The position numbers and the translations under genes were made by a program. From Poseidonibacter ostreae (GTDB lineage: Bacteria > Campylobacterota > Campylobacteria > Campylobacterales > Arcobacteraceae), in contig NZ_WFKJ01000012.1 of the NCBI RefSeq assembly GCF_009208075.1, positions 1-63,149 of the forward strand: DNA of 63,149 bases. The letters run 5' to 3'. The notes beneath the pieces were generated by a model, which was not told where the DNA came from, searched no databases, and saw only the letters and a program-made list of their open reading frames with translations. The first letter of the stretch is position 1. The number at the start of each line of letters is the position of its first letter. Below are positions 1 through 63,149 of this stretch, piece after piece.

Positions 1-1161
1 TAACTCTTTAATATTGTCTAATCCCTCACCATTATCTCTAATTTTTATATGAATTTCATCACCTTTTTCTCTCATATGAATACATAAAAGGTTCTCTCTA
101 TTCTCTTTAAATGCATATTTTAAAGAATTAACACATAGTTCATGTAATACCATTCCAATTTGAATACATCTATTTGTTGAAAAAATTAGCTCATCTATAT
201 GTAATTCTACATCTAATTTAGTATTTTGAGATATATATAATTCTTTAATATCCTCAATTAATTTTTTTATGTAGCCTTGTACATTTATATAGGCTAAATT
301 TTCTCCTAAATATAAGAACTCATGAACCAATGCCATTGTATTTATTCTACTTTTACTTTGCTTTAAAATATATCTTACTTCATCATCTTTTGCACGTCTA
401 AGTTGCATGGATAACAATGATGAGATTATTTCCATATTATTTTTAACCCTATGGTGAATTTCTTTTAATAAAATCTCTTTTTCATCTAAAGATTTTTGAA
501 GCTCTAGATTTATATTTGTAATTTTTTTATTTATCTCTTGTCTTTGAGTTAAATCTCTACCAAAAGCACAGATATACTCTTGCCCTGCATAACTGAATCC
601 ATGTCCAGAAACTTCTACAGGAAAAATTTCTCCATTTTTTCTTCTTTGAGTAGTTTCTAAAATCCAATTTTTAGTATTTCTAATTTTATACATAACATCT
701 TTAGCTGTTTTTCTATTAAAATTTGTATCCATTACTTCAAGATATTTTCCTAAAAGTTCTTCTTTTTTATATCCCAACATATTACAAGCAGCATCATTTA
801 AATAAACAATTTTTGCATCAATTGTAAACCAGTAAATTCCATCAACTGAATTATTTAAAGCAAACTCATAGGGCATCAGTCTTTCTTTATCTTTCTCTTT
901 TAAATCATTATAAGATCGGTCAATTCTTTTTATAACTTTTTGCATGTGATTTAATATTATAAAAACCAATAAACCCATTAACATAAAAAATAATAGGCCA
1001 ATAGTTAAAGGTCCTTGTTCACTTACATTATTATATTGAAAGAAAATTTTTATAAATTTATCTAAAGAAAGTATTCCAAATATTCCTGTTAAAAGATAAA
1101 AAATAGAAAATTTTACTGGAATATTTTTATTATTAAACAAATGCTTTTTTAATGGAATCAT
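1..1161 (-). CDS. Sensor histidine kinase, PAS + HisKA_2 type (C-terminus cut by window edge)
   Basis: The reading frame stays open to the window edge, giving 387 codons without a stop. Two hydrophobic segments lie near the N-terminus (about residues 15-30 and 50-70). A PAS domain follows at about 95-215, then a HisKA_2 phosphoacceptor region with EIHHRVKNNMEIISSLL, then the start of an HATPase domain with HELCVNSLKYAF and RDNGEG. The ATG is preceded by AAAGGA. It is divergent from the phenol hydroxylase operon across a 132-bp gap. I infer it senses a signal linked to phenol catabolism and acts with a response regulator encoded left of the window. No regulator is visible here, so the pairing is unproven. 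Confidence 0.85.
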   Translation of the reverse strand, partial: MIPLKKHLFNNKNIPVKFSIFYLLTGIFGILSLDKFIKIFFQYNNVSEQGPLTIGLLFFMLMGLLVFIILNHMQKVIKRIDRSYNDLKEKDKERLMPYEFALNNSVDGIYWFTIDAKIVYLNDAACNMLGYKKEELLGKYLEVMDTNFNRKTAKDVMYKIRNTKNWILETTQRRKNGEIFPVEVSGHGFSYAGQEYICAFGRDLTQRQEINKKITNINLELQKSLDEKEILLKEIHHRVKNNMEIISSLLSMQLRRAKDDEVRYILKQSKSRINTMALVHEFLYLGENLAYINVQGYIKKLIEDIKELYISQNTKLDVELHIDELIFSTNRCIQIGMVLHELCVNSLKYAFKENRENLLCIHMREKGDEIHIKIRDNGEGLDNIKEL

Positions 1162-1217
1162 ATCTTTATCCTTTTTTTCTTTGTATTCTATCAAATTTTT
1201 TTTTATTTAATTTTATT

Positions 1218-1250
1218 TGCGAATAATTTGCGATTTTATTTACATACTAT
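1218..1250 (+). promoter_or_regulatory. Phenol hydroxylase promoter: two 11-bp-spaced TGCGA boxes plus -10
   Basis: TGCGA occurs at 1218-1222 and again at 1229-1233, exactly 11 bp apart. Eleven nucleotides later comes TACTAT (1245-1250), a plausible -10. There is no good -35, and the repeats sit where it would be. The same layout recurs before dmpQ and before the porin gene. Direct repeats one helical turn apart that replace the -35 are characteristic of OmpR/PhoB-family activators. The binding protein is inferred, not seen. Confidence 0.6.
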
Positions 1251-1293
1251 TTCTTTGTTTTAAAAACTAAGAGTAATCTTATTAGGAGTTTTT

Positions 1294-1527
1294 ATGTATG
1301 AACTAATGCCAGAAGAAAAGAAATTTGTACAAATCATGGAAATTAGAGATGATGGATTTGTTGAATTTAATTTTGCAATTGGTGAAGCTGCTATGAACGT
1401 AGAACTTATTCTACCGTATAAAGCTTTTATCGAGTTCTGTCAAAATAATAGAGTCTCATTTTTTACAAAAGAGCAAGATACTGAAGTGTTAATTGATAAT
1501 GAAAATTGGCAATTTGGAATAAATTAA
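1294..1527 (+). CDS. dmpK: Phenol hydroxylase assembly subunit P0 (DmpK-like)
   Basis: This 77-residue protein matches the small first subunit of multicomponent phenol hydroxylases. In the family, DmpK is not part of the active oxygenase but helps to load iron into it. Typical family segments are visible (KKFVQIMEIRDDGFVEFNF and LPYKAFIEFC). It is first in the operon, 14 nt before dmpL, behind an AGGAG ribosome site. It is slightly shorter than the Pseudomonas protein. The call rests on both sequence and position. Confidence 0.85.
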   Translation: MYELMPEEKKFVQIMEIRDDGFVEFNFAIGEAAMNVELILPYKAFIEFCQNNRVSFFTKEQDTEVLIDNENWQFGIN

Positions 1528-1541
1528 ATTAAGGAAAAAAT

Positions 1542-2534
1542 ATGGAATTAAATATTGCAAGTGTTGAAATAGAACCCAAAAGACATACTTTTGGAAATGT
1601 TGCTAGAAGATTAGGTGAAGATAGACCAGCTTCAAGATATGAAGAAGCTATGTATGATGCACAACCAACTGAAAACTTTCATTACAGACCACAATGGGAA
1701 CCTGAATTTGAAATTTATGATAAGGCTAGAACAAAAATTAAGATGAATGATTGGTATGATCTATTAGATCCTAGAAAATTTCATTATATGACTTATGTAT
1801 CAACAAGAGCATCTCAAAATGCTGCAAATGTTCAAAGCTTTGATTTTATTGAAAAAAGATCATTAGTAAACTTTATAAAACAAGAAAATTTGCAAAAAGC
1901 TTTTGAATTCTTAACACCATTAAGACATTATGAATATGGTGCAAATATGAATAATCTAGCAATTGTTGATAGAGTTTATGGAACAGCAATGATGTCAGCT
2001 ACTATGTTTCATGCTGAAGATAGATTAGGAATGGCACAACATATTACAAAAATGATTTTATTACTTGGCAATAATGATGTTAAAAAACTTGACTCAGGTA
2101 AAGAAGCTTGGATGAATGATTCTAAATGGCAAGGTCTAAGAAAAGCTGTTGAAGATTCTTTAGTTGTAAAAGACCCAATTAGATTATTTGTTAAACAAAA
2201 TGTAGTTTTTGATGCTTTTGTAATTCCTTTAATGATTAATGAATTCTCAAAAGAGATGGCTGCTAATGATGAAATGGTAGTACCAATGCTTAGTGAATTT
2301 GTTACTTCATGGTATGAAGAAACAATTAAATGGATAGATAGCGTTGTAAAAGTAATGACTAATGAATCAAGTGAAAATAAAGAATTATTAACACAATGGA
2401 TTAAAGAAGATATTGAGATTATTGAAGTTGCAATGCAACCATTATCAGCATTTTCAAATAATTCAAGTGAATTATTAGCTTCAACTAAACTTGAATTAAT
2501 TAACAGATTAAATAAATCTGGAATAACGTTATAA
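1542..2534 (+). CDS. dmpL: Phenol hydroxylase P1, oxygenase beta subunit
   Basis: A 330-residue protein of the methane/phenol/toluene hydroxylase beta family. It pairs with DmpN in the (alpha-beta-gamma)2 oxygenase. It has the helical ferritin-like fold but no diiron ligand set, as is normal for the beta chain. Recognisable segments include YMTYVSTRASQNAANVQSFDF and AMMSATMFHAEDRLGMAQH. It lies between dmpK and dmpM with a 30-nt gap downstream. The length fits the family and no damage is seen. Confidence 0.93.
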   Translation: MELNIASVEIEPKRHTFGNVARRLGEDRPASRYEEAMYDAQPTENFHYRPQWEPEFEIYDKARTKIKMNDWYDLLDPRKFHYMTYVSTRASQNAANVQSFDFIEKRSLVNFIKQENLQKAFEFLTPLRHYEYGANMNNLAIVDRVYGTAMMSATMFHAEDRLGMAQHITKMILLLGNNDVKKLDSGKEAWMNDSKWQGLRKAVEDSLVVKDPIRLFVKQNVVFDAFVIPLMINEFSKEMAANDEMVVPMLSEFVTSWYEETIKWIDSVVKVMTNESSENKELLTQWIKEDIEIIEVAMQPLSAFSNNSSELLASTKLELINRLNKSGITL

Positions 2535-2564
2535 AAATTTAAATTAAATCTAAAAGGAAATTAA

Positions 2565-2840
2565 ATGTCAGGTAGTATCGCGTTATTATGCCTTCAATCA
2601 ACAGAAGATGGAAGAGCAATTGCAGAAGCAATAAGAGAAGATAATGAAGGTGTTGTAATTACAAATAAACCAGCAATGATTCAAATTGAACGAGCTGAGA
2701 AGATCACTGTAAATGCTTCAACAGTTTCTGAGCATTTAGGGAGAGATTGGGAACCAGAAGAATTACAATTAGTACTTATTTCTTTAGGTGGACAGATTGA
2801 AGAAACAGATGACGAGTTTATCGTTTACTGGAATAATTAA
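2565..2840 (+). CDS. dmpM: Phenol hydroxylase P2, effector/coupling protein
   Basis: A 91-residue MmoB/DmpM-family protein with no cofactor site. In characterised systems it binds the hydroxylase and couples NADH oxidation to substrate hydroxylation. The family pattern is clear: an N-terminal strand with IALLCLQSTEDGRAIAEAI and a C-terminal LVLISLGGQIEETDDEFIVYW. It has the normal length and sits in the canonical place between the two large oxygenase subunits. Confidence 0.92.
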   Translation: MSGSIALLCLQSTEDGRAIAEAIREDNEGVVITNKPAMIQIERAEKITVNASTVSEHLGRDWEPEELQLVLISLGGQIEETDDEFIVYWNN

Positions 2841-2880
2841 TAAATTAGTATAAAACTAATATATAAATAAGGAAGATATT

Positions 2881-4395
2881 ATGAGCGCAAACCAAAGAAA
2901 AAAAAGATTAAATAAAAAAGATGCATATAAATATATGACAAGACTTGGTTGGGATACAACTTACCAAAAAGAAGAAGATGTTTTTCCATATACAAATATG
3001 GAAGGTCTAAAAATTCATGATTGGGAAGCTTGGGAAGACCCTTTTAGAATGACAATGGATTCTTATTGGAAGTTACAAGCTGAAAAAGATAAAAAACTTT
3101 ATTCTATTATTGATGCCTTTGCACAAAATAATGCACAAAAAAACATTTCTGATGCAAGATATGTAAATGCACTAAAGTTATTTTTAACAGGTGTAACACC
3201 ACTAGAATATAAAGTTGTTCAAGGCTTCTCTCATGCAGCACGTGCCTTTAAAGGTGAGGGTGCTGCAATTGCTTGTCAAATGCAAGCAATTGATGAGTTA
3301 AGACACTTTCAAACTCAAGTTCATACTATGAGTCATTATAATAAATATTTTAATGGTTTTAGTGAGCATACAACAATGCATGATAGAGTATGGTATTTAT
3401 CAGTTCCAAAATCTTTTGGTGATGATGCAAGTACAGCTGGTCCTTTTGAATATTTAACTGCTATTTCATTCTCTTTTGAATTTGTTTTAACAAGTTTATT
3501 ATTTGTGCCTTTCATGAGTGGGGCAGCATATAATGGTGATATGGCAACTGTAACATTTGGATTCTCAGCACAAAGTGATGAATCAAGACATATGACACTT
3601 GGACTTTCAGCTATTAAATTTATGCTAGAACAAGATGCGGATAATGTTCCAATTGTTCAAAAGTGGATGGATAAATGGTTATGGAGAGGTTACAGAATGT
3701 TAGGTCTAGTAGCTATGATGATGGATTATATGTTACCTAATTCTCCAACTTCATGGGGTGAAGCAGTTGAGTTATATATTGAACAAAATTGTATGGCCTT
3801 ATATAAAGATTTAGAAAAGTATGGAATAAAAGCTCCAACAGATTTAATCAATACAATTGTTGCTGAAAAAGGACACTTATCTCATCAAGTATGGAATATT
3901 TTTTATAATCATACTAATGCAGCACCTTTCCACACATGGATGCCTGAAGAAGACAAAATGAATTGGTTAAGTGAAAAATACCCTGATACTTTTGACAAAT
4001 ATTATAGACCAATGTTTGAAAGATATATGGAATTAGAGAAAAAAGGTGAAAGATTCTATTCAGAAGTTTTACCTCTTGTTTGTCAAACATGTCAAATTCC
4101 TTTAGGGTTTACTGATATTGAGGGTGGAAATCCACATGTTTATACTCATAAAACATCTGAATATAATGGTGAGATTTTCCATACTTGTTCTGATGGATGT
4201 AAAGAGATATTTGATGCACAACCTGAAAAATATGTTCAATCTTGGTTACCTCCACATCAAATATTCCAAGGAAATTGCGGAGGTGCAACTATACCAGAAG
4301 TTTTAAAATGGTATAAAATTGAGCATGGACAAGACAATCTAGACTATGTAGGTTCACCTGATGAAGCTATGTGGAATAAATTAAAAAATAAGTAA
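2881..4395 (+). CDS. dmpN: Phenol hydroxylase P3, diiron oxygenase alpha subunit
   Basis: The catalytic subunit (504 residues) that converts phenol to catechol with O2. All six expected diiron ligands can be placed: E109, E139 and H142 (in DELRH), E200, and E234 and H237 (in DESRH). Their spacing is almost the same as in toluene/o-xylene monooxygenase. The C-terminal part (about 398-455) is a Cys-rich YHS-type zinc module with CQTC and HTCSDGC, common in phenol hydroxylases. A strong ribosome site (AAGGAAG) precedes the ATG. The gene looks intact. Confidence 0.97.
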   Translation: MSANQRKKRLNKKDAYKYMTRLGWDTTYQKEEDVFPYTNMEGLKIHDWEAWEDPFRMTMDSYWKLQAEKDKKLYSIIDAFAQNNAQKNISDARYVNALKLFLTGVTPLEYKVVQGFSHAARAFKGEGAAIACQMQAIDELRHFQTQVHTMSHYNKYFNGFSEHTTMHDRVWYLSVPKSFGDDASTAGPFEYLTAISFSFEFVLTSLLFVPFMSGAAYNGDMATVTFGFSAQSDESRHMTLGLSAIKFMLEQDADNVPIVQKWMDKWLWRGYRMLGLVAMMMDYMLPNSPTSWGEAVELYIEQNCMALYKDLEKYGIKAPTDLINTIVAEKGHLSHQVWNIFYNHTNAAPFHTWMPEEDKMNWLSEKYPDTFDKYYRPMFERYMELEKKGERFYSEVLPLVCQTCQIPLGFTDIEGGNPHVYTHKTSEYNGEIFHTCSDGCKEIFDAQPEKYVQSWLPPHQIFQGNCGGATIPEVLKWYKIEHGQDNLDYVGSPDEAMWNKLKNK

Positions 4396-4407
4396 AAGGA
4401 GAATAAG

Positions 4408-4767
4408 ATGGCAATTCAATCAATTGGAGAATATCCAATCATAATGAAAGATAAAGTAGAAAATTTTCATGGTAATCAATTAGTATTTATTATTTGGCAT
4501 GCACATAGAGTAGTTTGTTCTCCTAGAGCTTTCCCTTTACCACCACAAATGCCTTTCGGAGCATTATTAACAGATATTATTCCAGTATCTTATAAGATAG
4601 AACCAGATTATGAGCAATTAGATTTTGATACAACAGAAGTTATTTGGGAAGTTGATGGAAAAGTTATAACACCAGATTTTTCAAAGAGTTTAGAAGAAAA
4701 TGGTGTTGGTCATAAATCTCTTGTTAAATTTATAACACCTTCTTTAACAGGTAAAGTAGGAGCATAA
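4408..4767 (+). CDS. dmpO: Phenol hydroxylase P4, oxygenase gamma subunit
   Basis: A 119-residue DmpO/MmoZ-like protein, the small structural subunit of the oxygenase. Family features are the opening GEYPIIMKDKVENFHGNQLV and the central CSPRAFPLPPQMPFG. Its stop codon directly abuts the ATG of the reductase gene with no spacer, which suggests translational coupling. The length is typical. Confidence 0.92.
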   Translation: MAIQSIGEYPIIMKDKVENFHGNQLVFIIWHAHRVVCSPRAFPLPPQMPFGALLTDIIPVSYKIEPDYEQLDFDTTEVIWEVDGKVITPDFSKSLEENGVGHKSLVKFITPSLTGKVGA

Positions 4768-5826
4768 ATGGCTTGTAAATTAGAAATAGAACCAACAGGT
4801 GATATGGTAGATGTTCAAGAAGGTCAAACTCTTCTTGATGCTGCTTTAAGACAAGGTGTTTATCTTCCTCATGCTTGTAATCATGGACTTTGTGGAACTT
4901 GTAAAGTTGAAGTTCTAGAAGGTGAAGTTGATTTAGGTGATGCTTCTCCTTTTGCTTTAATGGAGAGTGAAAGAGATGATGGTTTTTGCTTAGCATGTAC
5001 TGCAACTGCCGATGAAGATGTAGTAATTGAAGCTGAAATTGATGTTGATATTGATGCTAGAAGTATCCCTATAAAAGATATTATGGGGACAGTAATAAAA
5101 AGAGAAATGCTTACACCTAGAATTTTAGGTCTTTGGATTGAACTTGATGAAGAAATTGATTTCCAAGCAGGACAATATATAAATTATCATGTTCCAGGAT
5201 TTGATGAGCCGCGAGCATTTTCACTTGCAAATCAACCAAGTACAGGAAAAGTTATTGAATTAAATATTGGAATTATTCCAGATGGAGAAGCAACTCCTTG
5301 GATTCATAATAATGTAAAAGTTGGAGATAGAAGAAAAATCACAGGACCTTTTGGAAGATTCTTTGTAAAAAGAAGTGCCCAAAAACCAATGATATTTTTT
5401 GCTGGTGGATCAGGACTTTCAAGTCCAAAATCAATGATCTTAGATGAATTAGAAAATGGATGTACTCAAGATATTACTCTTTTCCATGGTGCTAGAAATG
5501 AAGAAGAATTATACTATGCAGATATGTTTAGAGATTTAGAAAGTAAACATAAAAACTTTAGATATATTCCTGTTTTATCAGATAATAAAAATGAAAACTG
5601 GACAGGTGAAATAGGATTTACAAATGATGTAGCAAAAAAAATATACGATAATCAATTCACAGGACATAAAGCCTATCTTTGTGGACCTCCTATGATGAGT
5701 GATGCCTGTATAACAGCACTTATGCAAGGTAGATTATTTGAAAAAGATATTCATACTGAAAAGTTTTTTTCTAGAGCCGACTTATATAAAGAAGAAATTA
5801 AAAGCCCTCTATTTAAATCTATTTAA
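4768..5826 (+). CDS. dmpP: Phenol hydroxylase P5, FAD/[2Fe-2S] NADH reductase
   Basis: A 352-residue electron-transfer subunit carrying electrons from NADH to DmpN. The N-terminal plant-type ferredoxin domain has cluster cysteines C37, C42, C45 and C77. An FAD domain follows with RAFSLANQ and a GPFGRFF segment. The C-terminal NAD domain has FFAGGSGLSSPKSM and YLCGPPMMSDA. It is the last gene of the hydroxylase operon, followed by a strong hairpin. It is intact and of normal length. Confidence 0.96.
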   Translation: MACKLEIEPTGDMVDVQEGQTLLDAALRQGVYLPHACNHGLCGTCKVEVLEGEVDLGDASPFALMESERDDGFCLACTATADEDVVIEAEIDVDIDARSIPIKDIMGTVIKREMLTPRILGLWIELDEEIDFQAGQYINYHVPGFDEPRAFSLANQPSTGKVIELNIGIIPDGEATPWIHNNVKVGDRRKITGPFGRFFVKRSAQKPMIFFAGGSGLSSPKSMILDELENGCTQDITLFHGARNEEELYYADMFRDLESKHKNFRYIPVLSDNKNENWTGEIGFTNDVAKKIYDNQFTGHKAYLCGPPMMSDACITALMQGRLFEKDIHTEKFFSRADLYKEEIKSPLFKSI

Positions 5827-5836
5827 ACCTCTTGTA

Positions 5837-5870
5837 AAGATGAAAATTTTCTAATAAAAATTTTCATCTT
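5837..5870 (+). terminator. Perfect 14-bp hairpin after dmpP
   Basis: Arms at 5837-5850 and 5857-5870 are perfect complements around a 6-nt loop. There is no convincing T-run behind it, so it may be a weak terminator, or a stabilising or processing hairpin at the end of dmpKLMNOP. A new promoter-like site follows about 80 bp later. Confidence 0.45.
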
Positions 5871-5951
5871 CTTAAACTTCAAAGCAATTAATTAACAATC
5901 TATTTTTTAAAAAATTTAAACTTTTTAAAAAAAATAAAAAAAGTAATAATC

Positions 5952-5983
5952 GCGATTTTTATGCGAATTGTTTAAAGTATAGT
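5952..5983 (+). promoter_or_regulatory. meta-pathway promoter: 11-bp-spaced GCGA boxes plus -10
   Basis: GCGA occurs at 5952-5955 and 5963-5966, 11 bp apart. TATAGT follows at 5978-5983 after an 11-nt gap. This is the same layout as before dmpK and before the porin gene. It implies that dmpQ onward has its own promoter but is co-regulated with the hydroxylase operon. The leader to the dmpQ ATG is about 75 nt. Confidence 0.6.
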
Positions 5984-6066
5984 ACTAATACTTAAAAGGT
6001 AACTTTTAATTTAGATGACGATATGAGTTTTTTATTTATATTGTAAATTTCATCGAAGGGATAATT

Positions 6067-6375
6067 ATGAAACATAATATCTTTGTAAAAAACAAAGAAA
6101 AAGAAAGAGCTTGCAATGAAGATAAAAATCTTATGGATTCATTATCTGTTTGTCAAGATCTAGTTCCAAATGGTTGTCATAATGGAGCTTGTGGAATTTG
6201 TAAAATTACTATTCATAATGGTGAATATGAAAAGCTAAAAATGAATAGAAAACACATATCAGAAGATGAAGAGAGCTCGAATATAGTTTTAGCATGTCGA
6301 ACTTTTCCAAAAAGTGATATGGAAATCGAATTTATAGAAAAACCAAAATCTAAGCATTATACGCTTGGACATTAA
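6067..6375 (+). CDS. dmpQ: Plant-type [2Fe-2S] ferredoxin (DmpQ/XylT-like)
   Basis: A 102-residue ferredoxin with cluster cysteines C37, C42, C45 and C76. Proteins of this family reduce, and so reactivate, catechol 2,3-dioxygenase after its active-site iron has oxidised. Its position directly before dmpB (20-nt gap) supports that role. The N-terminus (many Lys/Glu) diverges from the Pseudomonas proteins. The ATG follows a GAAGGGA ribosome site. Confidence 0.88.
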   Translation: MKHNIFVKNKEKERACNEDKNLMDSLSVCQDLVPNGCHNGACGICKITIHNGEYEKLKMNRKHISEDEESSNIVLACRTFPKSDMEIEFIEKPKSKHYTLGH

Positions 6376-6395
6376 TTTAAATAAAAGGATTTAAA

Positions 6396-7340
6396 ATGGG
6401 AATTATGAGATTAGGTCATGTAGATATTAATGTATTAAATATTGAGGAATCAAGAACTTATTATGAAGAAATAATGGGATTAACAGTTACACGAGAAGAT
6501 AAAGATGGTACTTTGTATTTAAAATGTTGGGATGAGTGGGATAAATATAGTCTTGTTTTAAGACCAAGTGAAGAAGCTACATTTAACAAAATTGCATATA
6601 AAGTTAAAAATGATTCGGATTTAGATGATTTAAAAATTAAAGTTGAAAATTATGGTATTGAAACAAAGTTTTTAGAAGCAGGTGTTGTTACTGATTGTGG
6701 AAGAGTTTTATCTTTTACTTTACCAAGTGGACATTCATTCCAGTTATATGCGCAAAAAGAGTTCATTGGAAAAGATACAGGAGATACAAACCCTGCACCT
6801 TGGCCATTTAAAGGAAAAGGAATTAAAGCACATTGGATTGATCATGCATTATTAATGTGTCAAGGACCTGAAGCTGTTATGGAAGTTACTAAATTCTTTA
6901 TTGATATATTTGATTTTACATTAACAGAGCAAGTTACAGTTGGGCCTGATGGTTGTTTACAAGCTGCTACTTGGTTAACTTGTTCATCAACTCCTCATGA
7001 TATAGCATTTGTTGCAGGTGAAGAAGTTGGAATGCATCACTTTGCCTTCTTCTTAGATGGATGGAATGATATTTTAAGAGCAGCAGATGTTATGGCTATG
7101 CATAACGTAAAAATTGATGTTACACCTCAAAGACATGGTATTACAAGAGGTGAAACGATTTATTTCTTTGACCCATCAGGACATAGATTAGAAACTTTTG
7201 CAGGACTTGGGTATTTAGCTCAGCCTGATATGCCAGTTATTACATGGACTGAAGATGAATTATGGAGAGGAATTTTCTATCATACAGGTATTGAAAATGG
7301 TGCATTTACAACAGCCTACACATTACACGCATATAAATAG
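6396..7340 (+). CDS. dmpB: Catechol 2,3-dioxygenase
   Basis: A 314-residue extradiol ring-cleavage enzyme that opens catechol to 2-hydroxymuconic semialdehyde. It has two vicinal-oxygen-chelate domains, the C-terminal one catalytic. Likely iron ligands are H150 (in HWIDHALL), H214 or H215 (in VGMHHF) and E266 (in GHRLETF). These match H153, H214 and E265 of XylE closely. The family's closing SGHRLETFAG and the length are typical. The next gene begins one nucleotide after its stop. Confidence 0.96.
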   Translation: MGIMRLGHVDINVLNIEESRTYYEEIMGLTVTREDKDGTLYLKCWDEWDKYSLVLRPSEEATFNKIAYKVKNDSDLDDLKIKVENYGIETKFLEAGVVTDCGRVLSFTLPSGHSFQLYAQKEFIGKDTGDTNPAPWPFKGKGIKAHWIDHALLMCQGPEAVMEVTKFFIDIFDFTLTEQVTVGPDGCLQAATWLTCSSTPHDIAFVAGEEVGMHHFAFFLDGWNDILRAADVMAMHNVKIDVTPQRHGITRGETIYFFDPSGHRLETFAGLGYLAQPDMPVITWTEDELWRGIFYHTGIENGAFTTAYTLHAYK

Positions 7341-7341
7341 T

Positions 7342-7770
7342 ATGAATAGTGTAATAACAGAAAAAACAATATCAAGACAAGCCTCTAGTGAGGCTTGTCT
7401 TTTTGCAATTAAAAAAGCCGAAGAATTAAATATATCTATAAACGTAAGTGTTGTAGATAACAAAGGTTTGGAAATGGCTTTTTTAAGAATGGAAAACTCC
7501 TTTATTCATTCTATAGATATTGCAAAAGACAAAGCATATACTAGTGCAAGTTTTGGGTTTCCATCAGATACATGGACTAATGTTTTCAAAGAAATGCCAC
7601 ATTTAGAACAAGGTTTTTCTAATAGAGATAGATTAGTTCCTTTTGGTGGAGGATTACCAATATTTGATAAAGATAATGTAAAAGTTGGAGCAATTGGTGT
7701 TTCAGGTGGAACTGAAGAAGAAGATATTATATGTGCAAAGTTTGCAATTGAAAAGATAGGACTAAAATAA
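7342..7770 (+). CDS. GlcG/HbpS-family protein inside the meta operon
   Basis: A 142-residue protein of the GlcG/HbpS (DUF336) family, shown by NVSVVDNKGLEMAFLRM, the RLVPFGGGLPIF segment and AIGVSGGTEEED. Some family members bind haem or small molecules; its function here is unknown. I chose the ATG at 7342, directly behind the dmpB stop, because earlier in-frame starts lie inside dmpB. No strong ribosome site is seen, so coupled translation is likely. Its stop overlaps the dmpC ATG by 1 nt. Similar genes occur near some catechol operons, so a protective or accessory role is possible. Confidence 0.8.
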   Translation: MNSVITEKTISRQASSEACLFAIKKAEELNISINVSVVDNKGLEMAFLRMENSFIHSIDIAKDKAYTSASFGFPSDTWTNVFKEMPHLEQGFSNRDRLVPFGGGLPIFDKDNVKVGAIGVSGGTEEEDIICAKFAIEKIGLK

Positions 7771-9227
7771 TGAAAAAAGTACAACACTATATTAATGGAC
7801 AATTTATAGACTCAGAATGTGGCGAGTTTTTTGATAATTTTAACCCAGCAACTGCTGAGTTAATTGCAAAAGTAGCACAAGGTAGAGAACCGGAAGTAGA
7901 TGCTGCTGTTGCGGCTGCGAAAGCTGCACTTACTGGTGAGTGGGGACAAATGAAGCTAAATGATAGAATAGCTTTAATGTACGAAATTGCAAATGAAATG
8001 GATAGAAGATTTGATGATTTCCTTGAAGCTGAATGCTTAGATACTGGTAAACCATACTCAATTGCAAGACATATAGATATTCCAAGAGGAGCTGCAAATT
8101 TCAAAGTTTTCGCTGACACTATGAAATCAGTTGCTGATGAAGCTTATAGAATGGATACTCCAGATGGAAAAATAGCAATGAATTATTCTATGAGACAACC
8201 AAAAGGTGTTATTGGCGTTATTTCTCCTTGGAATTTACCATTACTCCTTATGACTTGGAAAGTTGGACCTGCATTAGCTTGTGGAAATACTGTTGTTGTT
8301 AAACCTTCTCAAGTAACTCCTACTACTACATCACTTTTAGGTGAAGTTATGACTAAAGTTGGTTTACCAAAAGGTGCCTATAATGTTGTTCAAGGAAGAG
8401 GTTCAATTACTGGAAACTTATTAACAGCACACCAAGATATTGATGCTTTAACATTCACAGGTGAAACAAAAACTGGTGAAACAATTATGAAAGCTTGTTC
8501 AAATGGTGTAAGAGATATATCTTTAGAACTTGGAGGGAAAAACCCTGCTATTATTTTTGAAGATTGTGATATGGATAAAGCTATTTTTGAAACAGCAAGA
8601 TCTGTATTTGCTAACTCAGGACAAGTTTGTTTAGGAACTGAAAGAGTTTATGTTCAAAGACCAATTTTTGATGAATTTGTAAGTAGACTTAAAGATGCTG
8701 GTCAAAAACTAAAAGTTGGAGTTCATAATGACGAGTCTGTTGATATGGGACCAGTTGTAAGTGCTGCACATAGAGATAAAGTTTTAGAATTTTATGATAT
8801 TGCAAAAAAAGAGGGTGCCAACGTTATTTTAGGTGGTGGAGCACCAAAGATGGAAGGTGCTTTAAAAGATGGTTTTTGGGTTGAACCAACTATTTGGACA
8901 GGACTTCCTGAAACTGCAACTGTAGTAAAAGAAGAAGTATTTGGACCTTGTTGTCATATTGCTCCTTTTGATACAGAAGAAGAAGTTATTAAAATGGCAA
9001 ATGATACTAAATATGGTTTAGCCTCTACTGTATTTACTGAAAATTTAGATAAAGCTCATAGAGTAGCTTCTAAAATTGATTCAGGAATTGTATGGGTTAA
9101 CTCATGGTTCTTAAGAGATTTAAGAACACCATTTGGTGGAATGAAAGGTTCTGGAATTGGAAGAGAAGGTGGTCACCACTCTTTAGAGTTCTATACTGAA
9201 CTTAAAAATATTTGTATAAAAATGTAA
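7770..9227 (+). CDS. dmpC: 2-hydroxymuconic semialdehyde dehydrogenase
   Basis: A 485-residue NAD-dependent aldehyde dehydrogenase that converts the ring-cleavage aldehyde to 4-oxalocrotonate, the dehydrogenase branch of the meta pathway. Catalytic residues are visible as N155 (PWN), E253 (ELGGKNP) and C287 (NSGQVCLG). A typical closing segment (RTPFGGMKGSGIGREGG) is present. It overlaps the preceding gene by 1 nt and is followed 11 nt later by dmpE. It is of full length and intact. Confidence 0.95.
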   Translation: MKKVQHYINGQFIDSECGEFFDNFNPATAELIAKVAQGREPEVDAAVAAAKAALTGEWGQMKLNDRIALMYEIANEMDRRFDDFLEAECLDTGKPYSIARHIDIPRGAANFKVFADTMKSVADEAYRMDTPDGKIAMNYSMRQPKGVIGVISPWNLPLLLMTWKVGPALACGNTVVVKPSQVTPTTTSLLGEVMTKVGLPKGAYNVVQGRGSITGNLLTAHQDIDALTFTGETKTGETIMKACSNGVRDISLELGGKNPAIIFEDCDMDKAIFETARSVFANSGQVCLGTERVYVQRPIFDEFVSRLKDAGQKLKVGVHNDESVDMGPVVSAAHRDKVLEFYDIAKKEGANVILGGGAPKMEGALKDGFWVEPTIWTGLPETATVVKEEVFGPCCHIAPFDTEEEVIKMANDTKYGLASTVFTENLDKAHRVASKIDSGIVWVNSWFLRDLRTPFGGMKGSGIGREGGHHSLEFYTELKNICIKM

Positions 9228-9238
9228 GGAATTAAAAT

Positions 9239-10027
9239 ATGGAACAATTAAAAATAGAAAAATATGGAAATGAACTTTACGAAGCATTAAAGTCTAATTC
9301 TGTAATAGAACCTATTACTTCAAGAGAAGCTGATATTACTATTGAAGATGCATATGCAATTCAAAACCATTTTATACAAAGAAGAATTAAAGAAGATGGT
9401 GTAAAGATTATTGGTAAAAAAATAGGTGTTACATCAAAAGTAGTAATGGATATGTTAGGTGTTCATCAGCCTGACTTTGGTTACCTTTTATCTGATATGA
9501 TTTATTCAGATGGTGATGAAATCGATGTTACAAATGGTATGATTCAACCAAAAGCTGAAGGTGAAATTGCCTTTGTTCTAAAAGAAGACTTAACAGGACC
9601 TGGCGTTACTACTGCTGATGTTTTAAGAGCAACAAAATTTGTAATGCCTTGTTTTGAAATAGTTGATTCAAGAATTAAAGATTGGAAAATTAAAGTACAA
9701 GATACGGTTTCGGATAATGCTTCTTGTGGATATATAGTATTTGGTGGAAAAGGAGTAGATCCAAGAGATGTTGATTTAACAACTTGTGGTATGACTCTTG
9801 AATCTAATGGTGAATTATTACACACAGGTGCAGGTGCAGCAGCACTTGGAAGTCCTGTAAATGCAGTTGTATGGCTTGCTAATACATTAGGTTCTTTTGG
9901 TGTTGGTTTAAAAGCTGGTGAAGTTATTCTATCTGGTGCTTTATGTGCAATGGTTACTATTAAAGCAGGTGATAATATGACTATTAATGTAGGTGGAATT
10001 GGTTCTGCTTCTTGTAGATTTGTATAA
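9239..10027 (+). CDS. dmpE: 2-oxopent-4-enoate hydratase
   Basis: A 262-residue hydratase that adds water to 2-hydroxypenta-2,4-dienoate, forming 4-hydroxy-2-oxovalerate. Metal-ligand acids expected in the family can be placed at E107, E109 and E140. Other markers are [18 protein letters not shown] and PDFGYL. It resembles DmpH, a family homologue. I separated the two by order (C-E-F-G-H-I as in Pseudomonas) and by sequence feel, so the E/H assignment is likely but not proven. Confidence 0.9.
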
Positions 10028-10043
10028 AGAGGAAAGGAAAGAT

Positions 10044-10931
10044 ATGAAAAAAATTAATTGTGCATTAATTGGGTCAGGAAATATTGGAACAGACTTAATG
10101 TTTAAATTACAAAGAAGTGAAATTTTAAATCCTTTATGGATGGTAGGAATAGATCCTGAATCTGATGGATTAAAAAAAGCCAAAGAAGCTGGAATGAAAA
10201 TCACAGCAGATGGTGTTGATGGACTATTACCTTTTATTAAAGAAGATGAAGTAATGATTGCTTTTGATGCAACATCTGCTTATGTTCACGGTGAAAATAA
10301 TAGAAAATTAGCAGAATTAGGTGTAAAAGTTATTGACTTAACTCCTGCTGCAATTGGACCTTTTTGTGTGCCATCTGTAAATATGAAAGAACTTTTAGAA
10401 CAAGATGCACAAAATGTAAATATGGTAACTTGTGGTGGACAAGCTACTATTCCTATGATTGCAGCAGTTTCAAGTGTTCAAGAAGTTGAATATGCAGAAA
10501 TTATTGCAACAGCTGCTTCAAAATCAGCAGGTCCTGGAACACGTGCTAATATTGATGAGTTTACAGAAACTACAAAACTTGGAATTGAAGTAGTTGGTGG
10601 TGCTAAAAAAGGTAAAGCAATTATTATTCTAAATCCTGCTGAGCCACCTTTAATGATGAGAGATACTGTTCATTGTCAAACTACGCAAACACCAAATCAA
10701 GAAGCGATAATCAAATCAGTTAACGACATGGTTAAAGAAGTTCAAAAATTTGTTCCTGGTTATACACTAAAAAATGGACCTGTATTTGATGGAAATAAAA
10801 TTACAATTTGGTTAGAGGTTGAAGGCTTAGGTGATTATTTACCTAAATTTGCAGGAAATCTTGACATTATCACAGCCGCAGCAACTAATATTGCAGAACA
10901 AATGGCTGAAAAAATCAAAGCAGGAGTTTAA
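10044..10931 (+). CDS. dmpF: Acetaldehyde dehydrogenase (acylating)
   Basis: A 295-residue enzyme that oxidises acetaldehyde with CoA and NAD+ to acetyl-CoA. An N-terminal Rossmann motif ([10 protein letters not shown]) and the catalytic Cys C130 in [10 protein letters not shown] are visible. I start it at the ATG at 10044 behind GGAAAGGA; a longer frame would run back into dmpE. In this family DmpF forms a complex with DmpG and channels acetaldehyde. dmpG begins 2 nt after its stop, in keeping with that. Confidence 0.95.
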
Positions 10932-10933
10932 AG

Positions 10934-11962
10934 ATGGATTTAAAAGGTAAAAAAATTACAGTACATGACATGTCTTTAAGAGATGGAATGCACTCTGTTA
11001 GACATCAGTTTACACTTGATCAAATGACTGCAATGTCAACTGCAATGGATGAAGCTGGTGTTCCTATGATTGAAGTAACACATGGTGATGGACTTGGTGG
11101 AAGCTCACTAAATTATGGATATGGTTTACATACAGATGAAGAATGGCTAGATGCTGTTGTTCCAAATATGAAAAATGCAAAAATATCTGCACTTTTACTT
11201 CCAGGAATTGGAATAGTTAAAGATTTAGAAAGAGCAGTTGAACATGGGATTTCTACAGTTAGAGTTGCTACTCACTGTACAGAAGCTGATTGTTCAGCTC
11301 AACATATAAAAGCAGCAGTTGGAATGAAACTTGATACTGTTGGATTTTTAATGATGGCTCATATGGTTGATGAAAAAAGAATAGTTGAAGAAGCTAGAAA
11401 AATGGTTTCTTATGGAGCTAATTGTATTTATGCAACAGACTCAGCTGGTTATTTACTTCCTGATATGGTAAGTGCAAGGATAGGGGCACTTAAAAAAGAG
11501 TTTGGAGATGAAATTGAGATTGGATTTCACGGTCATAATAATATGTCTATGGGCGTTGCTAATTCTTTGGCTGCAATAGAAGCAGGAGCTACAAGAATTG
11601 ATGCAAGTTTAGCAGGTTTTGGAGCGGGTTCTGGAAATACTGCAACAGAAGTTTTAGTAGCCGTTTGTAATAGAATGGGTGTAGAAACAGGAATTGACCT
11701 AGATAAAATAGTAGATGCGGCTGAAGATATTGCACTTCCTATTATGGGAAAACCTACAAGAATCTCAAGAGATTCATTAACTTTAGGTTATGCAGGTGTT
11801 TATTCATCTTTTCTTTTATTTGCACGTCGGGCAGAAGCTAAATATGGAATTGATGCTAGATCACTTTTAGTAGAATTAGGAAGAAGAGGAATGATTGGTG
11901 GTCAAGAAGATATGATTGATGATTGTGCAATGGAAATGGCAAGAGCTAAAGGATTAATATAA
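10934..11962 (+). CDS. dmpG: 4-hydroxy-2-oxovalerate aldolase
   Basis: A 342-residue class II, HMGL-like TIM-barrel aldolase that splits 4-hydroxy-2-oxovalerate into pyruvate and acetaldehyde. Catalytic R16 and H20, and metal ligand D17, lie in [12 protein letters not shown]. The other metal ligands are H199 and H201 in GFHGHNN. The C-terminal part carries the DmpG-specific communication domain. The stop overlaps the dmpH ATG by 1 nt. It has the usual length. Confidence 0.96.
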
Positions 11963-12750
11963 TGGCATTAGATAAAAAAATAATTGATGAATTAGCTATT
12001 CATTGTGAAAAAGCGGAAGTAGAAGCTTATGAAATCACAAAAATAACTGATGATTATCCAGAAATGACTTATGAAGATGCTTATGATATTCAATGGAAAG
12101 CAAGAGCGAATAAGGAAGCCAAGGGTCATAAGATAGTTGGTATGAAAATGGGTCTTACTTCACAAGCAAAAATGAAGCAAATGGGTGTTCCTAATCCTTG
12201 TTATGGTTACCTTGCAGACTATTTTGCATACGGTGATGGAGCAGAGATTAAAATTGATGAATTAATTCATCCAAAAGTTGAAGCTGAGATCGCTTTTGTT
12301 TTAAAAGATGATTTAACAGGACCTGGATGTCATATAGGTGATGTATTAGCTGCTACTGATTTTGTAATGCCTGCTGTTGAGATTATTGATTCAAGATATA
12401 AAGATTTTAAATTTGATTTAAAATCAGTAATTGCTGATAACTCTTCATCTTCAAGATATGTTACAGGTGGAAGAATGAGAGATATTAAAGATCTTGATCT
12501 TAAAACACTTGGTGTTGTAATGGAAATAAATGGAGAAGTAGTTCAGTTAGGTGCAGGAGCTGCTGTTTTAGGACACCCTGCTACTGCAATTGCAATGCTT
12601 GCAAATATGATGGGTGAGCGTGGTGAAATACTTAAAGCTGGTTCATATATTCTTTCAGGTGCAATTACAGCTGCAATGAGTGTAAAAAAAGGTGATAATG
12701 TTACTGTTAAGTTCCAAGATTTAGGAACATTAACTATGAAATTTGTATAA
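11962..12750 (+). CDS. dmpH: 4-oxalocrotonate decarboxylase
   Basis: A 262-residue protein of the hydratase/decarboxylase family. It decarboxylates 2-oxo-3-hexenedioate to 2-hydroxypenta-2,4-dienoate and in known systems forms a complex with DmpE. Predicted metal ligands are E107, E109 and E140, at the same numbers as in DmpE. Markers are GMKMGLTSQAKMKQMG and PCYGYL. It lies directly before the tautomerase gene, as in the classical pathway. Confidence 0.9.
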   Translation: MALDKKIIDELAIHCEKAEVEAYEITKITDDYPEMTYEDAYDIQWKARANKEAKGHKIVGMKMGLTSQAKMKQMGVPNPCYGYLADYFAYGDGAEIKIDELIHPKVEAEIAFVLKDDLTGPGCHIGDVLAATDFVMPAVEIIDSRYKDFKFDLKSVIADNSSSSRYVTGGRMRDIKDLDLKTLGVVMEINGEVVQLGAGAAVLGHPATAIAMLANMMGERGEILKAGSYILSGAITAAMSVKKGDNVTVKFQDLGTLTMKFV

Positions 12751-12765
12751 ATATAAGGAATAAAA

Positions 12766-12957
12766 ATGCCAATAGCTACAATTAATATTGTTGAAGGTAG
12801 AAGTGATGAGCAAAAAGAGAAACTTATAGAAAAGGTTACTCTTGCAATTCATGAAGCTATCGATGCTCCTATTGCAAATGTACGTGTTATTTTAAACGAA
12901 ATGCCAAAACAACATTTTGGAATAGCAGGACAAAGTGTTAAAAAGATGGGTAGATAG
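12766..12957 (+). CDS. dmpI: 4-oxalocrotonate tautomerase
   Basis: A 63-codon gene. After removal of Met the protein starts with the catalytic proline and has 62 residues, exactly the family size. Numbered from that Pro1, the known active-site residues R11, R39 and F50 are all in place (VEGR, NVRV, QHF). It isomerises 4-oxalocrotonate to the keto form used by the decarboxylase. A GGAAT ribosome site lies just upstream. Confidence 0.96.
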   Translation: MPIATINIVEGRSDEQKEKLIEKVTLAIHEAIDAPIANVRVILNEMPKQHFGIAGQSVKKMGR

Positions 12958-12965
12958 AAAAAATC

Positions 12966-13979
12966 ATGTCTTTATTGAAGTTAAGTGTACTTGATCAGTC
13001 ACCAATACATGATGATAAAGAGGCAAAAGAAGGTCTCTTTGATACTATAAAACTTGCAATTTCTTGTGAAAATTCAGGTTATTATAGATATTGGTGTGCA
13101 GAACATCATGATACTCCTGGGTATGCAAGTGCAAACCCTGAACTTATGGTAAGTTCTGTTGCAAATGCTACTTCAAAAATAAGAGTTGGAAGTGGTGGAG
13201 TAATGCTAAATCACTATAGCTCTTTTAAGGTTGCGGAAACTTTTAATACTTTAAGTGCATTACACAATAATAGAATTGACTTAGGGATTGGACGAGCAAG
13301 TGGTGCTAACTTTTTAGCAGCACGTGCTTTGCATAATTCAAATAGTGGTGATTACACTCAAAAAGCTTATGAACTTATAAATTATTTAGATGATAAAGTT
13401 CCTAAAGATGATTATTTTCATGGTGTAAATTTATCTCCAATAGGAGTTGATTCAACGCCTGTTTATTTACTAGGTTCAAGTGATGGAAGTAGTGTATTAG
13501 CAGGGCGACTTGGTGCTGGATTTTGTTTAGCACTTTTTATAGGAACTCATAATAGACCTACTCAAATCATGGCTTCATATAAAAATAATTTCACTCCTTC
13601 AAAAAACTTCAAAAAACCAAAAGCTATGATTGCTGTTGCTTGTATTTGTGCCAATACAGAAGAAGAAGCAATTGAACTTGCAAGTTCTCATACATACTGG
13701 AAAGTACAAGCTTTTAGACATCCCAAAAGAGATGCTTTTCAAAGTCCTAAAAATATAAAAAAATTATATGAAAAATTAAGCTTTGAAGATAAAGCATATT
13801 ATCATGAAACTTTAAATTCTATGATTTTAGGAACACCTGCACAGTGTAAAGAACAAATAGAAAAATTAGCAAAAGAGTATGAGGTTGATGAAGTGATGAT
13901 AGTAAATGTTACTTATTCTTTTGAGAAAAGAAAAAAATCATACGAACTTTTAGCTAAAGAATTTGCTTTAGAAAAATAA
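12966..13979 (+). CDS. Luciferase-like (LLM) flavin-dependent monooxygenase, MsnO8-like
   Basis: A 337-residue bacterial-luciferase-family protein. Family markers are the opening LSVLDQSPI, YWCAEHHDTPGYASANPEL and RIRVGSGGVMLNHY-like text near residues 60-80. Such enzymes use reduced flavin from a partner; no flavin reductase is visible nearby. It lies 8 nt after dmpI and before dmpD, so it is transcribed with the pathway. The substrate is unknown. It is not part of the classical dmp set. A role against a side product or a second aromatic substrate is possible but speculative. Confidence 0.85.
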   Translation: MSLLKLSVLDQSPIHDDKEAKEGLFDTIKLAISCENSGYYRYWCAEHHDTPGYASANPELMVSSVANATSKIRVGSGGVMLNHYSSFKVAETFNTLSALHNNRIDLGIGRASGANFLAARALHNSNSGDYTQKAYELINYLDDKVPKDDYFHGVNLSPIGVDSTPVYLLGSSDGSSVLAGRLGAGFCLALFIGTHNRPTQIMASYKNNFTPSKNFKKPKAMIAVACICANTEEEAIELASSHTYWKVQAFRHPKRDAFQSPKNIKKLYEKLSFEDKAYYHETLNSMILGTPAQCKEQIEKLAKEYEVDEVMIVNVTYSFEKRKKSYELLAKEFALEK

Positions 13980-14013
13980 GAGATTAAAAATTAAATTAAA
14001 ACAAGGAAAAAAT

Positions 14014-14835
14014 ATGTCAAATCCAGAAATAGCAAAAAGTATAAAAACAGGAAGTTTTAATACAAATTATCATGACTTAGGTGAAGGTGAACCTATAATG
14101 TTTATCCATGGTTCAGGACCAGGTGTATCAGCATTTGCAAATTGGCAATTATGTATGCCAAAAATAGCAGAAAACTTTAGAGTAATTGCTCCAGATATGG
14201 TAGGTTTTGGATACACAGATAGACCTGATGGAATTTTATATGATATGGATATTTGGGTACAACAAACAATTGACTTAATGGATGCATTAAAAATAGAAAA
14301 AATAAATTTAGTAGGAAACTCTTTTGGTGGAGCATTAGCATTAGCTTTAACTATTAAATATCCCGAAAGATTTAATAAAGTAGTTTTAATGGGTGCAGTT
14401 GGTGTTTATTTTGATTTAACTTATGGATTAGATAAAGCATGGGGATATACACCAAGTATTGAAAATATGAAAGAATTACTTGATATTTTTGCTTATGATA
14501 GAAGTATTGTAACAGATGATTTAGCAAAGATGAGATATGAAGCTAGTATTCGTCCTGGATTCCAAGAATCTTTCTCTTCAATGTTTCCTTCACCAAGACA
14601 AGATGGTGTTGATTCAATGGAAAGTTGTGAAAATGATATCAAAAAAATAGATAAAGATGTTTTAATTATTCATGGAAGAGAAGACAAAGTTATTCCAGTT
14701 CAAAACTCTATTAGATTAAATCAATTAATTCTTAAATCACAGTTACATATTTTTGGACAATGTGGACACTGGACGCAAATTGAACATACAGATAGATTTA
14801 ATAATTTATTATTAGATTTCTTTTCAGAAAAATAA
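14014..14835 (+). CDS. dmpD: 2-hydroxymuconic semialdehyde hydrolase
   Basis: A 273-residue alpha/beta-hydrolase that cleaves the ring-fission product hydrolytically, the branch used for ketone products from methylcatechols. The triad is clear: S103 in GNSFGG, D224 in GREDKV and H252 in CGHWTQ. An oxyanion segment HGSGPG follows strand 3. In Pseudomonas dmpD lies between dmpC and dmpE; here it has moved to after dmpI and the LLM gene. With dmpC also present, both branches are encoded. Confidence 0.93.
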   Translation: MSNPEIAKSIKTGSFNTNYHDLGEGEPIMFIHGSGPGVSAFANWQLCMPKIAENFRVIAPDMVGFGYTDRPDGILYDMDIWVQQTIDLMDALKIEKINLVGNSFGGALALALTIKYPERFNKVVLMGAVGVYFDLTYGLDKAWGYTPSIENMKELLDIFAYDRSIVTDDLAKMRYEASIRPGFQESFSSMFPSPRQDGVDSMESCENDIKKIDKDVLIIHGREDKVIPVQNSIRLNQLILKSQLHIFGQCGHWTQIEHTDRFNNLLLDFFSEK

Positions 14836-14861
14836 AATAAAAATTAATTCTAAATAATTAT

Positions 14862-14891
14862 ATACTAGAAGTATTTCAATACTTTTAGTAT
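14862..14891 (+). other. Intercistronic hairpin before the ThiS-like gene
   Basis: Arms 14862-14875 and 14878-14891 pair along 13-14 bp with one G-U pair, and a few A-T pairs extend the stem outward. No T-run follows. It sits in the longest gap of the operon (74 nt) and ends shortly before the AAGGAA ribosome site. It could reduce read-through or set apart expression of the four tail genes. Confidence 0.5.
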
Positions 14892-14909
14892 ATATAATAA
14901 GGAAAAATA

Positions 14910-15110
14910 ATGGAACTTATCGTAAATAGAAAAAAAATTATATTTAAAGATGATATTACTCTTCAAGAGGTAATTGATGCAGTTAATATGAGTAAAAAGA
15001 TGATGGGTGCTTCTGTTAATAATACAATCATTAAAGTTTGTGATTTATCTAATAAAAAACTAAAAGATGGAGATAAAATTGATATTATAAGTGCAATGGC
15101 AGCAGGATAG
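14910..15110 (+). CDS. ThiS/MoaD-like small protein with AAG C-terminus
   Basis: A 66-residue beta-grasp protein. The core pattern fits ThiS: a short N-terminal strand (LIVNRKKIIF), TLQEVIDAV, a SVNNTII strand and KDGDKIDIIS near the end. Active sulfur carriers finish in GG, but this one ends AMAAG, so the penultimate glycine is alanine. No ThiF/MoeB-type activating enzyme or thiamine gene is nearby. The last 20 nt overlap the next ORF. It may be a specialised or degenerate carrier; the function is unknown. Confidence 0.7.
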   Translation: MELIVNRKKIIFKDDITLQEVIDAVNMSKKMMGASVNNTIIKVCDLSNKKLKDGDKIDIISAMAAG

Positions 15111-15987
15111 TTATTTGATATTGCAAATAATATCAATAATCTTTCCAGTTTTTTTTATTGCATTTATTGGATATTTATATGCTAATAAAGTAAAAATAAA
15201 CATGGATATGCCAAATAAAATAAATATGGACATATTTATACCCATAATGGTATTTTATTTTATCAGTGAAAAACTTCCTTCTATACATATGATAGGAAGT
15301 TTTTCTATGGGTGCCGTTATCGTTGTATTTGGTTCAGGTATTATTTTATATCCAATAACTAAAATATTTAATCTTAATCCAAGAACATTTTTACCTCCAA
15401 TGATGTTTAATAACTCAATTAATTTAGGTCTTCCTTTAGCTTTTTTTGCTTTTGGGGAAGAAGCAATGGCTTTAGCTATTGCTTTATCTCTAGTACAAGT
15501 AATAGGACAATTTACTGTAGCAGTTATGATGTATGGGGGTAAATTTGATATTGGAAGTTTATTTAAAAACCCTGTTATTATCGCAACATTAATAGGATTG
15601 TTGTTTAATTATTTTAATTTTCATTTACCAAGTATCTTATTAGATCCTGTAAAAATGATGGCTCAAGTTTCTATACCTCTTGTACTTTTTGCACTAGGAG
15701 TACGATTAATTCATTTAGAATTACGATATTGGAAAATAGGAATTTTAGGGGCTATTTTATGTCCTCTATCTGGAATACTAATGGCTTTACTGGCAATTTA
15801 TATTTTTGATTACACACCTTTACAAGCGAGTTTAATTATCCTTTTTGGTGCTTTACCACCCGCTGTTATCAATAGTATAATGGCTGAAAAGTATAATTGT
15901 GATTCGATTACTGTTGCATCAATTGTGGCTATTGGAAATATAGCCAGTTTGATTATTATTCCTATAGTACTTTATTTTGTATTATAA
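15091..15987 (+). CDS. AEC-family (auxin efflux carrier-like) permease
   Basis: A 298-residue membrane protein with about ten hydrophobic segments, typical of the AEC/Mem_trans family. The family look is clear in FIPIMVFYFI, MFNNSINLGLPLAFFAFG and FGALPPAVINSIMAEKYN. The GTG at 15091 overlaps the preceding gene by 20 nt; TTG codons at 15115 or 15121 are possible alternative starts. No clear ribosome site exists, so coupled translation is likely. The substrate is unknown. Position suggests uptake or export of an aromatic acid or pathway intermediate. Confidence 0.85.
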   Translation: MQWQQDSYLILQIISIIFPVFFIAFIGYLYANKVKINMDMPNKINMDIFIPIMVFYFISEKLPSIHMIGSFSMGAVIVVFGSGIILYPITKIFNLNPRTFLPPMMFNNSINLGLPLAFFAFGEEAMALAIALSLVQVIGQFTVAVMMYGGKFDIGSLFKNPVIIATLIGLLFNYFNFHLPSILLDPVKMMAQVSIPLVLFALGVRLIHLELRYWKIGILGAILCPLSGILMALLAIYIFDYTPLQASLIILFGALPPAVINSIMAEKYNCDSITVASIVAIGNIASLIIIPIVLYFVL

Positions 15988-16004
15988 AAAATGAGGAAAT
16001 AGAT

Positions 16005-16808
16005 ATGTTAGATATACAATCGATAATAATATTTTTGGCTTTAGGGTCTTTTGTAGGTGTAGTAGCCGGGCTTTTTGGAATAGGTGGTGGAGGATTAATT
16101 GTACCAATTTTAACGATGTTTTTACTTTCTCATGAGTTTGGTGGCGACGAAGTTGTTCAAATATCATTGGCGACGAGTATTGCAGTTATATCTATTACTT
16201 CCATATCAAGTTTTCGAGCTCAACACAAAAAGAAAGCAGTTCGTTGGGATATCTTTAAGATGATAGCACCAGGTGTAATTGTAGGAACTTTTATGTTTAC
16301 TTTTGTTGCCTCGAATATTAATTCATTTTATTTATCTGTATTTTTTTCAATATTTATGTTGTATGCTGCTTACAAGATGTTTTTTGGAAAGAAAGCTGAA
16401 GGAGAGGGGACTATTATTGGAAGAAGCGGACAATTTTTCGCTGGCTTTGGTATAGGTGGAATATCTGCTTTGGTTTCTATTGGAGGAGGGATGTTAAGTG
16501 TACCCTACTTGGTAAAACAAAATATAGATATGAAAAAAGCAATTGGTACATCCTCTGCCATAGGATTTCCCTTGGCTATTTCTGGAACTTTGGGTTATAT
16601 TATAAATGGATATAGTCACACATCAATTGATACTATGATGCTTGGATATGTTTATGTACCTGCATTTGTTTGTATTGCTTTTGCCAGTTATCTTACCGCT
16701 CCAATTGGAGTAAATTTATCACATAAGTTACCTATCGTTATGTTGAAAAAAATATTTGGTATTTTATTATTAATCTTAAGTATTAAAATGATGCTAGAGT
16801 TGATTTAA
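16005..16808 (+). CDS. TSUP-family permease (TauE/SafE)
   Basis: A 267-residue membrane protein with about eight hydrophobic segments in two repeats. Each repeat carries the family's glycine-rich motif: GLFGIGGGGLIVPIL near residue 25 and ALVSIGGGMLSVPYL near residue 155. TSUP proteins move sulfite, sulfonates, thiosulfate or organic acids. Its presence with a ThiS-like protein hints at a sulfur link, but organic-acid transport is equally possible. It lies 17 nt after the AEC gene behind a GAGGAAA ribosome site. Confidence 0.9.
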   Translation: MLDIQSIIIFLALGSFVGVVAGLFGIGGGGLIVPILTMFLLSHEFGGDEVVQISLATSIAVISITSISSFRAQHKKKAVRWDIFKMIAPGVIVGTFMFTFVASNINSFYLSVFFSIFMLYAAYKMFFGKKAEGEGTIIGRSGQFFAGFGIGGISALVSIGGGMLSVPYLVKQNIDMKKAIGTSSAIGFPLAISGTLGYIINGYSHTSIDTMMLGYVYVPAFVCIAFASYLTAPIGVNLSHKLPIVMLKKIFGILLLILSIKMMLELI

Positions 16809-16832
16809 AAAATAAGAAATTAAAGGAAAAAA

Positions 16833-17258
16833 ATGAGAATAGAAATAAAAATAAATCAAGATATAAAAAGTATGAAAAAAGATGTTTGGGATTTAGTAGG
16901 TCCTTTTGAAAAGATAGCTACTTGGTTTGAGGGTATAAAAAAAACTGAAATTGAAATATCTGACAATGGAAATACAGTACGACATTTAACTTTTGACAAT
17001 GACGCGATTATTTCTGATGAACTTATAAAAAAAGATGATTTCTCTTATACGTATAAAATTATTAAAGGTGATTTACCTTTTGAGAATTATATTGCAACTA
17101 TTGGAATAAAATCTAATGATGAAAGTGTAAGTTTATATTGTAATATATCAATAGATGTTTCGCAAGATAATAAAGATGAATCAGTTAAATTTCTAGAAGA
17201 TATTTATGAAAATGCATTTAAAAATGTACAATTGATATTTGAAAGTAATAGTAATTGA
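16833..17258 (+). CDS. SRPBCC-family protein
   Basis: A 141-residue protein with the START/Bet v1-like pattern of the polyketide cyclase/SRPBCC family: KDVWDLVGPFEKIATWFEGI at the N-terminus, alternating strands, and a long C-terminal helix ending ENAFKNVQLIFES. Members bind hydrophobic ligands, and some act on aromatic compounds. It is the last gene before the operon terminator. No catalytic residue can be named, and its role in phenol metabolism is unknown. Confidence 0.8.
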   Translation: MRIEIKINQDIKSMKKDVWDLVGPFEKIATWFEGIKKTEIEISDNGNTVRHLTFDNDAIISDELIKKDDFSYTYKIIKGDLPFENYIATIGIKSNDESVSLYCNISIDVSQDNKDESVKFLEDIYENAFKNVQLIFESNSN

Positions 17259-17338
17259 TAATCATTTATAGACTTGACTAAACCATACTATAAAGAAGAT
17301 ATAAATAACAATTTACTAATATATAAAATTAATTGATG

Positions 17339-17379
17339 AAAAAAGTTGTGTCCTTTATTAGGAGAAAAAAAGGACACAA
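17339..17379 (-). terminator. Terminator for the porin transcript (minus strand)
   Basis: Eleven-base arms at 17346-17356 and 17369-17379 are perfect complements around a 12-nt loop. On the minus strand the stem is followed by a T-run (complement of the A-run 17339-17344). On the plus strand there is no T-run. It fits a terminator for the porin gene reading leftward. Confidence 0.6.
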
Positions 17380-17422
17380 TATAGAGAAAGGATGAGTCTT
17401 TGTATACTCTATTGTTTGAAAA

Positions 17423-17452
17423 GTAAGTGTATTAATTACACTTACCTTTTTT
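17423..17452 (+). terminator. Terminator of the dmp operon
   Basis: A perfect 9-bp stem (17423-17431 with 17437-17445) and 5-nt loop, followed by CTTTTTT on the plus strand. On the minus strand the stem is followed by a shorter T-run, so it may act in both directions between the convergent SRPBCC and porin genes. Confidence 0.75.
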
Positions 17453-17494
17453 AAATACTATAAGTTAGCGCGCTCAATAGTATGGTTTACTTTA

Positions 17495-18718
17495 TTAAAA
17501 TTTATATGATAAATAAACTCTAGTTACATCAGTATTTCCTTCAACAATTCCAGCTGGTAAAATAGTATGCTCAAGTTCAGCATGCTCATAATTTACTTTT
17601 AATAAAATATCTTTATTAATTGGATAAATTGCAACTGCACCAGTTGCTAATACATCTCCTAATCCACCATTAGACCATGAATGTCCTAAGTATCCTATTG
17701 TTGTGATACCAGCAATTGGTAAAACTACTGCACCAACAAGAGTATCAGTATTTGCACGAGTAGGAACACCTCCACCATTTACAGGCATAGCAGTAAATAA
17801 TGTATCCGTAGTACCCGCACCAATACCTGTATTAACATCACCATCTTTTGTGCTTGAGTTAAATGCAACTAAGTATCCTAAGTTAGAGATTCCTAGAGGA
17901 CCTGTAGCTTTTAATCCAAAAGCTGCTCCATCTTCTTTTCCCGCTGCTTGATTGTCATCTTTAGACATTACATATTGTGCTGATAATGTTTGATTTGCAA
18001 TAGTATAATCAGTTTGTAAATAAGTAATACTAATATCTTTACTTGCAGAACTCTCTTTGTTCATTTTAAGATATTGAGCTTGAAGTGTTAAGTTTTCAAT
18101 TGAATTATTTTTCAGAAGAAGAGTATATGCATCATCATGTGTTGCTGAGATATCATCTGATTCGCCAAGATCACCAGTTCCATCAGTTTTTGCTAAATAT
18201 TTTGAAATATATCCTAAAGAAACAGAAGTATTAGGAATATCAGTATTTGTTAACATATAAGCTTCAAAAGAATCTTTTAATAAACTTTCAGATGATTTTC
18301 CATCAATTGCAGTACTAACTAAAGGTGTATATATAAATTGTCTACCAGCTTTTATATTAGTATTTGCTAATTGGTATTCTAAATATACTTCAGATAAAAC
18401 AGATCCAGAAGCATCTAAATCATTAGCGAAAACACCATTGTTATCATCTTCACTTAAAACATGAGAAGTTTGAAATGTAGCTCCAGCACTTAATCCATAA
18501 AATGAACCTGTTGTATAGCCTAAACTTCCACCAATCACTGCAATATCATCAGACTTTGCTTTTCCTAAGAAATTTGAATCAGCGTATAAAGCTTTTATTT
18601 CACCCTTTACTTTTCCATTTGTAAAAGCATCACTTAAACTTTCATTAGCATTGGCAACTGTAGATAATGAAGCTAATGTAATAACAGCAGCTAAACTTAA
18701 TTTTGTAATTCTTTTCAT
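17495..18718 (-). CDS. Outer-membrane porin, likely aromatic uptake
   Basis: A 407-residue outer-membrane protein with a signal peptide (about residues 1-24, ending near ANA). The body shows alternating short amphipathic strands and a C-terminal phenylalanine (YLSYKF), as expected for a beta-barrel. It looks like the OprD-like porins of Campylobacterota. It is convergent with the phenol operon but has the same twin GCGA promoter, so it is probably induced together with it. An uptake role for phenols is inferred from that. AGGAAT lies upstream of the ATG. Confidence 0.88.
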   Translation of the reverse strand: MKRITKLSLAAVITLASLSTVANANESLSDAFTNGKVKGEIKALYADSNFLGKAKSDDIAVIGGSLGYTTGSFYGLSAGATFQTSHVLSEDDNNGVFANDLDASGSVLSEVYLEYQLANTNIKAGRQFIYTPLVSTAIDGKSSESLLKDSFEAYMLTNTDIPNTSVSLGYISKYLAKTDGTGDLGESDDISATHDDAYTLLLKNNSIENLTLQAQYLKMNKESSASKDISITYLQTDYTIANQTLSAQYVMSKDDNQAAGKEDGAAFGLKATGPLGISNLGYLVAFNSSTKDGDVNTGIGAGTTDTLFTAMPVNGGGVPTRANTDTLVGAVVLPIAGITTIGYLGHSWSNGGLGDVLATGAVAIYPINKDILLKVNYEHAELEHTILPAGIVEGNTDVTRVYLSYKF

Positions 18719-18773
18719 ACGATTCCTTTTTTTTAATGTTCTAAATTGAAATAATTAAGAACTCTTAACTAGT

Positions 18774-18805
18774 AGCTTATAGAAATCCAATCGCAGAATA
18801 ATCGC
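18774..18805 (-). promoter_or_regulatory. Porin promoter: 11-bp-spaced TGCGA boxes plus -10
   Basis: On the minus strand GCGA lies at 18805-18802 and again at 18794-18791, 11 bp apart. After an 11-nt gap comes TAAGCT (18779-18774), a weak -10. Spacing is identical to the two sites in the dmp cluster. The -10 is poor, as is common where an activator makes up for it. Confidence 0.55.
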
Positions 18806-18838
18806 ATATCTATATATTTGCAATTTCTTTGAAATTGA

Positions 18839-19153
18839 TGTGTTGTTTTTTTTGATAAATTAAAAGAAGTTGAAAATCGGTATGAAGATTCTGGGTTTTT
18901 TAAAGGATTTAATATAATAGAAAAATTGAATAATCCCAAGAGTATAGAATATAGTTCTATTAAATCTACAGCAGCATCTAAAGCTAGAAGTGAAAAAGTT
19001 AAGTATAAAATAAATATAGCAATTGAAATACTTCAAACAGAGAAAAAAAGAATAACTCACTATTCAATAGCAAAGAAATGTGGAGCAAGTTTTAACACAG
19101 TAACAAAACATGTATCAGAAAAATATCTAGTTTCATTAAATGAAATGAAATAG
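18839..19153 (+). pseudogene. Remnant of a small HTH protein from a tyrosine-recombinase element
   Basis: A reading frame of 104 codons is open from 18839 but has no proper start. The first candidate, TTG at 18926, lacks a ribosome site and falls inside the conserved part. The text (AASKARSEKVKYKINIAIEIL, then ITHYSIAKKCGASFNTVTKHV) is a helix-turn-helix. It resembles the small third protein (TnpC/GisD-like) that goes with tyrosine recombinases in Tn554-like elements. That link is from memory of the family, not a search. The partner recombinases are absent, so it is probably a broken leftover. Confidence 0.5.
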
Positions 19154-19193
19154 TAAAGTATATCCTTCATATTAAATATGTATCAATAATCTT

Positions 19194-19289
19194 TGTTCCA
19201 TATTTCCTTAATGTTTGTGGAACTTTACAGTTTTTACTTTTGGAACACTTTGTGGAACACGGAAACTAATATGAGTGCTTCGTGTTCCA
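19194..19289. repeat. Cluster of TGGAAC repeats at the flagellin break
   Basis: Five copies of TGGAAC or its complement lie within 96 bp: GTTCCA ending at 19200, TGGAAC at 19218, 19241 and 19253, and GTTCCA ending at 19289. TGGAACACG (19253-19261) and CGTGTTCCA (19281-19289) form a perfect inverted pair 19 bp apart. The block spans the 3' end of the broken flagellin frame. It looks like the end or attachment region of a mobile element. Confidence 0.55.
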
Positions 19290-20077
19290 AAACCTAGTGT
19301 TAAGTTACCTGCAGTAACAGCCGCATCAAGAATAGCTGTTGTTGCTGCATCAGCATTTGATATAGTCATTCCTTCTTTTAAAGTTAATGAGTCAACATCT
19401 CCTGATAAAGAAACAGATTCTTGAGTACTAAGACCATCTGTATTTGTAGAATTTAAAGTAATAGCTCCTGCACTTGCAACTGTAGTTGTACTTGTAGCAG
19501 AAAATACATTATTTCCATTAGCTTCAGAATAAACATCTTTAGAACCTAATCCTGATGTATTTGATTGAACTGAAGCATTTGAAATAATATCATTTTTAGA
19601 TTCACCAATTTGGAATGATAATGAAGCTGATGCAGCTTTATCAGCGTCTGTATCACCTGCTGAAGCTTGAAGTAAAACATTACCATTATAGTTAGTTTGT
19701 TCTGCGATATTATCAAGTTGCTCTAAAAGTTTTGAAATATCTTTTCTAATAGATTCTCTACCATCAGTTGAAGTAGTATCAGTGTTTGCTTGAATTAATT
19801 TAGCTTTAATAGTATCAAGAATATTTGATTGCTCTGCCATTGATTTATCAGCAATTTGAAGTAAAGTTACAGCTGAATTACCATTTGCAACACCTTGATC
19901 TATTGAAGTTGCTTGAGTTCTAAGTTTATCAGCAATTGCTAAACCAGAAGCATCATCAGACGCTTTGTTAATTTTAAGACCAGTAGAAAGTTTTTCTAAT
20001 GAACTTTTTATACTTTTACCTGTATTTGTAGCTGCTTCTTGAGCAGTAATTGATGAAACGTTAGTATTAATAATCAT
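19208..20077 (-). pseudogene. Flagellin gene lacking its C-terminal domain
   Basis: The first about 260 codons are normal flagellin: MIINTNVSSITAQEAA, LSTGLKINKASDDASGLAIA and the D1 helix with EQTNYNGNVLLQ. The frame then runs into foreign-looking text (THISFRVPQSVPKVKTVKF) and stops. The C-terminal D0/D1 helix needed for export and polymerisation is missing, so the 289-residue product should not build filaments. The change coincides with the TGGAAC repeats, pointing to an insertion or a deletion at a mobile-element end. A ribosome site (AAGGATT) and a normal 5' region remain. Confidence 0.75.
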
Positions 20078-20105
20078 AATAAATCCTTTTTATTTATGAC
20101 GTCAT

Positions 20106-20121
20106 TGTGATAAAAATCACA
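20106..20121. promoter_or_regulatory. CRP/FNR-like palindrome upstream of flagellin
   Basis: TGTGA-N6-TCACA is a perfect match to the form of a CRP-family site. It lies 29 bp before the flagellin ATG, directly next to another perfect palindrome, ATGACGTCAT (20097-20106). Which regulator would bind in this phylum is unknown, and a chance palindrome or an mRNA hairpin is possible. Confidence 0.35.
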
Positions 20122-20256
20122 CTTAACAACCTTCTTGTGTTACCAAGCATAGAAGAAAAATAAGTCTTTCTTCTTCGGAATCAATTGATACCTACATTTG
20201 TAATAAGAATTATGACGTACCAATTCTTAAAGTTAGATTAAAAAATAATTATGTTT

Positions 20257-21387
20257 TTATTTCTTTTTTAAAATCACTCCTGATTCAATATGATGTGTAT
20301 ATGAAAACTGATCAAAAAGGGCGAAGTTTTCAATAGTATGTGTTTTTGTTAACTCTTCTAAATCTCTATGTAATGTTTCAGGATTACATGATACATATAT
20401 GATTTGCTCAAAGTTTTTAACTAAGGCTCTTGTTGTATCATCAAGTCCAGCTCTTGGAGGGTCAACAAAAATAGAGTCAAAATCATAAGCTTTTAAATCT
20501 ACATCTTTAAGTCTTGAGAATACTCTTTTTTCTTCTAGGGCTTCTACAAACTCTTCTGCGCTCATTCTAATAAACTCTATTTTATTATTGTTATTTAACT
20601 CACAGTTTGTTTTTGCTGATTTGATTGATGTTTTTGATATTTCAGTTGCTAGAACTTTTCTAAACTTACTTGAAAGTGGAATAGTAAAGTTTCCACCACC
20701 ACAGTAAAGTTCACAAAGATCTTTACTTGAGTCTTTGATATTATTTAAAACCCATTCAATCATTCCTATATTTACTTTTGTATTTGGTTGTGTAAAACCA
20801 CCCTCTATATATCTGAAGTTATAGTTTGTATTATTGATATTTAGTTTTTCATCTATGTAATCATTTTCTAGAATTACTTTTTGTTTTCTTGAGCGACCGA
20901 TTATTTTGATATTAAACTTATTTGATAATTCTTTTGCAAGTTCATTCCAATCCTCATCTAGTTTTCTATGATAGATTAAAGTTACTAACATATCCCCTGT
21001 TGTTGAGTTTAAAAACTCAATTGCAAATAGTTTAAATGAAAGTGTTTTATTTTTTTGTATCTCTTCTAAAAGTTTTGGCATTAAGTTTGATATATCAAGG
21101 CTTACTATTTGACAAGATGATATTTCTAATACAGTTTTATCAATACTTGTCATTGCATAAGAAAGTGTTGGATTATCATTTTCATCAAAGTTTTTCCATA
21201 TTTTAAACTCAGCTCTATTCCTGAAGTTTTGTTCATCACCTCTTACAATATCAAAATCGACATTTTCTAAGTCTGTAAAGTTTGAAAAACGCTCTTTTTC
21301 TCTTTGTATTTTTAAATCCAATTGTCCCTCATATCCAATATCATGTATTGTACATGAGCCACATTTGCCAAAATATTCACAATTCAT
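20257..21387 (-). CDS. trmA: tRNA (uracil-C5)-methyltransferase
   Basis: A 376-residue SAM-dependent RNA methyltransferase that probably makes ribothymidine at position 54 of tRNA. The N-terminus has CEYFGKCGSC. The SAM-binding part includes ELYCGGGNFTIPL. Motifs FVDPPRAGL and YVSCNPETL hold the catalytic cysteine. I start at the ATG at 21387 behind AAGGATA; a TTG one codon earlier is also possible. It is divergent from the helicase gene, with a -10 (TATAAT on the minus strand, 21420-21415) in the gap. Confidence 0.92.
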   Translation of the reverse strand: MNCEYFGKCGSCTIHDIGYEGQLDLKIQREKERFSNFTDLENVDFDIVRGDEQNFRNRAEFKIWKNFDENDNPTLSYAMTSIDKTVLEISSCQIVSLDISNLMPKLLEEIQKNKTLSFKLFAIEFLNSTTGDMLVTLIYHRKLDEDWNELAKELSNKFNIKIIGRSRKQKVILENDYIDEKLNINNTNYNFRYIEGGFTQPNTKVNIGMIEWVLNNIKDSSKDLCELYCGGGNFTIPLSSKFRKVLATEISKTSIKSAKTNCELNNNNKIEFIRMSAEEFVEALEEKRVFSRLKDVDLKAYDFDSIFVDPPRAGLDDTTRALVKNFEQIIYVSCNPETLHRDLEELTKTHTIENFALFDQFSYTHHIESGVILKKK

Positions 21388-21442
21388 CAACTATCCTTAG
21401 CTATTTAATGCGATATTATATTCAATTGATTATAATACGCAC

Positions 21443-23065
21443 ATGAAAGAAAATTGGCAAGAACAACTACACACTTTATTAAACTGTGATTTAAAAGAAT
21501 TATATCCTCTAGCACGAAGCTTAAATAGAAAACTAGAATTTTACGTGGGTCCTACAAACTCAGGTAAAACATATAATGCAATGGAAAAATTAAAGCAAGC
21601 AAATTCAGGACTTTATTTAGCACCTTTACGATTATTAGCACTTGAGGGTTATGAGGGCTTAAAAAAAGATGGTATTGAAGCTTCATTAATCACTGGTGAA
21701 GAACAGATGTTAAATGAAGATGCTGCTCATGTATGTTCAACTATTGAGATGATTGATTATGACTTAGATGTTGATGTGGCAGTTATTGATGAAGTTCAAA
21801 TGCTTGATGATATAGATAGAGGTTGGGCTTGGGTTAATGCAATTATTGGTTGTCCTGCTAAAAAAGTAATAATGACAGGAAGTGTAAATGCACTTGAAGC
21901 TATTAAAAAAATCGCTACTTATTTAGGCGAAGAGCTTGAAGTTGTAAGACATAAAAGAAAAACAGAACTAAAGGTAAATGAAAAATATACATCTTTAGAT
22001 AATCTAGAAGATGGAACTGCGTTGATTGCTTTTTCAAGGGCAGATGTTTTAAAACTTAGACATAGACTTAAGAAAAACTATACAGTGTCTGTAATATATG
22101 GAAACCTTTCACCTGAAGTAAGACGAGATGAAGCAAGAAAATTTAGAGAAAATAAAAGCCAAATTCTAATAGCAACTGATGCAATTGCAATGGGTTTAAA
22201 TCTTCCTATAAAAACTATTCTTTTTACAACTGATACAAAATTTGATGGAGTATCAAGAAGAAAAATTACAGTAAATGAAATAGTTCAAATAGCAGGTCGT
22301 GCAGGAAGATATGGACATTTTGAAGCTGGGTTTTTAGGCGCAACTAGGCGAGATATTTTAAAGCATATAAGCCAAGAATATAAACAGCCAATTAAAACTA
22401 TAAAACCACCTTTTAGAGTTAAGATAAATGCTCAACAATTAGAATCTTTATCTTCACATATTAAAACTACATCTTTAACAAAAATATTAAAGTTCTTTGC
22501 TGAAAATATGTCATTTTCAGGACCCTTTATAGCTGCAAATATTTCATCTATGATAACAGCTTCAAAAATAGTTGATACAAGATTTTCTATGAAGCTTGAA
22601 GATAAGTATTTATTAGCACAAGCTCCAATCACAACAAGGTCACCTATTATCCTGCAAGCTTATGAAGCTTATATAGCAGCTGTTGTAAAACAAAAAGTTT
22701 GTAACTATAAACCATCTATTACCTTGCCGAAAAAAGCGATAACTCAAAAAGATTTATTACTTGTTGAAGATGAGGTAAAAAAAATATCTTTATATTTATG
22801 GCTTTCGTATAAACTACCTGAAATATTCCCAGACCATGATAAAGCTTATATTTTAAGAAACACTTTCAACTCATTTATAGAAAACTCGTTAAAAGGAAAA
22901 ATCATTCAAATTGATACTCCAAGAAGAAATGACTTTAAAAGAAAAACAAATGAGGAAAGAAGACCAAGAAGAGATGAAAAAACTTCATCAACAAGAAATG
23001 AAAAAGAGTTAAGACCTAGACGTGCAAGAAGTGAATTTAAACCACGAAGAAGAAGACGTGATTAG
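21443..23065 (+). CDS. Suv3-like DEVQ-box RNA helicase
   Basis: A 540-residue superfamily 2 helicase. Walker A is GPTNSGKT (36-43), motif II is DEVQ rather than DEAD/DEAH (a Suv3 hallmark), and motif VI contains QIAGRAGRYG. The C-terminal tail (about 495-540) is very rich in Arg and Lys, as expected for RNA binding. It may help RNA turnover. The TATAAT at 21431-21436 is only 6 nt before the ATG and no ribosome site is visible, so the mRNA could be leaderless. Confidence 0.88.
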   Translation: MKENWQEQLHTLLNCDLKELYPLARSLNRKLEFYVGPTNSGKTYNAMEKLKQANSGLYLAPLRLLALEGYEGLKKDGIEASLITGEEQMLNEDAAHVCSTIEMIDYDLDVDVAVIDEVQMLDDIDRGWAWVNAIIGCPAKKVIMTGSVNALEAIKKIATYLGEELEVVRHKRKTELKVNEKYTSLDNLEDGTALIAFSRADVLKLRHRLKKNYTVSVIYGNLSPEVRRDEARKFRENKSQILIATDAIAMGLNLPIKTILFTTDTKFDGVSRRKITVNEIVQIAGRAGRYGHFEAGFLGATRRDILKHISQEYKQPIKTIKPPFRVKINAQQLESLSSHIKTTSLTKILKFFAENMSFSGPFIAANISSMITASKIVDTRFSMKLEDKYLLAQAPITTRSPIILQAYEAYIAAVVKQKVCNYKPSITLPKKAITQKDLLLVEDEVKKISLYLWLSYKLPEIFPDHDKAYILRNTFNSFIENSLKGKIIQIDTPRRNDFKRKTNEERRPRRDEKTSSTRNEKELRPRRARSEFKPRRRRRD

Positions 23066-23146
23066 TCTTGATAAAATATTTTAATAGAAAATTAGTTAAA
23101 ATATTACTAATATTACAAAGCAATATCTTAAGAAAGGAGTTTTTTT

Positions 23147-25096
23147 ATGTTCAAGTTATTCAAAAATAGCACCAAAGAATCTTTTCAAAAAGAGCTATTT
23201 AGTGATGATATTAATATACAAAGAATCCAAAAAGATATTGATAATGGAAGAGAAATTAATACAATAGATGAGAATGGAAGAACGATTCTTTTTTCTCTAT
23301 GTGCAAAGAAAAAATTTGAAGCAATAAAAATTTTAATAAAAAATGGTATTAATTTAAGTGTAGAAGATAAATACGGGCGAACAGTTTTAGACGATGCTAT
23401 AAATCGTACTGATGGTGTAATGATTAGGTTTTTACTAGAAAATGGTTTTGATATCAATCATAAAAACTCAAGTAATAGGACAATTCTTCAAGATGTTGCC
23501 TTAGAGGGAAATTATAAAATTTTTCAAATACTAATGTCTTTTCATCCTAATTATGATGATTTGGATAGTTATGGTAGAACTGTATTATTTGATGCAGTTG
23601 AGGGTGGAAATGTAGACATTATAAGAGAGTTAGTAAATCATATAAAAGATATAGATATTACTGATGAAAACAATGAAACACCACTTTTTAATGCAGTTTT
23701 AAAAGAGAATACAAAAATTGCAGAAATATTAATAAGTTTTGGAATGAACTTAAATAGTTTGGATAATCATGGACGAAATGTATTATTTAATACTATGTTA
23801 TTGGGTACAAAAAATATTGATATCTTAAAGCTAATGATTAAGAAAAAAATAAATATTAATCAAATAGATATAAATGGTGAAAATATCTTAGATGAACTTT
23901 TATATATTATTTCCTTACAACTTCAAACTCCTAAACAATTGTCACAACTTGAGGGTAATTATTCTCTAATTACAAAAGAGACAAAATATCTAGAATTAGC
24001 TCGTATTTTAATTGAAAATGGCCTTGATATAAATAAAATGGATGAATATGGACTTACAACATTAAGTAAAGAAGTTGAAAAGAAAAATTATGAACATATA
24101 TCTTTTTTAATTGATTGTGGTGCTGATGTTAATGTAAAAAATATAAATGGTAAGACATTATTATTAAATGAAATAATGAAAGGCAATTCAAACTATAAAA
24201 TGATTCATTTCTTAGTTAAAAATGGTGCAGATATTGAATTAATGGATGCAGATGAGAAAACTATTATTGATGATTTAGTAGAAATTATGTTAATTCAAAA
24301 AGGATTTAAAGAAGAAAACTTTGAAAAGTATCCAAATATTTACGAAGAAGAGGATTATTTTGCATTATTTAAAAAGATGCTAAATTACAGACCAAATTTA
24401 GATAAAAAAAGATCAGATGGAAGAAATATTTTATTTGATGTAATTATCTATAACGATTTTGACACATTAAGACAACTTTTTAATTATGGTATAAATCCTA
24501 ATGTGGTTGATAATGAGGGAAATACTCCTTTATCAACTTTAGTAGACCATGGACTAAAACTTGAGGATGCTAAAGAGAGAGAACTTTTTTTAGAGCGTTT
24601 AGTATTTTTATTAAAGTTTAGAGTAAATGTAGATATTCAAGATAAAAGTGGTTATACAGTCTTTCATAAAACAGTAATTGCTGATGACTTAGCAGTAGTA
24701 GAAAAACTTCTTACAAAAAAAGCAGATTTAACTCTAAGAGATAAACAAGGAAGAACAGCTCTTCATCATACACAATGGAATGGCAATAATAAAATTGCAA
24801 GATGGTTAATAGCAGCTGGTGCAGATATTAATCAAGTAGATAAATCAGGTTTCACACTTTTAAATTATGCAGCACTATTTAACCATGTTGATTTAGCAGT
24901 AACACTTATTAAATCTGGTGTACTAATGTACAATAAAAACAAGAAAAGCAAGAAAGTTGCAATGTTTTTAAAAGAAAAAGAAAAAAATCTTGATAAATTA
25001 TTAATAAATAATATTATTGATGATAAAATGCAAAAAGCATTAGAAGAAGTAGTAGAAAATACGAAACAAGAAATCAATGAAGCATTAGAAGGATAA
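23147..25096 (+). CDS. Ankyrin-repeat protein
   Basis: A 649-residue cytosolic-looking protein without signal peptide or membrane segment. Ankyrin repeats fill about residues 25-610, with repeated GADI/GINL and TPL/TVL-type text about every 33 residues; the clearest are near the C-terminal end (KQGRTALHHTQWNGNNKIA). Such proteins bind other proteins; the partner is unknown. An AAGGAG ribosome site precedes the ATG. It lies 3 nt before glmU and may be co-transcribed with it. Confidence 0.88.
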   Translation: MFKLFKNSTKESFQKELFSDDINIQRIQKDIDNGREINTIDENGRTILFSLCAKKKFEAIKILIKNGINLSVEDKYGRTVLDDAINRTDGVMIRFLLENGFDINHKNSSNRTILQDVALEGNYKIFQILMSFHPNYDDLDSYGRTVLFDAVEGGNVDIIRELVNHIKDIDITDENNETPLFNAVLKENTKIAEILISFGMNLNSLDNHGRNVLFNTMLLGTKNIDILKLMIKKKININQIDINGENILDELLYIISLQLQTPKQLSQLEGNYSLITKETKYLELARILIENGLDINKMDEYGLTTLSKEVEKKNYEHISFLIDCGADVNVKNINGKTLLLNEIMKGNSNYKMIHFLVKNGADIELMDADEKTIIDDLVEIMLIQKGFKEENFEKYPNIYEEEDYFALFKKMLNYRPNLDKKRSDGRNILFDVIIYNDFDTLRQLFNYGINPNVVDNEGNTPLSTLVDHGLKLEDAKERELFLERLVFLLKFRVNVDIQDKSGYTVFHKTVIADDLAVVEKLLTKKADLTLRDKQGRTALHHTQWNGNNKIARWLIAAGADINQVDKSGFTLLNYAALFNHVDLAVTLIKSGVLMYNKNKKSKKVAMFLKEKEKNLDKLLINNIIDDKMQKALEEVVENTKQEINEALEG

Positions 25097-25099
25097 AAA

Positions 25100-26398
25100 T
25101 TGAATAACAAGTCTATAATCATATTAGCAGCAGGTGCAGGCACACGAATGAAATCAACAACGCCAAAGGTTTTACATAAAATCTCTGGTAAAGAAATGTT
25201 GTATTATTCAATTAAAGAAGCTTTAAAATTAAGTGATGATATTACAGTTGTTTTATTTCATCAAGCAGCACGTGTTCAAAAAGAGATGGAAAAATATTTC
25301 TCAAATATAAACTATGTGATTCAAGACCATGCAAACTATCCAGGTACTGGTGGAGCTGTTATGGGAATAACTCCAAAGTACGAAGAAGTATTAGTTTTAA
25401 ATGGAGATATGCCTTTAATTCAAGCGCAAGAACTTAAAAAGTTTGATATTGATGCAACTATTGTAATGTCTGTATTAGAACTTGAAAGTGCAGATGGTTA
25501 TGGTAGAGTTATTGTTGAAAATGGAGCTGTTAAAAAAATTGTTGAACAAAAAGATGCAAATGAATCTGAGTTAGCAGTTACTACTGCAAATGCAGGAATT
25601 TATCAGTTTAATACAAAGTTCTTACTTGAGAACTTACCAAAACTTTCAAATGATAATGCACAAGCAGAATACTATATTACAGACTTAATCGAATTAGCAA
25701 TTACTCAAGGTAAAATTTTAAAACCACTTGCAGTAAATGAAGAAAACTTTAAAGGTGTTAATTCAAAAGTAGAATTAGCAGATTCTGAAGTAATTCACCA
25801 AAATAGAATTAAAAATGAATTTTTAAAAGCTGGTGTTATTATGAGATTACCTGATACTATTTATATAGAAGAGGGCGTAGAAATTGAAGGTGAATCTATT
25901 TTAGAAAATGGCGTTACACTTTTAGGAAATGCAAAGATTATAAACTCTCATATTAAAACAAACTCTATAGTTGAAGATTCTGTAATTAAAGACTCTGATA
26001 TTGGACCAATGGCAAGGGTTCGACCAGGTAGCGAGTTAAATGAAACACATTTAGGAAATTTTGTTGAGACTAAAAAAGCCTTATTAAATGGTGTAAAAGC
26101 AGGACATTTAACATATCTTGGAGATTGTGAAATCAATGAGGGAACAAATATAGGTTGTGGAACAATTACTTGTAATTATGATGGTGTTAATAAATACAAA
26201 ACAATTATTGGTAAAAATGTATTTGTAGGTTCAGATACACAGTTTATAGCACCAGTTACTATTGAAGATAATACTATGATAGGTGCAGGAAGTACAGTAA
26301 CATCTGATGTAAAAGAGGGTGAATTATATACAAGCCGTGCAAAGAAAAGAGTTGTTACTGGATATTATGATAAGCACTTTAGTGAAAAAAAGAAATAA
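25100..26398 (+). CDS. glmU: Bifunctional GlmU (UDP-GlcNAc synthesis)
   Basis: A 432-residue enzyme that acetylates glucosamine-1-phosphate and then uridylylates it to UDP-GlcNAc for cell wall and LPS. The N-terminal nucleotidyltransferase begins ILAAGAGTRMKS. The C-terminal left-handed beta-helix carries the acetyltransferase part (RVRPGSELNETHLGNFVE, GTITCNYDG). The start is TTG; no suitable ATG exists near the conserved N-terminus. Confidence 0.95.
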   Translation: MNNKSIIILAAGAGTRMKSTTPKVLHKISGKEMLYYSIKEALKLSDDITVVLFHQAARVQKEMEKYFSNINYVIQDHANYPGTGGAVMGITPKYEEVLVLNGDMPLIQAQELKKFDIDATIVMSVLELESADGYGRVIVENGAVKKIVEQKDANESELAVTTANAGIYQFNTKFLLENLPKLSNDNAQAEYYITDLIELAITQGKILKPLAVNEENFKGVNSKVELADSEVIHQNRIKNEFLKAGVIMRLPDTIYIEEGVEIEGESILENGVTLLGNAKIINSHIKTNSIVEDSVIKDSDIGPMARVRPGSELNETHLGNFVETKKALLNGVKAGHLTYLGDCEINEGTNIGCGTITCNYDGVNKYKTIIGKNVFVGSDTQFIAPVTIEDNTMIGAGSTVTSDVKEGELYTSRAKKRVVTGYYDKHFSEKKK

Positions 26399-26425
26399 GA
26401 CAAAATTAAAATAAAGATAAATGAT

Positions 26426-27697
26426 ATGTTATTAAAAGATAAGAAAATACTTGTTGGTGTTACAGGTTCAATTGCAATTTATAAAAGTTTAGAATTAATT
26501 AGACTTTATATAAAAGCAGGTGCAAAGGTACGTGTAATAATGACAGAGGGTGCGAAAAAATTTATTTCACCTATAACTTTTGAAGCAATATCACAAAGTA
26601 AAGTCCTAGAAGAGAAAAATGAAAACTGGGATAAAAATCAAGATTATAATCATATTGATATAGGAAAATGGTCTGATATTTTTGTTCTTGCTCCATGTTC
26701 TGCAAATACAATTAATAAGCTATCAAATGGTTTAGCGGACAATTTACTTCTTCAAACTGCACTTGCATATCCAAGAGTTAAACTTTTAGCGCCTGCTGCT
26801 AATACTATGATGCTTAAAAACCCAATTACACAAGCTAGTTTAAAAATGCTTAAGCTTTGTAACTTTGAGATTCTTTCTTCACAAACAAAAGAGTTAGTTT
26901 GTAAAGATGTTGGTGACGGAGCAATGGCAGAACCAGAAGATATTTTTAATGCAACAGCAAGAGAACTTTTAAAACAAGAGTATTGGATAAATAGAAAAGT
27001 TGTATTAAGTGGTGGTGGAACCTTAGAAAAAATTGATGAGGTTAGATATATTTCAAATTTCTCATCAGGAAAAATGGCAGCATCAATGGCTAAGGCTTTA
27101 TATTTTAAAGGTGCAGATGTTTGCTTAGTTAGTTCACGTGGATATGAAAACTTACCTAAAGATATTCATATTATTTCAACTCAAAGTTCAGATGAGATGA
27201 AAAACTTTTTAGTTGATGCAATTAGAGTTGCAAAAAAAGGAACTTTAACAAAAGCTACATTAATGGATGATTCAAGACCTGAGCTTATTCAAAAACGTGC
27301 ATTTTTATTTATGGTTGCTGCTGTTAGTGATTATATTCCATCATTTCCTCAAAGTGGAAAAATGAAAAAAGAGATGATAGGTGATATTTGGAATTTAGAG
27401 TTAAAACAAAATATTGATATCTTAGAAACATTAGATAAAAGTGATTTAATTACAATAGGGTTTAAAGCAGAAATGGATAAATCAACTGCACTTAAATCTG
27501 CTATATCAATGCTTGAAAAAAAGGGCTTAGATGCTGTTTGTTTAAATGTTTTAGATGATGCAAATAGTTTTGGAAAAGATGATAATAAAATTGATTTAAT
27601 CTTAAAAGATAATTCCTTTAAATTTGAGGGTTCTAAGCTAGATATTTCTTTAGATATTTTAACAAACTTAGAAAAAGAGTTTTCTCATTATGCATAG
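26426..27697 (+). CDS. coaBC: Bifunctional phosphopantothenoylcysteine synthetase/decarboxylase
   Basis: A 423-residue coenzyme A enzyme. The N-terminal flavin domain (CoaC) starts ILVGVTGSIAIYKSLELI and shows HIDIGKW, PAANTMM and the Cys of LVCKDVGDGAMAEP. The CoaB domain shows SGGGTLEKIDEVRYISNFSS and GFKAEM. Its end overlaps uppS by 8 nt. It is full length with no anomaly. Confidence 0.95.
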   Translation: MLLKDKKILVGVTGSIAIYKSLELIRLYIKAGAKVRVIMTEGAKKFISPITFEAISQSKVLEEKNENWDKNQDYNHIDIGKWSDIFVLAPCSANTINKLSNGLADNLLLQTALAYPRVKLLAPAANTMMLKNPITQASLKMLKLCNFEILSSQTKELVCKDVGDGAMAEPEDIFNATARELLKQEYWINRKVVLSGGGTLEKIDEVRYISNFSSGKMAASMAKALYFKGADVCLVSSRGYENLPKDIHIISTQSSDEMKNFLVDAIRVAKKGTLTKATLMDDSRPELIQKRAFLFMVAAVSDYIPSFPQSGKMKKEMIGDIWNLELKQNIDILETLDKSDLITIGFKAEMDKSTALKSAISMLEKKGLDAVCLNVLDDANSFGKDDNKIDLILKDNSFKFEGSKLDISLDILTNLEKEFSHYA

Positions 27698-28373
27698 TAC
27701 CGCACCTGCACATATAGCCATGATTATGGATGGAAACGGAAGATGGGCAAAAGAGAGAAATCTTAAAAGAACAGCAGGACATAGTGTTGGAGCTGAAGTT
27801 GTTAGAAAAATTACAACTCATTGCGGACATATTGGAGTTAAATACTTAACTTTATATGCCTTTTCAACTGAAAACTGGAAAAGACCTAAATTAGAAGTTG
27901 AATTTTTAATGAAATTACTTGAGAAGTACTTAAAACAAGAGTTAGCAGTATATTTAGAAAATGGGATAAAGTTAAGAACAATAGGTGATACTTCAAAATT
28001 TTCAAAATCTTTACAAAAAACTATTAAAGAGACAGAAGAGAAAACAAAAAATGGAACAAAACTAACTCAAGTTTTAGCCCTAAACTATGGTTCAAAAGAT
28101 GAAATTGTAAGAGCTGTTAAAAAAGTAAATGAAAAAAATCTTGAAGTAAATGAAGAGAATATTGAAGCAAACTTAGATACAGCAGGTATGCCAAATGTTG
28201 ATATTTTAATAAGAACAAGTGGAGAGATAAGACTTTCAAACTATCTTTTATGGCAAAATGCTTATGCTGAAATGTTCTTTACAAGTACATATTGGCCTGA
28301 TTTTAATGAAAATGAATTAGATGATATTATAAGTGATTTTAACAGTAGAGAGAGAAGATTTGGAGGTATTTAG
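27690..28373 (+). CDS. uppS: Undecaprenyl diphosphate synthase
   Basis: A 227-residue cis-prenyltransferase that makes the C55 carrier for peptidoglycan. Catalytic D14 lies in IMDGNGRWAKERN, and the C-terminal part has RTSGEIRLSNYLLWQ and YWPDF. It overlaps coaBC by 8 nt and the next gene by 14-41 nt depending on its start. The length is normal for this phylum. Confidence 0.95.
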   Translation: MHSTAPAHIAMIMDGNGRWAKERNLKRTAGHSVGAEVVRKITTHCGHIGVKYLTLYAFSTENWKRPKLEVEFLMKLLEKYLKQELAVYLENGIKLRTIGDTSKFSKSLQKTIKETEEKTKNGTKLTQVLALNYGSKDEIVRAVKKVNEKNLEVNEENIEANLDTAGMPNVDILIRTSGEIRLSNYLLWQNAYAEMFFTSTYWPDFNENELDDIISDFNSRERRFGGI

Positions 28374-29130
28374 CTTCATCTTTGGTGCAGTTATTGGCTC
28401 TTTTTTAAATGTTTTAATTTTACGTCTTCCTTTAAATAAATCTGTTGTGACTCCTAGAAGTTCCTGTCCATCTTGCAATCATATAATTGCTTGGTATTAT
28501 AATATTCCTCTTTTTTCTTTTCTATTTCTAAGAGCAAAGTGTGCTTATTGTAAAACAAAAATCTCCTTTCAATATTTTATTGTTGAATTATTAAGTGCTA
28601 GTTTAACACTTGCTCTTTTTATAAAACTAGGTCTTAGTTCAGAGTTTTTATATATGAGTTTATTGTTTTATGTTTGTATTACTCTTTCTTTTATAGATTT
28701 TAAATATAAAGCTGTTCCTGATTATTTACTTTTAATTGTATTAGTTTTATCTTTTTTTGCTACTTCATTTTCTTTACTTGAAGCATTTAAAAATGCTTTT
28801 TTATTCTCTGGAGCCTTTGTATTACTAAATTTTATAATAACTTTTTATATTCAAAATATAAAAGCAAGATTACTAAAAGATGAAGATTTGAAAAATCAAG
28901 AAGCATTAGGAGAGGGGGATATTCCAATTATTGCAATGATTGCAGTGATTTTAGGAATAAAAGGTGCACTTGTAGCTATATTTTTAGCAGCAATTTTTGC
29001 TATAATACCATCAATTTATTCTAATCTTGTAAAAAAAGATATTCAAACACCTTTTATACCTTATTTAATACTAGGAATGTTAAGTGTTTATTTTTTTGAT
29101 TTAGAAAATATTTTAAAGGTACTTTTTTGA
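28333..29130 (+). CDS. pilD: Type IV prepilin peptidase family protein
   Basis: An inner-membrane aspartic peptidase with an N-methyltransferase-like half. The N-terminus has GAVIGSFLNVLILRLP and the paired cysteines CPSC and CAYC. Catalytic aspartates are likely the ones in FIDFKYKAVPD and GEGDIP. About seven hydrophobic stretches are present. The GTG at 28333 gives 265 residues; the TTG at 28360 (256 residues) is as likely, since the conserved part starts there. It may process type II secretion or type IV pilus prepilins, none of which lie nearby. Confidence 0.88.
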   Translation: MILTVEREDLEVFSFIFGAVIGSFLNVLILRLPLNKSVVTPRSSCPSCNHIIAWYYNIPLFSFLFLRAKCAYCKTKISFQYFIVELLSASLTLALFIKLGLSSEFLYMSLLFYVCITLSFIDFKYKAVPDYLLLIVLVLSFFATSFSLLEAFKNAFLFSGAFVLLNFIITFYIQNIKARLLKDEDLKNQEALGEGDIPIIAMIAVILGIKGALVAIFLAAIFAIIPSIYSNLVKKDIQTPFIPYLILGMLSVYFFDLENILKVLF

Positions 29131-30143
29131 AATTAAAACAATATTTATATTCACAATTAGCAATTACATTTTTCCCAATATTCTTAGGCTTATATTTTAT
29201 TACGTCTATAGTTTTTTTAGTAAAAATTGCTTCTTTAACATCTATTATCACAATTAACTTTTTAGAATTATTTACATTATATGCTTATGTAATTCCTCAA
29301 ATTTTATTTTATACTATGCCTATTTCTTTTTTTATTTCCCTTGTAATAACACTTTCAAAACTTTCAAGCGAGTATGAACTTACGGTTATCACTTCTTTTG
29401 GTTTAAATCCAGTTAAGATTTTAAAGATTTTTCTACCCTTAACTCTTGTGTTATCTGCTTCATTATTAGTTGTATCAGTTGGTTTAATTCCTAAAACAAA
29501 GTTTTTAACTAAACAGTTTTTAGAAGCAAAAACAAAAGAGGCAAACTTTAATATAAAAGCTAGTGAATTTGGACAAAAGTTCGGGGATTGGTTGATTTAT
29601 ATAAAAAGTAAAGAAGATAAAGTTTATGATGAAGTAAAACTATTTAAAACAAAAGATGGAAAAGACCAATTTATCTTAAGTAAAACAGCAGTTTTGAGTA
29701 ATGATAAAGGTGATCTTAGTTTTAAACTAAATGAGGGGAAAGCTTTTTATATAGATGAGTCTGAAGTAAATCAGATTGATTTTAAATCAATGTATATTAA
29801 TGATTCCATAGCAGGTAGTAAAATTGAAAGATTTACAACTACATATGAATATTGGAAAGATAGATTAAAAAGAAATATTGATATTGATGATTTAAGCTTT
29901 TTTGTTTTAACATCTCTATTCCCTGTTTTATCACTTTTTTTAGTGATTACATTTGGATATTTCAATCCAAGATATGAAAAAAATAGAGCAGTTTCTTATT
30001 CTCTTGTAGCTGTTGTTTTATACTATGTTTTAATTAAAGCAATTGGAGATTCAATTCTTTTACATGCTTTATATTTAATACCTACTATTTGGCTTGGAGC
30101 TACTTACTTTTTATATACAAAAACTGTTCAAAAAGAGTATTAG
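29127..30143 (+). CDS. LptF/LptG-family permease (YjgP/YjgQ)
   Basis: A 338-residue inner-membrane protein with three N-terminal and three C-terminal membrane helices around a periplasmic domain (about 110-240). This is the layout of LptF/LptG, which extract lipopolysaccharide to the transport bridge. The start is TTG and overlaps the preceding gene by 4 nt. LptF versus LptG cannot be settled from this window. Confidence 0.85.
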   Translation: MKLKQYLYSQLAITFFPIFLGLYFITSIVFLVKIASLTSIITINFLELFTLYAYVIPQILFYTMPISFFISLVITLSKLSSEYELTVITSFGLNPVKILKIFLPLTLVLSASLLVVSVGLIPKTKFLTKQFLEAKTKEANFNIKASEFGQKFGDWLIYIKSKEDKVYDEVKLFKTKDGKDQFILSKTAVLSNDKGDLSFKLNEGKAFYIDESEVNQIDFKSMYINDSIAGSKIERFTTTYEYWKDRLKRNIDIDDLSFFVLTSLFPVLSLFLVITFGYFNPRYEKNRAVSYSLVAVVLYYVLIKAIGDSILLHALYLIPTIWLGATYFLYTKTVQKEY

Positions 30144-30151
30144 GAGATTTT

Positions 30152-30874
30152 ATGAACTTAAAATTTCTTATTTCTTATGATGGTTCTTTATATAAAGGCT
30201 CACAAAAACAGCCAAATAATCAAACTGTAGAAGACAAACTTTTAAAAGCTTTTAAAAGAATAAATATTGAAACAAAAATCATTTTAAGTGGTAGAACTGA
30301 TAAAGATGTTCATGCAACTGGTCAAGTTTTTAATTGTATTATTCCTGATTTCTGGACAGATTTTGCAAAGTTAAAAGCTACTTTAAATCAACAACTTCCA
30401 TCTTCAATTCGTATACATCATATTAAAAAAGTTGCAGATGATTTTCACTCAAGATTTCATGCAAAGAAAAGAGTTTATAGATATCTTGTAACTACAAAAA
30501 ATATCACAGCCTTTAACAATAATTTTATAACACAAGTTAGAAATATAGATGAAAAGAAAATAAAAGAAGCGATAAAAGAGTTTATTGGAGTTCATGATTT
30601 TGAGTACTTTCATAAACAAGGTAGTGATAAAGATATAACTATTAGAGAAGTGTATGATACTAAGTTTTATAAATATAAAGATATTTATATATTTAAATTT
30701 ACTGCAAATTCATATTTAAGGTCTCAAATAAGATTAATGGTTGGTTTTTTACTTAAAATTTCTGAAGGAAAATTAAGTATAGAGGATTTAAAAACACAAC
30801 TAAGAAAAGAAAAAAATATCCATAGGCTTCCTGCTTTAGCAAATGGTTTATATTTAGCCAAAGTGATATATTAA
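30152..30874 (+). CDS. truA: tRNA pseudouridine(38-40) synthase
   Basis: A 240-residue enzyme. The catalytic aspartate is D50 in GRTDKDVHA, and HARFHAKKRVYRYL-like text (SRFHAKKRVYRYL) and SYLRSQIRLMVGFLL are family landmarks. I start at the ATG at 30152 behind TAGGAG; a longer in-frame start would lie inside the permease gene. The next gene begins 1 nt after the stop. Confidence 0.94.
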   Translation: MNLKFLISYDGSLYKGSQKQPNNQTVEDKLLKAFKRINIETKIILSGRTDKDVHATGQVFNCIIPDFWTDFAKLKATLNQQLPSSIRIHHIKKVADDFHSRFHAKKRVYRYLVTTKNITAFNNNFITQVRNIDEKKIKEAIKEFIGVHDFEYFHKQGSDKDITIREVYDTKFYKYKDIYIFKFTANSYLRSQIRLMVGFLLKISEGKLSIEDLKTQLRKEKNIHRLPALANGLYLAKVIY

Positions 30875-30875
30875 A

Positions 30876-33413
30876 ATGTTTTTAAAAAAGAAAAAGTTTT
30901 ATACACTTTCAGATATTCAAAATCAAATAGTATATACTCCTTTGATTTTTGTAATATTTCTAGCTTTTATCTCTTCTTTAGTTACATTTTTATTTTTTAG
31001 TTATCAAGAAAAAAACAAAACAAAACTTTTAGTTCAAAGTGAAACTTTTTATAAAAAAGAAGAACTAAAAAACTATATTAGTAATATCAAATACAATACA
31101 AGTGCAAACTTTGATGATATTGAGATTGAACTAAGTAATAATGTTTATGAGTTAAATGGATATATAAAATCATCAAAATTTGAACATAAAAAACTTCATT
31201 TAGAAAAGCTTGAAGAGTATATAACAAGTATTGAAAAAGAAAAAGATATTAAGTTTTTGCTTTTTGATACTAAAAATTATGATGTTTTACATGGAAGAGC
31301 TTTAGTAGAAAATCTTGCAAGACTTACAAATTCAAAAATTAACACAAATAAGTTTAGAAAACATATGTTAAATAATATTCAATATATGGGAGATAATAAC
31401 CTTATGTATTGGATTGATAATAAAAAGCAAAATATCCAATTAAGTTACTTTAAATATGTAAAAGAAAAAGAGCTATTTTTAGGAGCTTTTTCAAAAGTTG
31501 ATGATATGAATCTTTTAACAAAAAAAGTTATATATGATACGATAATTGCAAAAAGTAAAAATATTAATAATGCATACTTTTGTTTTTATGATAAAAATAA
31601 ACAAACTGTTTTTAATTATTATGGAAAAGGAAAAGAGCTTAGTATAAATAAAATTGATGATTTTAAATCAATAAAAGAAAAAAGTTTGGCTTATACTTTT
31701 CAAAAATATCAATATGAAATATTTGTAAAAGAGACTTTTCTAGAAGATGAAATACGAAAAATAAAAGGTGATTATGAATACAAGATAATTATGAGTTTAT
31801 TAACAATTATCTTTGTTGCTCTTTTATTAATTACAACATCTAATCTTTTTGCAAGATTTATTAATACGATTTTTAATAGGTATAACAAGAGAATAGAAAC
31901 GAAAAGTATTTTATATAAAAAATGGAAAGATAGATATGAATTAGCAATTATTGCTTCAAATGATGGTTTATGGGATATTAATCTTGATACAAATGAAATC
32001 TTTTTCTCTAACAAATGGCTTGATATGTTTGGTTATAAAAGAGATGATGTTCAAAACTTTGAACAGTGGCTTGCTTTAATTCACAAAGATGACAAAGAAA
32101 AAGTACTGAAGAAGTTTGAAGCTCATGTAAAATCTAAAACAGATAATTTTACTTGTGAATATAGATTAAAAGCAAAATCTAATCAATATAAATGGATATT
32201 AGTAAGAGGAAAAGCTTTTAAAAAAGATAACTCAAATAGAATGCTAATGATGTCAATGGATATAGATAGTAGGATGAAACTTACAAAAGAGCTTCGTAAT
32301 GTGGAACTATTAACAGACTTTGGAAGAATTGTAGTTTTTAGATGGCTTAATGATGAAAAGTTAACTGTAAAGTTTGTCTCAAATAGTATTAGTACCTATG
32401 GGTATAAAGCAAATGATTTTTTAAATGGAAATATAGAGTATTTTAAATTAGTTCATAAAGATGATATTTCAAAATTACAAGAAGTAATACAAAAAGCAAT
32501 AAAAGATGATGTTACTTCTTTTACTAATATCCATAGAATAATAGATAGTTCAAACAATATAAAATGGGTTTATAATCGTACAATTCTAATCAAAGATGAC
32601 CATGGTAAAGTAATAAGTTTATACGGTTATTTAAATGATATTACAAAAATGAAATTAAATGAAGAAGAGCTAAAACAAAAAGTTGAAATAGAGGTTGATA
32701 AAAATATTAAAAAAGATAGACTTTTAGTTCAACAAAACAAACTAGCATCAATGGGTGAAATGCTAGGAAATATTTCTCATCAATGGAGACAACCTTTAAA
32801 TAATATCAATTTATTACTATATTTTATTAGAGATAATTTTGAGAACTTTTCAAAAGAAGAGTTAAATGATTCTATAAAAAGTGCAAAAATCCAAATTGAT
32901 TATATGTCACAAACAATAGATGATTTTAGAAATTTTTACCAGCCAACAAAAGATAAAAAAGTATTTGATATTAAAGACTCAATTACTAAGAGTTCTAAAA
33001 TTATTAACTCACTATTTGAAAGAAATAATATAGCTTTAGAAATAAAAGGTATTGATATAAAAATAGATAGTTATGAAAATGAATTTGAGCAAGTAATTGT
33101 AAATATTTTAAATAATGCAAGTGATGCAAAACTAATAAAAGATAAAAAAGAAAAATTTAAAGCAAAAGTTTTAATAAATGTTTCAAAAGATGAAGAACAT
33201 ATTATTATTTCAATATCAAATAATTGTGGAAATGCAAAACAGAGTGTCTTAGAAAAAATGTTTGAACCTTACTTCACAACAAAGTTTGAAAATCAAGGTA
33301 CAGGTATTGGCCTTTATATGTCAAAAACTATTATTGAAAAGAATATGCAAGGAACAATTGAGGCTTTTAATAAAGAGGATGGAGTTGAATTTATTATCAA
33401 ATTAAAGTGTTAA
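30876..33413 (+). CDS. Sensor histidine kinase with extracytoplasmic sensor and two PAS domains
   Basis: An 845-residue membrane kinase. Membrane helices at about 20-45 and 300-325 enclose a large extracytoplasmic sensor. Two PAS/PAC domains follow (about 345-465 and 470-595). The phosphoacceptor is H635 in NISHQWRQPLNN, and the ATPase domain has FEQVIVNILNNASDA and GTGIGLYMSK. The sensor pattern suggests a Cache-like domain. It pairs with the OmpR-type regulator 47 nt downstream. The signal is unknown. Confidence 0.92.
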   Translation: MFLKKKKFYTLSDIQNQIVYTPLIFVIFLAFISSLVTFLFFSYQEKNKTKLLVQSETFYKKEELKNYISNIKYNTSANFDDIEIELSNNVYELNGYIKSSKFEHKKLHLEKLEEYITSIEKEKDIKFLLFDTKNYDVLHGRALVENLARLTNSKINTNKFRKHMLNNIQYMGDNNLMYWIDNKKQNIQLSYFKYVKEKELFLGAFSKVDDMNLLTKKVIYDTIIAKSKNINNAYFCFYDKNKQTVFNYYGKGKELSINKIDDFKSIKEKSLAYTFQKYQYEIFVKETFLEDEIRKIKGDYEYKIIMSLLTIIFVALLLITTSNLFARFINTIFNRYNKRIETKSILYKKWKDRYELAIIASNDGLWDINLDTNEIFFSNKWLDMFGYKRDDVQNFEQWLALIHKDDKEKVLKKFEAHVKSKTDNFTCEYRLKAKSNQYKWILVRGKAFKKDNSNRMLMMSMDIDSRMKLTKELRNVELLTDFGRIVVFRWLNDEKLTVKFVSNSISTYGYKANDFLNGNIEYFKLVHKDDISKLQEVIQKAIKDDVTSFTNIHRIIDSSNNIKWVYNRTILIKDDHGKVISLYGYLNDITKMKLNEEELKQKVEIEVDKNIKKDRLLVQQNKLASMGEMLGNISHQWRQPLNNINLLLYFIRDNFENFSKEELNDSIKSAKIQIDYMSQTIDDFRNFYQPTKDKKVFDIKDSITKSSKIINSLFERNNIALEIKGIDIKIDSYENEFEQVIVNILNNASDAKLIKDKKEKFKAKVLINVSKDEEHIIISISNNCGNAKQSVLEKMFEPYFTTKFENQGTGIGLYMSKTIIEKNMQGTIEAFNKEDGVEFIIKLKC

Positions 33414-33460
33414 TTTAAGTTTTGATATAATCAATACAATAACAAAATGGAAGAAGAAAA

Positions 33461-34180
33461 ATGAGTAATATGACAACAAGAGTACTTTTAGTTGAAGATG
33501 AGGATGTAGCAAGAAAAACTCTTGCTTTTTATTTAAATACTATTTTTGATGAAGTAGTTTTGGCTTGTGATGGAGAAGAAGGATTTTCAATATTAAAAGA
33601 AAATATTGAAAATGATAAAACTTTTGACTTAGTTCTAACTGACTTAAAAATGCCAAATGTTGATGGTATGGGAATGATTGATTTAATCAGAGAAGTAATT
33701 CCTAATCAAAGATTTATAATTGTAAGTGCGCATAAAAATGAAGAAGATTTATTAAAATTAATTAATTTACGTGTTTTAGGATATTTTCTAAAACCATTAA
33801 ATATTGATAATATGATGGAAATGCTAAAAAAAGCAAAAGAAGAAGTTTTAGAAGATAAAAAAGAGGCTAATATAAACACAAATTTAGTAACTTTAAATAA
33901 AACATATACATACGATTTATCAAATGATAAGCTTTACAACCATGAATCTATTGTAAAACTTTCAAAAAAAGAGTTAGATATTTTACAAGTATTAATTAAA
34001 TCTATTGGAGAAGTTATCTCAGTAGAGAAGTTTAAAGAAGCAGTTTGGAATGATATTGAAACAAATGATTCTGCTTTTAGAACAGTAATGAAAAGATTAA
34101 AAGATAAAGTTATTGATGATGATTTTATTGTTTCACATAAGGGTTATGGATATATAATCGAAAAACCTTTTATAAAGTAA
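33461..34180 (+). CDS. OmpR-family response regulator
   Basis: A 239-residue regulator. The receiver has the acidic pocket VEDED, phosphoacceptor D61 in LTDLKMPNVDG, and a conserved lysine in GYFLKPL. The C-terminal winged helix (about 140-237) has LSKKELDILQVL and SHKGYGYII. It is the partner of the kinase just upstream. A strong terminator follows. Confidence 0.93.
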   Translation: MSNMTTRVLLVEDEDVARKTLAFYLNTIFDEVVLACDGEEGFSILKENIENDKTFDLVLTDLKMPNVDGMGMIDLIREVIPNQRFIIVSAHKNEEDLLKLINLRVLGYFLKPLNIDNMMEMLKKAKEEVLEDKKEANINTNLVTLNKTYTYDLSNDKLYNHESIVKLSKKELDILQVLIKSIGEVISVEKFKEAVWNDIETNDSAFRTVMKRLKDKVIDDDFIVSHKGYGYIIEKPFIK

Positions 34181-34210
34181 GAGATAAATAAAAACTATTG
34201 ATATAAAAAA

Positions 34211-34240
34211 GGGGAAAGAGTAATTCTTTCCCCTTTTTTT
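34211..34240 (+). terminator. Bidirectional intrinsic terminator
   Basis: A 9-bp GC-rich stem (34211-34219 with 34225-34233) and 5-nt loop, followed by seven T on the plus strand and preceded by an A-run. It serves the regulator gene and, in reverse, the TRAP permease gene whose stop codon touches it. Confidence 0.85.
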
Positions 34241-36362
34241 ATAAGTTAACTTCAGAAGGTGAAGTTTCTTCTGCTTTTACTTTTGCTTTTTGAAAAATAT
34301 AAATCATTGCGAAAATACCTAATCCTATTGCATAAGATAAATAGTGTGTTGGTAAAGATAAATACGATTCTATAATTTTTGGTAAAAACATAAAAGGTAC
34401 AATAGTCAAGAAAATTAATCTTTCAAAGATATTTGTTCTTGTAATAAAGTATCCTTGAGTTGCACAAGAGAATGCTACCATACCTATAAATGCAGTTGTA
34501 AAGATTACTAAAATCTCAACAGGGTTAGTTATCCAAATCCATCCTTGAGGGTTTGCTGGATTTAACTCATCAACTCCTGAAATTAATAATAATTCTGGGT
34601 TAAAGAAGAACATAAACGGCAAAATTGCAGTTCTAATATCATATTTAAAGCCTTGAATACCTGTTTTAATTGGATCTGCTTTTGCAATTCCAGCAGCTGC
34701 ATAAGCTGCAAGCCCAACAGGTGGGGTATCATCTGCTAGAATCCCAAAATAAAATACAAATAAATGCGCAGCAATTGCTGGAATTAAAAAGCCATTATCT
34801 TGAGCAAGAATTAAAATTACTGGTGCAGTTAATGAAGCCATTACAATATAGTTTGCAGTCGTAGGTAATCCCATTCCTAAGATTAATGAAACAACAGCTG
34901 CAAGAATAAGAATAATAAATATATTTCCACCTGATAAAGTTTCAATTACTTCTAATAATACTTGACCAAGTCCAGTAAGAGTAATAGATCCAACTACAAT
35001 ACCAGCTAAGGCAGTTGCAATAGCAATTGGTATCATATTTTTAGCACCACTTATCATTCCTGCTAAAATATCAACAAAACCGCTAAGATAAATATCTCTA
35101 GTTAGTTTCTCTTTTGCTAAAAAGGCTCTAAATGGATGTTGCACAACCATTAAAAGCATAAGTAACATAATCGCATTAAAAGCAGCACTAGCTGCTGATT
35201 CTCTTAATACCATTAATGTATACATTAAGAAGAATATTGGAATTAAATAATGAATTCCTCTCATAAAAGTTTCCCATTTAGGAGGTATATCTTCTTTATT
35301 CATTCCTTTAAGACCTAGTTTTAGTGCTTCTAAATGAACAATATAAAATAGAGCAAAGTAAGAAACAAAAGCAGGAATAAAGGCTGCAACAATTACATCT
35401 GTATACGCCATTCCTAAAAATTCAGCAATAATAAAAGCAGCAGCTCCCATTACAGGTGGCATTAACTGTCCATTTGTTGATGAAGCAACTTCAACAGCAC
35501 CTGCTTGTTCTGGTCTAAATCCTGCTTTTTTCATTAATGGAATTGTAAATGTACCTGTTGTAACTGTATTTGCAATTGATGAACCTGAAATAATTCCTGT
35601 AAATCCAGATGCTACAACAGAAGCCTTTGCTGGTCCTCCTCTATATTTTCCAAGCATTGCAAATGCAAGATTTATAAAATATTCACCAGCTCCTGCTTTA
35701 TCAAGTAGTGAACCAAATAAAACAAAAAGAAAAACAAATCCAGCAGATACACCTAAAGGAACTCCAAAAATTCCTTCAGTTGTTAAAAACATATGACCTG
35801 CTAATTTATTTAAACTTGCACCCTTATGAATAATAAGTTCAGGCATATAAGGGCCTAAAAAATCATAAGCTAAAAATACAATTGCAATAATACTAAGTGC
35901 AAGTCCTAAGACTCTTCTTCCTGCTTCTAAAAGTATAACAATACCAACTAAAGCAACGATAATATCTAAGGCAATATAATCTCCAGGTCTTTGTGATATT
36001 TCTTCATAAAATACTGCGATATAAGAAGCAGTACCAACTCCAATGGCCGTAAGTGTAAAGCCAAACCATCTTATTTTTTTTAAGAAATAAGTTTTTTTAA
36101 ACATAGGGTAAATCAAAAATGCTAAAAACATAGCAAATGATAAGTGAATTGATCTAGTGATTGTAGAGTTAATTGGTTCAACTACAATATATAATTGAAA
36201 TAGTGACCAAGAAAGTGCTATTACTGAAATTAACCAGAATTCATAATGTTCTGCTCCAAAGACTCTTTGGCCTTCTAGCTCATTAACAATTGCTTCTGAT
36301 TCATTTGCTTGCTCTTTTTCTAATTCACTAAGCTTATGAGCTTTTTCTTCATAAACAGACAT
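34239..36362 (-). CDS. TRAP transporter fused permease (TAXI type)
   Basis: A 707-residue membrane protein combining the small and large TRAP permease subunits, as usual for TAXI systems. Many hydrophobic segments are present, plus signatures GFTGIISGSSIANTVTTGTF and GMGLPTTANYIVMA. I start at the ATG at 36362 behind AAAGGA instead of an upstream codon. It lies downstream of the TAXI binding protein gene, separated by two hairpins. The substrate is unknown. Confidence 0.93.
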   Translation of the reverse strand: MSVYEEKAHKLSELEKEQANESEAIVNELEGQRVFGAEHYEFWLISVIALSWSLFQLYIVVEPINSTITRSIHLSFAMFLAFLIYPMFKKTYFLKKIRWFGFTLTAIGVGTASYIAVFYEEISQRPGDYIALDIIVALVGIVILLEAGRRVLGLALSIIAIVFLAYDFLGPYMPELIIHKGASLNKLAGHMFLTTEGIFGVPLGVSAGFVFLFVLFGSLLDKAGAGEYFINLAFAMLGKYRGGPAKASVVASGFTGIISGSSIANTVTTGTFTIPLMKKAGFRPEQAGAVEVASSTNGQLMPPVMGAAAFIIAEFLGMAYTDVIVAAFIPAFVSYFALFYIVHLEALKLGLKGMNKEDIPPKWETFMRGIHYLIPIFFLMYTLMVLRESAASAAFNAIMLLMLLMVVQHPFRAFLAKEKLTRDIYLSGFVDILAGMISGAKNMIPIAIATALAGIVVGSITLTGLGQVLLEVIETLSGGNIFIILILAAVVSLILGMGLPTTANYIVMASLTAPVILILAQDNGFLIPAIAAHLFVFYFGILADDTPPVGLAAYAAAGIAKADPIKTGIQGFKYDIRTAILPFMFFFNPELLLISGVDELNPANPQGWIWITNPVEILVIFTTAFIGMVAFSCATQGYFITRTNIFERLIFLTIVPFMFLPKIIESYLSLPTHYLSYAIGLGIFAMIYIFQKAKVKAEETSPSEVNL

Positions 36363-36396
36363 AGTAAATCCTTTTAGTATTTTGTAAATTATTGTC

Positions 36397-36461
36397 ATAC
36401 TTCATTTAAATTTATTTAAATGAAGTATAAGAATTACTTTCAAGAGCAGAAGCTCTTGAAA
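36397..36461 (-). other. Two tandem hairpins between TAXI and permease genes
   Basis: A 10-bp stem (36438-36447 with 36452-36461, 4-nt loop) and a 14-bp stem (36397-36410 with 36415-36428, 4-nt loop), both perfect. Read on the minus strand they follow the binding protein gene and precede the permease gene, without T-runs. They probably protect the upstream mRNA part or dampen read-through, giving more binding protein than permease. Confidence 0.6.
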
Positions 36462-36479
36462 ATTTTGAAGATATAAAGA

Positions 36480-37424
36480 TTATAATAATCCTGCTTCTTT
36501 GAAGTATTTTTTAGCACCTTCATGTAGTGGAGCAGAAAGTCCATCTAATAAAGATTCTTTTGTAATATTATTATATGCAGGGTGAAGTTTTTTGAATTTA
36601 TCAAAGTTTTCTAAGATAGCTTTAACTGTAGTATATACAGCTTTTTCACTTACATCATCACTAGTAACTAAAACAGCTTTTACACCAAATGTAGGAACTG
36701 CATCAGGATTACCTTTATACATTCCAGCAGGAACATCAGCTTTAGCAAAATAAGGATACTTTTTAATTAATGCATCAATATTATCACCTTTTAAAGGAGT
36801 GATTTGTACATCAACAGAGTTTGAAGCATCTTTAATATTTGCAGTAGGGTGTCCTACCATATAGAAGTAACCATCAATTTTATTATCTCTTAATGCATCA
36901 GGCATTTCAGAAGCTTTTAAAGCACCTGCAAAAGATAAATCATCTTTTTTGATTCCACTTGCATCAAATAAAGTTAAAGCAGTTGCTTCATTACCACTTC
37001 CTGGATTTCCTAAGTTAATTCTTTTTCCCTTAACATCTGCAATACCATTGATATTTGCATCTTTTCTTGTAACTAATGTCAATAGTTCAGGATAAATAGC
37101 CATTACTGATTTTAACTTCTTGACAGTTTTGCCCTCAAATTTACCAGTTCCATTTGATGCTTGATATACAACATCAGATTGCGCAATACCAAAATCTAAT
37201 TCACCATTTTTAATAGTATTAATATTATAAACAGAGCCACCAGTTGATTCAACAGAACATCTTATCTTTGTTTCTTTCTTATACTTATTTACAAGCCTAC
37301 AAATTGCACCACCTGTTGGATAATAAGTTCCTGTAACACCACCTGTTCCAATAGTTACAAATTCAGCTGCAAATGCAGGAATAGTTAAAGCACCTAAAAG
37401 TGTTGCTGTAACAATTTTATTCAT
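36480..37424 (-). CDS. TAXI-family TRAP solute-binding protein
   Basis: A 314-residue periplasmic protein with a signal peptide (about 1-19, ending AFA-AEF). TAXI-family markers are FVTIGTGGVTGTYYPTGGAI near the N-terminus and RINLGNPGSGNEATAL. It delivers a substrate to the fused permease encoded downstream. Known TAXI ligands include glutamate and other small acids; the ligand here is not predictable. Confidence 0.93.
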   Translation of the reverse strand: MNKIVTATLLGALTIPAFAAEFVTIGTGGVTGTYYPTGGAICRLVNKYKKETKIRCSVESTGGSVYNINTIKNGELDFGIAQSDVVYQASNGTGKFEGKTVKKLKSVMAIYPELLTLVTRKDANINGIADVKGKRINLGNPGSGNEATALTLFDASGIKKDDLSFAGALKASEMPDALRDNKIDGYFYMVGHPTANIKDASNSVDVQITPLKGDNIDALIKKYPYFAKADVPAGMYKGNPDAVPTFGVKAVLVTSDDVSEKAVYTTVKAILENFDKFKKLHPAYNNITKESLLDGLSAPLHEGAKKYFKEAGLL

Positions 37425-37554
37425 TCTTTCTCCTTTTTTACTTATATAAAATAGATTATATCATATAAAGATATATAAAATAAAAGCTTATTAATTTCAT
37501 AAAAGTTATATGTTAATTACAATTAAGTTTGTAAATTTAGCAAATGTAAAATTT

Positions 37555-37568
37555 ACTTAAGCTTAAGT
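37555..37568. other. 14-bp perfect palindrome in the TAXI/hrcA gap
   Basis: ACTTAAGCTTAAGT is a perfect palindrome about 130 bp before the TAXI gene start on the minus strand. It could be an operator. The rest of the 345-bp gap (37425-37769) is AT-rich; apart from this and the hrcA promoter and CIRCE I see nothing in it. Confidence 0.35.
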
Positions 37569-37689
37569 AGTTAAATATTTATAATAATAAGAATTTGTAA
37601 TTTTCACTAATATTTAAGAAGTTCTTTAAGTTGAAAATACCCAATTTAAGGTACTTGTCTTAAATTTAAAAAATTTATTTTAAAACTAC

Positions 37690-37719
37690 TTGACAAATAT
37701 ACACTCAATAGGTTATAAT
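37690..37719 (+). promoter_or_regulatory. Consensus sigma70 promoter of hrcA-grpE-dnaK
   Basis: TTGACA (37690-37695) and TATAAT (37714-37719) are separated by 18 bp. The start of transcription would fall at about 37726, inside the CIRCE operator. Confidence 0.85.
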
Positions 37720-37722
37720 TCT

Positions 37723-37749
37723 TTAGCAGTTTAAGACAATGAGTGCTAA
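37723..37749 (+). promoter_or_regulatory. CIRCE operator (HrcA binding site)
   Basis: The consensus is TTAGCACTC-N9-GAGTGCTAA. Here the right arm GAGTGCTAA (37741-37749) is perfect and the spacer is exactly 9. The left arm is TTAGCAGTT (37723-37731), with two changes. Overlap with the transcription start indicates autorepression of the operon by HrcA. Confidence 0.88.
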
Positions 37750-37769
37750 TAAATTTAAATGGTTGTAAA

Positions 37770-38561
37770 ATGATTGATAAAAAAGAGTTTTTATTACAGT
37801 CTATTATTAAAGCATATATAGAACACTGTGAGCCTATTGGTTCTACACAGTTAAAGTCTATGTATGATATCACTTATTCTCCTGCAACAATTAGAGGATA
37901 TTTTAAAAAATTAGGCGATGAGGGTTATTTAGCTCAAGAGCATATAAGTAGTGGAAGAACTCCAACTACGGAAGCTTTAAAAGAGTATTGGAATACTAGA
38001 CTTAATTTTGATATTTCAGATATAAATTTAAAAGCATTACAATATTATGCATCTGAAGTAGAAGTATCAGTTTTTATTAAAAAAGAGAAATCAGATGTAT
38101 TAAAAGAGATTTTAAATGTAGAGAATAAATATATGATATTAGAGTTTTCTTCATTTGCAATTTCAGTTAAATTTTCAGATGCTTTATATAGATTTTTACA
38201 AGATATGAGAGGTTTAACTCTAAAAGATATCTTACGAATTTCAAAAGATGTTGGAGCTTATGATGTTTGCGATGCTATAAATCAAACATTACAGAATTCA
38301 GATTTTGAAATCTTTAATTATAAAGAGTTTTTGAATTTAGCTTTGAGTTATGATTTTGATGAGTTAACTATTAATAGATTTCTAAAAGGACAAATTTTAG
38401 ATGATTTAGAAGAAGGTTTATATTTTGAAAACCTTTTACCAATTGGTTATATAGGTATTTGTCATTATTGTAAAATTGATAACGAAGATGTGAAGATGCT
38501 TGTAATTGGGCAACTTCCAAAAAATTATGAATATTTTTATAAAAAAATTACAACTTTTTAG
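37770..38561 (+). CDS. hrcA: Heat-inducible transcription repressor HrcA
   Basis: A 263-residue repressor of the heat-shock operon. The N-terminal winged helix is typical (SIIKAYIEHCEPIGSTQL, SPATIRGYFKKLGDEGYLAQ, HISSGRTPT). A GTG 27 nt earlier is in frame but lies inside CIRCE, so the ATG at 37770 is the start. The protein is shorter than the Bacillus one, as usual in this phylum. Confidence 0.93.
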   Translation: MIDKKEFLLQSIIKAYIEHCEPIGSTQLKSMYDITYSPATIRGYFKKLGDEGYLAQEHISSGRTPTTEALKEYWNTRLNFDISDINLKALQYYASEVEVSVFIKKEKSDVLKEILNVENKYMILEFSSFAISVKFSDALYRFLQDMRGLTLKDILRISKDVGAYDVCDAINQTLQNSDFEIFNYKEFLNLALSYDFDELTINRFLKGQILDDLEEGLYFENLLPIGYIGICHYCKIDNEDVKMLVIGQLPKNYEYFYKKITTF

Positions 38562-38570
38562 GAGAAGAAC

Positions 38571-39140
38571 TTGAGTGAAGAAAAAAAAGAAGAATTACAA
38601 ACAGAAGAAGTTTTAGAAAATGAAACAGAAGTATTAGTTGAAGAAGAAGCACCAGTTGTTGAAGAAACAATTGAAAGTGTAAAAGCTGATTTAGAAGTTA
38701 AATTAAAAGAAGCAGAAGATAAATATTTAAGAGTACATGCAGATTTTGAAAATATTAAAAAAAGATTAGAAAAAGAGAAATATAATGCTATTGATTATGC
38801 AAGTGAAAAATTTGCAAAAGATTTATTAGCACCAATTGATTCTTTAGAAATGGCACTAGCAGCAGAAGAAGCTGCAAAAGATATGCCAAGTGATGAACTA
38901 TTAGCAAAATTAAAAGAAGGTGTTGAATTAACAATCAAAAACTTCTACACAGCTTTTGAAAAACATGATATTTCAGTAGTTGAAACTGATGGAGAGTTTG
39001 ATCCAAACTTCCACGATGCAGTAATGCAAATAGATAGCCCAGATCATGAAGATGGACACATTGTTCAAAGACTTCAAAAAGGTTATAAATTTAAAGAAAG
39101 ATTACTAAGACCAGCAATGGTAAGTATTTGTAAGAAATAG
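38571..39140 (+). CDS. grpE: Nucleotide exchange factor GrpE
   Basis: A 189-residue co-chaperone that exchanges ADP on DnaK. An acidic N-terminus and a long helix (about 25-90, RVHADFENIKKRLEKEK) precede the beta-domain with GEFDPNFHDAVMQ and GYKFKERLLRPAMV. The start codon is TTG with GGAGAAG upstream, 9 nt after hrcA. Confidence 0.96.
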   Translation: MSEEKKEELQTEEVLENETEVLVEEEAPVVEETIESVKADLEVKLKEAEDKYLRVHADFENIKKRLEKEKYNAIDYASEKFAKDLLAPIDSLEMALAAEEAAKDMPSDELLAKLKEGVELTIKNFYTAFEKHDISVVETDGEFDPNFHDAVMQIDSPDHEDGHIVQRLQKGYKFKERLLRPAMVSICKK

Positions 39141-39215
39141 ATTTTTGTTGACCGAAATGTCAAAAAACTAGAATACATTAATTAAATAAAAAATAAAACT
39201 TGATAAGGAAGAAAA

Positions 39216-41105
39216 ATGAGTAAAGTAATTGGAATTGATTTAGGTACAACTAACTCTTGTATGGCAGTTTACGAAGGTGGAGAAGCTAAAATTATCCCTA
39301 ATAAAGAGGGGAAAAATACAACTCCTTCAATTGTTGCATTCACTGATAAAGGTGAAGTTTTAGTAGGTGATCCTGCAAAAAGACAAGCTATTACAAATCC
39401 TGAAAAAACAATCTATTCTGTAAAAAGAATTATGGGATTAATGATGGACGAAGAGAATGCTAAAGAAGCACAATCTAAAGTTGGTTATAAAATTGTTGAT
39501 AGAAATGGTGCAGCTGCAGTTGAAATTGGAGATAAAATTTATACTCCTCAAGAAGTATCTGCAAAAATTTTAGGTAAATTAAAAGCTGATGCAGAAGAAT
39601 ATTTAGGTGCACCTGTTACTGATGCAGTTATTACAGTACCAGCTTATTTCAATGATGCACAAAGAAAAGCAACTCAAGAAGCTGGAACAATTGCTGGTTT
39701 AAATGTATTAAGAATTATTAATGAGCCAACAGCTGCTTCATTAGCATATGGTTTAGATAAAAAAGGAGAAGAAAAAGTATTAGTATATGATTTAGGTGGT
39801 GGTACTTTTGATGTTACTGCACTTGAAATTGGTGATGGTACTTTTGAAGTTTTATCAACAGATGGTAATGCATTCTTAGGTGGAGATGATTTTGATAACG
39901 CAATTATTGATTGGTTAGCAACAGAATTCCAAGCTGAAAATGGTTTTGATGTTAAAAATGACAAAATGGCACTTCAAAGATTAAAAGATGCAGCTGAAAA
40001 TGCTAAGAAAGAATTATCTTCAGCAGAATCAACAGAAATCAATTTACCATTTATTTCTATGGGTTCAGCTGGTCCTGTTCACTTAGTTAAATCATTAACA
40101 AGAGCAAAATTTGAATCAATGACTGAAGATTTAATTACTGAAACTTTAGACCATATCAAAGTTGCTTTAAAAGATGCTGGTTTAGAAAAAGATGAAATTG
40201 ATGAGATTATTATGGTTGGTGGATCTACTAGATTACCAAAAGCAAATGAAATTGTAAAAGAATTCTTCGGTAAAGATTTAAATAAAGGTGTAAACCCTGA
40301 TGAAGTTGTTGCTGCTGGTGCTGCTGTTCAAGCTGGTGTATTAAAAGGTGATGTTAAAGATGTATTATTACTAGACGTTACTCCTTTATCATTAGGTATT
40401 GAAACTTTAGGTGGAGTTTTAACTAAGTTAATCGAAAAGGGAACTACTATTCCTGTTAAAAAATCTCAAGTATTCTCAACAGCTGAAGATAATCAACCAG
40501 CAGTTTCTATTCACGTAGGTCAAGGTGAGAGAGAATTTGCTAAAGATAATAAATCTTTAGGTATGTTTGAATTATCTGATATCCCTGCAGCTCCAAGAGG
40601 TGTGCCTCAAATTGAAGTAACATTTGATATTGATGCAAATGGTGTTTTAAATGTATCTGCTAAAGATAAAGGAACTGGAAAAGAGAATAAGATTACTATT
40701 TCTGGTTCATCTGGACTTTCAGATGAAGAAATCGAAAAAATGGTAAATGAAGCAGAAGCAAACAAAGAAGTTGATGCTAAGAAAAAAGAAGTAATTGAAG
40801 TAAGAAATCAAGCTGATTCATTATTACATTCTACTAAGAAAACATTAGAAGAAAATCCTGATGCAGTTTCTGAAGAAGAATCAAAAGCTATCATTGATTC
40901 AGCTGCTGAATTAGAAGAGTTATTAAAAGATGAAAATGCTACTAAAGAGCAAATTGAAGAAAAAGTAAAAGCTTTAACTGAAAAATCTCATAAATTAGCA
41001 GAAGCTATGTATAAAAAAGAGGGTGGTGACCAAGCAGGTGCTGAACAACCAAATAAAAAAGCAAAAAAAGACGATGACGATGTTATCGATGCTGAAGTAG
41101 AGTAA
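39216..41105 (+). CDS. dnaK: Chaperone DnaK (Hsp70)
   Basis: A 629-residue Hsp70. The ATPase domain has [13 protein letters not shown] and [19 protein letters not shown]; the substrate domain has [17 protein letters not shown]; and a helical lid and acidic tail ([11 protein letters not shown]) close the protein. It is the third gene of the CIRCE-controlled operon, 75 nt after grpE. No damage is seen. Confidence 0.98.
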
Positions 41106-41116
41106 AACTCTGCTTC

Positions 41117-41416
41117 ATGCAAACAATAATATTTTTACTACTAACTTTTTTAATAGTAATATTCTCAGTATTACAATATTTTAAAAGTAAAAAAACAAGA
41201 GAAGCTAAATTAAATAGTGGGGAATGTCCTAGCTGTGGAGAAAAAGCAAAAACTTTTTTTGATGAAACTACACAAACAAAATTTAAACAAGAAGTAATAA
41301 AAGCAAAAGTTCTAAAAAATCATGGTTGTTCAGGGGTTAATGAAATAGAATTTAGATGTAGTGCTTGTGGATTAAAAGAAGTTCATCAAATGTCTAGTGC
41401 AGGATGTAATCTGTAA
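41117..41416 (+). CDS. Small membrane-anchored zinc-ribbon-like protein
   Basis: A 99-residue protein of unknown function. One N-terminal membrane helix (about 3-22) is followed by a cytosolic-looking domain with CPSC (near 38-41) and CSAC (near 81-84), spaced like a zinc ribbon; two more cysteines are present. It starts 11 nt after dnaK, without a strong ribosome site of its own. A role near the membrane with DnaK is conceivable but unproven. Confidence 0.7.
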   Translation: MQTIIFLLLTFLIVIFSVLQYFKSKKTREAKLNSGECPSCGEKAKTFFDETTQTKFKQEVIKAKVLKNHGCSGVNEIEFRCSACGLKEVHQMSSAGCNL

Positions 41417-41452
41417 GTTGCTATAATTTCCAAAAAACTTGGGATTAGTATC

Positions 41453-42559
41453 TTGAAAAATTATTTAACCTTACTACTTATAACACTTTTATTTATTGGA
41501 TGTTCTACAAAACAAGAAGAAATTCCTAAAAAAACTATCACAAAACAAAGTATTGAAAAAGAAAAAACTGCCTTTGATTATTTAAATGGATTTTATGATG
41601 ATGATTTAAATCTTGCTTTAGAGGTTTTTAAAAAAGCTTGTGAAAAATCTAGTAAAAAAGAATTATTTAAAGATGTTTGCAATAATTCTTATAACTCAAC
41701 AAATGGAAAATCATTTTTTACAAATAATTTCACACCTAAAGTATTAGTTTCAAATACCGGAGACAAGGGCTTAATCACTGGTTATTATGAACCTTTATTA
41801 AAAGGTAGTCGTATTAAAACAGATATTTATAAATATCCTGTTTATAAAACTCCAAAAGATTTGATAACAATTAAAAATAAAAAGAAATATCCTCACTTTA
41901 AACAGTTTAGATATAAAGCAAAAATAAAAAATGGAAGATATGTACCTTATGATACACGAGCTGAAATAGAAGAAGATAATGATTTTGATATTATTTGTTA
42001 TGTAGATGATTTTATTGATTTATTTTTTCTTCAAGTTCAAGGTTCAGGTCGAGTATTACTAGATAGTAATGAATTAATAAATATTGGTTATGCTAATCAA
42101 AATGGTAGAAAATATAGCTCAATTGGTAAAAAGTTAATAGATGATGGTCATTTAGAAAAAGAAGAAGTATCTTTACAAACTATAAGAGCTTTTTTAAAAC
42201 AAAATGAAGACAAAATAGATGAAGTTTTAAACTATAATCAAAGCTATGTTTTCTTTGTAGAAAAAGAACAAACAGCAACAGGAAGTTTAAATGTTCCTTT
42301 AGTTGCAAAAAGAAACATCGCAGTTGATAGAAAATATATTCCTTTAGGAATGCCAGTTTTTTTAGAAACAACAAATCCTAAAACTCAAGAGCCTATAAAT
42401 AAATTAGTAATTGCAGCAGATACAGGTGGTGCAATAAAAGGTGAAATTAGAGCAGATTATTTTTTTGGATATGGTAAAGATGCTAGAGAGTTAGCTGGTT
42501 TAATGAAAGAAGAGGGAAGACTTTTTATGTTAATCCCAAATGATGTAGTAATAGATTAA
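41453..42559 (+). CDS. mltA: Membrane-bound lytic murein transglycosylase A
   Basis: A 368-residue lipoprotein. The signal peptide ends in the lipobox LLFIGC. MltA domain text includes LITGYYEPLLKGSR and FFLQVQGSGRV, and the 3D domain has AADTGGAIKGEIRADYFFG with its key aspartates. It cleaves peptidoglycan to 1,6-anhydro ends. The start codon is TTG. A TATAAT at 41422-41427 may belong to its promoter. Confidence 0.93.
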   Translation: MKNYLTLLLITLLFIGCSTKQEEIPKKTITKQSIEKEKTAFDYLNGFYDDDLNLALEVFKKACEKSSKKELFKDVCNNSYNSTNGKSFFTNNFTPKVLVSNTGDKGLITGYYEPLLKGSRIKTDIYKYPVYKTPKDLITIKNKKKYPHFKQFRYKAKIKNGRYVPYDTRAEIEEDNDFDIICYVDDFIDLFFLQVQGSGRVLLDSNELINIGYANQNGRKYSSIGKKLIDDGHLEKEEVSLQTIRAFLKQNEDKIDEVLNYNQSYVFFVEKEQTATGSLNVPLVAKRNIAVDRKYIPLGMPVFLETTNPKTQEPINKLVIAADTGGAIKGEIRADYFFGYGKDARELAGLMKEEGRLFMLIPNDVVID

Positions 42560-42565
42560 AATCTA

Positions 42566-42805
42566 TTAGCTACAACAACCATTTCCACAACAATTATCTC
42601 TTGCATCTGAATAAAAACTAATTACAAAATTGTTATACATTTCTTGTAAATCAAATTCGTGTTTCTTACAGAAATCATTATTCATAGTATTTTTCATTTC
42701 TATTGCTTTTAATAGTGCTTCATCTTTTGATTGAAATTTTAAATTGTTTTCTAAACTGCTTTTTTTAAAACAAGCACATTGGTTTGAAACAATAATTTTA
42801 TACAT
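42566..42805 (-). CDS. Small cysteine-rich protein of unknown function
   Basis: A 79-residue protein with a Cys pair near the N-terminus (CAC, about residues 10-12) and a C-terminal cluster (CCGNGCCS). The middle is helical with KSSLENNLKFQSKDEALLKAI. It could bind a metal or an Fe-S cluster. It is convergent with mltA (6 nt apart) and has AAGGACA before the ATG. No family is recognised with certainty. Confidence 0.65.
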   Translation of the reverse strand: MYKIIVSNQCACFKKSSLENNLKFQSKDEALLKAIEMKNTMNNDFCKKHEFDLQEMYNNFVISFYSDARDNCCGNGCCS

Positions 42806-42933
42806 TTATTTGTCCTTGATATCTTATATAAATTTAAATTTTAGGGTAGCCAAAAATCACTTATTTTTTATTAAAGCCATATAAGAAGTAAATCTAGATA
42901 AAATATAATAATTAATAATATAAAAGGAAAAAA

Positions 42934-43740
42934 ATGCACATTACAAATTTAATTTCTCAAAACTTTGGAAAGTTCGCTAAAAAAGAGTTCCCATCATTTA
43001 TTCAAAAAATCATTAACAATGGATATGTTAAGTTTTTAGGTTTAAATATGAGTGAATTTAAAAATCCGAAGTTTTATAAATCTTTAAATGCTTTATTTAC
43101 AAGAAAACTAGAGATTTCAAGAGAAATAAATGAAGAAAATAATGTAATTGTATCTCCAACAGATAGTTTTATTACAGAGTGTGGAAAAATCGAAGATGAT
43201 ATTGCCTTACAAATAAAAGGTATGGAGTATAGTGTTGAAGATTTATTAACTTATTATTGTAATGATAAGTTAGAAAAAATGAAAAATGGTTCTTTTATGA
43301 ACTTTTATCTTTCACCAAAAGATTATCATAGATATCATGCTCCTAGTGATTTTAAACTTAAAAAGCTTGTTCATGTTCCAGGAAAATTATACCCAGTAAA
43401 TTTAAAATATTTAAATAAAGAACTTGATTTATTTGTACAAAATGAAAGAGTTATTATTGAATGTGAAAAGAATGGAAAGCTATTTTATATGGTATTTGTT
43501 GGAGCTTTAAATGTAGGTCAAATGGTATTTGAATTTGAACCAAGAGTTGAAACTAATCTTGATACATCAGAATTAAAAGTATATGAATATGAAAGTTTAG
43601 AAATCTCTAAAGGAGATTGTCTAGGTTACTTTAAAATGGGTTCAACAGTTGTTATGTTATGGGAAGAAGGAAGTATTGAACTTGAGAATTTATTAAATAA
43701 AGATGTAAGATTTGGACAAATGATTGCTAAAGAAATATAG
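42934..43740 (+). CDS. psd: Phosphatidylserine decarboxylase
   Basis: A 268-residue membrane-associated enzyme that makes phosphatidylethanolamine. The self-cleavage site that yields the pyruvoyl group is GST in KMGSTVVMLWE near the C-terminus. The conserved YLSPKDYHRYHAPSDF holds the active-site His. Its AAGGAAA ribosome site is good. The length fits the short prokaryotic class. Confidence 0.94.
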   Translation: MHITNLISQNFGKFAKKEFPSFIQKIINNGYVKFLGLNMSEFKNPKFYKSLNALFTRKLEISREINEENNVIVSPTDSFITECGKIEDDIALQIKGMEYSVEDLLTYYCNDKLEKMKNGSFMNFYLSPKDYHRYHAPSDFKLKKLVHVPGKLYPVNLKYLNKELDLFVQNERVIIECEKNGKLFYMVFVGALNVGQMVFEFEPRVETNLDTSELKVYEYESLEISKGDCLGYFKMGSTVVMLWEEGSIELENLLNKDVRFGQMIAKEI

Positions 43741-43804
43741 TATTTTAATAAATAACAAAAAATAATTTTGTTATAATTTAAATTAATTTGAAATTGGAAA
43801 AATA

Positions 43805-45853
43805 ATGAATAATAAAATCTTTCTAAAAATTGGGTGGATGCTGATTATTGCTCTACTTGGCTATCTTTTCTTTGTTGTATTTTTTCTATCACCAAAAGTA
43901 AATAATTACTTAAGTGATACAGAAATAAAAAATGAAAGATTACAGTTTAATAAAGTAGTCTCAATTATAAATAGTAAATCAAGAAATTCTGAAAATAAAG
44001 ATTTATTAATTAAAGATGTAGAGTTACTATTAAGTAGTGTTACCTTAGCAAAAACAGGACAGATATATATTTTTGATAGTTCTGGTAAAGTTATAATTGA
44101 TGCAAGTAGTGAATTTGAAACCAAAAATATTTCTAAATTAATTCTTCCAAACACGCAAAATAAACTTTTTTTAGAAGAAATAAAAAAATCATATAATAGC
44201 CGAAGTTCTTTTGAGTATTTATGGAATAAACCTTATGATGCTTATAATTATGTTTATCCAAAAATTTCATGGGTTGAATATAATAAAAACTTAGATTGGT
44301 ATATAGTTTCTTCAATTTATAGAGAAGATTTTTCTACTTATGTTGAGGGAATTAATGCTTTAATTTTAAATATTTCAATCTTACTATTTGTTGTACTTGC
44401 AATAATTGGTATTTTTATTACTGTAAAAGTTATTGCTCCAATTAATAAGATGTTATCAGAAGTTCAAAAGGTTCATGTTGAAACGAATGAGTTTGAAGCA
44501 ACACCAAAATCAAAAGATGAAATTGGTTTTTTAGCCAATCAGTTTAATACCCTTCTTGACCAAGTTGAAACTAATAGAAAAACATTAGATGACCATGTTC
44601 AACAGAAAACAAAAGAAATTACTAACAAACTTTACTATGATGAATTAACTAATTTAAAAAATAGATATGCTCTTCAAGAAGATATTAAAGATTCAGATTT
44701 TGTATCGATTGCTTTAGTTGATATTGATTCTTTTGATGATATTAATGAGTTATATGGTTTCTCAACAGGGAATTTAGTTTTAATTGAAACAGCAAATATT
44801 TTAAATGAGTTTAGCAGTAGATATAATGTAACAGTGCATAGAATTCATGGTAATGTTTTTAGTGTTACTGATAAAAGAATGATGGGCTTTTCTAAATATG
44901 ACCAGTTTATTAGTGAGTTATCAACATTGTTTAAAAATAGACCTGTAATTGTAAAAGAGCTTGATATAGAAATTTTTATAGATATTACACTAGGTATTTC
45001 AATAGCACAAGAAGAACCACTTAAGACAGCTGGAATTGCACTTAAAAAGGCAAAAAAAACAAATCAAAGATATTTTGTTTATAATAATGAACTTGACACG
45101 AAAGAAGTTATTAAAAAGTCAATCTTCTGGAGAGAAAAAATAAAATGTGCATTAAAAGATAATACTGTAACTCCATTTTATCAGCCTATATTTAATAGAA
45201 ATAAAGAGATTGTTAAATATGAAACTCTAATGAGGATAAAAGATTTAGATGATGAAGGAAAAGAAGTCTTTTTACTTCCATATTTATTTTTAGATGTTGC
45301 TGTTAAAACAAAACAGTATTTACAATTATCTAATCAAGTAATTTCAAAAGCATTATCTGATTTAAGTAGAACTGATAAGCAAATATCATTTAACTTAAGT
45401 TTTAAAGATATACTAGATGTAGATTTTGTTGAATCATTAGATAAAAATTTAGATAAAATTGATAGTGTAAATAAAGAAAGAATTGTTTTTGAAATATTAG
45501 AAAGTGATCATATCTCTGATTATACTATTTTAGAAGATTTTATTTTAAAATATAGAAATCAAGGTATAAAAATTGCAATTGATGATTTTGGAACAGGATA
45601 TTCAAATTTTGCACATATTTTAAAAATTAGACCTGATTATATAAAAATTGATGGCTCTTTAATTAAAAATATTGATACGGATAAAAACTCATTTGAAATG
45701 GTAAAATCTATTATAGAGTTCTCAAGAGCATTAAATATAAAAGTTATTGCAGAGTTTATACATTCACAGGAAGTGTTTGATTTAGTTAGCGATTTAGGAG
45801 TTGATGAGTTCCAAGGTTTCCATTTAGGGAAACCTGATCCTCATATAGAATAA
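43805..45853 (+). CDS. Membrane GGDEF-EAL protein with degenerate GGDEF
   Basis: A 682-residue protein: a membrane helix (about 10-30), a Cache-type extracytoplasmic sensor (30-190), a second helix (190-212), HAMP (to about 265), GGDEF and EAL domains. The GGDEF signature is replaced by HGNVF, so cyclase activity is unlikely. The EAL side keeps likely catalytic residues (YETLMR, NLSF, FEILES, IAIDDFGTGYS, KIDG, AEF), so it may be a c-di-GMP phosphodiesterase. It stands alone behind a TATAAT at 43772. Confidence 0.9.
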   Translation: MNNKIFLKIGWMLIIALLGYLFFVVFFLSPKVNNYLSDTEIKNERLQFNKVVSIINSKSRNSENKDLLIKDVELLLSSVTLAKTGQIYIFDSSGKVIIDASSEFETKNISKLILPNTQNKLFLEEIKKSYNSRSSFEYLWNKPYDAYNYVYPKISWVEYNKNLDWYIVSSIYREDFSTYVEGINALILNISILLFVVLAIIGIFITVKVIAPINKMLSEVQKVHVETNEFEATPKSKDEIGFLANQFNTLLDQVETNRKTLDDHVQQKTKEITNKLYYDELTNLKNRYALQEDIKDSDFVSIALVDIDSFDDINELYGFSTGNLVLIETANILNEFSSRYNVTVHRIHGNVFSVTDKRMMGFSKYDQFISELSTLFKNRPVIVKELDIEIFIDITLGISIAQEEPLKTAGIALKKAKKTNQRYFVYNNELDTKEVIKKSIFWREKIKCALKDNTVTPFYQPIFNRNKEIVKYETLMRIKDLDDEGKEVFLLPYLFLDVAVKTKQYLQLSNQVISKALSDLSRTDKQISFNLSFKDILDVDFVESLDKNLDKIDSVNKERIVFEILESDHISDYTILEDFILKYRNQGIKIAIDDFGTGYSNFAHILKIRPDYIKIDGSLIKNIDTDKNSFEMVKSIIEFSRALNIKVIAEFIHSQEVFDLVSDLGVDEFQGFHLGKPDPHIE

Positions 45854-45921
45854 TTTTAATTAAACAAAAGGTTATTTTTGTAAAATTAAAGAATAAAAAA
45901 ATTAAATAATAAGGGTATAAA

Positions 45922-46152
45922 ATGTCTACAATTACAGAGCTTGGTTCATTACCATTAGCAGGTACAAAAAAAGGTGTTATTTCAGTTTCAAATGTTACAG
46001 AACCTTATGGAAAAGATACATCAGATATAGTAAGTATAGGTGTTTCTTTAAATGGTACAGATATTCAATGGAAATCACATATTCCGTATGAAAATTTAGA
46101 TGAAGTTATTGCAATTTTACAAAAAGCTAGTGAAGACAAAAAAAACGCATAA
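45922..46152 (+). CDS. Conserved-looking small protein of unknown function
   Basis: A 76-residue soluble protein with no Cys and no membrane segment. It has a beta-rich middle (VISVSNVTEP, VSIGVSLNGTDIQWKSHIPY) and a C-terminal helix. The ribosome site (AAGGG) and the following hairpin terminator suggest a real single-gene unit. I do not recognise the family. Confidence 0.65.
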   Translation: MSTITELGSLPLAGTKKGVISVSNVTEPYGKDTSDIVSIGVSLNGTDIQWKSHIPYENLDEVIAILQKASEDKKNA

Positions 46153-46166
46153 TTAAAATACTTTAA

Positions 46167-46198
46167 GTAAGAAGATTTATCTTCTTACGTTTACTTTT
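46167..46198 (+). terminator. Hairpin terminator after the 76-residue gene
   Basis: A perfect 9-bp stem (46167-46175 with 46180-46188) with a 4-nt loop, followed by a T-rich tract (GTTTACTTTTT). Confidence 0.6.
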
Positions 46199-46248
46199 TA
46201 GAAACTTTTTTTAGTTATAATTTTTTATAAAATTTAAAAGGTGATAAC

Positions 46249-46647
46249 ATGAAAAAAATACTTATTTTTATCTCTTTACTTTCTTCCCTTCTACTTTCTT
46301 TAAATGCTAAAGAAAATAAGCCTATTATTGTTGATGAATTAGAAGTTTATATCGAAAACCATATTATAATAGTAGATATTAGAGATAAACGTAAATGGAA
46401 GACTACTGGTATTATTCCAAATTCTTATAGATTAACTTATAATGAAAAAGAAGAAGAAAAATGGTTATATACTTTAATAAAGCTAATAAAAGATAAGAAT
46501 AGACCTTTTGTTTTAATATCAAAAAAAGGTGAAGTTGCCAAAACTTTAGCAGCAAAACTATTAGAAAAGAAAATAAATAATGTAATGTATCTTGATGGTG
46601 GAATTGATGAGTGGATAGACTCAGATAGAAAAGTAATAAACTACTAA
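46249..46647 (+). CDS. Exported rhodanese-fold protein without catalytic Cys
   Basis: A 132-residue protein with a signal peptide (about 1-20). Rhodanese features are IIVDIRDKRKW and the ending YLDGGIDEW. At the place of the catalytic cysteine loop it has ISKKG, with S91 where Cys is expected, so sulfurtransferase activity is unlikely. It may bind a partner or ligand. Its stop codon overlaps the next, convergent rhodanese gene. Confidence 0.8.
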   Translation: MKKILIFISLLSSLLLSLNAKENKPIIVDELEVYIENHIIIVDIRDKRKWKTTGIIPNSYRLTYNEKEEEKWLYTLIKLIKDKNRPFVLISKKGEVAKTLAAKLLEKKINNVMYLDGGIDEWIDSDRKVINY

Positions 46648-47003
46648 ACTATATATTTAGTAGTTTCTCTTAATTCTTGTTGCCATAAAGCCATTCCACC
46701 AAATAAGTGAGCTGTATTTTTATATCCTTGCTCGATTAGGAAATTTCCTATAGTTCTTGTTCTATTTGCATGTGCACAGATTAATACAAAAGTTTGATCT
46801 TTTGATCTTACTATTTTTTCAAACTCTTTCATCCAGTTTTGTATATCATGATTTCCATATTCATCGAAAAATGTCATAAGATGAGCATTTTTTATTATAC
46901 CTGTTCTTTTAAATTCATCTTCTCTTCTTACATCAATCATTACAATATTATCATCAATCATTTTTTCTACTATTCTAGGTTGTAAATCTACTAATTCATT
47001 CAT
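46644..47003 (-). CDS. Rhodanese-fold protein with catalytic Cys
   Basis: A 119-residue single-domain rhodanese, cytosolic. MIDVRREDEF is the N-terminal signature, and C76 in LICAHANRTR is the likely catalytic cysteine, though the loop differs from the usual CRxGxR. I start at the ATG at 47003 behind AAGGATA instead of 33 nt earlier. Its closing HLFGGMALWQ matches its neighbour, so the two are probably old paralogues. Confidence 0.82.
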   Translation of the reverse strand: MNELVDLQPRIVEKMIDDNIVMIDVRREDEFKRTGIIKNAHLMTFFDEYGNHDIQNWMKEFEKIVRSKDQTFVLICAHANRTRTIGNFLIEQGYKNTAHLFGGMALWQQELRETTKYIV

Positions 47004-47152
47004 ATTTATCCTTATGTTAAAATAGAATTTTAACATAAATTACTTAGAGTTATATATAATAAAATCTTATATTTGTTTTTGTTAAAATGATTAATTAACA
47101 AACTCTTTACAAAATTTTAATATAATAGACAAAACATTTTATAGGACTTTAA

Positions 47153-48901
47153 ATGAAAAAAATATTATTACTACTTTTTATGAGCTTTTATGCCTTTTCA
47201 CTAGAGCTACAACAAGATTTTTTAGAACCAGATGAAGCTTTTAAAAAAGAGTTTATAAAACAAAATGATAAAGTGATTTTTTCTTTAAATTTAGGAAAAA
47301 ATATATATCTTTATGATGATAAATTAAAAGTATTTATTACTAAACCTTCTAAAATTGAAATTACAGAAGAAGTTAATATTCCTGAACCTGTAGAGTATGA
47401 TGAGTTTATTGTTCACTTTGATAATCAAAATATCGAAATTCCTTTCTCTTTATTAAAATCAAAAGTTGATTCTTCTTCTTATGAAATAGAAGTGAAGTTC
47501 CAAGGATGTTCAAAAGCTGGGCTTTGTTATGCTCCAATGAGTGATAAGTATACTTTAGATTTAAACTCTACAAGTACAAATGAATCCACTACTAAAACAG
47601 ATACTTCAGTTGTTGATACTGAATTAAATGAAACAGATACAATTGCAAATACTTTAAAAACAGGAAATATGCTATTAGTATTAGCTACATTCTTTGGCTT
47701 TGGATTATTACTTTCATTCACACCTTGTGTTTTTCCAATGATTCCAATTTTATCTTCAATAATAGTTGGTGCTTCTCAAAATGAGAAAATGACAGCAGGA
47801 AGAGGGTTTTTCCTTTCACTTATTTATGTACTAGCAATGGCAATGGCATATACAATAGCAGGTGTAATTGCAGGATTATTTGGAGCAAATTTACAAGTAG
47901 CACTTCAAAATCCATATGTATTAACGGTATTCGCAGCTGTATTTGTAGCTCTTGCATTTTCTATGTTTGGTTACTTTAGAATTGAATTACCTCAAAGTAT
48001 TCAAAATAAAATAAATAAATCAACTGATGGAAAAGAAAAACAAGGAGTTGTTGGAATTGCAATTATGGGATTCTTATCAGCTCTTATAGTTGGACCTTGT
48101 GTTGCTCCTCCACTTGCAGGTGCTTTAGTTTATATAGGTCAAACAGGTGATGCAGTTCTTGGTGGACTTGCTTTATTTGTATTAAGTATTGGAATGGGAA
48201 TGCCTTTATTACTTATTGGACTTGGTGCTGGAAAGTTCATGCCAAAACCTGGTGGTTGGATGGATTCTGTATCAAAAGTATTTGGTATTATAATGTTAGC
48301 AATAGCCGTATGGATGTTAGATAGAGTATTAGATGCAAGTATTGTTATGTTTTTATGGTCTGCTTTATTTTTAGGAGCTGCAATTTACTTAAATGTATAT
48401 AAGCATATTTTAGCTCAAACAATCACTGCAATAATATTTCTTTATGGTGTTGCTTTATTTTTTGGAACGATTTCAGGAGCTACAAATCCTTTAAAACCAT
48501 TTGAAAAATTTACAAATGCTTCAGGAGTTGTTTCTCAAACTCAAGCTGTAAAGTTTTCTTATATTAAGAATATCAAAGAGTTAGATTTAGCAATTGCTGC
48601 TTCATCTAAACCTGTAATGTTAGATTTTTATGCTGACTGGTGTGTCTCATGTAAAGAGTTAGAAGAGATTACATTTAAAGATGCAGAAGTAATCAAAAAG
48701 CTTCAAGGGTTTACTCTTTTAAAAGCTGATGTAACAAAAAACAATGATGAAGATAAAGCATTACAAGCAAAATATGGAATAGTAGGACCTCCTGGTTTAA
48801 TATTTTGGAATGAAAATAATGAAGAAGTAAAAGCTTCAAAAATTGTAGGATATAAAAACCCTAAAGATTTTCTTGAAATTGTAAATAAATATTTTAAATA
48901 A
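47153..48901 (+). CDS. dsbD: Thiol:disulfide interchange protein DsbD
   Basis: A 582-residue protein that carries electrons from cytosolic thioredoxin to the periplasm. There is a signal peptide (about 1-17) and a periplasmic alpha domain with FQGCSKAGLCYAPMS. The central eight-helix domain has its Cys pair in SFTPCVFPM and VGPCVAPPL. A C-terminal thioredoxin domain has CVSC in YADWCVSCKELE. All six redox cysteines are present. Confidence 0.95.
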   Translation: MKKILLLLFMSFYAFSLELQQDFLEPDEAFKKEFIKQNDKVIFSLNLGKNIYLYDDKLKVFITKPSKIEITEEVNIPEPVEYDEFIVHFDNQNIEIPFSLLKSKVDSSSYEIEVKFQGCSKAGLCYAPMSDKYTLDLNSTSTNESTTKTDTSVVDTELNETDTIANTLKTGNMLLVLATFFGFGLLLSFTPCVFPMIPILSSIIVGASQNEKMTAGRGFFLSLIYVLAMAMAYTIAGVIAGLFGANLQVALQNPYVLTVFAAVFVALAFSMFGYFRIELPQSIQNKINKSTDGKEKQGVVGIAIMGFLSALIVGPCVAPPLAGALVYIGQTGDAVLGGLALFVLSIGMGMPLLLIGLGAGKFMPKPGGWMDSVSKVFGIIMLAIAVWMLDRVLDASIVMFLWSALFLGAAIYLNVYKHILAQTITAIIFLYGVALFFGTISGATNPLKPFEKFTNASGVVSQTQAVKFSYIKNIKELDLAIAASSKPVMLDFYADWCVSCKELEEITFKDAEVIKKLQGFTLLKADVTKNNDEDKALQAKYGIVGPPGLIFWNENNEEVKASKIVGYKNPKDFLEIVNKYFK

Positions 48902-48945
48902 GCACATATTTGTTATACTTCCTAAAAATTATATAAAGGGTTCAA

Positions 48946-50010
48946 ATGAACTTTAATACTATTTTAGGAAGTGTAGATTTTCTTGAGCACTTAAGAGGTA
49001 AGAAAGCAACTTTTTTATTAGCTGGAAGTGTTACAAAAACTTGTGAAATACCAAATATCTCTCAAGCTGGAATTCCTGGCAAACTATATTTAACACCTAC
49101 TTTAGATGCAGAATTTTTATGTTTAAAAACAGTTCGATCTTTAGAAGATATTGCTCAAACTCCTAAAGGTGTTCCAACACCTGCTTTAATTACAAGAGCA
49201 GTTCACGAATTAAAACCTTTTTCAAATCTTGAAATATTAGATTTAGGACTAGAAGTAAAACCCCAACTTAACTATTTTAAAATACATGATTTTGCAATAA
49301 ACCCAAGTGTACGAATTGATGATGGTGCACAAATAAATGCAATGGAAATTTTCCAAAAAGGTCTTGAATTTGGAACAAACTATGAGTCAAGTGATGATTA
49401 TGTAATTTTAGCTGAATCAGTTCCAAGTGGAACAACTACAGCGAATGCAAGTGCAAAAGCTTTAGGTTATAAATGCGATGCTTATTTCTCAAGCTCTTTT
49501 AAAGATGTTCCCAATGATATTAAAAATAGTACAATAAATGAAGCACTAAAAAGAGTTCAAAAAGATGATGATGTATTTGCAAAGTTATCAAAGGTAAGTG
49601 ATAATATGCTTATTTTTAATGCAGGATTTATTTTAGGAAGTACATCAAAAAACTTAAAAGTAATCCTTGCGGGTGGTACACAAATGGCTACCGTTTTATT
49701 AATAGTTAACTCTATATTAGAAAGCATGCAAGGAGAAATTGATTCTTCAAATATTGCACTTTGTACAACAAAATGGATAGATGAAGATGAAAACTCAAAT
49801 ATAAAAGCACTTTTAGAACAATTAAATTTTCCAATAAATACGTATGCTTCAACTTTTGATTTTAGTGATTCTTTACATCCTGCTTTAAAACTTTACGATG
49901 AGGGTGAAGCAAAAGAGGGTGTTGGTTGTGGCGCTGCTTTATGTTATGCTGCTATTAATGGTGTTAATAAAAAAGAGTTAACTTCAAAAATTGAAAGTTT
50001 CTTAGGATAA
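48946..50010 (+). CDS. cobT: CobT-like phosphoribosyltransferase (TIGR00303 type)
   Basis: A 354-residue protein of the CobT family branch known from archaea, cyanobacteria and Campylobacterota. It activates the lower-ligand base of cobalamin with nicotinate mononucleotide. It has LAESVPSGTTTANASAKALGY and GAGVGCGAAL-like text near the end (EGVGCGAALCYAA). First gene of a cobalamin operon. The branch is divergent from enteric CobT, so base preference is open. Confidence 0.85.
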   Translation: MNFNTILGSVDFLEHLRGKKATFLLAGSVTKTCEIPNISQAGIPGKLYLTPTLDAEFLCLKTVRSLEDIAQTPKGVPTPALITRAVHELKPFSNLEILDLGLEVKPQLNYFKIHDFAINPSVRIDDGAQINAMEIFQKGLEFGTNYESSDDYVILAESVPSGTTTANASAKALGYKCDAYFSSSFKDVPNDIKNSTINEALKRVQKDDDVFAKLSKVSDNMLIFNAGFILGSTSKNLKVILAGGTQMATVLLIVNSILESMQGEIDSSNIALCTTKWIDEDENSNIKALLEQLNFPINTYASTFDFSDSLHPALKLYDEGEAKEGVGCGAALCYAAINGVNKKELTSKIESFLG

Positions 50011-50014
50011 TAAA

Positions 50015-50614
50015 ATGGAATTATTTATTTCAACTTTTTTAAAAATGTTTTTTATTATGACACCATTTTTTGTGTTATCAGTTTTTTTAACAGTAACACA
50101 TGATGCAACAGCAAAAGAGAGAAAAGCTCTAGCTATAAAAGTTACAATATCAGTAATTGTGACTAGTTTAATCTTACTGTTTTTTGGTACTCATATTTTT
50201 GATGTATTTGGGATAACTTTAGATGCGTTTAGAATTGGAGCTGGAGCATTGTTATTTTTATCTGCTGTTGAATTAATTCAAGGAAATAAAGCAACTGCAA
50301 AAGTTGGAGATAAAGATATCTTAGATTTAGCAGTCGTACCTCTTGCTATTCCTATTACAATTGGACCTGGAACTATTGGTATTTTACTTGTAATGGGTGG
50401 AACTTTTGAGAACACTTCTTCAATGCTTATGGGAAGTTTAGCCTTAGTTTGTGCAGTTTTAGTTATAGGAATTATGCTTTATAGTTCAAGTATCTTTGAA
50501 AAAATAATAGGAAAGCAAGGGCTTTTAGTAATTTCTAAAATAACAGGATTATTTTTAGCAGCTTTATCTGCTCAAATTGTATTTACTGGTATTAAAAACT
50601 TTTTAGGTCTATAA
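50015..50614 (+). CDS. MarC-family membrane protein
   Basis: A 199-residue protein with six hydrophobic segments and MarC/UPF0056 text (VPLAIPITIGPGTIGILLVM). The function of the family is unknown; the old multidrug-resistance link is not supported. It lies between cobT and cobU with a 4-nt gap and a 1-nt overlap, so it is co-translated with cobalamin genes. Confidence 0.9.
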   Translation: MELFISTFLKMFFIMTPFFVLSVFLTVTHDATAKERKALAIKVTISVIVTSLILLFFGTHIFDVFGITLDAFRIGAGALLFLSAVELIQGNKATAKVGDKDILDLAVVPLAIPITIGPGTIGILLVMGGTFENTSSMLMGSLALVCAVLVIGIMLYSSSIFEKIIGKQGLLVISKITGLFLAALSAQIVFTGIKNFLGL

Positions 50615-51108
50615 TGAAAGTATTATATTTTGGTGGACAAAAATCAGGTAAAACAAGTGCTGCTTCACAAAAAGCACTTGAATTATCAAAAAATAAAAAG
50701 CCATATTATGTAGCAACATATGATAACTCTTATAATGATAGCTCAATGCAAACAAGAATTGACAGACATTTAGAAGATAGAGTTGATGAATTTTTGACAA
50801 TTGAAGAGCCAAAAGATTTAAACAAAGTAATAGTTGATAACAATACTTATTTAGTTGATTGTGTTTCTATGTGGCTTTTTAATAATCTTGGACTTTCTGA
50901 AGAAGATTTAAAACAACAGTTAAAAGATATTTGTAAAATAGATGCAAATATAGTATTTGTTTTAAACGATGTATCTTGTGGAGTAATTCCCTTTGATAGT
51001 GAATCTAGGAAATTTGTTGATTTTTCAGGACTTATTGGACAAGAGTTAGTAAAGCTTTGTGATGAAGTTTATGAAGTAAAATATTCAATTTCAAAGAAGT
51101 TAAAATGA
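50614..51108 (+). CDS. cobU: Adenosylcobinamide kinase/guanylyltransferase
   Basis: A 164-residue enzyme that phosphorylates cobinamide and adds GMP. The P-loop is GGQKSGKTS. The CobU pattern RIDRHLEDR holds the likely guanylylated His. It overlaps marC by 1 nt and cobS by 4 nt. Confidence 0.92.
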   Translation: MKVLYFGGQKSGKTSAASQKALELSKNKKPYYVATYDNSYNDSSMQTRIDRHLEDRVDEFLTIEEPKDLNKVIVDNNTYLVDCVSMWLFNNLGLSEEDLKQQLKDICKIDANIVFVLNDVSCGVIPFDSESRKFVDFSGLIGQELVKLCDEVYEVKYSISKKLK

Positions 51109-51851
51109 AACAAGTTTTAAATGCCTTTTACTTTGCACTTTCATACTTTTCAATTATTCCAGTTTTTGTAAAAGAGATGAAAATAGATAATGATACTTAT
51201 AAATATACTCTTGCCTTACTTCCTTTAGTAGGAGCAATACTTGCAAGTTTAGTAATTGGTTTAAATATTTTATTAAGTGAATTCTTTAATCCTTTATATG
51301 CAGCATTTGTAGCTTCTGTAGTATATTTAGCTCTTTATGGATTTTTACACTTAGAAGCAATATGTGATGTTGTTGATGCATGGTTTGCTTCATATTCAGG
51401 GAAAGATCCTTATGCGATTATGAAAGACCCAACTATTGGTGCAATTGGCGGACTTTATGCTTTTTGTTTTGTTTTATTAAAAGTTGGTATTTCTACTTAT
51501 GTTTTATTTGAAGAACAATATGCTCTATTTTTTACAGTTTTAGTTTTTTCAAGATTAAATTTTATGTATTTATTAGGATTTTTTAAATTTAGTAAAGATA
51601 GCTTTTTATCACTTGCTTTTCAAGGTGCAGGTGTTGGCAAACTAAAACTATATACTTTGGTGTATGTTATCTTATGCTGGTATTTACTTCCAAGTGCAAT
51701 AGTTCTTTTATTTATTTCAATGCTAAGTTTTTATTTTGTATTAAAAGTACTTAATAGAAAGTTCTCTTTTGTAAATGGAGATTGTTTAGGCTTTACACTA
51801 GAGCATACAGAATTGATACTTTTAAATATAGGATTGGCATTAATCTTATGA
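51105..51851 (+). CDS. cobS: Cobalamin-5-phosphate synthase
   Basis: A 248-residue inner-membrane enzyme that joins GDP-cobinamide with the activated base. About six to seven hydrophobic segments. The conserved cytosolic motif is visible in GFLHLEAICDVVDAWFA and the KDPTIGAIGG segment. It overlaps the next gene by 4 nt (ATGA). Confidence 0.94.
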   Translation: MKQVLNAFYFALSYFSIIPVFVKEMKIDNDTYKYTLALLPLVGAILASLVIGLNILLSEFFNPLYAAFVASVVYLALYGFLHLEAICDVVDAWFASYSGKDPYAIMKDPTIGAIGGLYAFCFVLLKVGISTYVLFEEQYALFFTVLVFSRLNFMYLLGFFKFSKDSFLSLAFQGAGVGKLKLYTLVYVILCWYLLPSAIVLLFISMLSFYFVLKVLNRKFSFVNGDCLGFTLEHTELILLNIGLALIL

Positions 51852-52861
51852 AAACTTATGAACATGGTGGTCAAATAGAAAGTTTTGCTAATGATTTAAA
51901 CTGTGAAGTAAAAGAGATAATTGACCTTTCTTCAAATATAAACTTTATAAAACCAGAAGTAAATATTGACTTTAATAATCTTGATATTTCAGCCTATCCA
52001 ATATATGATAAATTATATGAAAAAATAGCAAATAATTATAAAGTAAAACCTTCTCAAATTGAGCTTTTTAATGGTGGAAGTTCTGCAATATTTTCATTAT
52101 TTAAACACTTAAATTTAAAGCATTGTACTATTTATTCACCTGCTTATTTAGAGTATAAAAAAGCATGTATAAATTTTGGATATGAATTACGTACTATTAA
52201 TAGATTTGAAAATATAAGTTTGCCTGTAAAAGATGAAAGTTTAGTAATTTTTGTAAATCCATCAACTCCTGATGGAACATATTATGATTTAGATATTTTA
52301 ATAAACTATTGGATTGAAAAAAATTGCACTATTTTAATAGATGAAAGTTTTTTAGACTTTTGTGATGGAAATTCAGCTATTAAGTATTTAAAAAAATATG
52401 ATAAATTATATATTTTAAAATCTATGACAAAATTCTATTCAAGTGCAGGTATTAGAGTTGGAACTATAGTTTCAAATGAAAAGAATATTGATAGTCTAAA
52501 ACGTTTTGAACCTATGTGGAAACTCTCACACTTTGATTCAAATTATTTGCAAGCAGCACTTGATGATATCAACTTTAAAAGAATTTCAAAAGCAATAAAT
52601 ATTAAAAATAGAATAGAATTAGAAAATGTTTTAGAAAATACATCTTTAGTAGAATCAATATACCAAAGTAAAGCAAACTATATACTAGTGAAACTAAAAA
52701 ATATAAATGCAAAAGAACTACAAGAAAAACTAAAACGATATAAAATTATGATTCGTGATTGTTCGAACTTTGATTATTTAGATGAATATTATATAAGAGT
52801 AGCCGTAAAATCAAGAACTTCAATACAAATATTTAAAAAAGCATTAGAAGAGATATGTTAG
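51848..52861 (+). CDS. cobC: CobC/CobD-like PLP enzyme (threonine-phosphate decarboxylase)
   Basis: A 337-residue fold-type I aminotransferase relative. It opens with YEHGGQIESFA, common to this group, and the PLP lysine is likely in ILKSMTKFYSSAGIRVG. It would make (R)-1-amino-2-propanol phosphate for the cobalamin linker. I start at the ATG at 51848, overlapping the cobS stop; earlier in-frame codons lie within cobS. The symbol follows the rhizobial naming; enteric CobD is the same activity. Confidence 0.88.
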   Translation: MKTYEHGGQIESFANDLNCEVKEIIDLSSNINFIKPEVNIDFNNLDISAYPIYDKLYEKIANNYKVKPSQIELFNGGSSAIFSLFKHLNLKHCTIYSPAYLEYKKACINFGYELRTINRFENISLPVKDESLVIFVNPSTPDGTYYDLDILINYWIEKNCTILIDESFLDFCDGNSAIKYLKKYDKLYILKSMTKFYSSAGIRVGTIVSNEKNIDSLKRFEPMWKLSHFDSNYLQAALDDINFKRISKAINIKNRIELENVLENTSLVESIYQSKANYILVKLKNINAKELQEKLKRYKIMIRDCSNFDYLDEYYIRVAVKSRTSIQIFKKALEEIC

Positions 52862-53460
52862 TTCAAAACAAGTTTTTAAAATACTTCTCTTTTTTTCTAT
52901 CTTTTATTTTCTTAATTTATTTAATATATATGATAGTAAGTTCCTTTTATATAGTAAAAAAACAATTTATTGATATTGGTGATTTAACTTATGTAAACCA
53001 AGTAAGAACTGATGATTATACTTTAAAACTAGCAAATTTTTTAACAAAAGATTGTCAAAAAAATGAAGTATGTGAAGTACAATCAATGCTAGATTTTGTA
53101 ACAAAAATACCCTATAAAATAAATGAAAGCATAGCAAGAAGTTCAAAACAAGTAGTAACACAAAACTTTGGTGATTGCGATGATAAGTCAAATCTTCTAA
53201 TCTCAATGTTAAAAATGAAAGGTTATGAAGCTTATTTTGTACTTGTACCCAAACATATATTTGTAATAGTTAAGCTTGAAGAAAAACTAGCAAATAAAAA
53301 AGCATTATATGTAAATGGCAAAGCTTTTTATAAACTAGAATCAACTGCAACCTTATCCAAAATAGGATTTCCTTTAAAGTATACCTTTGATGAAATAGAG
53401 GCAATAATTGATCCTTTTAAAAACAAACAGTTAATTATAAAAGAGCTTATTTACAAGTAG
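52855..53460 (+). CDS. Membrane-anchored transglutaminase-like protein
   Basis: A 201-residue protein with one N-terminal membrane helix (about 8-33) and a transglutaminase-like core. The likely catalytic residues are C108 in NFGDCDDKSNLL and H134 in PKHIFVIV. It overlaps cobC by 7 nt, so it is translated with the cobalamin genes, but no cobalamin role is known to me. It may be a periplasmic cysteine peptidase. Its 3' end overlaps the opposing cyclase gene by 14 nt. Confidence 0.8.
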   Translation: MLVQNKFLKYFSFFLSFIFLIYLIYMIVSSFYIVKKQFIDIGDLTYVNQVRTDDYTLKLANFLTKDCQKNEVCEVQSMLDFVTKIPYKINESIARSSKQVVTQNFGDCDDKSNLLISMLKMKGYEAYFVLVPKHIFVIVKLEEKLANKKALYVNGKAFYKLESTATLSKIGFPLKYTFDEIEAIIDPFKNKQLIIKELIYK

Positions 53461-54985
53461 CTTTTTCTTTATAAATAACTAGTCTATTTTTACCACTATT
53501 TTTAGCTTCATATAAAGCTATATCAGCTTCTTTATATAAAGTATCAATATCAAGACCTTGTGATGCTTTTTTTGTACTTATTCCTATTGAAACACTTACT
53601 TTTTTATTCTTAGTATATTTATGTTCAATATTTAATTTATTTATTCTATCTATTAGTTTTTGAGCAATTATAGGAGCACTTGTTTTACCTTTTTCTTCAC
53701 TAATAAATATTGAAAACTCTTCTCCTCCCATTCTAAATGCAATATCAGATGATCTTTTCAATGAATCGAGTAATACTTTTGATATCTTTTCTAAAACTAT
53801 ATCTCCTTTTAGATGTCCATAGTTATCGTTGTATAATTTAAAAGAATCTATATCAATCATTAGGAAAGAAACATGATTTTCATTTCTAATAGATTTTTTT
53901 AATTCAATTGGCAATTGTTCATTAAAATGTCTTCTATTATATAGTTTTGTCAGCTGATCAATTTTAGATAATTCAATAAGCTCTTTAGTAGACTCATTTA
54001 GTTTTGTAGTTACATCTTCTAAAAAGAAGTAGTATATAGAAATTATTACAAAGGCTATCATAAATAAAAACACTGACAAAAGAAATTGATACTTAGCAAG
54101 TGACATTTGGTCTTTTTCTAAATTTGTTAATGCAATAATCTTTCCTACTTCATTCTTCTTTATATCATATAGTTTCATAACACCGATTTGATACTCACTT
54201 TTAGATTTCTCTTGAGTAGTTTGAAGGTTTAAATATCCATCAATTAGATTAACTAAATCTTTATTCATATATTTAATAGTTGAATTAATAATATAGTAAT
54301 CATTTGTTTCTCTATACTCTTTTATTTTTATGTTTGAATTACTCTTAAGTTTTAATTTCTCTAAATTTATAAGATTTTTTTCAATGGCAATTAATATTTC
54401 AGCATTTAATACATTTGATAAATACGGTGTTAAATAATCAATCTCTTCGCCAAGTTCCAAATAACCTACTATTTTGCCATTTATATAGTAAGGGGAAACA
54501 AATCTATTTGTTAGATTATGACTGATTCCAAACTCTATGCCATAGGAGTCTTTATTTGTTAGTGTTGAATTATTAAGAGTAAATCTATTTATCGTATCTG
54601 AATGTTTTTTAGGATTATGCACTCTTAAAAATATTTTTTCATCTAAACCATGAAAATAAAAATGAGTTATTCCAAACTTCTTATTTAGTCTTTTATATAA
54701 ATCTTTTGTAAGTAAAAAAAGTTTTTTTCTATCTTGTTGTAAAAATGCATTTGAAATATTAGTGTCTTTTTGAATATTTAGTATTAGTTCTTTATATAGT
54801 TTATTATTATCATTAATTTTATTTTTGTAGATGTTTTTTATACTATGATTAATCTCTTGAGTTCTAATATTTTGATATTTTACGTACATTGTATCAAGTG
54901 ATAAAAATGATGTAATCCCTATTATTAAAAATCCTAGTACAAAGGGAACAAATGTTTTAAATAGTAAGTATTTTTGTCCTCTCAT
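53447..54985 (-). CDS. Membrane diguanylate cyclase
   Basis: A 512-residue protein. Membrane helices at about 8-28 and 300-320 flank a double-Cache-like sensor. The GGDEF domain (about 345-510) has an intact GGEEF in RMGGEEFSIFI and DSFKLYNDNYGHLKGD. An RxxD inhibitory site is not obvious. It makes c-di-GMP. It lies between the two cobalamin operons on the opposite strand. Confidence 0.93.
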   Translation of the reverse strand: MRGQKYLLFKTFVPFVLGFLIIGITSFLSLDTMYVKYQNIRTQEINHSIKNIYKNKINDNNKLYKELILNIQKDTNISNAFLQQDRKKLFLLTKDLYKRLNKKFGITHFYFHGLDEKIFLRVHNPKKHSDTINRFTLNNSTLTNKDSYGIEFGISHNLTNRFVSPYYINGKIVGYLELGEEIDYLTPYLSNVLNAEILIAIEKNLINLEKLKLKSNSNIKIKEYRETNDYYIINSTIKYMNKDLVNLIDGYLNLQTTQEKSKSEYQIGVMKLYDIKKNEVGKIIALTNLEKDQMSLAKYQFLLSVFLFMIAFVIISIYYFFLEDVTTKLNESTKELIELSKIDQLTKLYNRRHFNEQLPIELKKSIRNENHVSFLMIDIDSFKLYNDNYGHLKGDIVLEKISKVLLDSLKRSSDIAFRMGGEEFSIFISEEKGKTSAPIIAQKLIDRINKLNIEHKYTKNKKVSVSIGISTKKASQGLDIDTLYKEADIALYEAKNSGKNRLVIYKEKATCK

Positions 54986-55105
54986 AATTTATCCTTCATA
55001 AAAAATAATTTATAAAAATACATGTAATGATTACTATAGCATATAAATAATTATAAAAGAACATATTTTAAGTTTAGTTTAAAAAAATAATTGTTTATTA
55101 CATTT

Positions 55106-55134
55106 TTGACAATATATATAATAAACAATATAAT
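55106..55134 (+). promoter_or_regulatory. Consensus promoter of the cobQ operon
   Basis: TTGACA (55106-55111), a 17-bp spacer and TATAAT (55129-55134). The leader to the cobQ ATG is about 65 nt, too short for a cobalamin riboswitch, and none is seen. Confidence 0.75.
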
Positions 55135-55204
55135 GCCAAATCTTACGACACCATAATATTTACAAAAAAGAATAAACAACTTTATAAAATAGGAATTCTA
55201 ATAG

Positions 55205-56596
55205 ATGAAAAACATCTCAATACTAGGAACAAGTTCAGACGCTGGAAAGTCAACTATCACATTTGTAATAGCAAAAATACTACAAGATCTAGGGTATAAA
55301 ATTGCACCGTTTAAAGCACAAAATGTATCAAATAATTCTCACGTATGTGATGATGGAAGTGAAATAGCAATTGCACAGTACTTTCAAAGTGAAGTATTAG
55401 GAGTAGAAACTTCTTATCATTTAAATCCAGTATTGCTTAAGTCTGGTCGTGGAAGTTCAGCTTCTTTAATAGTTGAGGGTAAAGTAGTAGCAAATAAAGA
55501 TGTCTTAGAATACTATAGAGACTTAGATTTACTAAAACCTGCTGTTAAAAGGTGCTATGAATACTTAGATTCAAAATATGATTGCATTGTAAATGAAGGA
55601 GCAGGAAGTCCAGTTGAATTAAACTTAATGGATAAAGACCTTTCTAATATCTTTATAGCAAACGAATACAATACAAAAATTATATTAGTAGCAGATATAG
55701 AAAAGGGTGGAGTATTTGCATCTATATATGGTGTATATCATTTACTTCCAGAAAAGTTAAGAAACAATATCATAGGTGTAGTAGTAAATAAATTTAGAGG
55801 AGATTTATCCCTTTTTGATGAAGGTATTAGAATTATTGAAGAAGATTTTAAAATACCAGTTTTAGGAGTATTACCATATATCCCATTTAACTTAGGTTTT
55901 GAAGATTCAGCTTCTTTAAAAAACTTTGTACAAAATCCTAAAAAGAAAAAACTAGATATTGCAGTTATTTCATATCCATATATGAGTAACTATAATGACA
56001 TAGAACCTTTAATATGTGATGATGAGGTTTTTGTAGAGTTTGTGGATTATAATGTATCACTTGAAAAATTTGATTTAGTAATACTTCCAGGATCAAAACT
56101 TGTTATAAAAGATTTAAAGTGGTTAAAAGAAAATGGACTATTTGAACAAATTAAGAACTACAAAAAAGATATTTGTTGTATTTGTGGTGGATATGAAATG
56201 ATGTTTGAAACTTTAGATGATAAGTACGCATTAGAGAATGATGAAAACTTAATTGAAGAGGGATTTGGAAAAATTCCTGCTAGTATTACTTTTGAAAAGC
56301 AGAAGATACTAGAAAAGAAAACATACGATTTATTTAATACTCAAATAGAAGGTTTTGAAATACATCATGGTATGAGTGAAAAATATCCATTATCATATGA
56401 ATGTAAAAAATTTAAAGGTACATTTGTTCATGGTATCTTTGATAATGATGAGTTTAGAACTTCATATTTTAAAGAGTTGAATTCTTCATATATAGGATAT
56501 AAGTTCGAAGAGTATAAAAGAAATTCTATTAATACTTTTGTTAAAACAATGAAAGATAAACTTGATGTTCAAAGAATCTTAGACGATGTTTTATAG
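55205..56596 (+). CDS. cobQ: Cobyric acid synthase
   Basis: A 463-residue glutamine-dependent amidase that amidates the corrin ring. The P-loop-like start is ILGTSSDAGKSTITF. The C-terminal glutamine amidotransferase domain has a Cys in CCICGGYEMMFE and the EIHHGMSE segment. It overlaps cbiB by 11 nt. It is slightly short, but both domains are complete. Confidence 0.94.
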   Translation: MKNISILGTSSDAGKSTITFVIAKILQDLGYKIAPFKAQNVSNNSHVCDDGSEIAIAQYFQSEVLGVETSYHLNPVLLKSGRGSSASLIVEGKVVANKDVLEYYRDLDLLKPAVKRCYEYLDSKYDCIVNEGAGSPVELNLMDKDLSNIFIANEYNTKIILVADIEKGGVFASIYGVYHLLPEKLRNNIIGVVVNKFRGDLSLFDEGIRIIEEDFKIPVLGVLPYIPFNLGFEDSASLKNFVQNPKKKKLDIAVISYPYMSNYNDIEPLICDDEVFVEFVDYNVSLEKFDLVILPGSKLVIKDLKWLKENGLFEQIKNYKKDICCICGGYEMMFETLDDKYALENDENLIEEGFGKIPASITFEKQKILEKKTYDLFNTQIEGFEIHHGMSEKYPLSYECKKFKGTFVHGIFDNDEFRTSYFKELNSSYIGYKFEEYKRNSINTFVKTMKDKLDVQRILDDVL

Positions 56597-57482
56597 TATT
56601 GCTTTAATAGCTTATATCATTGATAATATCTTTGGTGAGTTTGAGAAACTAAAGTTTAACTCTCCTTTGAAGCATCCTATTATATATATGGGTGATTATA
56701 TTTCATGGTTTCAAAAGAAATTTTATCAAGACTCTATTTTAAGAGGTGCAATACTAGTAGCAACTTTGATTTTTATTGTTTATCTTATCACTTCAGTCCT
56801 AGCTAGTTTTGACAACATTATATTTCAAGGCTTTTTAGCTTCTTTTACCTTAGCAAGTAAAATGTTATATGATAGTGTAAAAGATGTGATATCAAGTGAA
56901 GATTTAAATATAAAAAAAGAAAAAATATCTATGTTAGTAAGCAGAGACACTAGTGATATGAATAATTCAGATATTAATAAAGCAGCAATTGAAACGTATT
57001 CAGAAAACTTGAGTGATGGTGTTATTGCTCCTTTGTTTTATTTATTATGTTTTGGAATAGTTGGAGCTTTTATATATAAAGCTATTAATACTTTAGATTC
57101 TATGGTTGGATATAGAAATCAAAGGTACGAAAAGTTTGGAAAAGTATCTGCAATACTTGATGATATAGTAAATTATATTCCCTCAAGAATAACAGCTGTT
57201 TTAATAGCTTTTCTTTTTATGAGTAAAAAAGCATTATTTGAGTTTTATAAATTTGGGAAAAAACATGAAAGTCCAAATGCTGGATTACCAATATCTGCTA
57301 TGGCTTTAAGTATAGGTCTTAAGCTAGGAGGTCCTACTTCTTATTTTGGAAAGGTTAAATCTAAAGCTTTTTTTGGAATTGGAAAAGAAAACATTGAAAA
57401 TTCTGATGTTTTAAAGACACTTTCGTTAAAGTATCGCTTAGATATATTTATAATAATTGTATTAATTTTAGGAGTACTATGA
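56586..57482 (+). CDS. cbiB: Adenosylcobinamide-phosphate synthase (CbiB/CobD)
   Basis: A 298-residue inner-membrane protein with about four to five hydrophobic segments. Family text is LKHPIIYMGDYISWF, NLSDGVIAPLFY, LDSMVGYRNQRYEKFG and KKHESPNAGLPISAMA. It attaches the aminopropanol part to cobyric acid, the product of its upstream neighbour. The stop overlaps the next gene by 4 nt. Confidence 0.93.
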   Translation: MFYSIALIAYIIDNIFGEFEKLKFNSPLKHPIIYMGDYISWFQKKFYQDSILRGAILVATLIFIVYLITSVLASFDNIIFQGFLASFTLASKMLYDSVKDVISSEDLNIKKEKISMLVSRDTSDMNNSDINKAAIETYSENLSDGVIAPLFYLLCFGIVGAFIYKAINTLDSMVGYRNQRYEKFGKVSAILDDIVNYIPSRITAVLIAFLFMSKKALFEFYKFGKKHESPNAGLPISAMALSIGLKLGGPTSYFGKVKSKAFFGIGKENIENSDVLKTLSLKYRLDIFIIIVLILGVL

Positions 57483-57904
57483 TGACTTATGACGAGTGGT
57501 TTATCCAACAAGGTAACCTTCACGCAAATGTAATGAAAAAATTAGAAGATAAAAGTGTTGATGAGGTAATAGAATATTTCAAGTTTGAAAATATGGTTAA
57601 AAATGAACCAGACTTCTGTCCTTTATATAAAGATAATAAAAAATGCCATGATATGGAAGATTTAAACTGCTACCTTTGTGCCTGTCCAAACTTTAGATTT
57701 AAAACAGAAGGTTTTGAAAAGACTGAAGAAGGAAGAACTTTATTTTCTGTATGTAATATTAAATCAAGAGATGGTTCGCAATATATTGGAGATGATTATA
57801 TTCATCAAAATTGCTCAGGATGTATAGTTCCTCATAGAGCTAAGTATATTAAAAAACATTTCAATCGTTCTTGGTTTGAAGTAATGAAAGATGTAAGAGC
57901 TTAA
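57479..57904 (+). CDS. Cys-rich small protein of the cobalamin operon
   Basis: A 141-residue protein. The pattern CPLYKDNKKC...CYLCACPNF in the middle and CSGCIVPH near the end fit the cysteine-rich small domain seen beside or fused to cobalamin genes in other organisms (PF04071, from memory). It probably binds a metal. Its role may be corrinoid handling, but that is inference from context. Confidence 0.75.
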   Translation: MMTYDEWFIQQGNLHANVMKKLEDKSVDEVIEYFKFENMVKNEPDFCPLYKDNKKCHDMEDLNCYLCACPNFRFKTEGFEKTEEGRTLFSVCNIKSRDGSQYIGDDYIHQNCSGCIVPHRAKYIKKHFNRSWFEVMKDVRA

Positions 57905-57918
57905 GCTTTTACATCTTT
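57887..57918. terminator. 32-bp palindrome across two convergent stop codons
   Basis: The 16-base arms 57887-57902 and 57903-57918 are complementary with one G-U pair and no spacer. It covers the stop codons of the Cys-rich gene and of the opposing kinase gene, which are only 4 bp apart. T-runs are weak. It probably ends or protects both transcripts. Confidence 0.5.
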
Positions 57919-59126
57919 ATGCAAAAGTAGTTTTTCCCATCTTTATAATGATAGGTAAATTTATAACCATGTAAATTTACAATAGTTTTTACAATATATA
58001 ATCCCAATCCAAAGCCATCACTTCTTTTTTCTTCTTGTGAAAAAGCTTCTGTATAATAATCTAAATCATACTTTAAAGGCTCACCTAGTGAACTAATTTC
58101 AATTTGTTCTTTAGATGCATTAATAATTGCTTTGTTATTTGGAGAAAATTTAATTGCATTATCAATTAAGTTTTTAAGAGCAATTGAAAACATTGATACA
58201 TCAACTTCAAATTGAAAACCTTTTATTTTTGAAGCAATATTCTCAGGACTAATCATCATAATCTCTAAAGTTTTAGTATAAATATTAAAAAATGATGTTT
58301 GTTCTTTATACATCATACTATTAGCCGAAGTAAGTTTTTCAACAGTTGCAAGCTCTTTTATAATATCATCCATTCTTTTAAAAGCTCTTTGAAGATTATC
58401 TCTTGTTTGTTCATTCTGTAAAGTTTCAGCAATAAACATTGCTTTGGTAATAGGTGTTTTAAGTTCATGCATCATATTTCTCATAAATAAATCTTTTGAT
58501 TTACTTTGATTATTTATAAGTCTAATAGCTTCATTAAAACTTTTTGCAATAGTTCCTATTTCATCATTACTAATTGCTTTGATTTTTATATCTTTATTTC
58601 CATTAGAAAATTCAATTATTTGTTTATTTAATAGTTTAAGAGGTTTTAATTTTCTTTTTAAAATTGCATATAAGAAGAAGATTGTAATAAGTGAAATAAC
58701 AAAGGCTGAAATAATAATCGCCATACTATAGTTACTATTTCTTATATCTTTAAGCATTAAATTATAGCCATATTGCTGTACATATATATAGTATTGAGCA
58801 TCATATTTATAAACTCTATATGTTCCTAAATAATTCTGTGTAATTGTTAGTTCTTGAGCATTTTTAATGATTTTAAGTTTATCATCTCTATTTTCAAGAG
58901 GTCTTACTTGAAACTTTTTAAATAGGTTTATTAAAGATTCAGCTGTTGGTAAATTTTGGAAAGTACTTAAAAAATTTTCTGCAATAAGTTCATATCTATT
59001 TTGTTGATTAATCTCATGCTTTTGTTTATCAAAACTAATAAATAAAGAAAATGTAATAACTGTAGCTATAAAAGCTAATGAAAATATTATATTAATAAAC
59101 GTAGAAATAGAGATGTTTCTTATCAT
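57909..59126 (-). CDS. Sensor histidine kinase (ArsS/CprS-like)
   Basis: A 405-residue kinase with membrane helices at about 10-32 and 135-157, a short periplasmic sensor, HAMP (to about 205), phosphoacceptor H220 in RNMMHELKTPITKAM, and an ATPase domain with NLIDNAIKFSPN and GFGLGLYIVK. It overlaps the regulator gene by 4 nt and follows it. The layout resembles kinases near htrA in Campylobacter. Confidence 0.92.
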   Translation of the reverse strand: MIRNISISTFINIIFSLAFIATVITFSLFISFDKQKHEINQQNRYELIAENFLSTFQNLPTAESLINLFKKFQVRPLENRDDKLKIIKNAQELTITQNYLGTYRVYKYDAQYYIYVQQYGYNLMLKDIRNSNYSMAIIISAFVISLITIFFLYAILKRKLKPLKLLNKQIIEFSNGNKDIKIKAISNDEIGTIAKSFNEAIRLINNQSKSKDLFMRNMMHELKTPITKAMFIAETLQNEQTRDNLQRAFKRMDDIIKELATVEKLTSANSMMYKEQTSFFNIYTKTLEIMMISPENIASKIKGFQFEVDVSMFSIALKNLIDNAIKFSPNNKAIINASKEQIEISSLGEPLKYDLDYYTEAFSQEEKRSDGFGLGLYIVKTIVNLHGYKFTYHYKDGKNYFCIKM

Positions 59127-59797
59127 ACTAACTGATATCCAATACCTCTAACGGATTTTATATAAGTTTTACTACTATCAATTTTTGATAGTTTTGATCT
59201 AATTCTTGAAACAATTACATCAATATTTTTTAGACTAGAATCATCTTCAATACTATCACTTGCATAGATAAAATCTTCTCTAGCTATTACTCCACCATTT
59301 CTTTTGATAAGTAATTTTAAAATATCATATTCTGCAAGAGTAAGAGTAAGCGAAATTCCTTTAAAAGATATTTGCATATCTTCTTCTTTTACAGTAAAAG
59401 GTGAAGTGTTTTCTTCTTTTTTTATTTCAGGAAGATCTACTCTTTTTAAAATAGTTTTTATTCTAGCTTGAAGTTCTCTTGGATTATAAGGTTTTGGTAA
59501 ATAATCATCTGCACCCCTTTCTAATCCCATTACTTTATCCAAAATATCATCACGAGCTGAACTTATAATAATTGGTATTTCAGATTTTTCCCTGATTTTT
59601 GGAAGTAGTTCTAATCCATCAATCTCAGGTAGCGTTAAATCTAAAATAAGTAATTTAAACTCTTTATTTATACTTAACATTGATAGCCCGTTATATGGGC
59701 TATCAGTATTCGTAACTTCAATATCAAATGATGATAAATAGTCAGTGATTATTTGAGCAAGCTCTAAATCATCTTCGATCATTAGTACTTTTATGAT
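59123..59797 (-). CDS. OmpR-family response regulator with a non-canonical start
   Basis: A receiver plus winged-helix regulator. From the first ATG (59782) it has 219 residues, but begins MIEDD and lacks the first receiver strand. The frame continues upstream as IIKVL, with an AAAGGA ribosome site 6 nt before an ATC (59797) and 9 nt before an ATA (59794). No ATG, GTG or TTG is there. I therefore set the start at 59797 tentatively. Phosphoacceptor is the D of LLILDLTLPEIDG (D48 from the ATG). It follows htrA by a few bases. Confidence 0.85.
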   Translation of the reverse strand: MIKVLMIEDDLELAQIITDYLSSFDIEVTNTDSPYNGLSMLSINKEFKLLILDLTLPEIDGLELLPKIREKSEIPIIISSARDDILDKVMGLERGADDYLPKPYNPRELQARIKTILKRVDLPEIKKEENTSPFTVKEEDMQISFKGISLTLTLAEYDILKLLIKRNGGVIAREDFIYASDSIEDDSSLKNIDVIVSRIRSKLSKIDSSKTYIKSVRGIGYQLV

Positions 59798-59808
59798 GAG
59801 AAATCCTT

Positions 59809-61227
59809 TTATTTTATAACAAATAGAATAGTTTGACCATATCTATTTACATAAACTCTTTTATGTTTATTTTTATATTTTGTTAATGCTGTTTCAACAT
59901 TTTGGAAGTTTTTAATTTCAATTTCTTCAATTTGAATTATAATATCTCCAGCTTGGAAGCCAACTTTTTCTGCCTTACTTTTTGGTTCAACATCTGATAT
60001 TAAAAGACCTTTTGTATCAGGAGCTAATCTAAATTGTTTTTGCATATCTTTTGTAATAGCACTTAATCTAAGACCACCTAAAACTCTTCCACTATTAGAT
60101 TGAATATGAACTAAACTTGTTCTGTTTCCTAAAACTATAGTAAGTTCAATATCTTTCTTATCTCTTTCTACATTAAGTACAATTTTTTGATTTGGTTTAA
60201 ATGATGCAACCATATTTTGTAAAGCTGTTCTATCTTTAATAGGTTTGTTATTAATTGCATAAATTAAATCCCCTCTTTTTACACCATATTTAGATGCCGG
60301 AGTATCAACTGATACATCTAAAACTAAAGCACCTTTTTTATGGTTATAAACTTTTGACATCTCTTTATCTAAATCACTAATAGCAACTCCAAGATATCCA
60401 CGAGTAACTTTTCCATCTGCTACTAGTTTTTGAACAACATCTTTAACCATAGCAACAGGAATAGCAAAACCTATACCATTATTTCCACCACTTTTAGAAA
60501 TAATAGCAGTATTAATTCCAATTAATGCACCACGACTGTCTACTAAGGCACCACCAGAGTTTCCTGGATTTATTGAAGCATCAGTTTGAATATAGTTTTC
60601 ATATCTATTAATTCCAACTTTATTTTTATTAAGTGCTGAAATAATACCTTGTGTTACAGTACTTCCAATTCCAAATGGGTTTCCAATTGCAAAAATAACA
60701 TCTGCAATTTCTAGCTCTTTTGAATGTCCAAATTTAATAGGTTTTAGTTTTGTTGATTCAATTTTAATTACAGCTAAATCACTATCTGAATCTTTACCAA
60801 TTAATTTTGCATTAAATTCAGCTGGATCATTTCCAATTGTTACTGTAATTTCATCTGCGTTTTCAATAACATGATTATTAGTAACTATATATCCATTTTC
60901 AGAGACAATAACTCCTGAACCCAAAGATCTTTGTACTTTATTTTGTTTAAATTGATTACCAAATTGATCTCCAAAAAATCTTTTGAAGAATGGATCATTA
61001 AACATTTGTAATGGAAGGTTTTCCATTGATGAATCTACATGTCTTTTTGTAGAGATATTTACAACAGAGTTTAATGATTGTTTGATAGCAGCATTAAAAG
61101 ATAAAATTTGATTGTTTGTATTTGGGGCTACTCTCTCTGGATTTTTGTCCATTATATTAAAATTTATTGATTCAGCAAATAATTGAGTTGCAATTAAAGT
61201 TGAGGCAAATAAAAGTTTTTTCTTCAC
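59809..61227 (-). CDS. htrA: HtrA/DegP-type periplasmic serine protease
   Basis: A 472-residue protease-chaperone with a signal peptide (about 1-18). The triad is H119 (TNNHVI), D150 (DSDLAVI) and S224 (NPGNSGGAL). Two PDZ domains follow (about 265-365 and 380-470). It degrades or refolds damaged envelope proteins. It lies directly upstream of the OmpR-type regulator and its kinase, which may sense envelope stress. Confidence 0.95.
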   Translation of the reverse strand: MKKKLLFASTLIATQLFAESINFNIMDKNPERVAPNTNNQILSFNAAIKQSLNSVVNISTKRHVDSSMENLPLQMFNDPFFKRFFGDQFGNQFKQNKVQRSLGSGVIVSENGYIVTNNHVIENADEITVTIGNDPAEFNAKLIGKDSDSDLAVIKIESTKLKPIKFGHSKELEIADVIFAIGNPFGIGSTVTQGIISALNKNKVGINRYENYIQTDASINPGNSGGALVDSRGALIGINTAIISKSGGNNGIGFAIPVAMVKDVVQKLVADGKVTRGYLGVAISDLDKEMSKVYNHKKGALVLDVSVDTPASKYGVKRGDLIYAINNKPIKDRTALQNMVASFKPNQKIVLNVERDKKDIELTIVLGNRTSLVHIQSNSGRVLGGLRLSAITKDMQKQFRLAPDTKGLLISDVEPKSKAEKVGFQAGDIIIQIEEIEIKNFQNVETALTKYKNKHKRVYVNRYGQTILFVIK

Positions 61228-61269
61228 AATATGTCCTTTTTAGTTTTTTGATTAAATTATTGTAAAGTA

Positions 61270-61307
61270 AAAGCGTAAACTATTTTTCAATCAATAGTTA
61301 ACGCTTT
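61270..61307 (-). terminator. Hairpin after ilvD
   Basis: Arms 61270-61283 and 61294-61307 pair along 14 bp with one A-A mismatch. It lies in the ilvD-htrA gap and may end the ilvD transcript; the T-tract behind it is weak. Confidence 0.4.
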
Positions 61308-61317
61308 ATTAATAAAA

Positions 61318-63006
61318 TTATAAGTCAGTTTTTAGCATAGCTCCATTACTTGCATTTGTAACTAATGATCTATATTGTCCTAACCAGCTTGAAGTAAGAG
61401 GCTTTTTAAGAGGTTTGAAGTTCTCTTTTCTTTTTGCAATCTCTTCATCACTTAAATCTACTGATAAAAGATATGCATCAACATCAATATTAATAATATC
61501 TCCATCTTCTAATAATCCAATCATTCCACCCTCAGCAGCTTCAGGACTTACGTGACCAATTGAAGCACCTCTTGTAGCACCACTAAATCTACCATCAGTA
61601 ATTAATGCAACAGTATCACCTAAACCCATTCCCATAATAAGTGAAGTAGGGGCTAACATTTCTTGCATACCAGGACCACCTTTAGGACCTTCATATCTAA
61701 TAACTACAACATCACCATGAGTTACTTTTTTACCAATAATTCCTGCAATTGCTTCAGCTTGACCATCAAAACATACAGCTTTTCCAGTAAGTTTTCTAGC
61801 TCCTGTAATTCCTGCAGTTTTAATAACAGCACCTTCTTCGGCTAAATTACCATATAAAATAGCTAAACCACCAACATCAGAATAAGGATTGTCAATTGTA
61901 TGAATAATATTAGTATCTTTAATATAAGCATCAGAAATTTTTTCTAAAGTAGATTCACCCGTAATTGTTAAATTATCAAGTAAAATATCATCACCACGTT
62001 TAGTCATCTCTTTCATAACTGCATTAACTCCACCAGCTTTGTTAATATCTTCCATGTGAACAGTTGATAAAGATGGAGAAATCTTAGCAATATGAGAAAC
62101 TCTTTTAGAAATCTTATTGATATCTTCTAAGTTAAAATCAACTTTTGCTTCTCTTGCAATTGCTAACATATGTAATACAGTATTAGAAGAACCACCCATT
62201 GCCATATCAACAGCAAAAGCATTTCTAACAGCATTTTCATTTAGAATATTTCTTAATAAGAATTTTTCTCTTGATTGTTTATCTAAAGCAATTTCACAAA
62301 TTCTTTTAGCTGCTTGTCTATATAATACTTCTCTCTCAGGAGTTAAAGCTAAGATAGTTCCATTTCCAGGAAGTGCAATACCCATAGCTTCCATTAGAGT
62401 ATTCATTGAGTTTGCTGTAAACATTCCAGAACATGAACCACCACTTGGACATGCATTACACTCAATATCATGTAACTCTTCATCTGTAATCTCACCAGCT
62501 TCATGTTTACCAACAGCTTCAAAAGCAGTTGCTAAATCAATAGGCGTACCATCTTGAGTATGCCCTTTTTGCATTGGTCCACCAGATACAAAAATAGTAG
62601 GAACATTAACTCTTAATGCACCCATAATCATACCTGGTACAATTTTATCACAGTTTGGAATAGCAATCATTGCATCTAATTTATGTGCATTCATTACTGT
62701 TTCAATTGAACTTGCAATTAATTCTCTTGATGGTAATGAAAATAACATACCATCATGACCCATTGCAATACCATCATCAACACCAATAGTATTAAATTCA
62801 AATGGAACACAACCATTCTTTTTAATTTCATCTTTTATAATTTCACCAACTTTATTTAAAAAGAAGTGTCCAGGAATTAATTCAATAAAAGAGTTTGCAA
62901 CTCCAATAAATGGTTTTTCAAAATCATCATCTTTTAATCCTGTAGCTCTTAATAACGATCTATGCGGCGCTCTATCAAAGCCTTTCTTTACTTCATCACT
63001 TCTCAA
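61318..63006 (-). CDS. ilvD: Dihydroxy-acid dehydratase
   Basis: A 562-residue Fe-S dehydratase of branched-chain amino acid synthesis. Cluster cysteines lie in PNCDKIVPG and [14 protein letters not shown]. The TTG at 63006 gives the conserved start [20 protein letters not shown] and has AAAGGA 6 nt before it; an ATG 18 nt earlier would put that ribosome site inside the gene. The length is normal for the short bacterial form. Confidence 0.93.
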
Positions 63007-63119
63007 TTTTAATCCTTTAAACATATATATAATTTATATCTAGATTATACTTTTTATTAATTTTAACTCTTATTAAAATTAGATAAAAGTATAAAATTCA
63101 ATATTTGTTCTAAAAATAC

Positions 63120-63148
63120 TTGACAAAGAACAATTAATCTATTATAAT
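63120..63148 (+). promoter_or_regulatory. Consensus promoter at the right window edge
   Basis: TTGACA (63120-63125), a 17-bp spacer and TATAAT (63143-63148). It points out of the window to an unseen gene, divergent from ilvD. Confidence 0.75.
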
Positions 63149-63149
63149 T

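Follow-up and report, generated by a model that had tools for sequence, protein, structure and literature searches.

GCGA box pairs upstream of phenol catabolic genes in Poseidonibacter ostreae and its relatives: probable operators of a two-component regulon

Introduction

Phenol catabolic operons are the textbook case of control by sigma54 and DmpR. How are such genes controlled in a bacterium that encodes the same enzymes and has no sigma54? The question is raised by a contig of Poseidonibacter ostreae (NZ_WFKJ01000012.1; Campylobacterota, Arcobacteraceae), which was analysed over its whole length of 63,149 nucleotides and is referred to here as the window. An original prediction, made from the letters of the window, held that the promoters of dmpK, dmpQ and a porin gene share pairs of GCGA boxes spaced by 11 bp, and that these mark a phenol regulon under two-component control. 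The phenol genes appear to have been rewired to a two-component system.

In the literature that we searched, a coverage outside which most subscription papers fall, no paper linked Arcobacter or Campylobacterota with phenol hydroxylase. A candidate operator, regulator and regulon, each defined across two families, make binding, induction and the evolution of the rewiring directly testable; the system is also a candidate phenolic biosensor.

Results

Catabolic genes and GCGA boxes of the window

The window contains a six-gene phenol hydroxylase cluster with a DmpN-type diiron subunit, which matches the structure of phenol hydroxylase PHN (PDB 2inn) at 2.7e-224, and a meta-cleavage operon that encodes catechol 2,3-dioxygenase (dmpB) and ends with dmpI at 12766-12957 (Table 1). 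DmpB, DmpE and DmpH pass NCBIfam cut-offs, with TIGR03211, TIGR03220 and TIGR03218 all exceeding theirs. Judged by these matches, the dmp genes of the window are genuine members of the phenol hydroxylase/meta-cleavage class. Between dmpB and dmpC (7255-7770) lies an HbpS-like gene of the haem-binding-protein family, an arrangement kept in 16 loci.

The pattern GCGA-N7-GCGA matches the window three times, exactly where it had been predicted and nowhere else, against an expectation of 0.02 from dinucleotide shuffles; three or more matches arose in 0 of 100 shuffles. At each of the three boxes a -10 hexamer starts after exactly 11 nucleotides, again as predicted. Across the whole host genome there are 7 matches, compared to 1 for the reversed pattern. 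The four that fall outside the window lie in the promoter of a second dmpK (contig C108), in the promoter of a short-chain dehydrogenase/reductase (SDR) gene (C133), inside an open reading frame (C94) and in 23S rRNA; the last two were discarded as chance matches.

Table 1. Positions of the genes and proposed promoter elements in the window.
Feature	Position	Strand	Basis
Sensor histidine kinase (PAS, HisKA_2, HATPase), divergent from dmpK	1..1161	-	C-terminal end lost at contig border
Possible box-independent kinase promoter, extended -10 TGATAGAAT toward kinase	1185..1193	-	Sequence reading; stretch conserved in dmpK-upstream alignment; inference
dmpK promoter GCGA box GCGAATAATTTGCGA, proposed response-regulator site	1219..1233	+	26/26 dmpK copies; top dyad
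dmpK -10 hexamer TACTAT, box + 11 nt	1245..1250	+	TA...T at offset 11 in 26/26 dmpK promoters
dmpKLMNOP, multicomponent phenol hydroxylase	1294..5826	+	Profile matches; DmpN vs PDB 2inn
dmpQ promoter GCGA box GCGATTTTTATGCGA	5952..5966	+	All 22 dmpQ genes having own promoter
dmpQ -10 hexamer TATAGT, box + 11 nt	5978..5983	+	22/22
Catechol meta-cleavage operon dmpQ, dmpB, HbpS-like gene, dmpC, dmpE, dmpF, dmpG, dmpH, dmpI	6067..12957	+	Pfam, NCBIfam
Outer-membrane porin, Opr-like, proposed regulon member	17495..18718	-	NCBIfam opr porin 8e-18, under curated cut-off
Porin -10 hexamer TAAGCT, box + 11 nt	18774..18779	-	Sequence reading
Porin promoter GCGA box GCGATTATTCTGCGA	18791..18805	-	Same box before porin homologues of relatives

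Absence of sigma54

No DmpR/XylR-type activator gene had been seen in the window, and this holds genome-wide: the only Sigma54_activat matches in the host are Clp and MoxR-type AAA ATPases. Sigma54 itself is absent too, its DNA-binding domain (PF04552) giving 0 matches in the host genome in a search whose controls matched in four genomes. The XylR_N sensor domain was found in 0 of 104 genomes, in a search where the controls also gave no match. An element resembling GG-N10-GC occurs upstream of one dmpK in 26 (G414). With neither sigma54 nor an activator for it, control of the DmpR/XylR type is excluded for the host assembly.

Sensor kinase and response regulator

Pfam matches (HisKA_2, 2.4e-26; PAS_9, 4.8e-14) confirm the predicted sensor kinase divergent from dmpK. 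The window is the entire contig and the kinase runs off its edge; the OmpR-type regulator expected beside it was therefore sought on two other contigs of the genome, C108 and C133, and in relatives, where it is found directly behind the kinase. A further dmpKLMNOP cluster lies on C108; its DmpN is 93% identical, its box is the same, and the kinase beside it is complete, with a stop that overlaps the start of the response regulator at the contig end. C133 starts within the regulator frame, and comparison with G099 and G096 shows that its first bases adjoin the last bases of C108. Downstream on C133, behind the regulator, the box GCGATGAAACTGCGA, 11 nucleotides and TACTAT are followed by the SDR gene. 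The intact order in G096, G099 and others is kinase, response regulator and SDR gene, reading away from a divergent dmpK. A kinase orthologue diverges from or adjoins dmpK in 23 of 25 dmp loci. As a separate observation, the C108 copy (10585-17594; kinase 82%) is without adjacent meta-cleavage genes and reflects either two copies or a strain mixture.

By its sequence the regulator belongs to the OmpR/PhoB family, with a receiver domain (PF00072, 8.4e-22, above the Pfam cut-off) containing the phosphoacceptor Asp56 and a C-terminal Trans_reg_C winged helix (PF00486, 39.5-40.7 bits against a cut-off of 26.2); D56, T85 and K107 are invariant. The AlphaFold model was set aside, its pLDDT staying below 50 over the larger part of the DNA-binding domain. 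The kinase seems to own a separate promoter (Table 1), which would allow basal kinase expression before induction.

An unbiased test of the motif and its spacing

Without assuming the motif, we counted every dyad of two 4-mers separated by a gap within 250 bp upstream of each gene. GCGA-N7-GCGA is the first-ranked dyad both for dmpK, where it precedes every copy (26 of 26, in 25 genomes), and for dmpQ (22 genes), so that conservation in relatives, on which the original prediction had been staked, is complete for dmpK. Box-selection bias does not affect the dmpK set, collected via dmpN, or the 15 dmpQ genes of dmpN-anchored loci; the porin sites and some of the dmpQ and SDR sites were fetched through the box and are not independent. 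SDR promoters carry GCGA-N7-(A/G)CGA in 19 of 19 cases. Three genomes (G059, G067 and G414) have dmpQ directly behind dmpP without a promoter of its own, and the dmpQ box is missing in exactly these three.

When no -10 was required, TA...T was nevertheless found at offset 11 in every dmpK (26/26), dmpQ (22/22) and SDR (19/19) promoter, or 67 of 67 together; AATAAT stands at this distance behind another six boxes. The intergenic sequence surrounding the dmpK box is divergent, while the two GCGA words and the -10 are preserved. The promoters have the layout of the class II activator type, in which the site replaces the -35 and stands at a fixed distance from the -10. The missing -35 is weak evidence by itself, because sigma70 promoters of Campylobacterota often have no clear -35.

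Co-occurrence in the Arcobacteraceae

Of 104 Arcobacteraceae genomes, 24 carry dmpN; they are scattered among 6 of 20 genera. All 24 contain the strict pattern GCGA-N7-GCGA-N11-TAnnnT, with 96 sites in total against 3 matches to a reversed control. Many equally good sites at unrelated genes would have spoken against a regulon; nearly all of the 96 precede pathway or pathway-linked genes, and the scan of the genome and its relatives for a box with a -10 at 11 nucleotides finds it recurring at dmp and linked genes. The 80 genomes without dmpN yielded 14 matches compared to 5 for the control. Four of these lie in relic or fragment genomes, three in G011 and one before a porin gene in G017; the others are mostly intragenic.

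The tandem 11-bp repeats co-occur with the predicted response-regulator gene. At an identity of at least 69% the regulator is found in 23 of the 24 dmpN genomes and in 1 of the 80 others (G011), the next matches falling to 42%; for dmpN and the regulator, Fisher's test gives p of about 1e-20, uncorrected for relatedness. The one dmpN genome without it, G095, is a fragmented assembly whose contig breaks within the kinase. In G041 and G042 the kinase-regulator pair is not beside dmpK, and a regulator of 72% identity is still present. In several genomes a further kinase-regulator pair is present, and it too has a boxed neighbour. No other regulator gene or family is conserved in the dmp surroundings among 25 loci.

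Besides dmpK and dmpQ, the box precedes the porin and SDR genes. In relatives it also stands before genes for malate dehydrogenase, an MCP chemoreceptor, periplasmic binding proteins and a TauE-type transporter, and in G005 (L084, 4509-8045) before a second diiron monooxygenase cluster, about 25% identical to DmpN, with a GCGA box of its own.

Three loci differ in state or setting. G011 (L098, 6251-12584) is a relic that has lost dmpN and kept the box, a truncated response regulator, a boxed chemoreceptor gene and the SDR gene. A single in-frame stop interrupts dmpN in G034 (L080; 12225-13739, 15457-16749), where the kinase frame is also split; decay of the system or assembly errors may explain this. 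In Arcobacter cloacae the entire regulon is borne on the plasmid pACLO (L237), with HipA-type genes and a TauE transporter between dmpP and dmpQ (15921-18283).

Beyond the family

Among 397 genomes sampled from the phylum, dmpN occurs outside the Arcobacteraceae in one, G414. Directly upstream of dmpK it encodes a HisKA_2 kinase (46% identity) and an OmpR-type regulator (42%), and the dmpK promoter has the box and TACAAT at 11 nucleotides; a second box precedes its porin gene. As read from these genes and promoters, a second family retains the same arrangement.

On the 118-kb plasmid pSULKU01 of Sulfuricurvum kujiense, a related kinase-regulator pair (regulator 43%) diverges from a p-cresol methylhydroxylase operon, the flavoprotein of which matches PDB 1wve at 8e-207. 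All three strict sites of the plasmid lie in promoters with the 11-nt spacing, before that operon, an aldehyde dehydrogenase gene and a small gene; the boxed operon, the aldehyde dehydrogenase gene and the HisKA_2/OmpR-type pair together span 1541-12756 (L238). The recognition helix of this regulator is closer to non-dmp paralogues than to the dmp regulators, and the link from helix to GCGA is therefore not one to one. A phylum-wide scan showed that, in genomes that differ in composition, the strict pattern and its reversed control occur at about equal frequency, which means that outside the AT-rich relatives the pattern alone is no marker. A wider contig scan for the regulator returned distant regulators only, from a set in which near relatives may be absent.

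Discussion

On the basis of the boxes, their spacing and conservation, the gene linkage, the co-occurrence and the absence of sigma54, we infer, with a probability of about 0.8, that the boxes serve a catabolic regulon for phenolics, as operators through which a two-component system exerts class II activation. The PAS/HisKA_2 kinase divergent from dmpK would detect phenol, a related phenolic or an intermediate, and would phosphorylate the OmpR/PhoB-type regulator encoded directly behind it. Bound head-to-tail, the regulator would then cover both GCGA half-sites, which share one helical face at a spacing of 11 bp, in the place of the -35. The downstream half-site ends 11 bp before the -10, a position from which the regulator is likely to contact sigma70 RNA polymerase as a class II activator. 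Switched on in this way would be dmpKLMNOP, dmpQBCEFGHI, the porin and the SDR enzyme; some relatives would add malate dehydrogenase, a chemoreceptor, a solute-binding protein and the second diiron monooxygenase.

It is gene content that points to a phenolic inducer. PAS domains often sense redox state or oxygen, and the sensor part of this kinase has no similarity to the tested phenol sensors compared. That the regulator binds the boxes in answer to a non-phenolic signal, for example oxygen or redox state via PAS, or general aromatic stress, is nevertheless unlikely: a general redox sensor would not be restricted to phenolic-degrading strains, yet the system tracks dmpN, nearly all relatives that lack dmpN lack the system as well, and in another family a related pair lies at genes for p-cresol methylhydroxylase.

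If the boxes were instead operators of an unlinked regulator encoded elsewhere, the neighbouring pair would serve another role, as its separation from dmpK in G041 and G042 might suggest. We regard this as improbable, since even these two genomes have the regulator, the regulator and the boxes have been gained and lost together, near dmp no rival regulator is conserved, and OmpR/PhoB-type sites are known to be laid out as 11-bp tandem repeats immediately before a -10.

A regulator occupying the -35 region, which the box overlaps, could also act as a repressor, blocking RNA polymerase until the signal releases it. The similar PceP boxes, which overlap the -35 as well, have been interpreted as activating (PMC7755780). 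Repression is improbable at the present promoters, where no -35 remains to be masked and the spacing to the -10 is fixed in all 67 cases, as contact with polymerase needs. Classical DmpR/XylR control through a divergent -24/-12 element, the rule for dmp operons in Proteobacteria, can hardly be credited in a genome that lacks the sigma54 DNA-binding domain and has only Clp/MoxR-type AAA proteins, the more so as a GG-N10-GC-like element precedes a single dmpK. Finally, the motif is short, and in genomes of other composition its coding matches are about as many as those of the reversed pattern, but the excess over expectation in the window and over the control in the dmpN genomes, the top dyad rank, conservation across divergent intergenic sequence and the fixed offset make chance or a compositional artefact negligible.

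The proposed class II operators invite comparison with known systems. Pho boxes and other OmpR-type class II sites are tandem 11-bp direct repeats that replace the -35, about 10-11 nucleotides from the -10. The boxes described here show the same layout; the half-site is GCGA rather than TGTCA, and the regulator scores 69.7 bits against the PhoB equivalog, far under the cut-off of 296.2. DmpR and XylR control homologous targets (dmpKLMNOP and dmpQBCDEFGHI), but each is a single-protein phenol sensor with an AAA domain acting on sigma54, and the host genome contains neither sigma54 nor such an activator. TodST, TmoST and StySR pair a sensor kinase with a response regulator for aromatic catabolism, as proposed here; they employ large multidomain kinases and NarL/LuxR-type regulators, whereas the present kinase is a small HisKA_2 protein and the regulator has an OmpR-type output domain (PF00486) and no LuxR/GerE domain. 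For BumSR, no operator was obtained to compare.

The closest known system is PceS/PceP of Sulfurospirillum, whose OmpR-family regulator has been demonstrated by EMSA to bind CTATW repeats with an 11-nt period that overlap the -35 (PMC7755780). Common to both are the phylum, an OmpR-type regulator encoded with its kinase in one operon beside genes of pollutant catabolism, and direct repeats on an 11-nt period (CTATA with a gap of six in Pce) overlapping the -35 of several promoters. The operators differ: outer CTATW copies lie 17 bp apart (CTATW-N17-CTATW; PMC7755780), compared to GCGA-N7-GCGA here. PceSP serves tetrachloroethene respiration rather than phenol catabolism, and PceS, with its seven transmembrane helices, has a putative periplasmic sensing domain where the kinase described here is of the PAS/HisKA_2 type.

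With somewhat better than even confidence we extend the proposed two-component regulon to a broader view, in which Campylobacterota have their own PAS/HisKA_2-OmpR sensor family for phenolics that replaced DmpR-type control. Genes for phenol hydroxylase, meta-cleavage, p-cresol methylhydroxylase, the second diiron monooxygenase, porin and chemoreceptor would each have been plugged into one interchangeable promoter module, GCGA-N7-GCGA-N11-TAnnnT.

The geometry of 11 + 11 nucleotides may be general in the phylum. Two promoter clusters, in G403 (L297 and L298; five sites) and in L296 (three sites), have variant boxes 11 nucleotides before a -10, consisting of GCGACA every 11 nucleotides or of GCGATRT variants, at signalling, chemoreceptor and solute-binding genes; the response regulators at these clusters are 23% identical to the dmp regulator.
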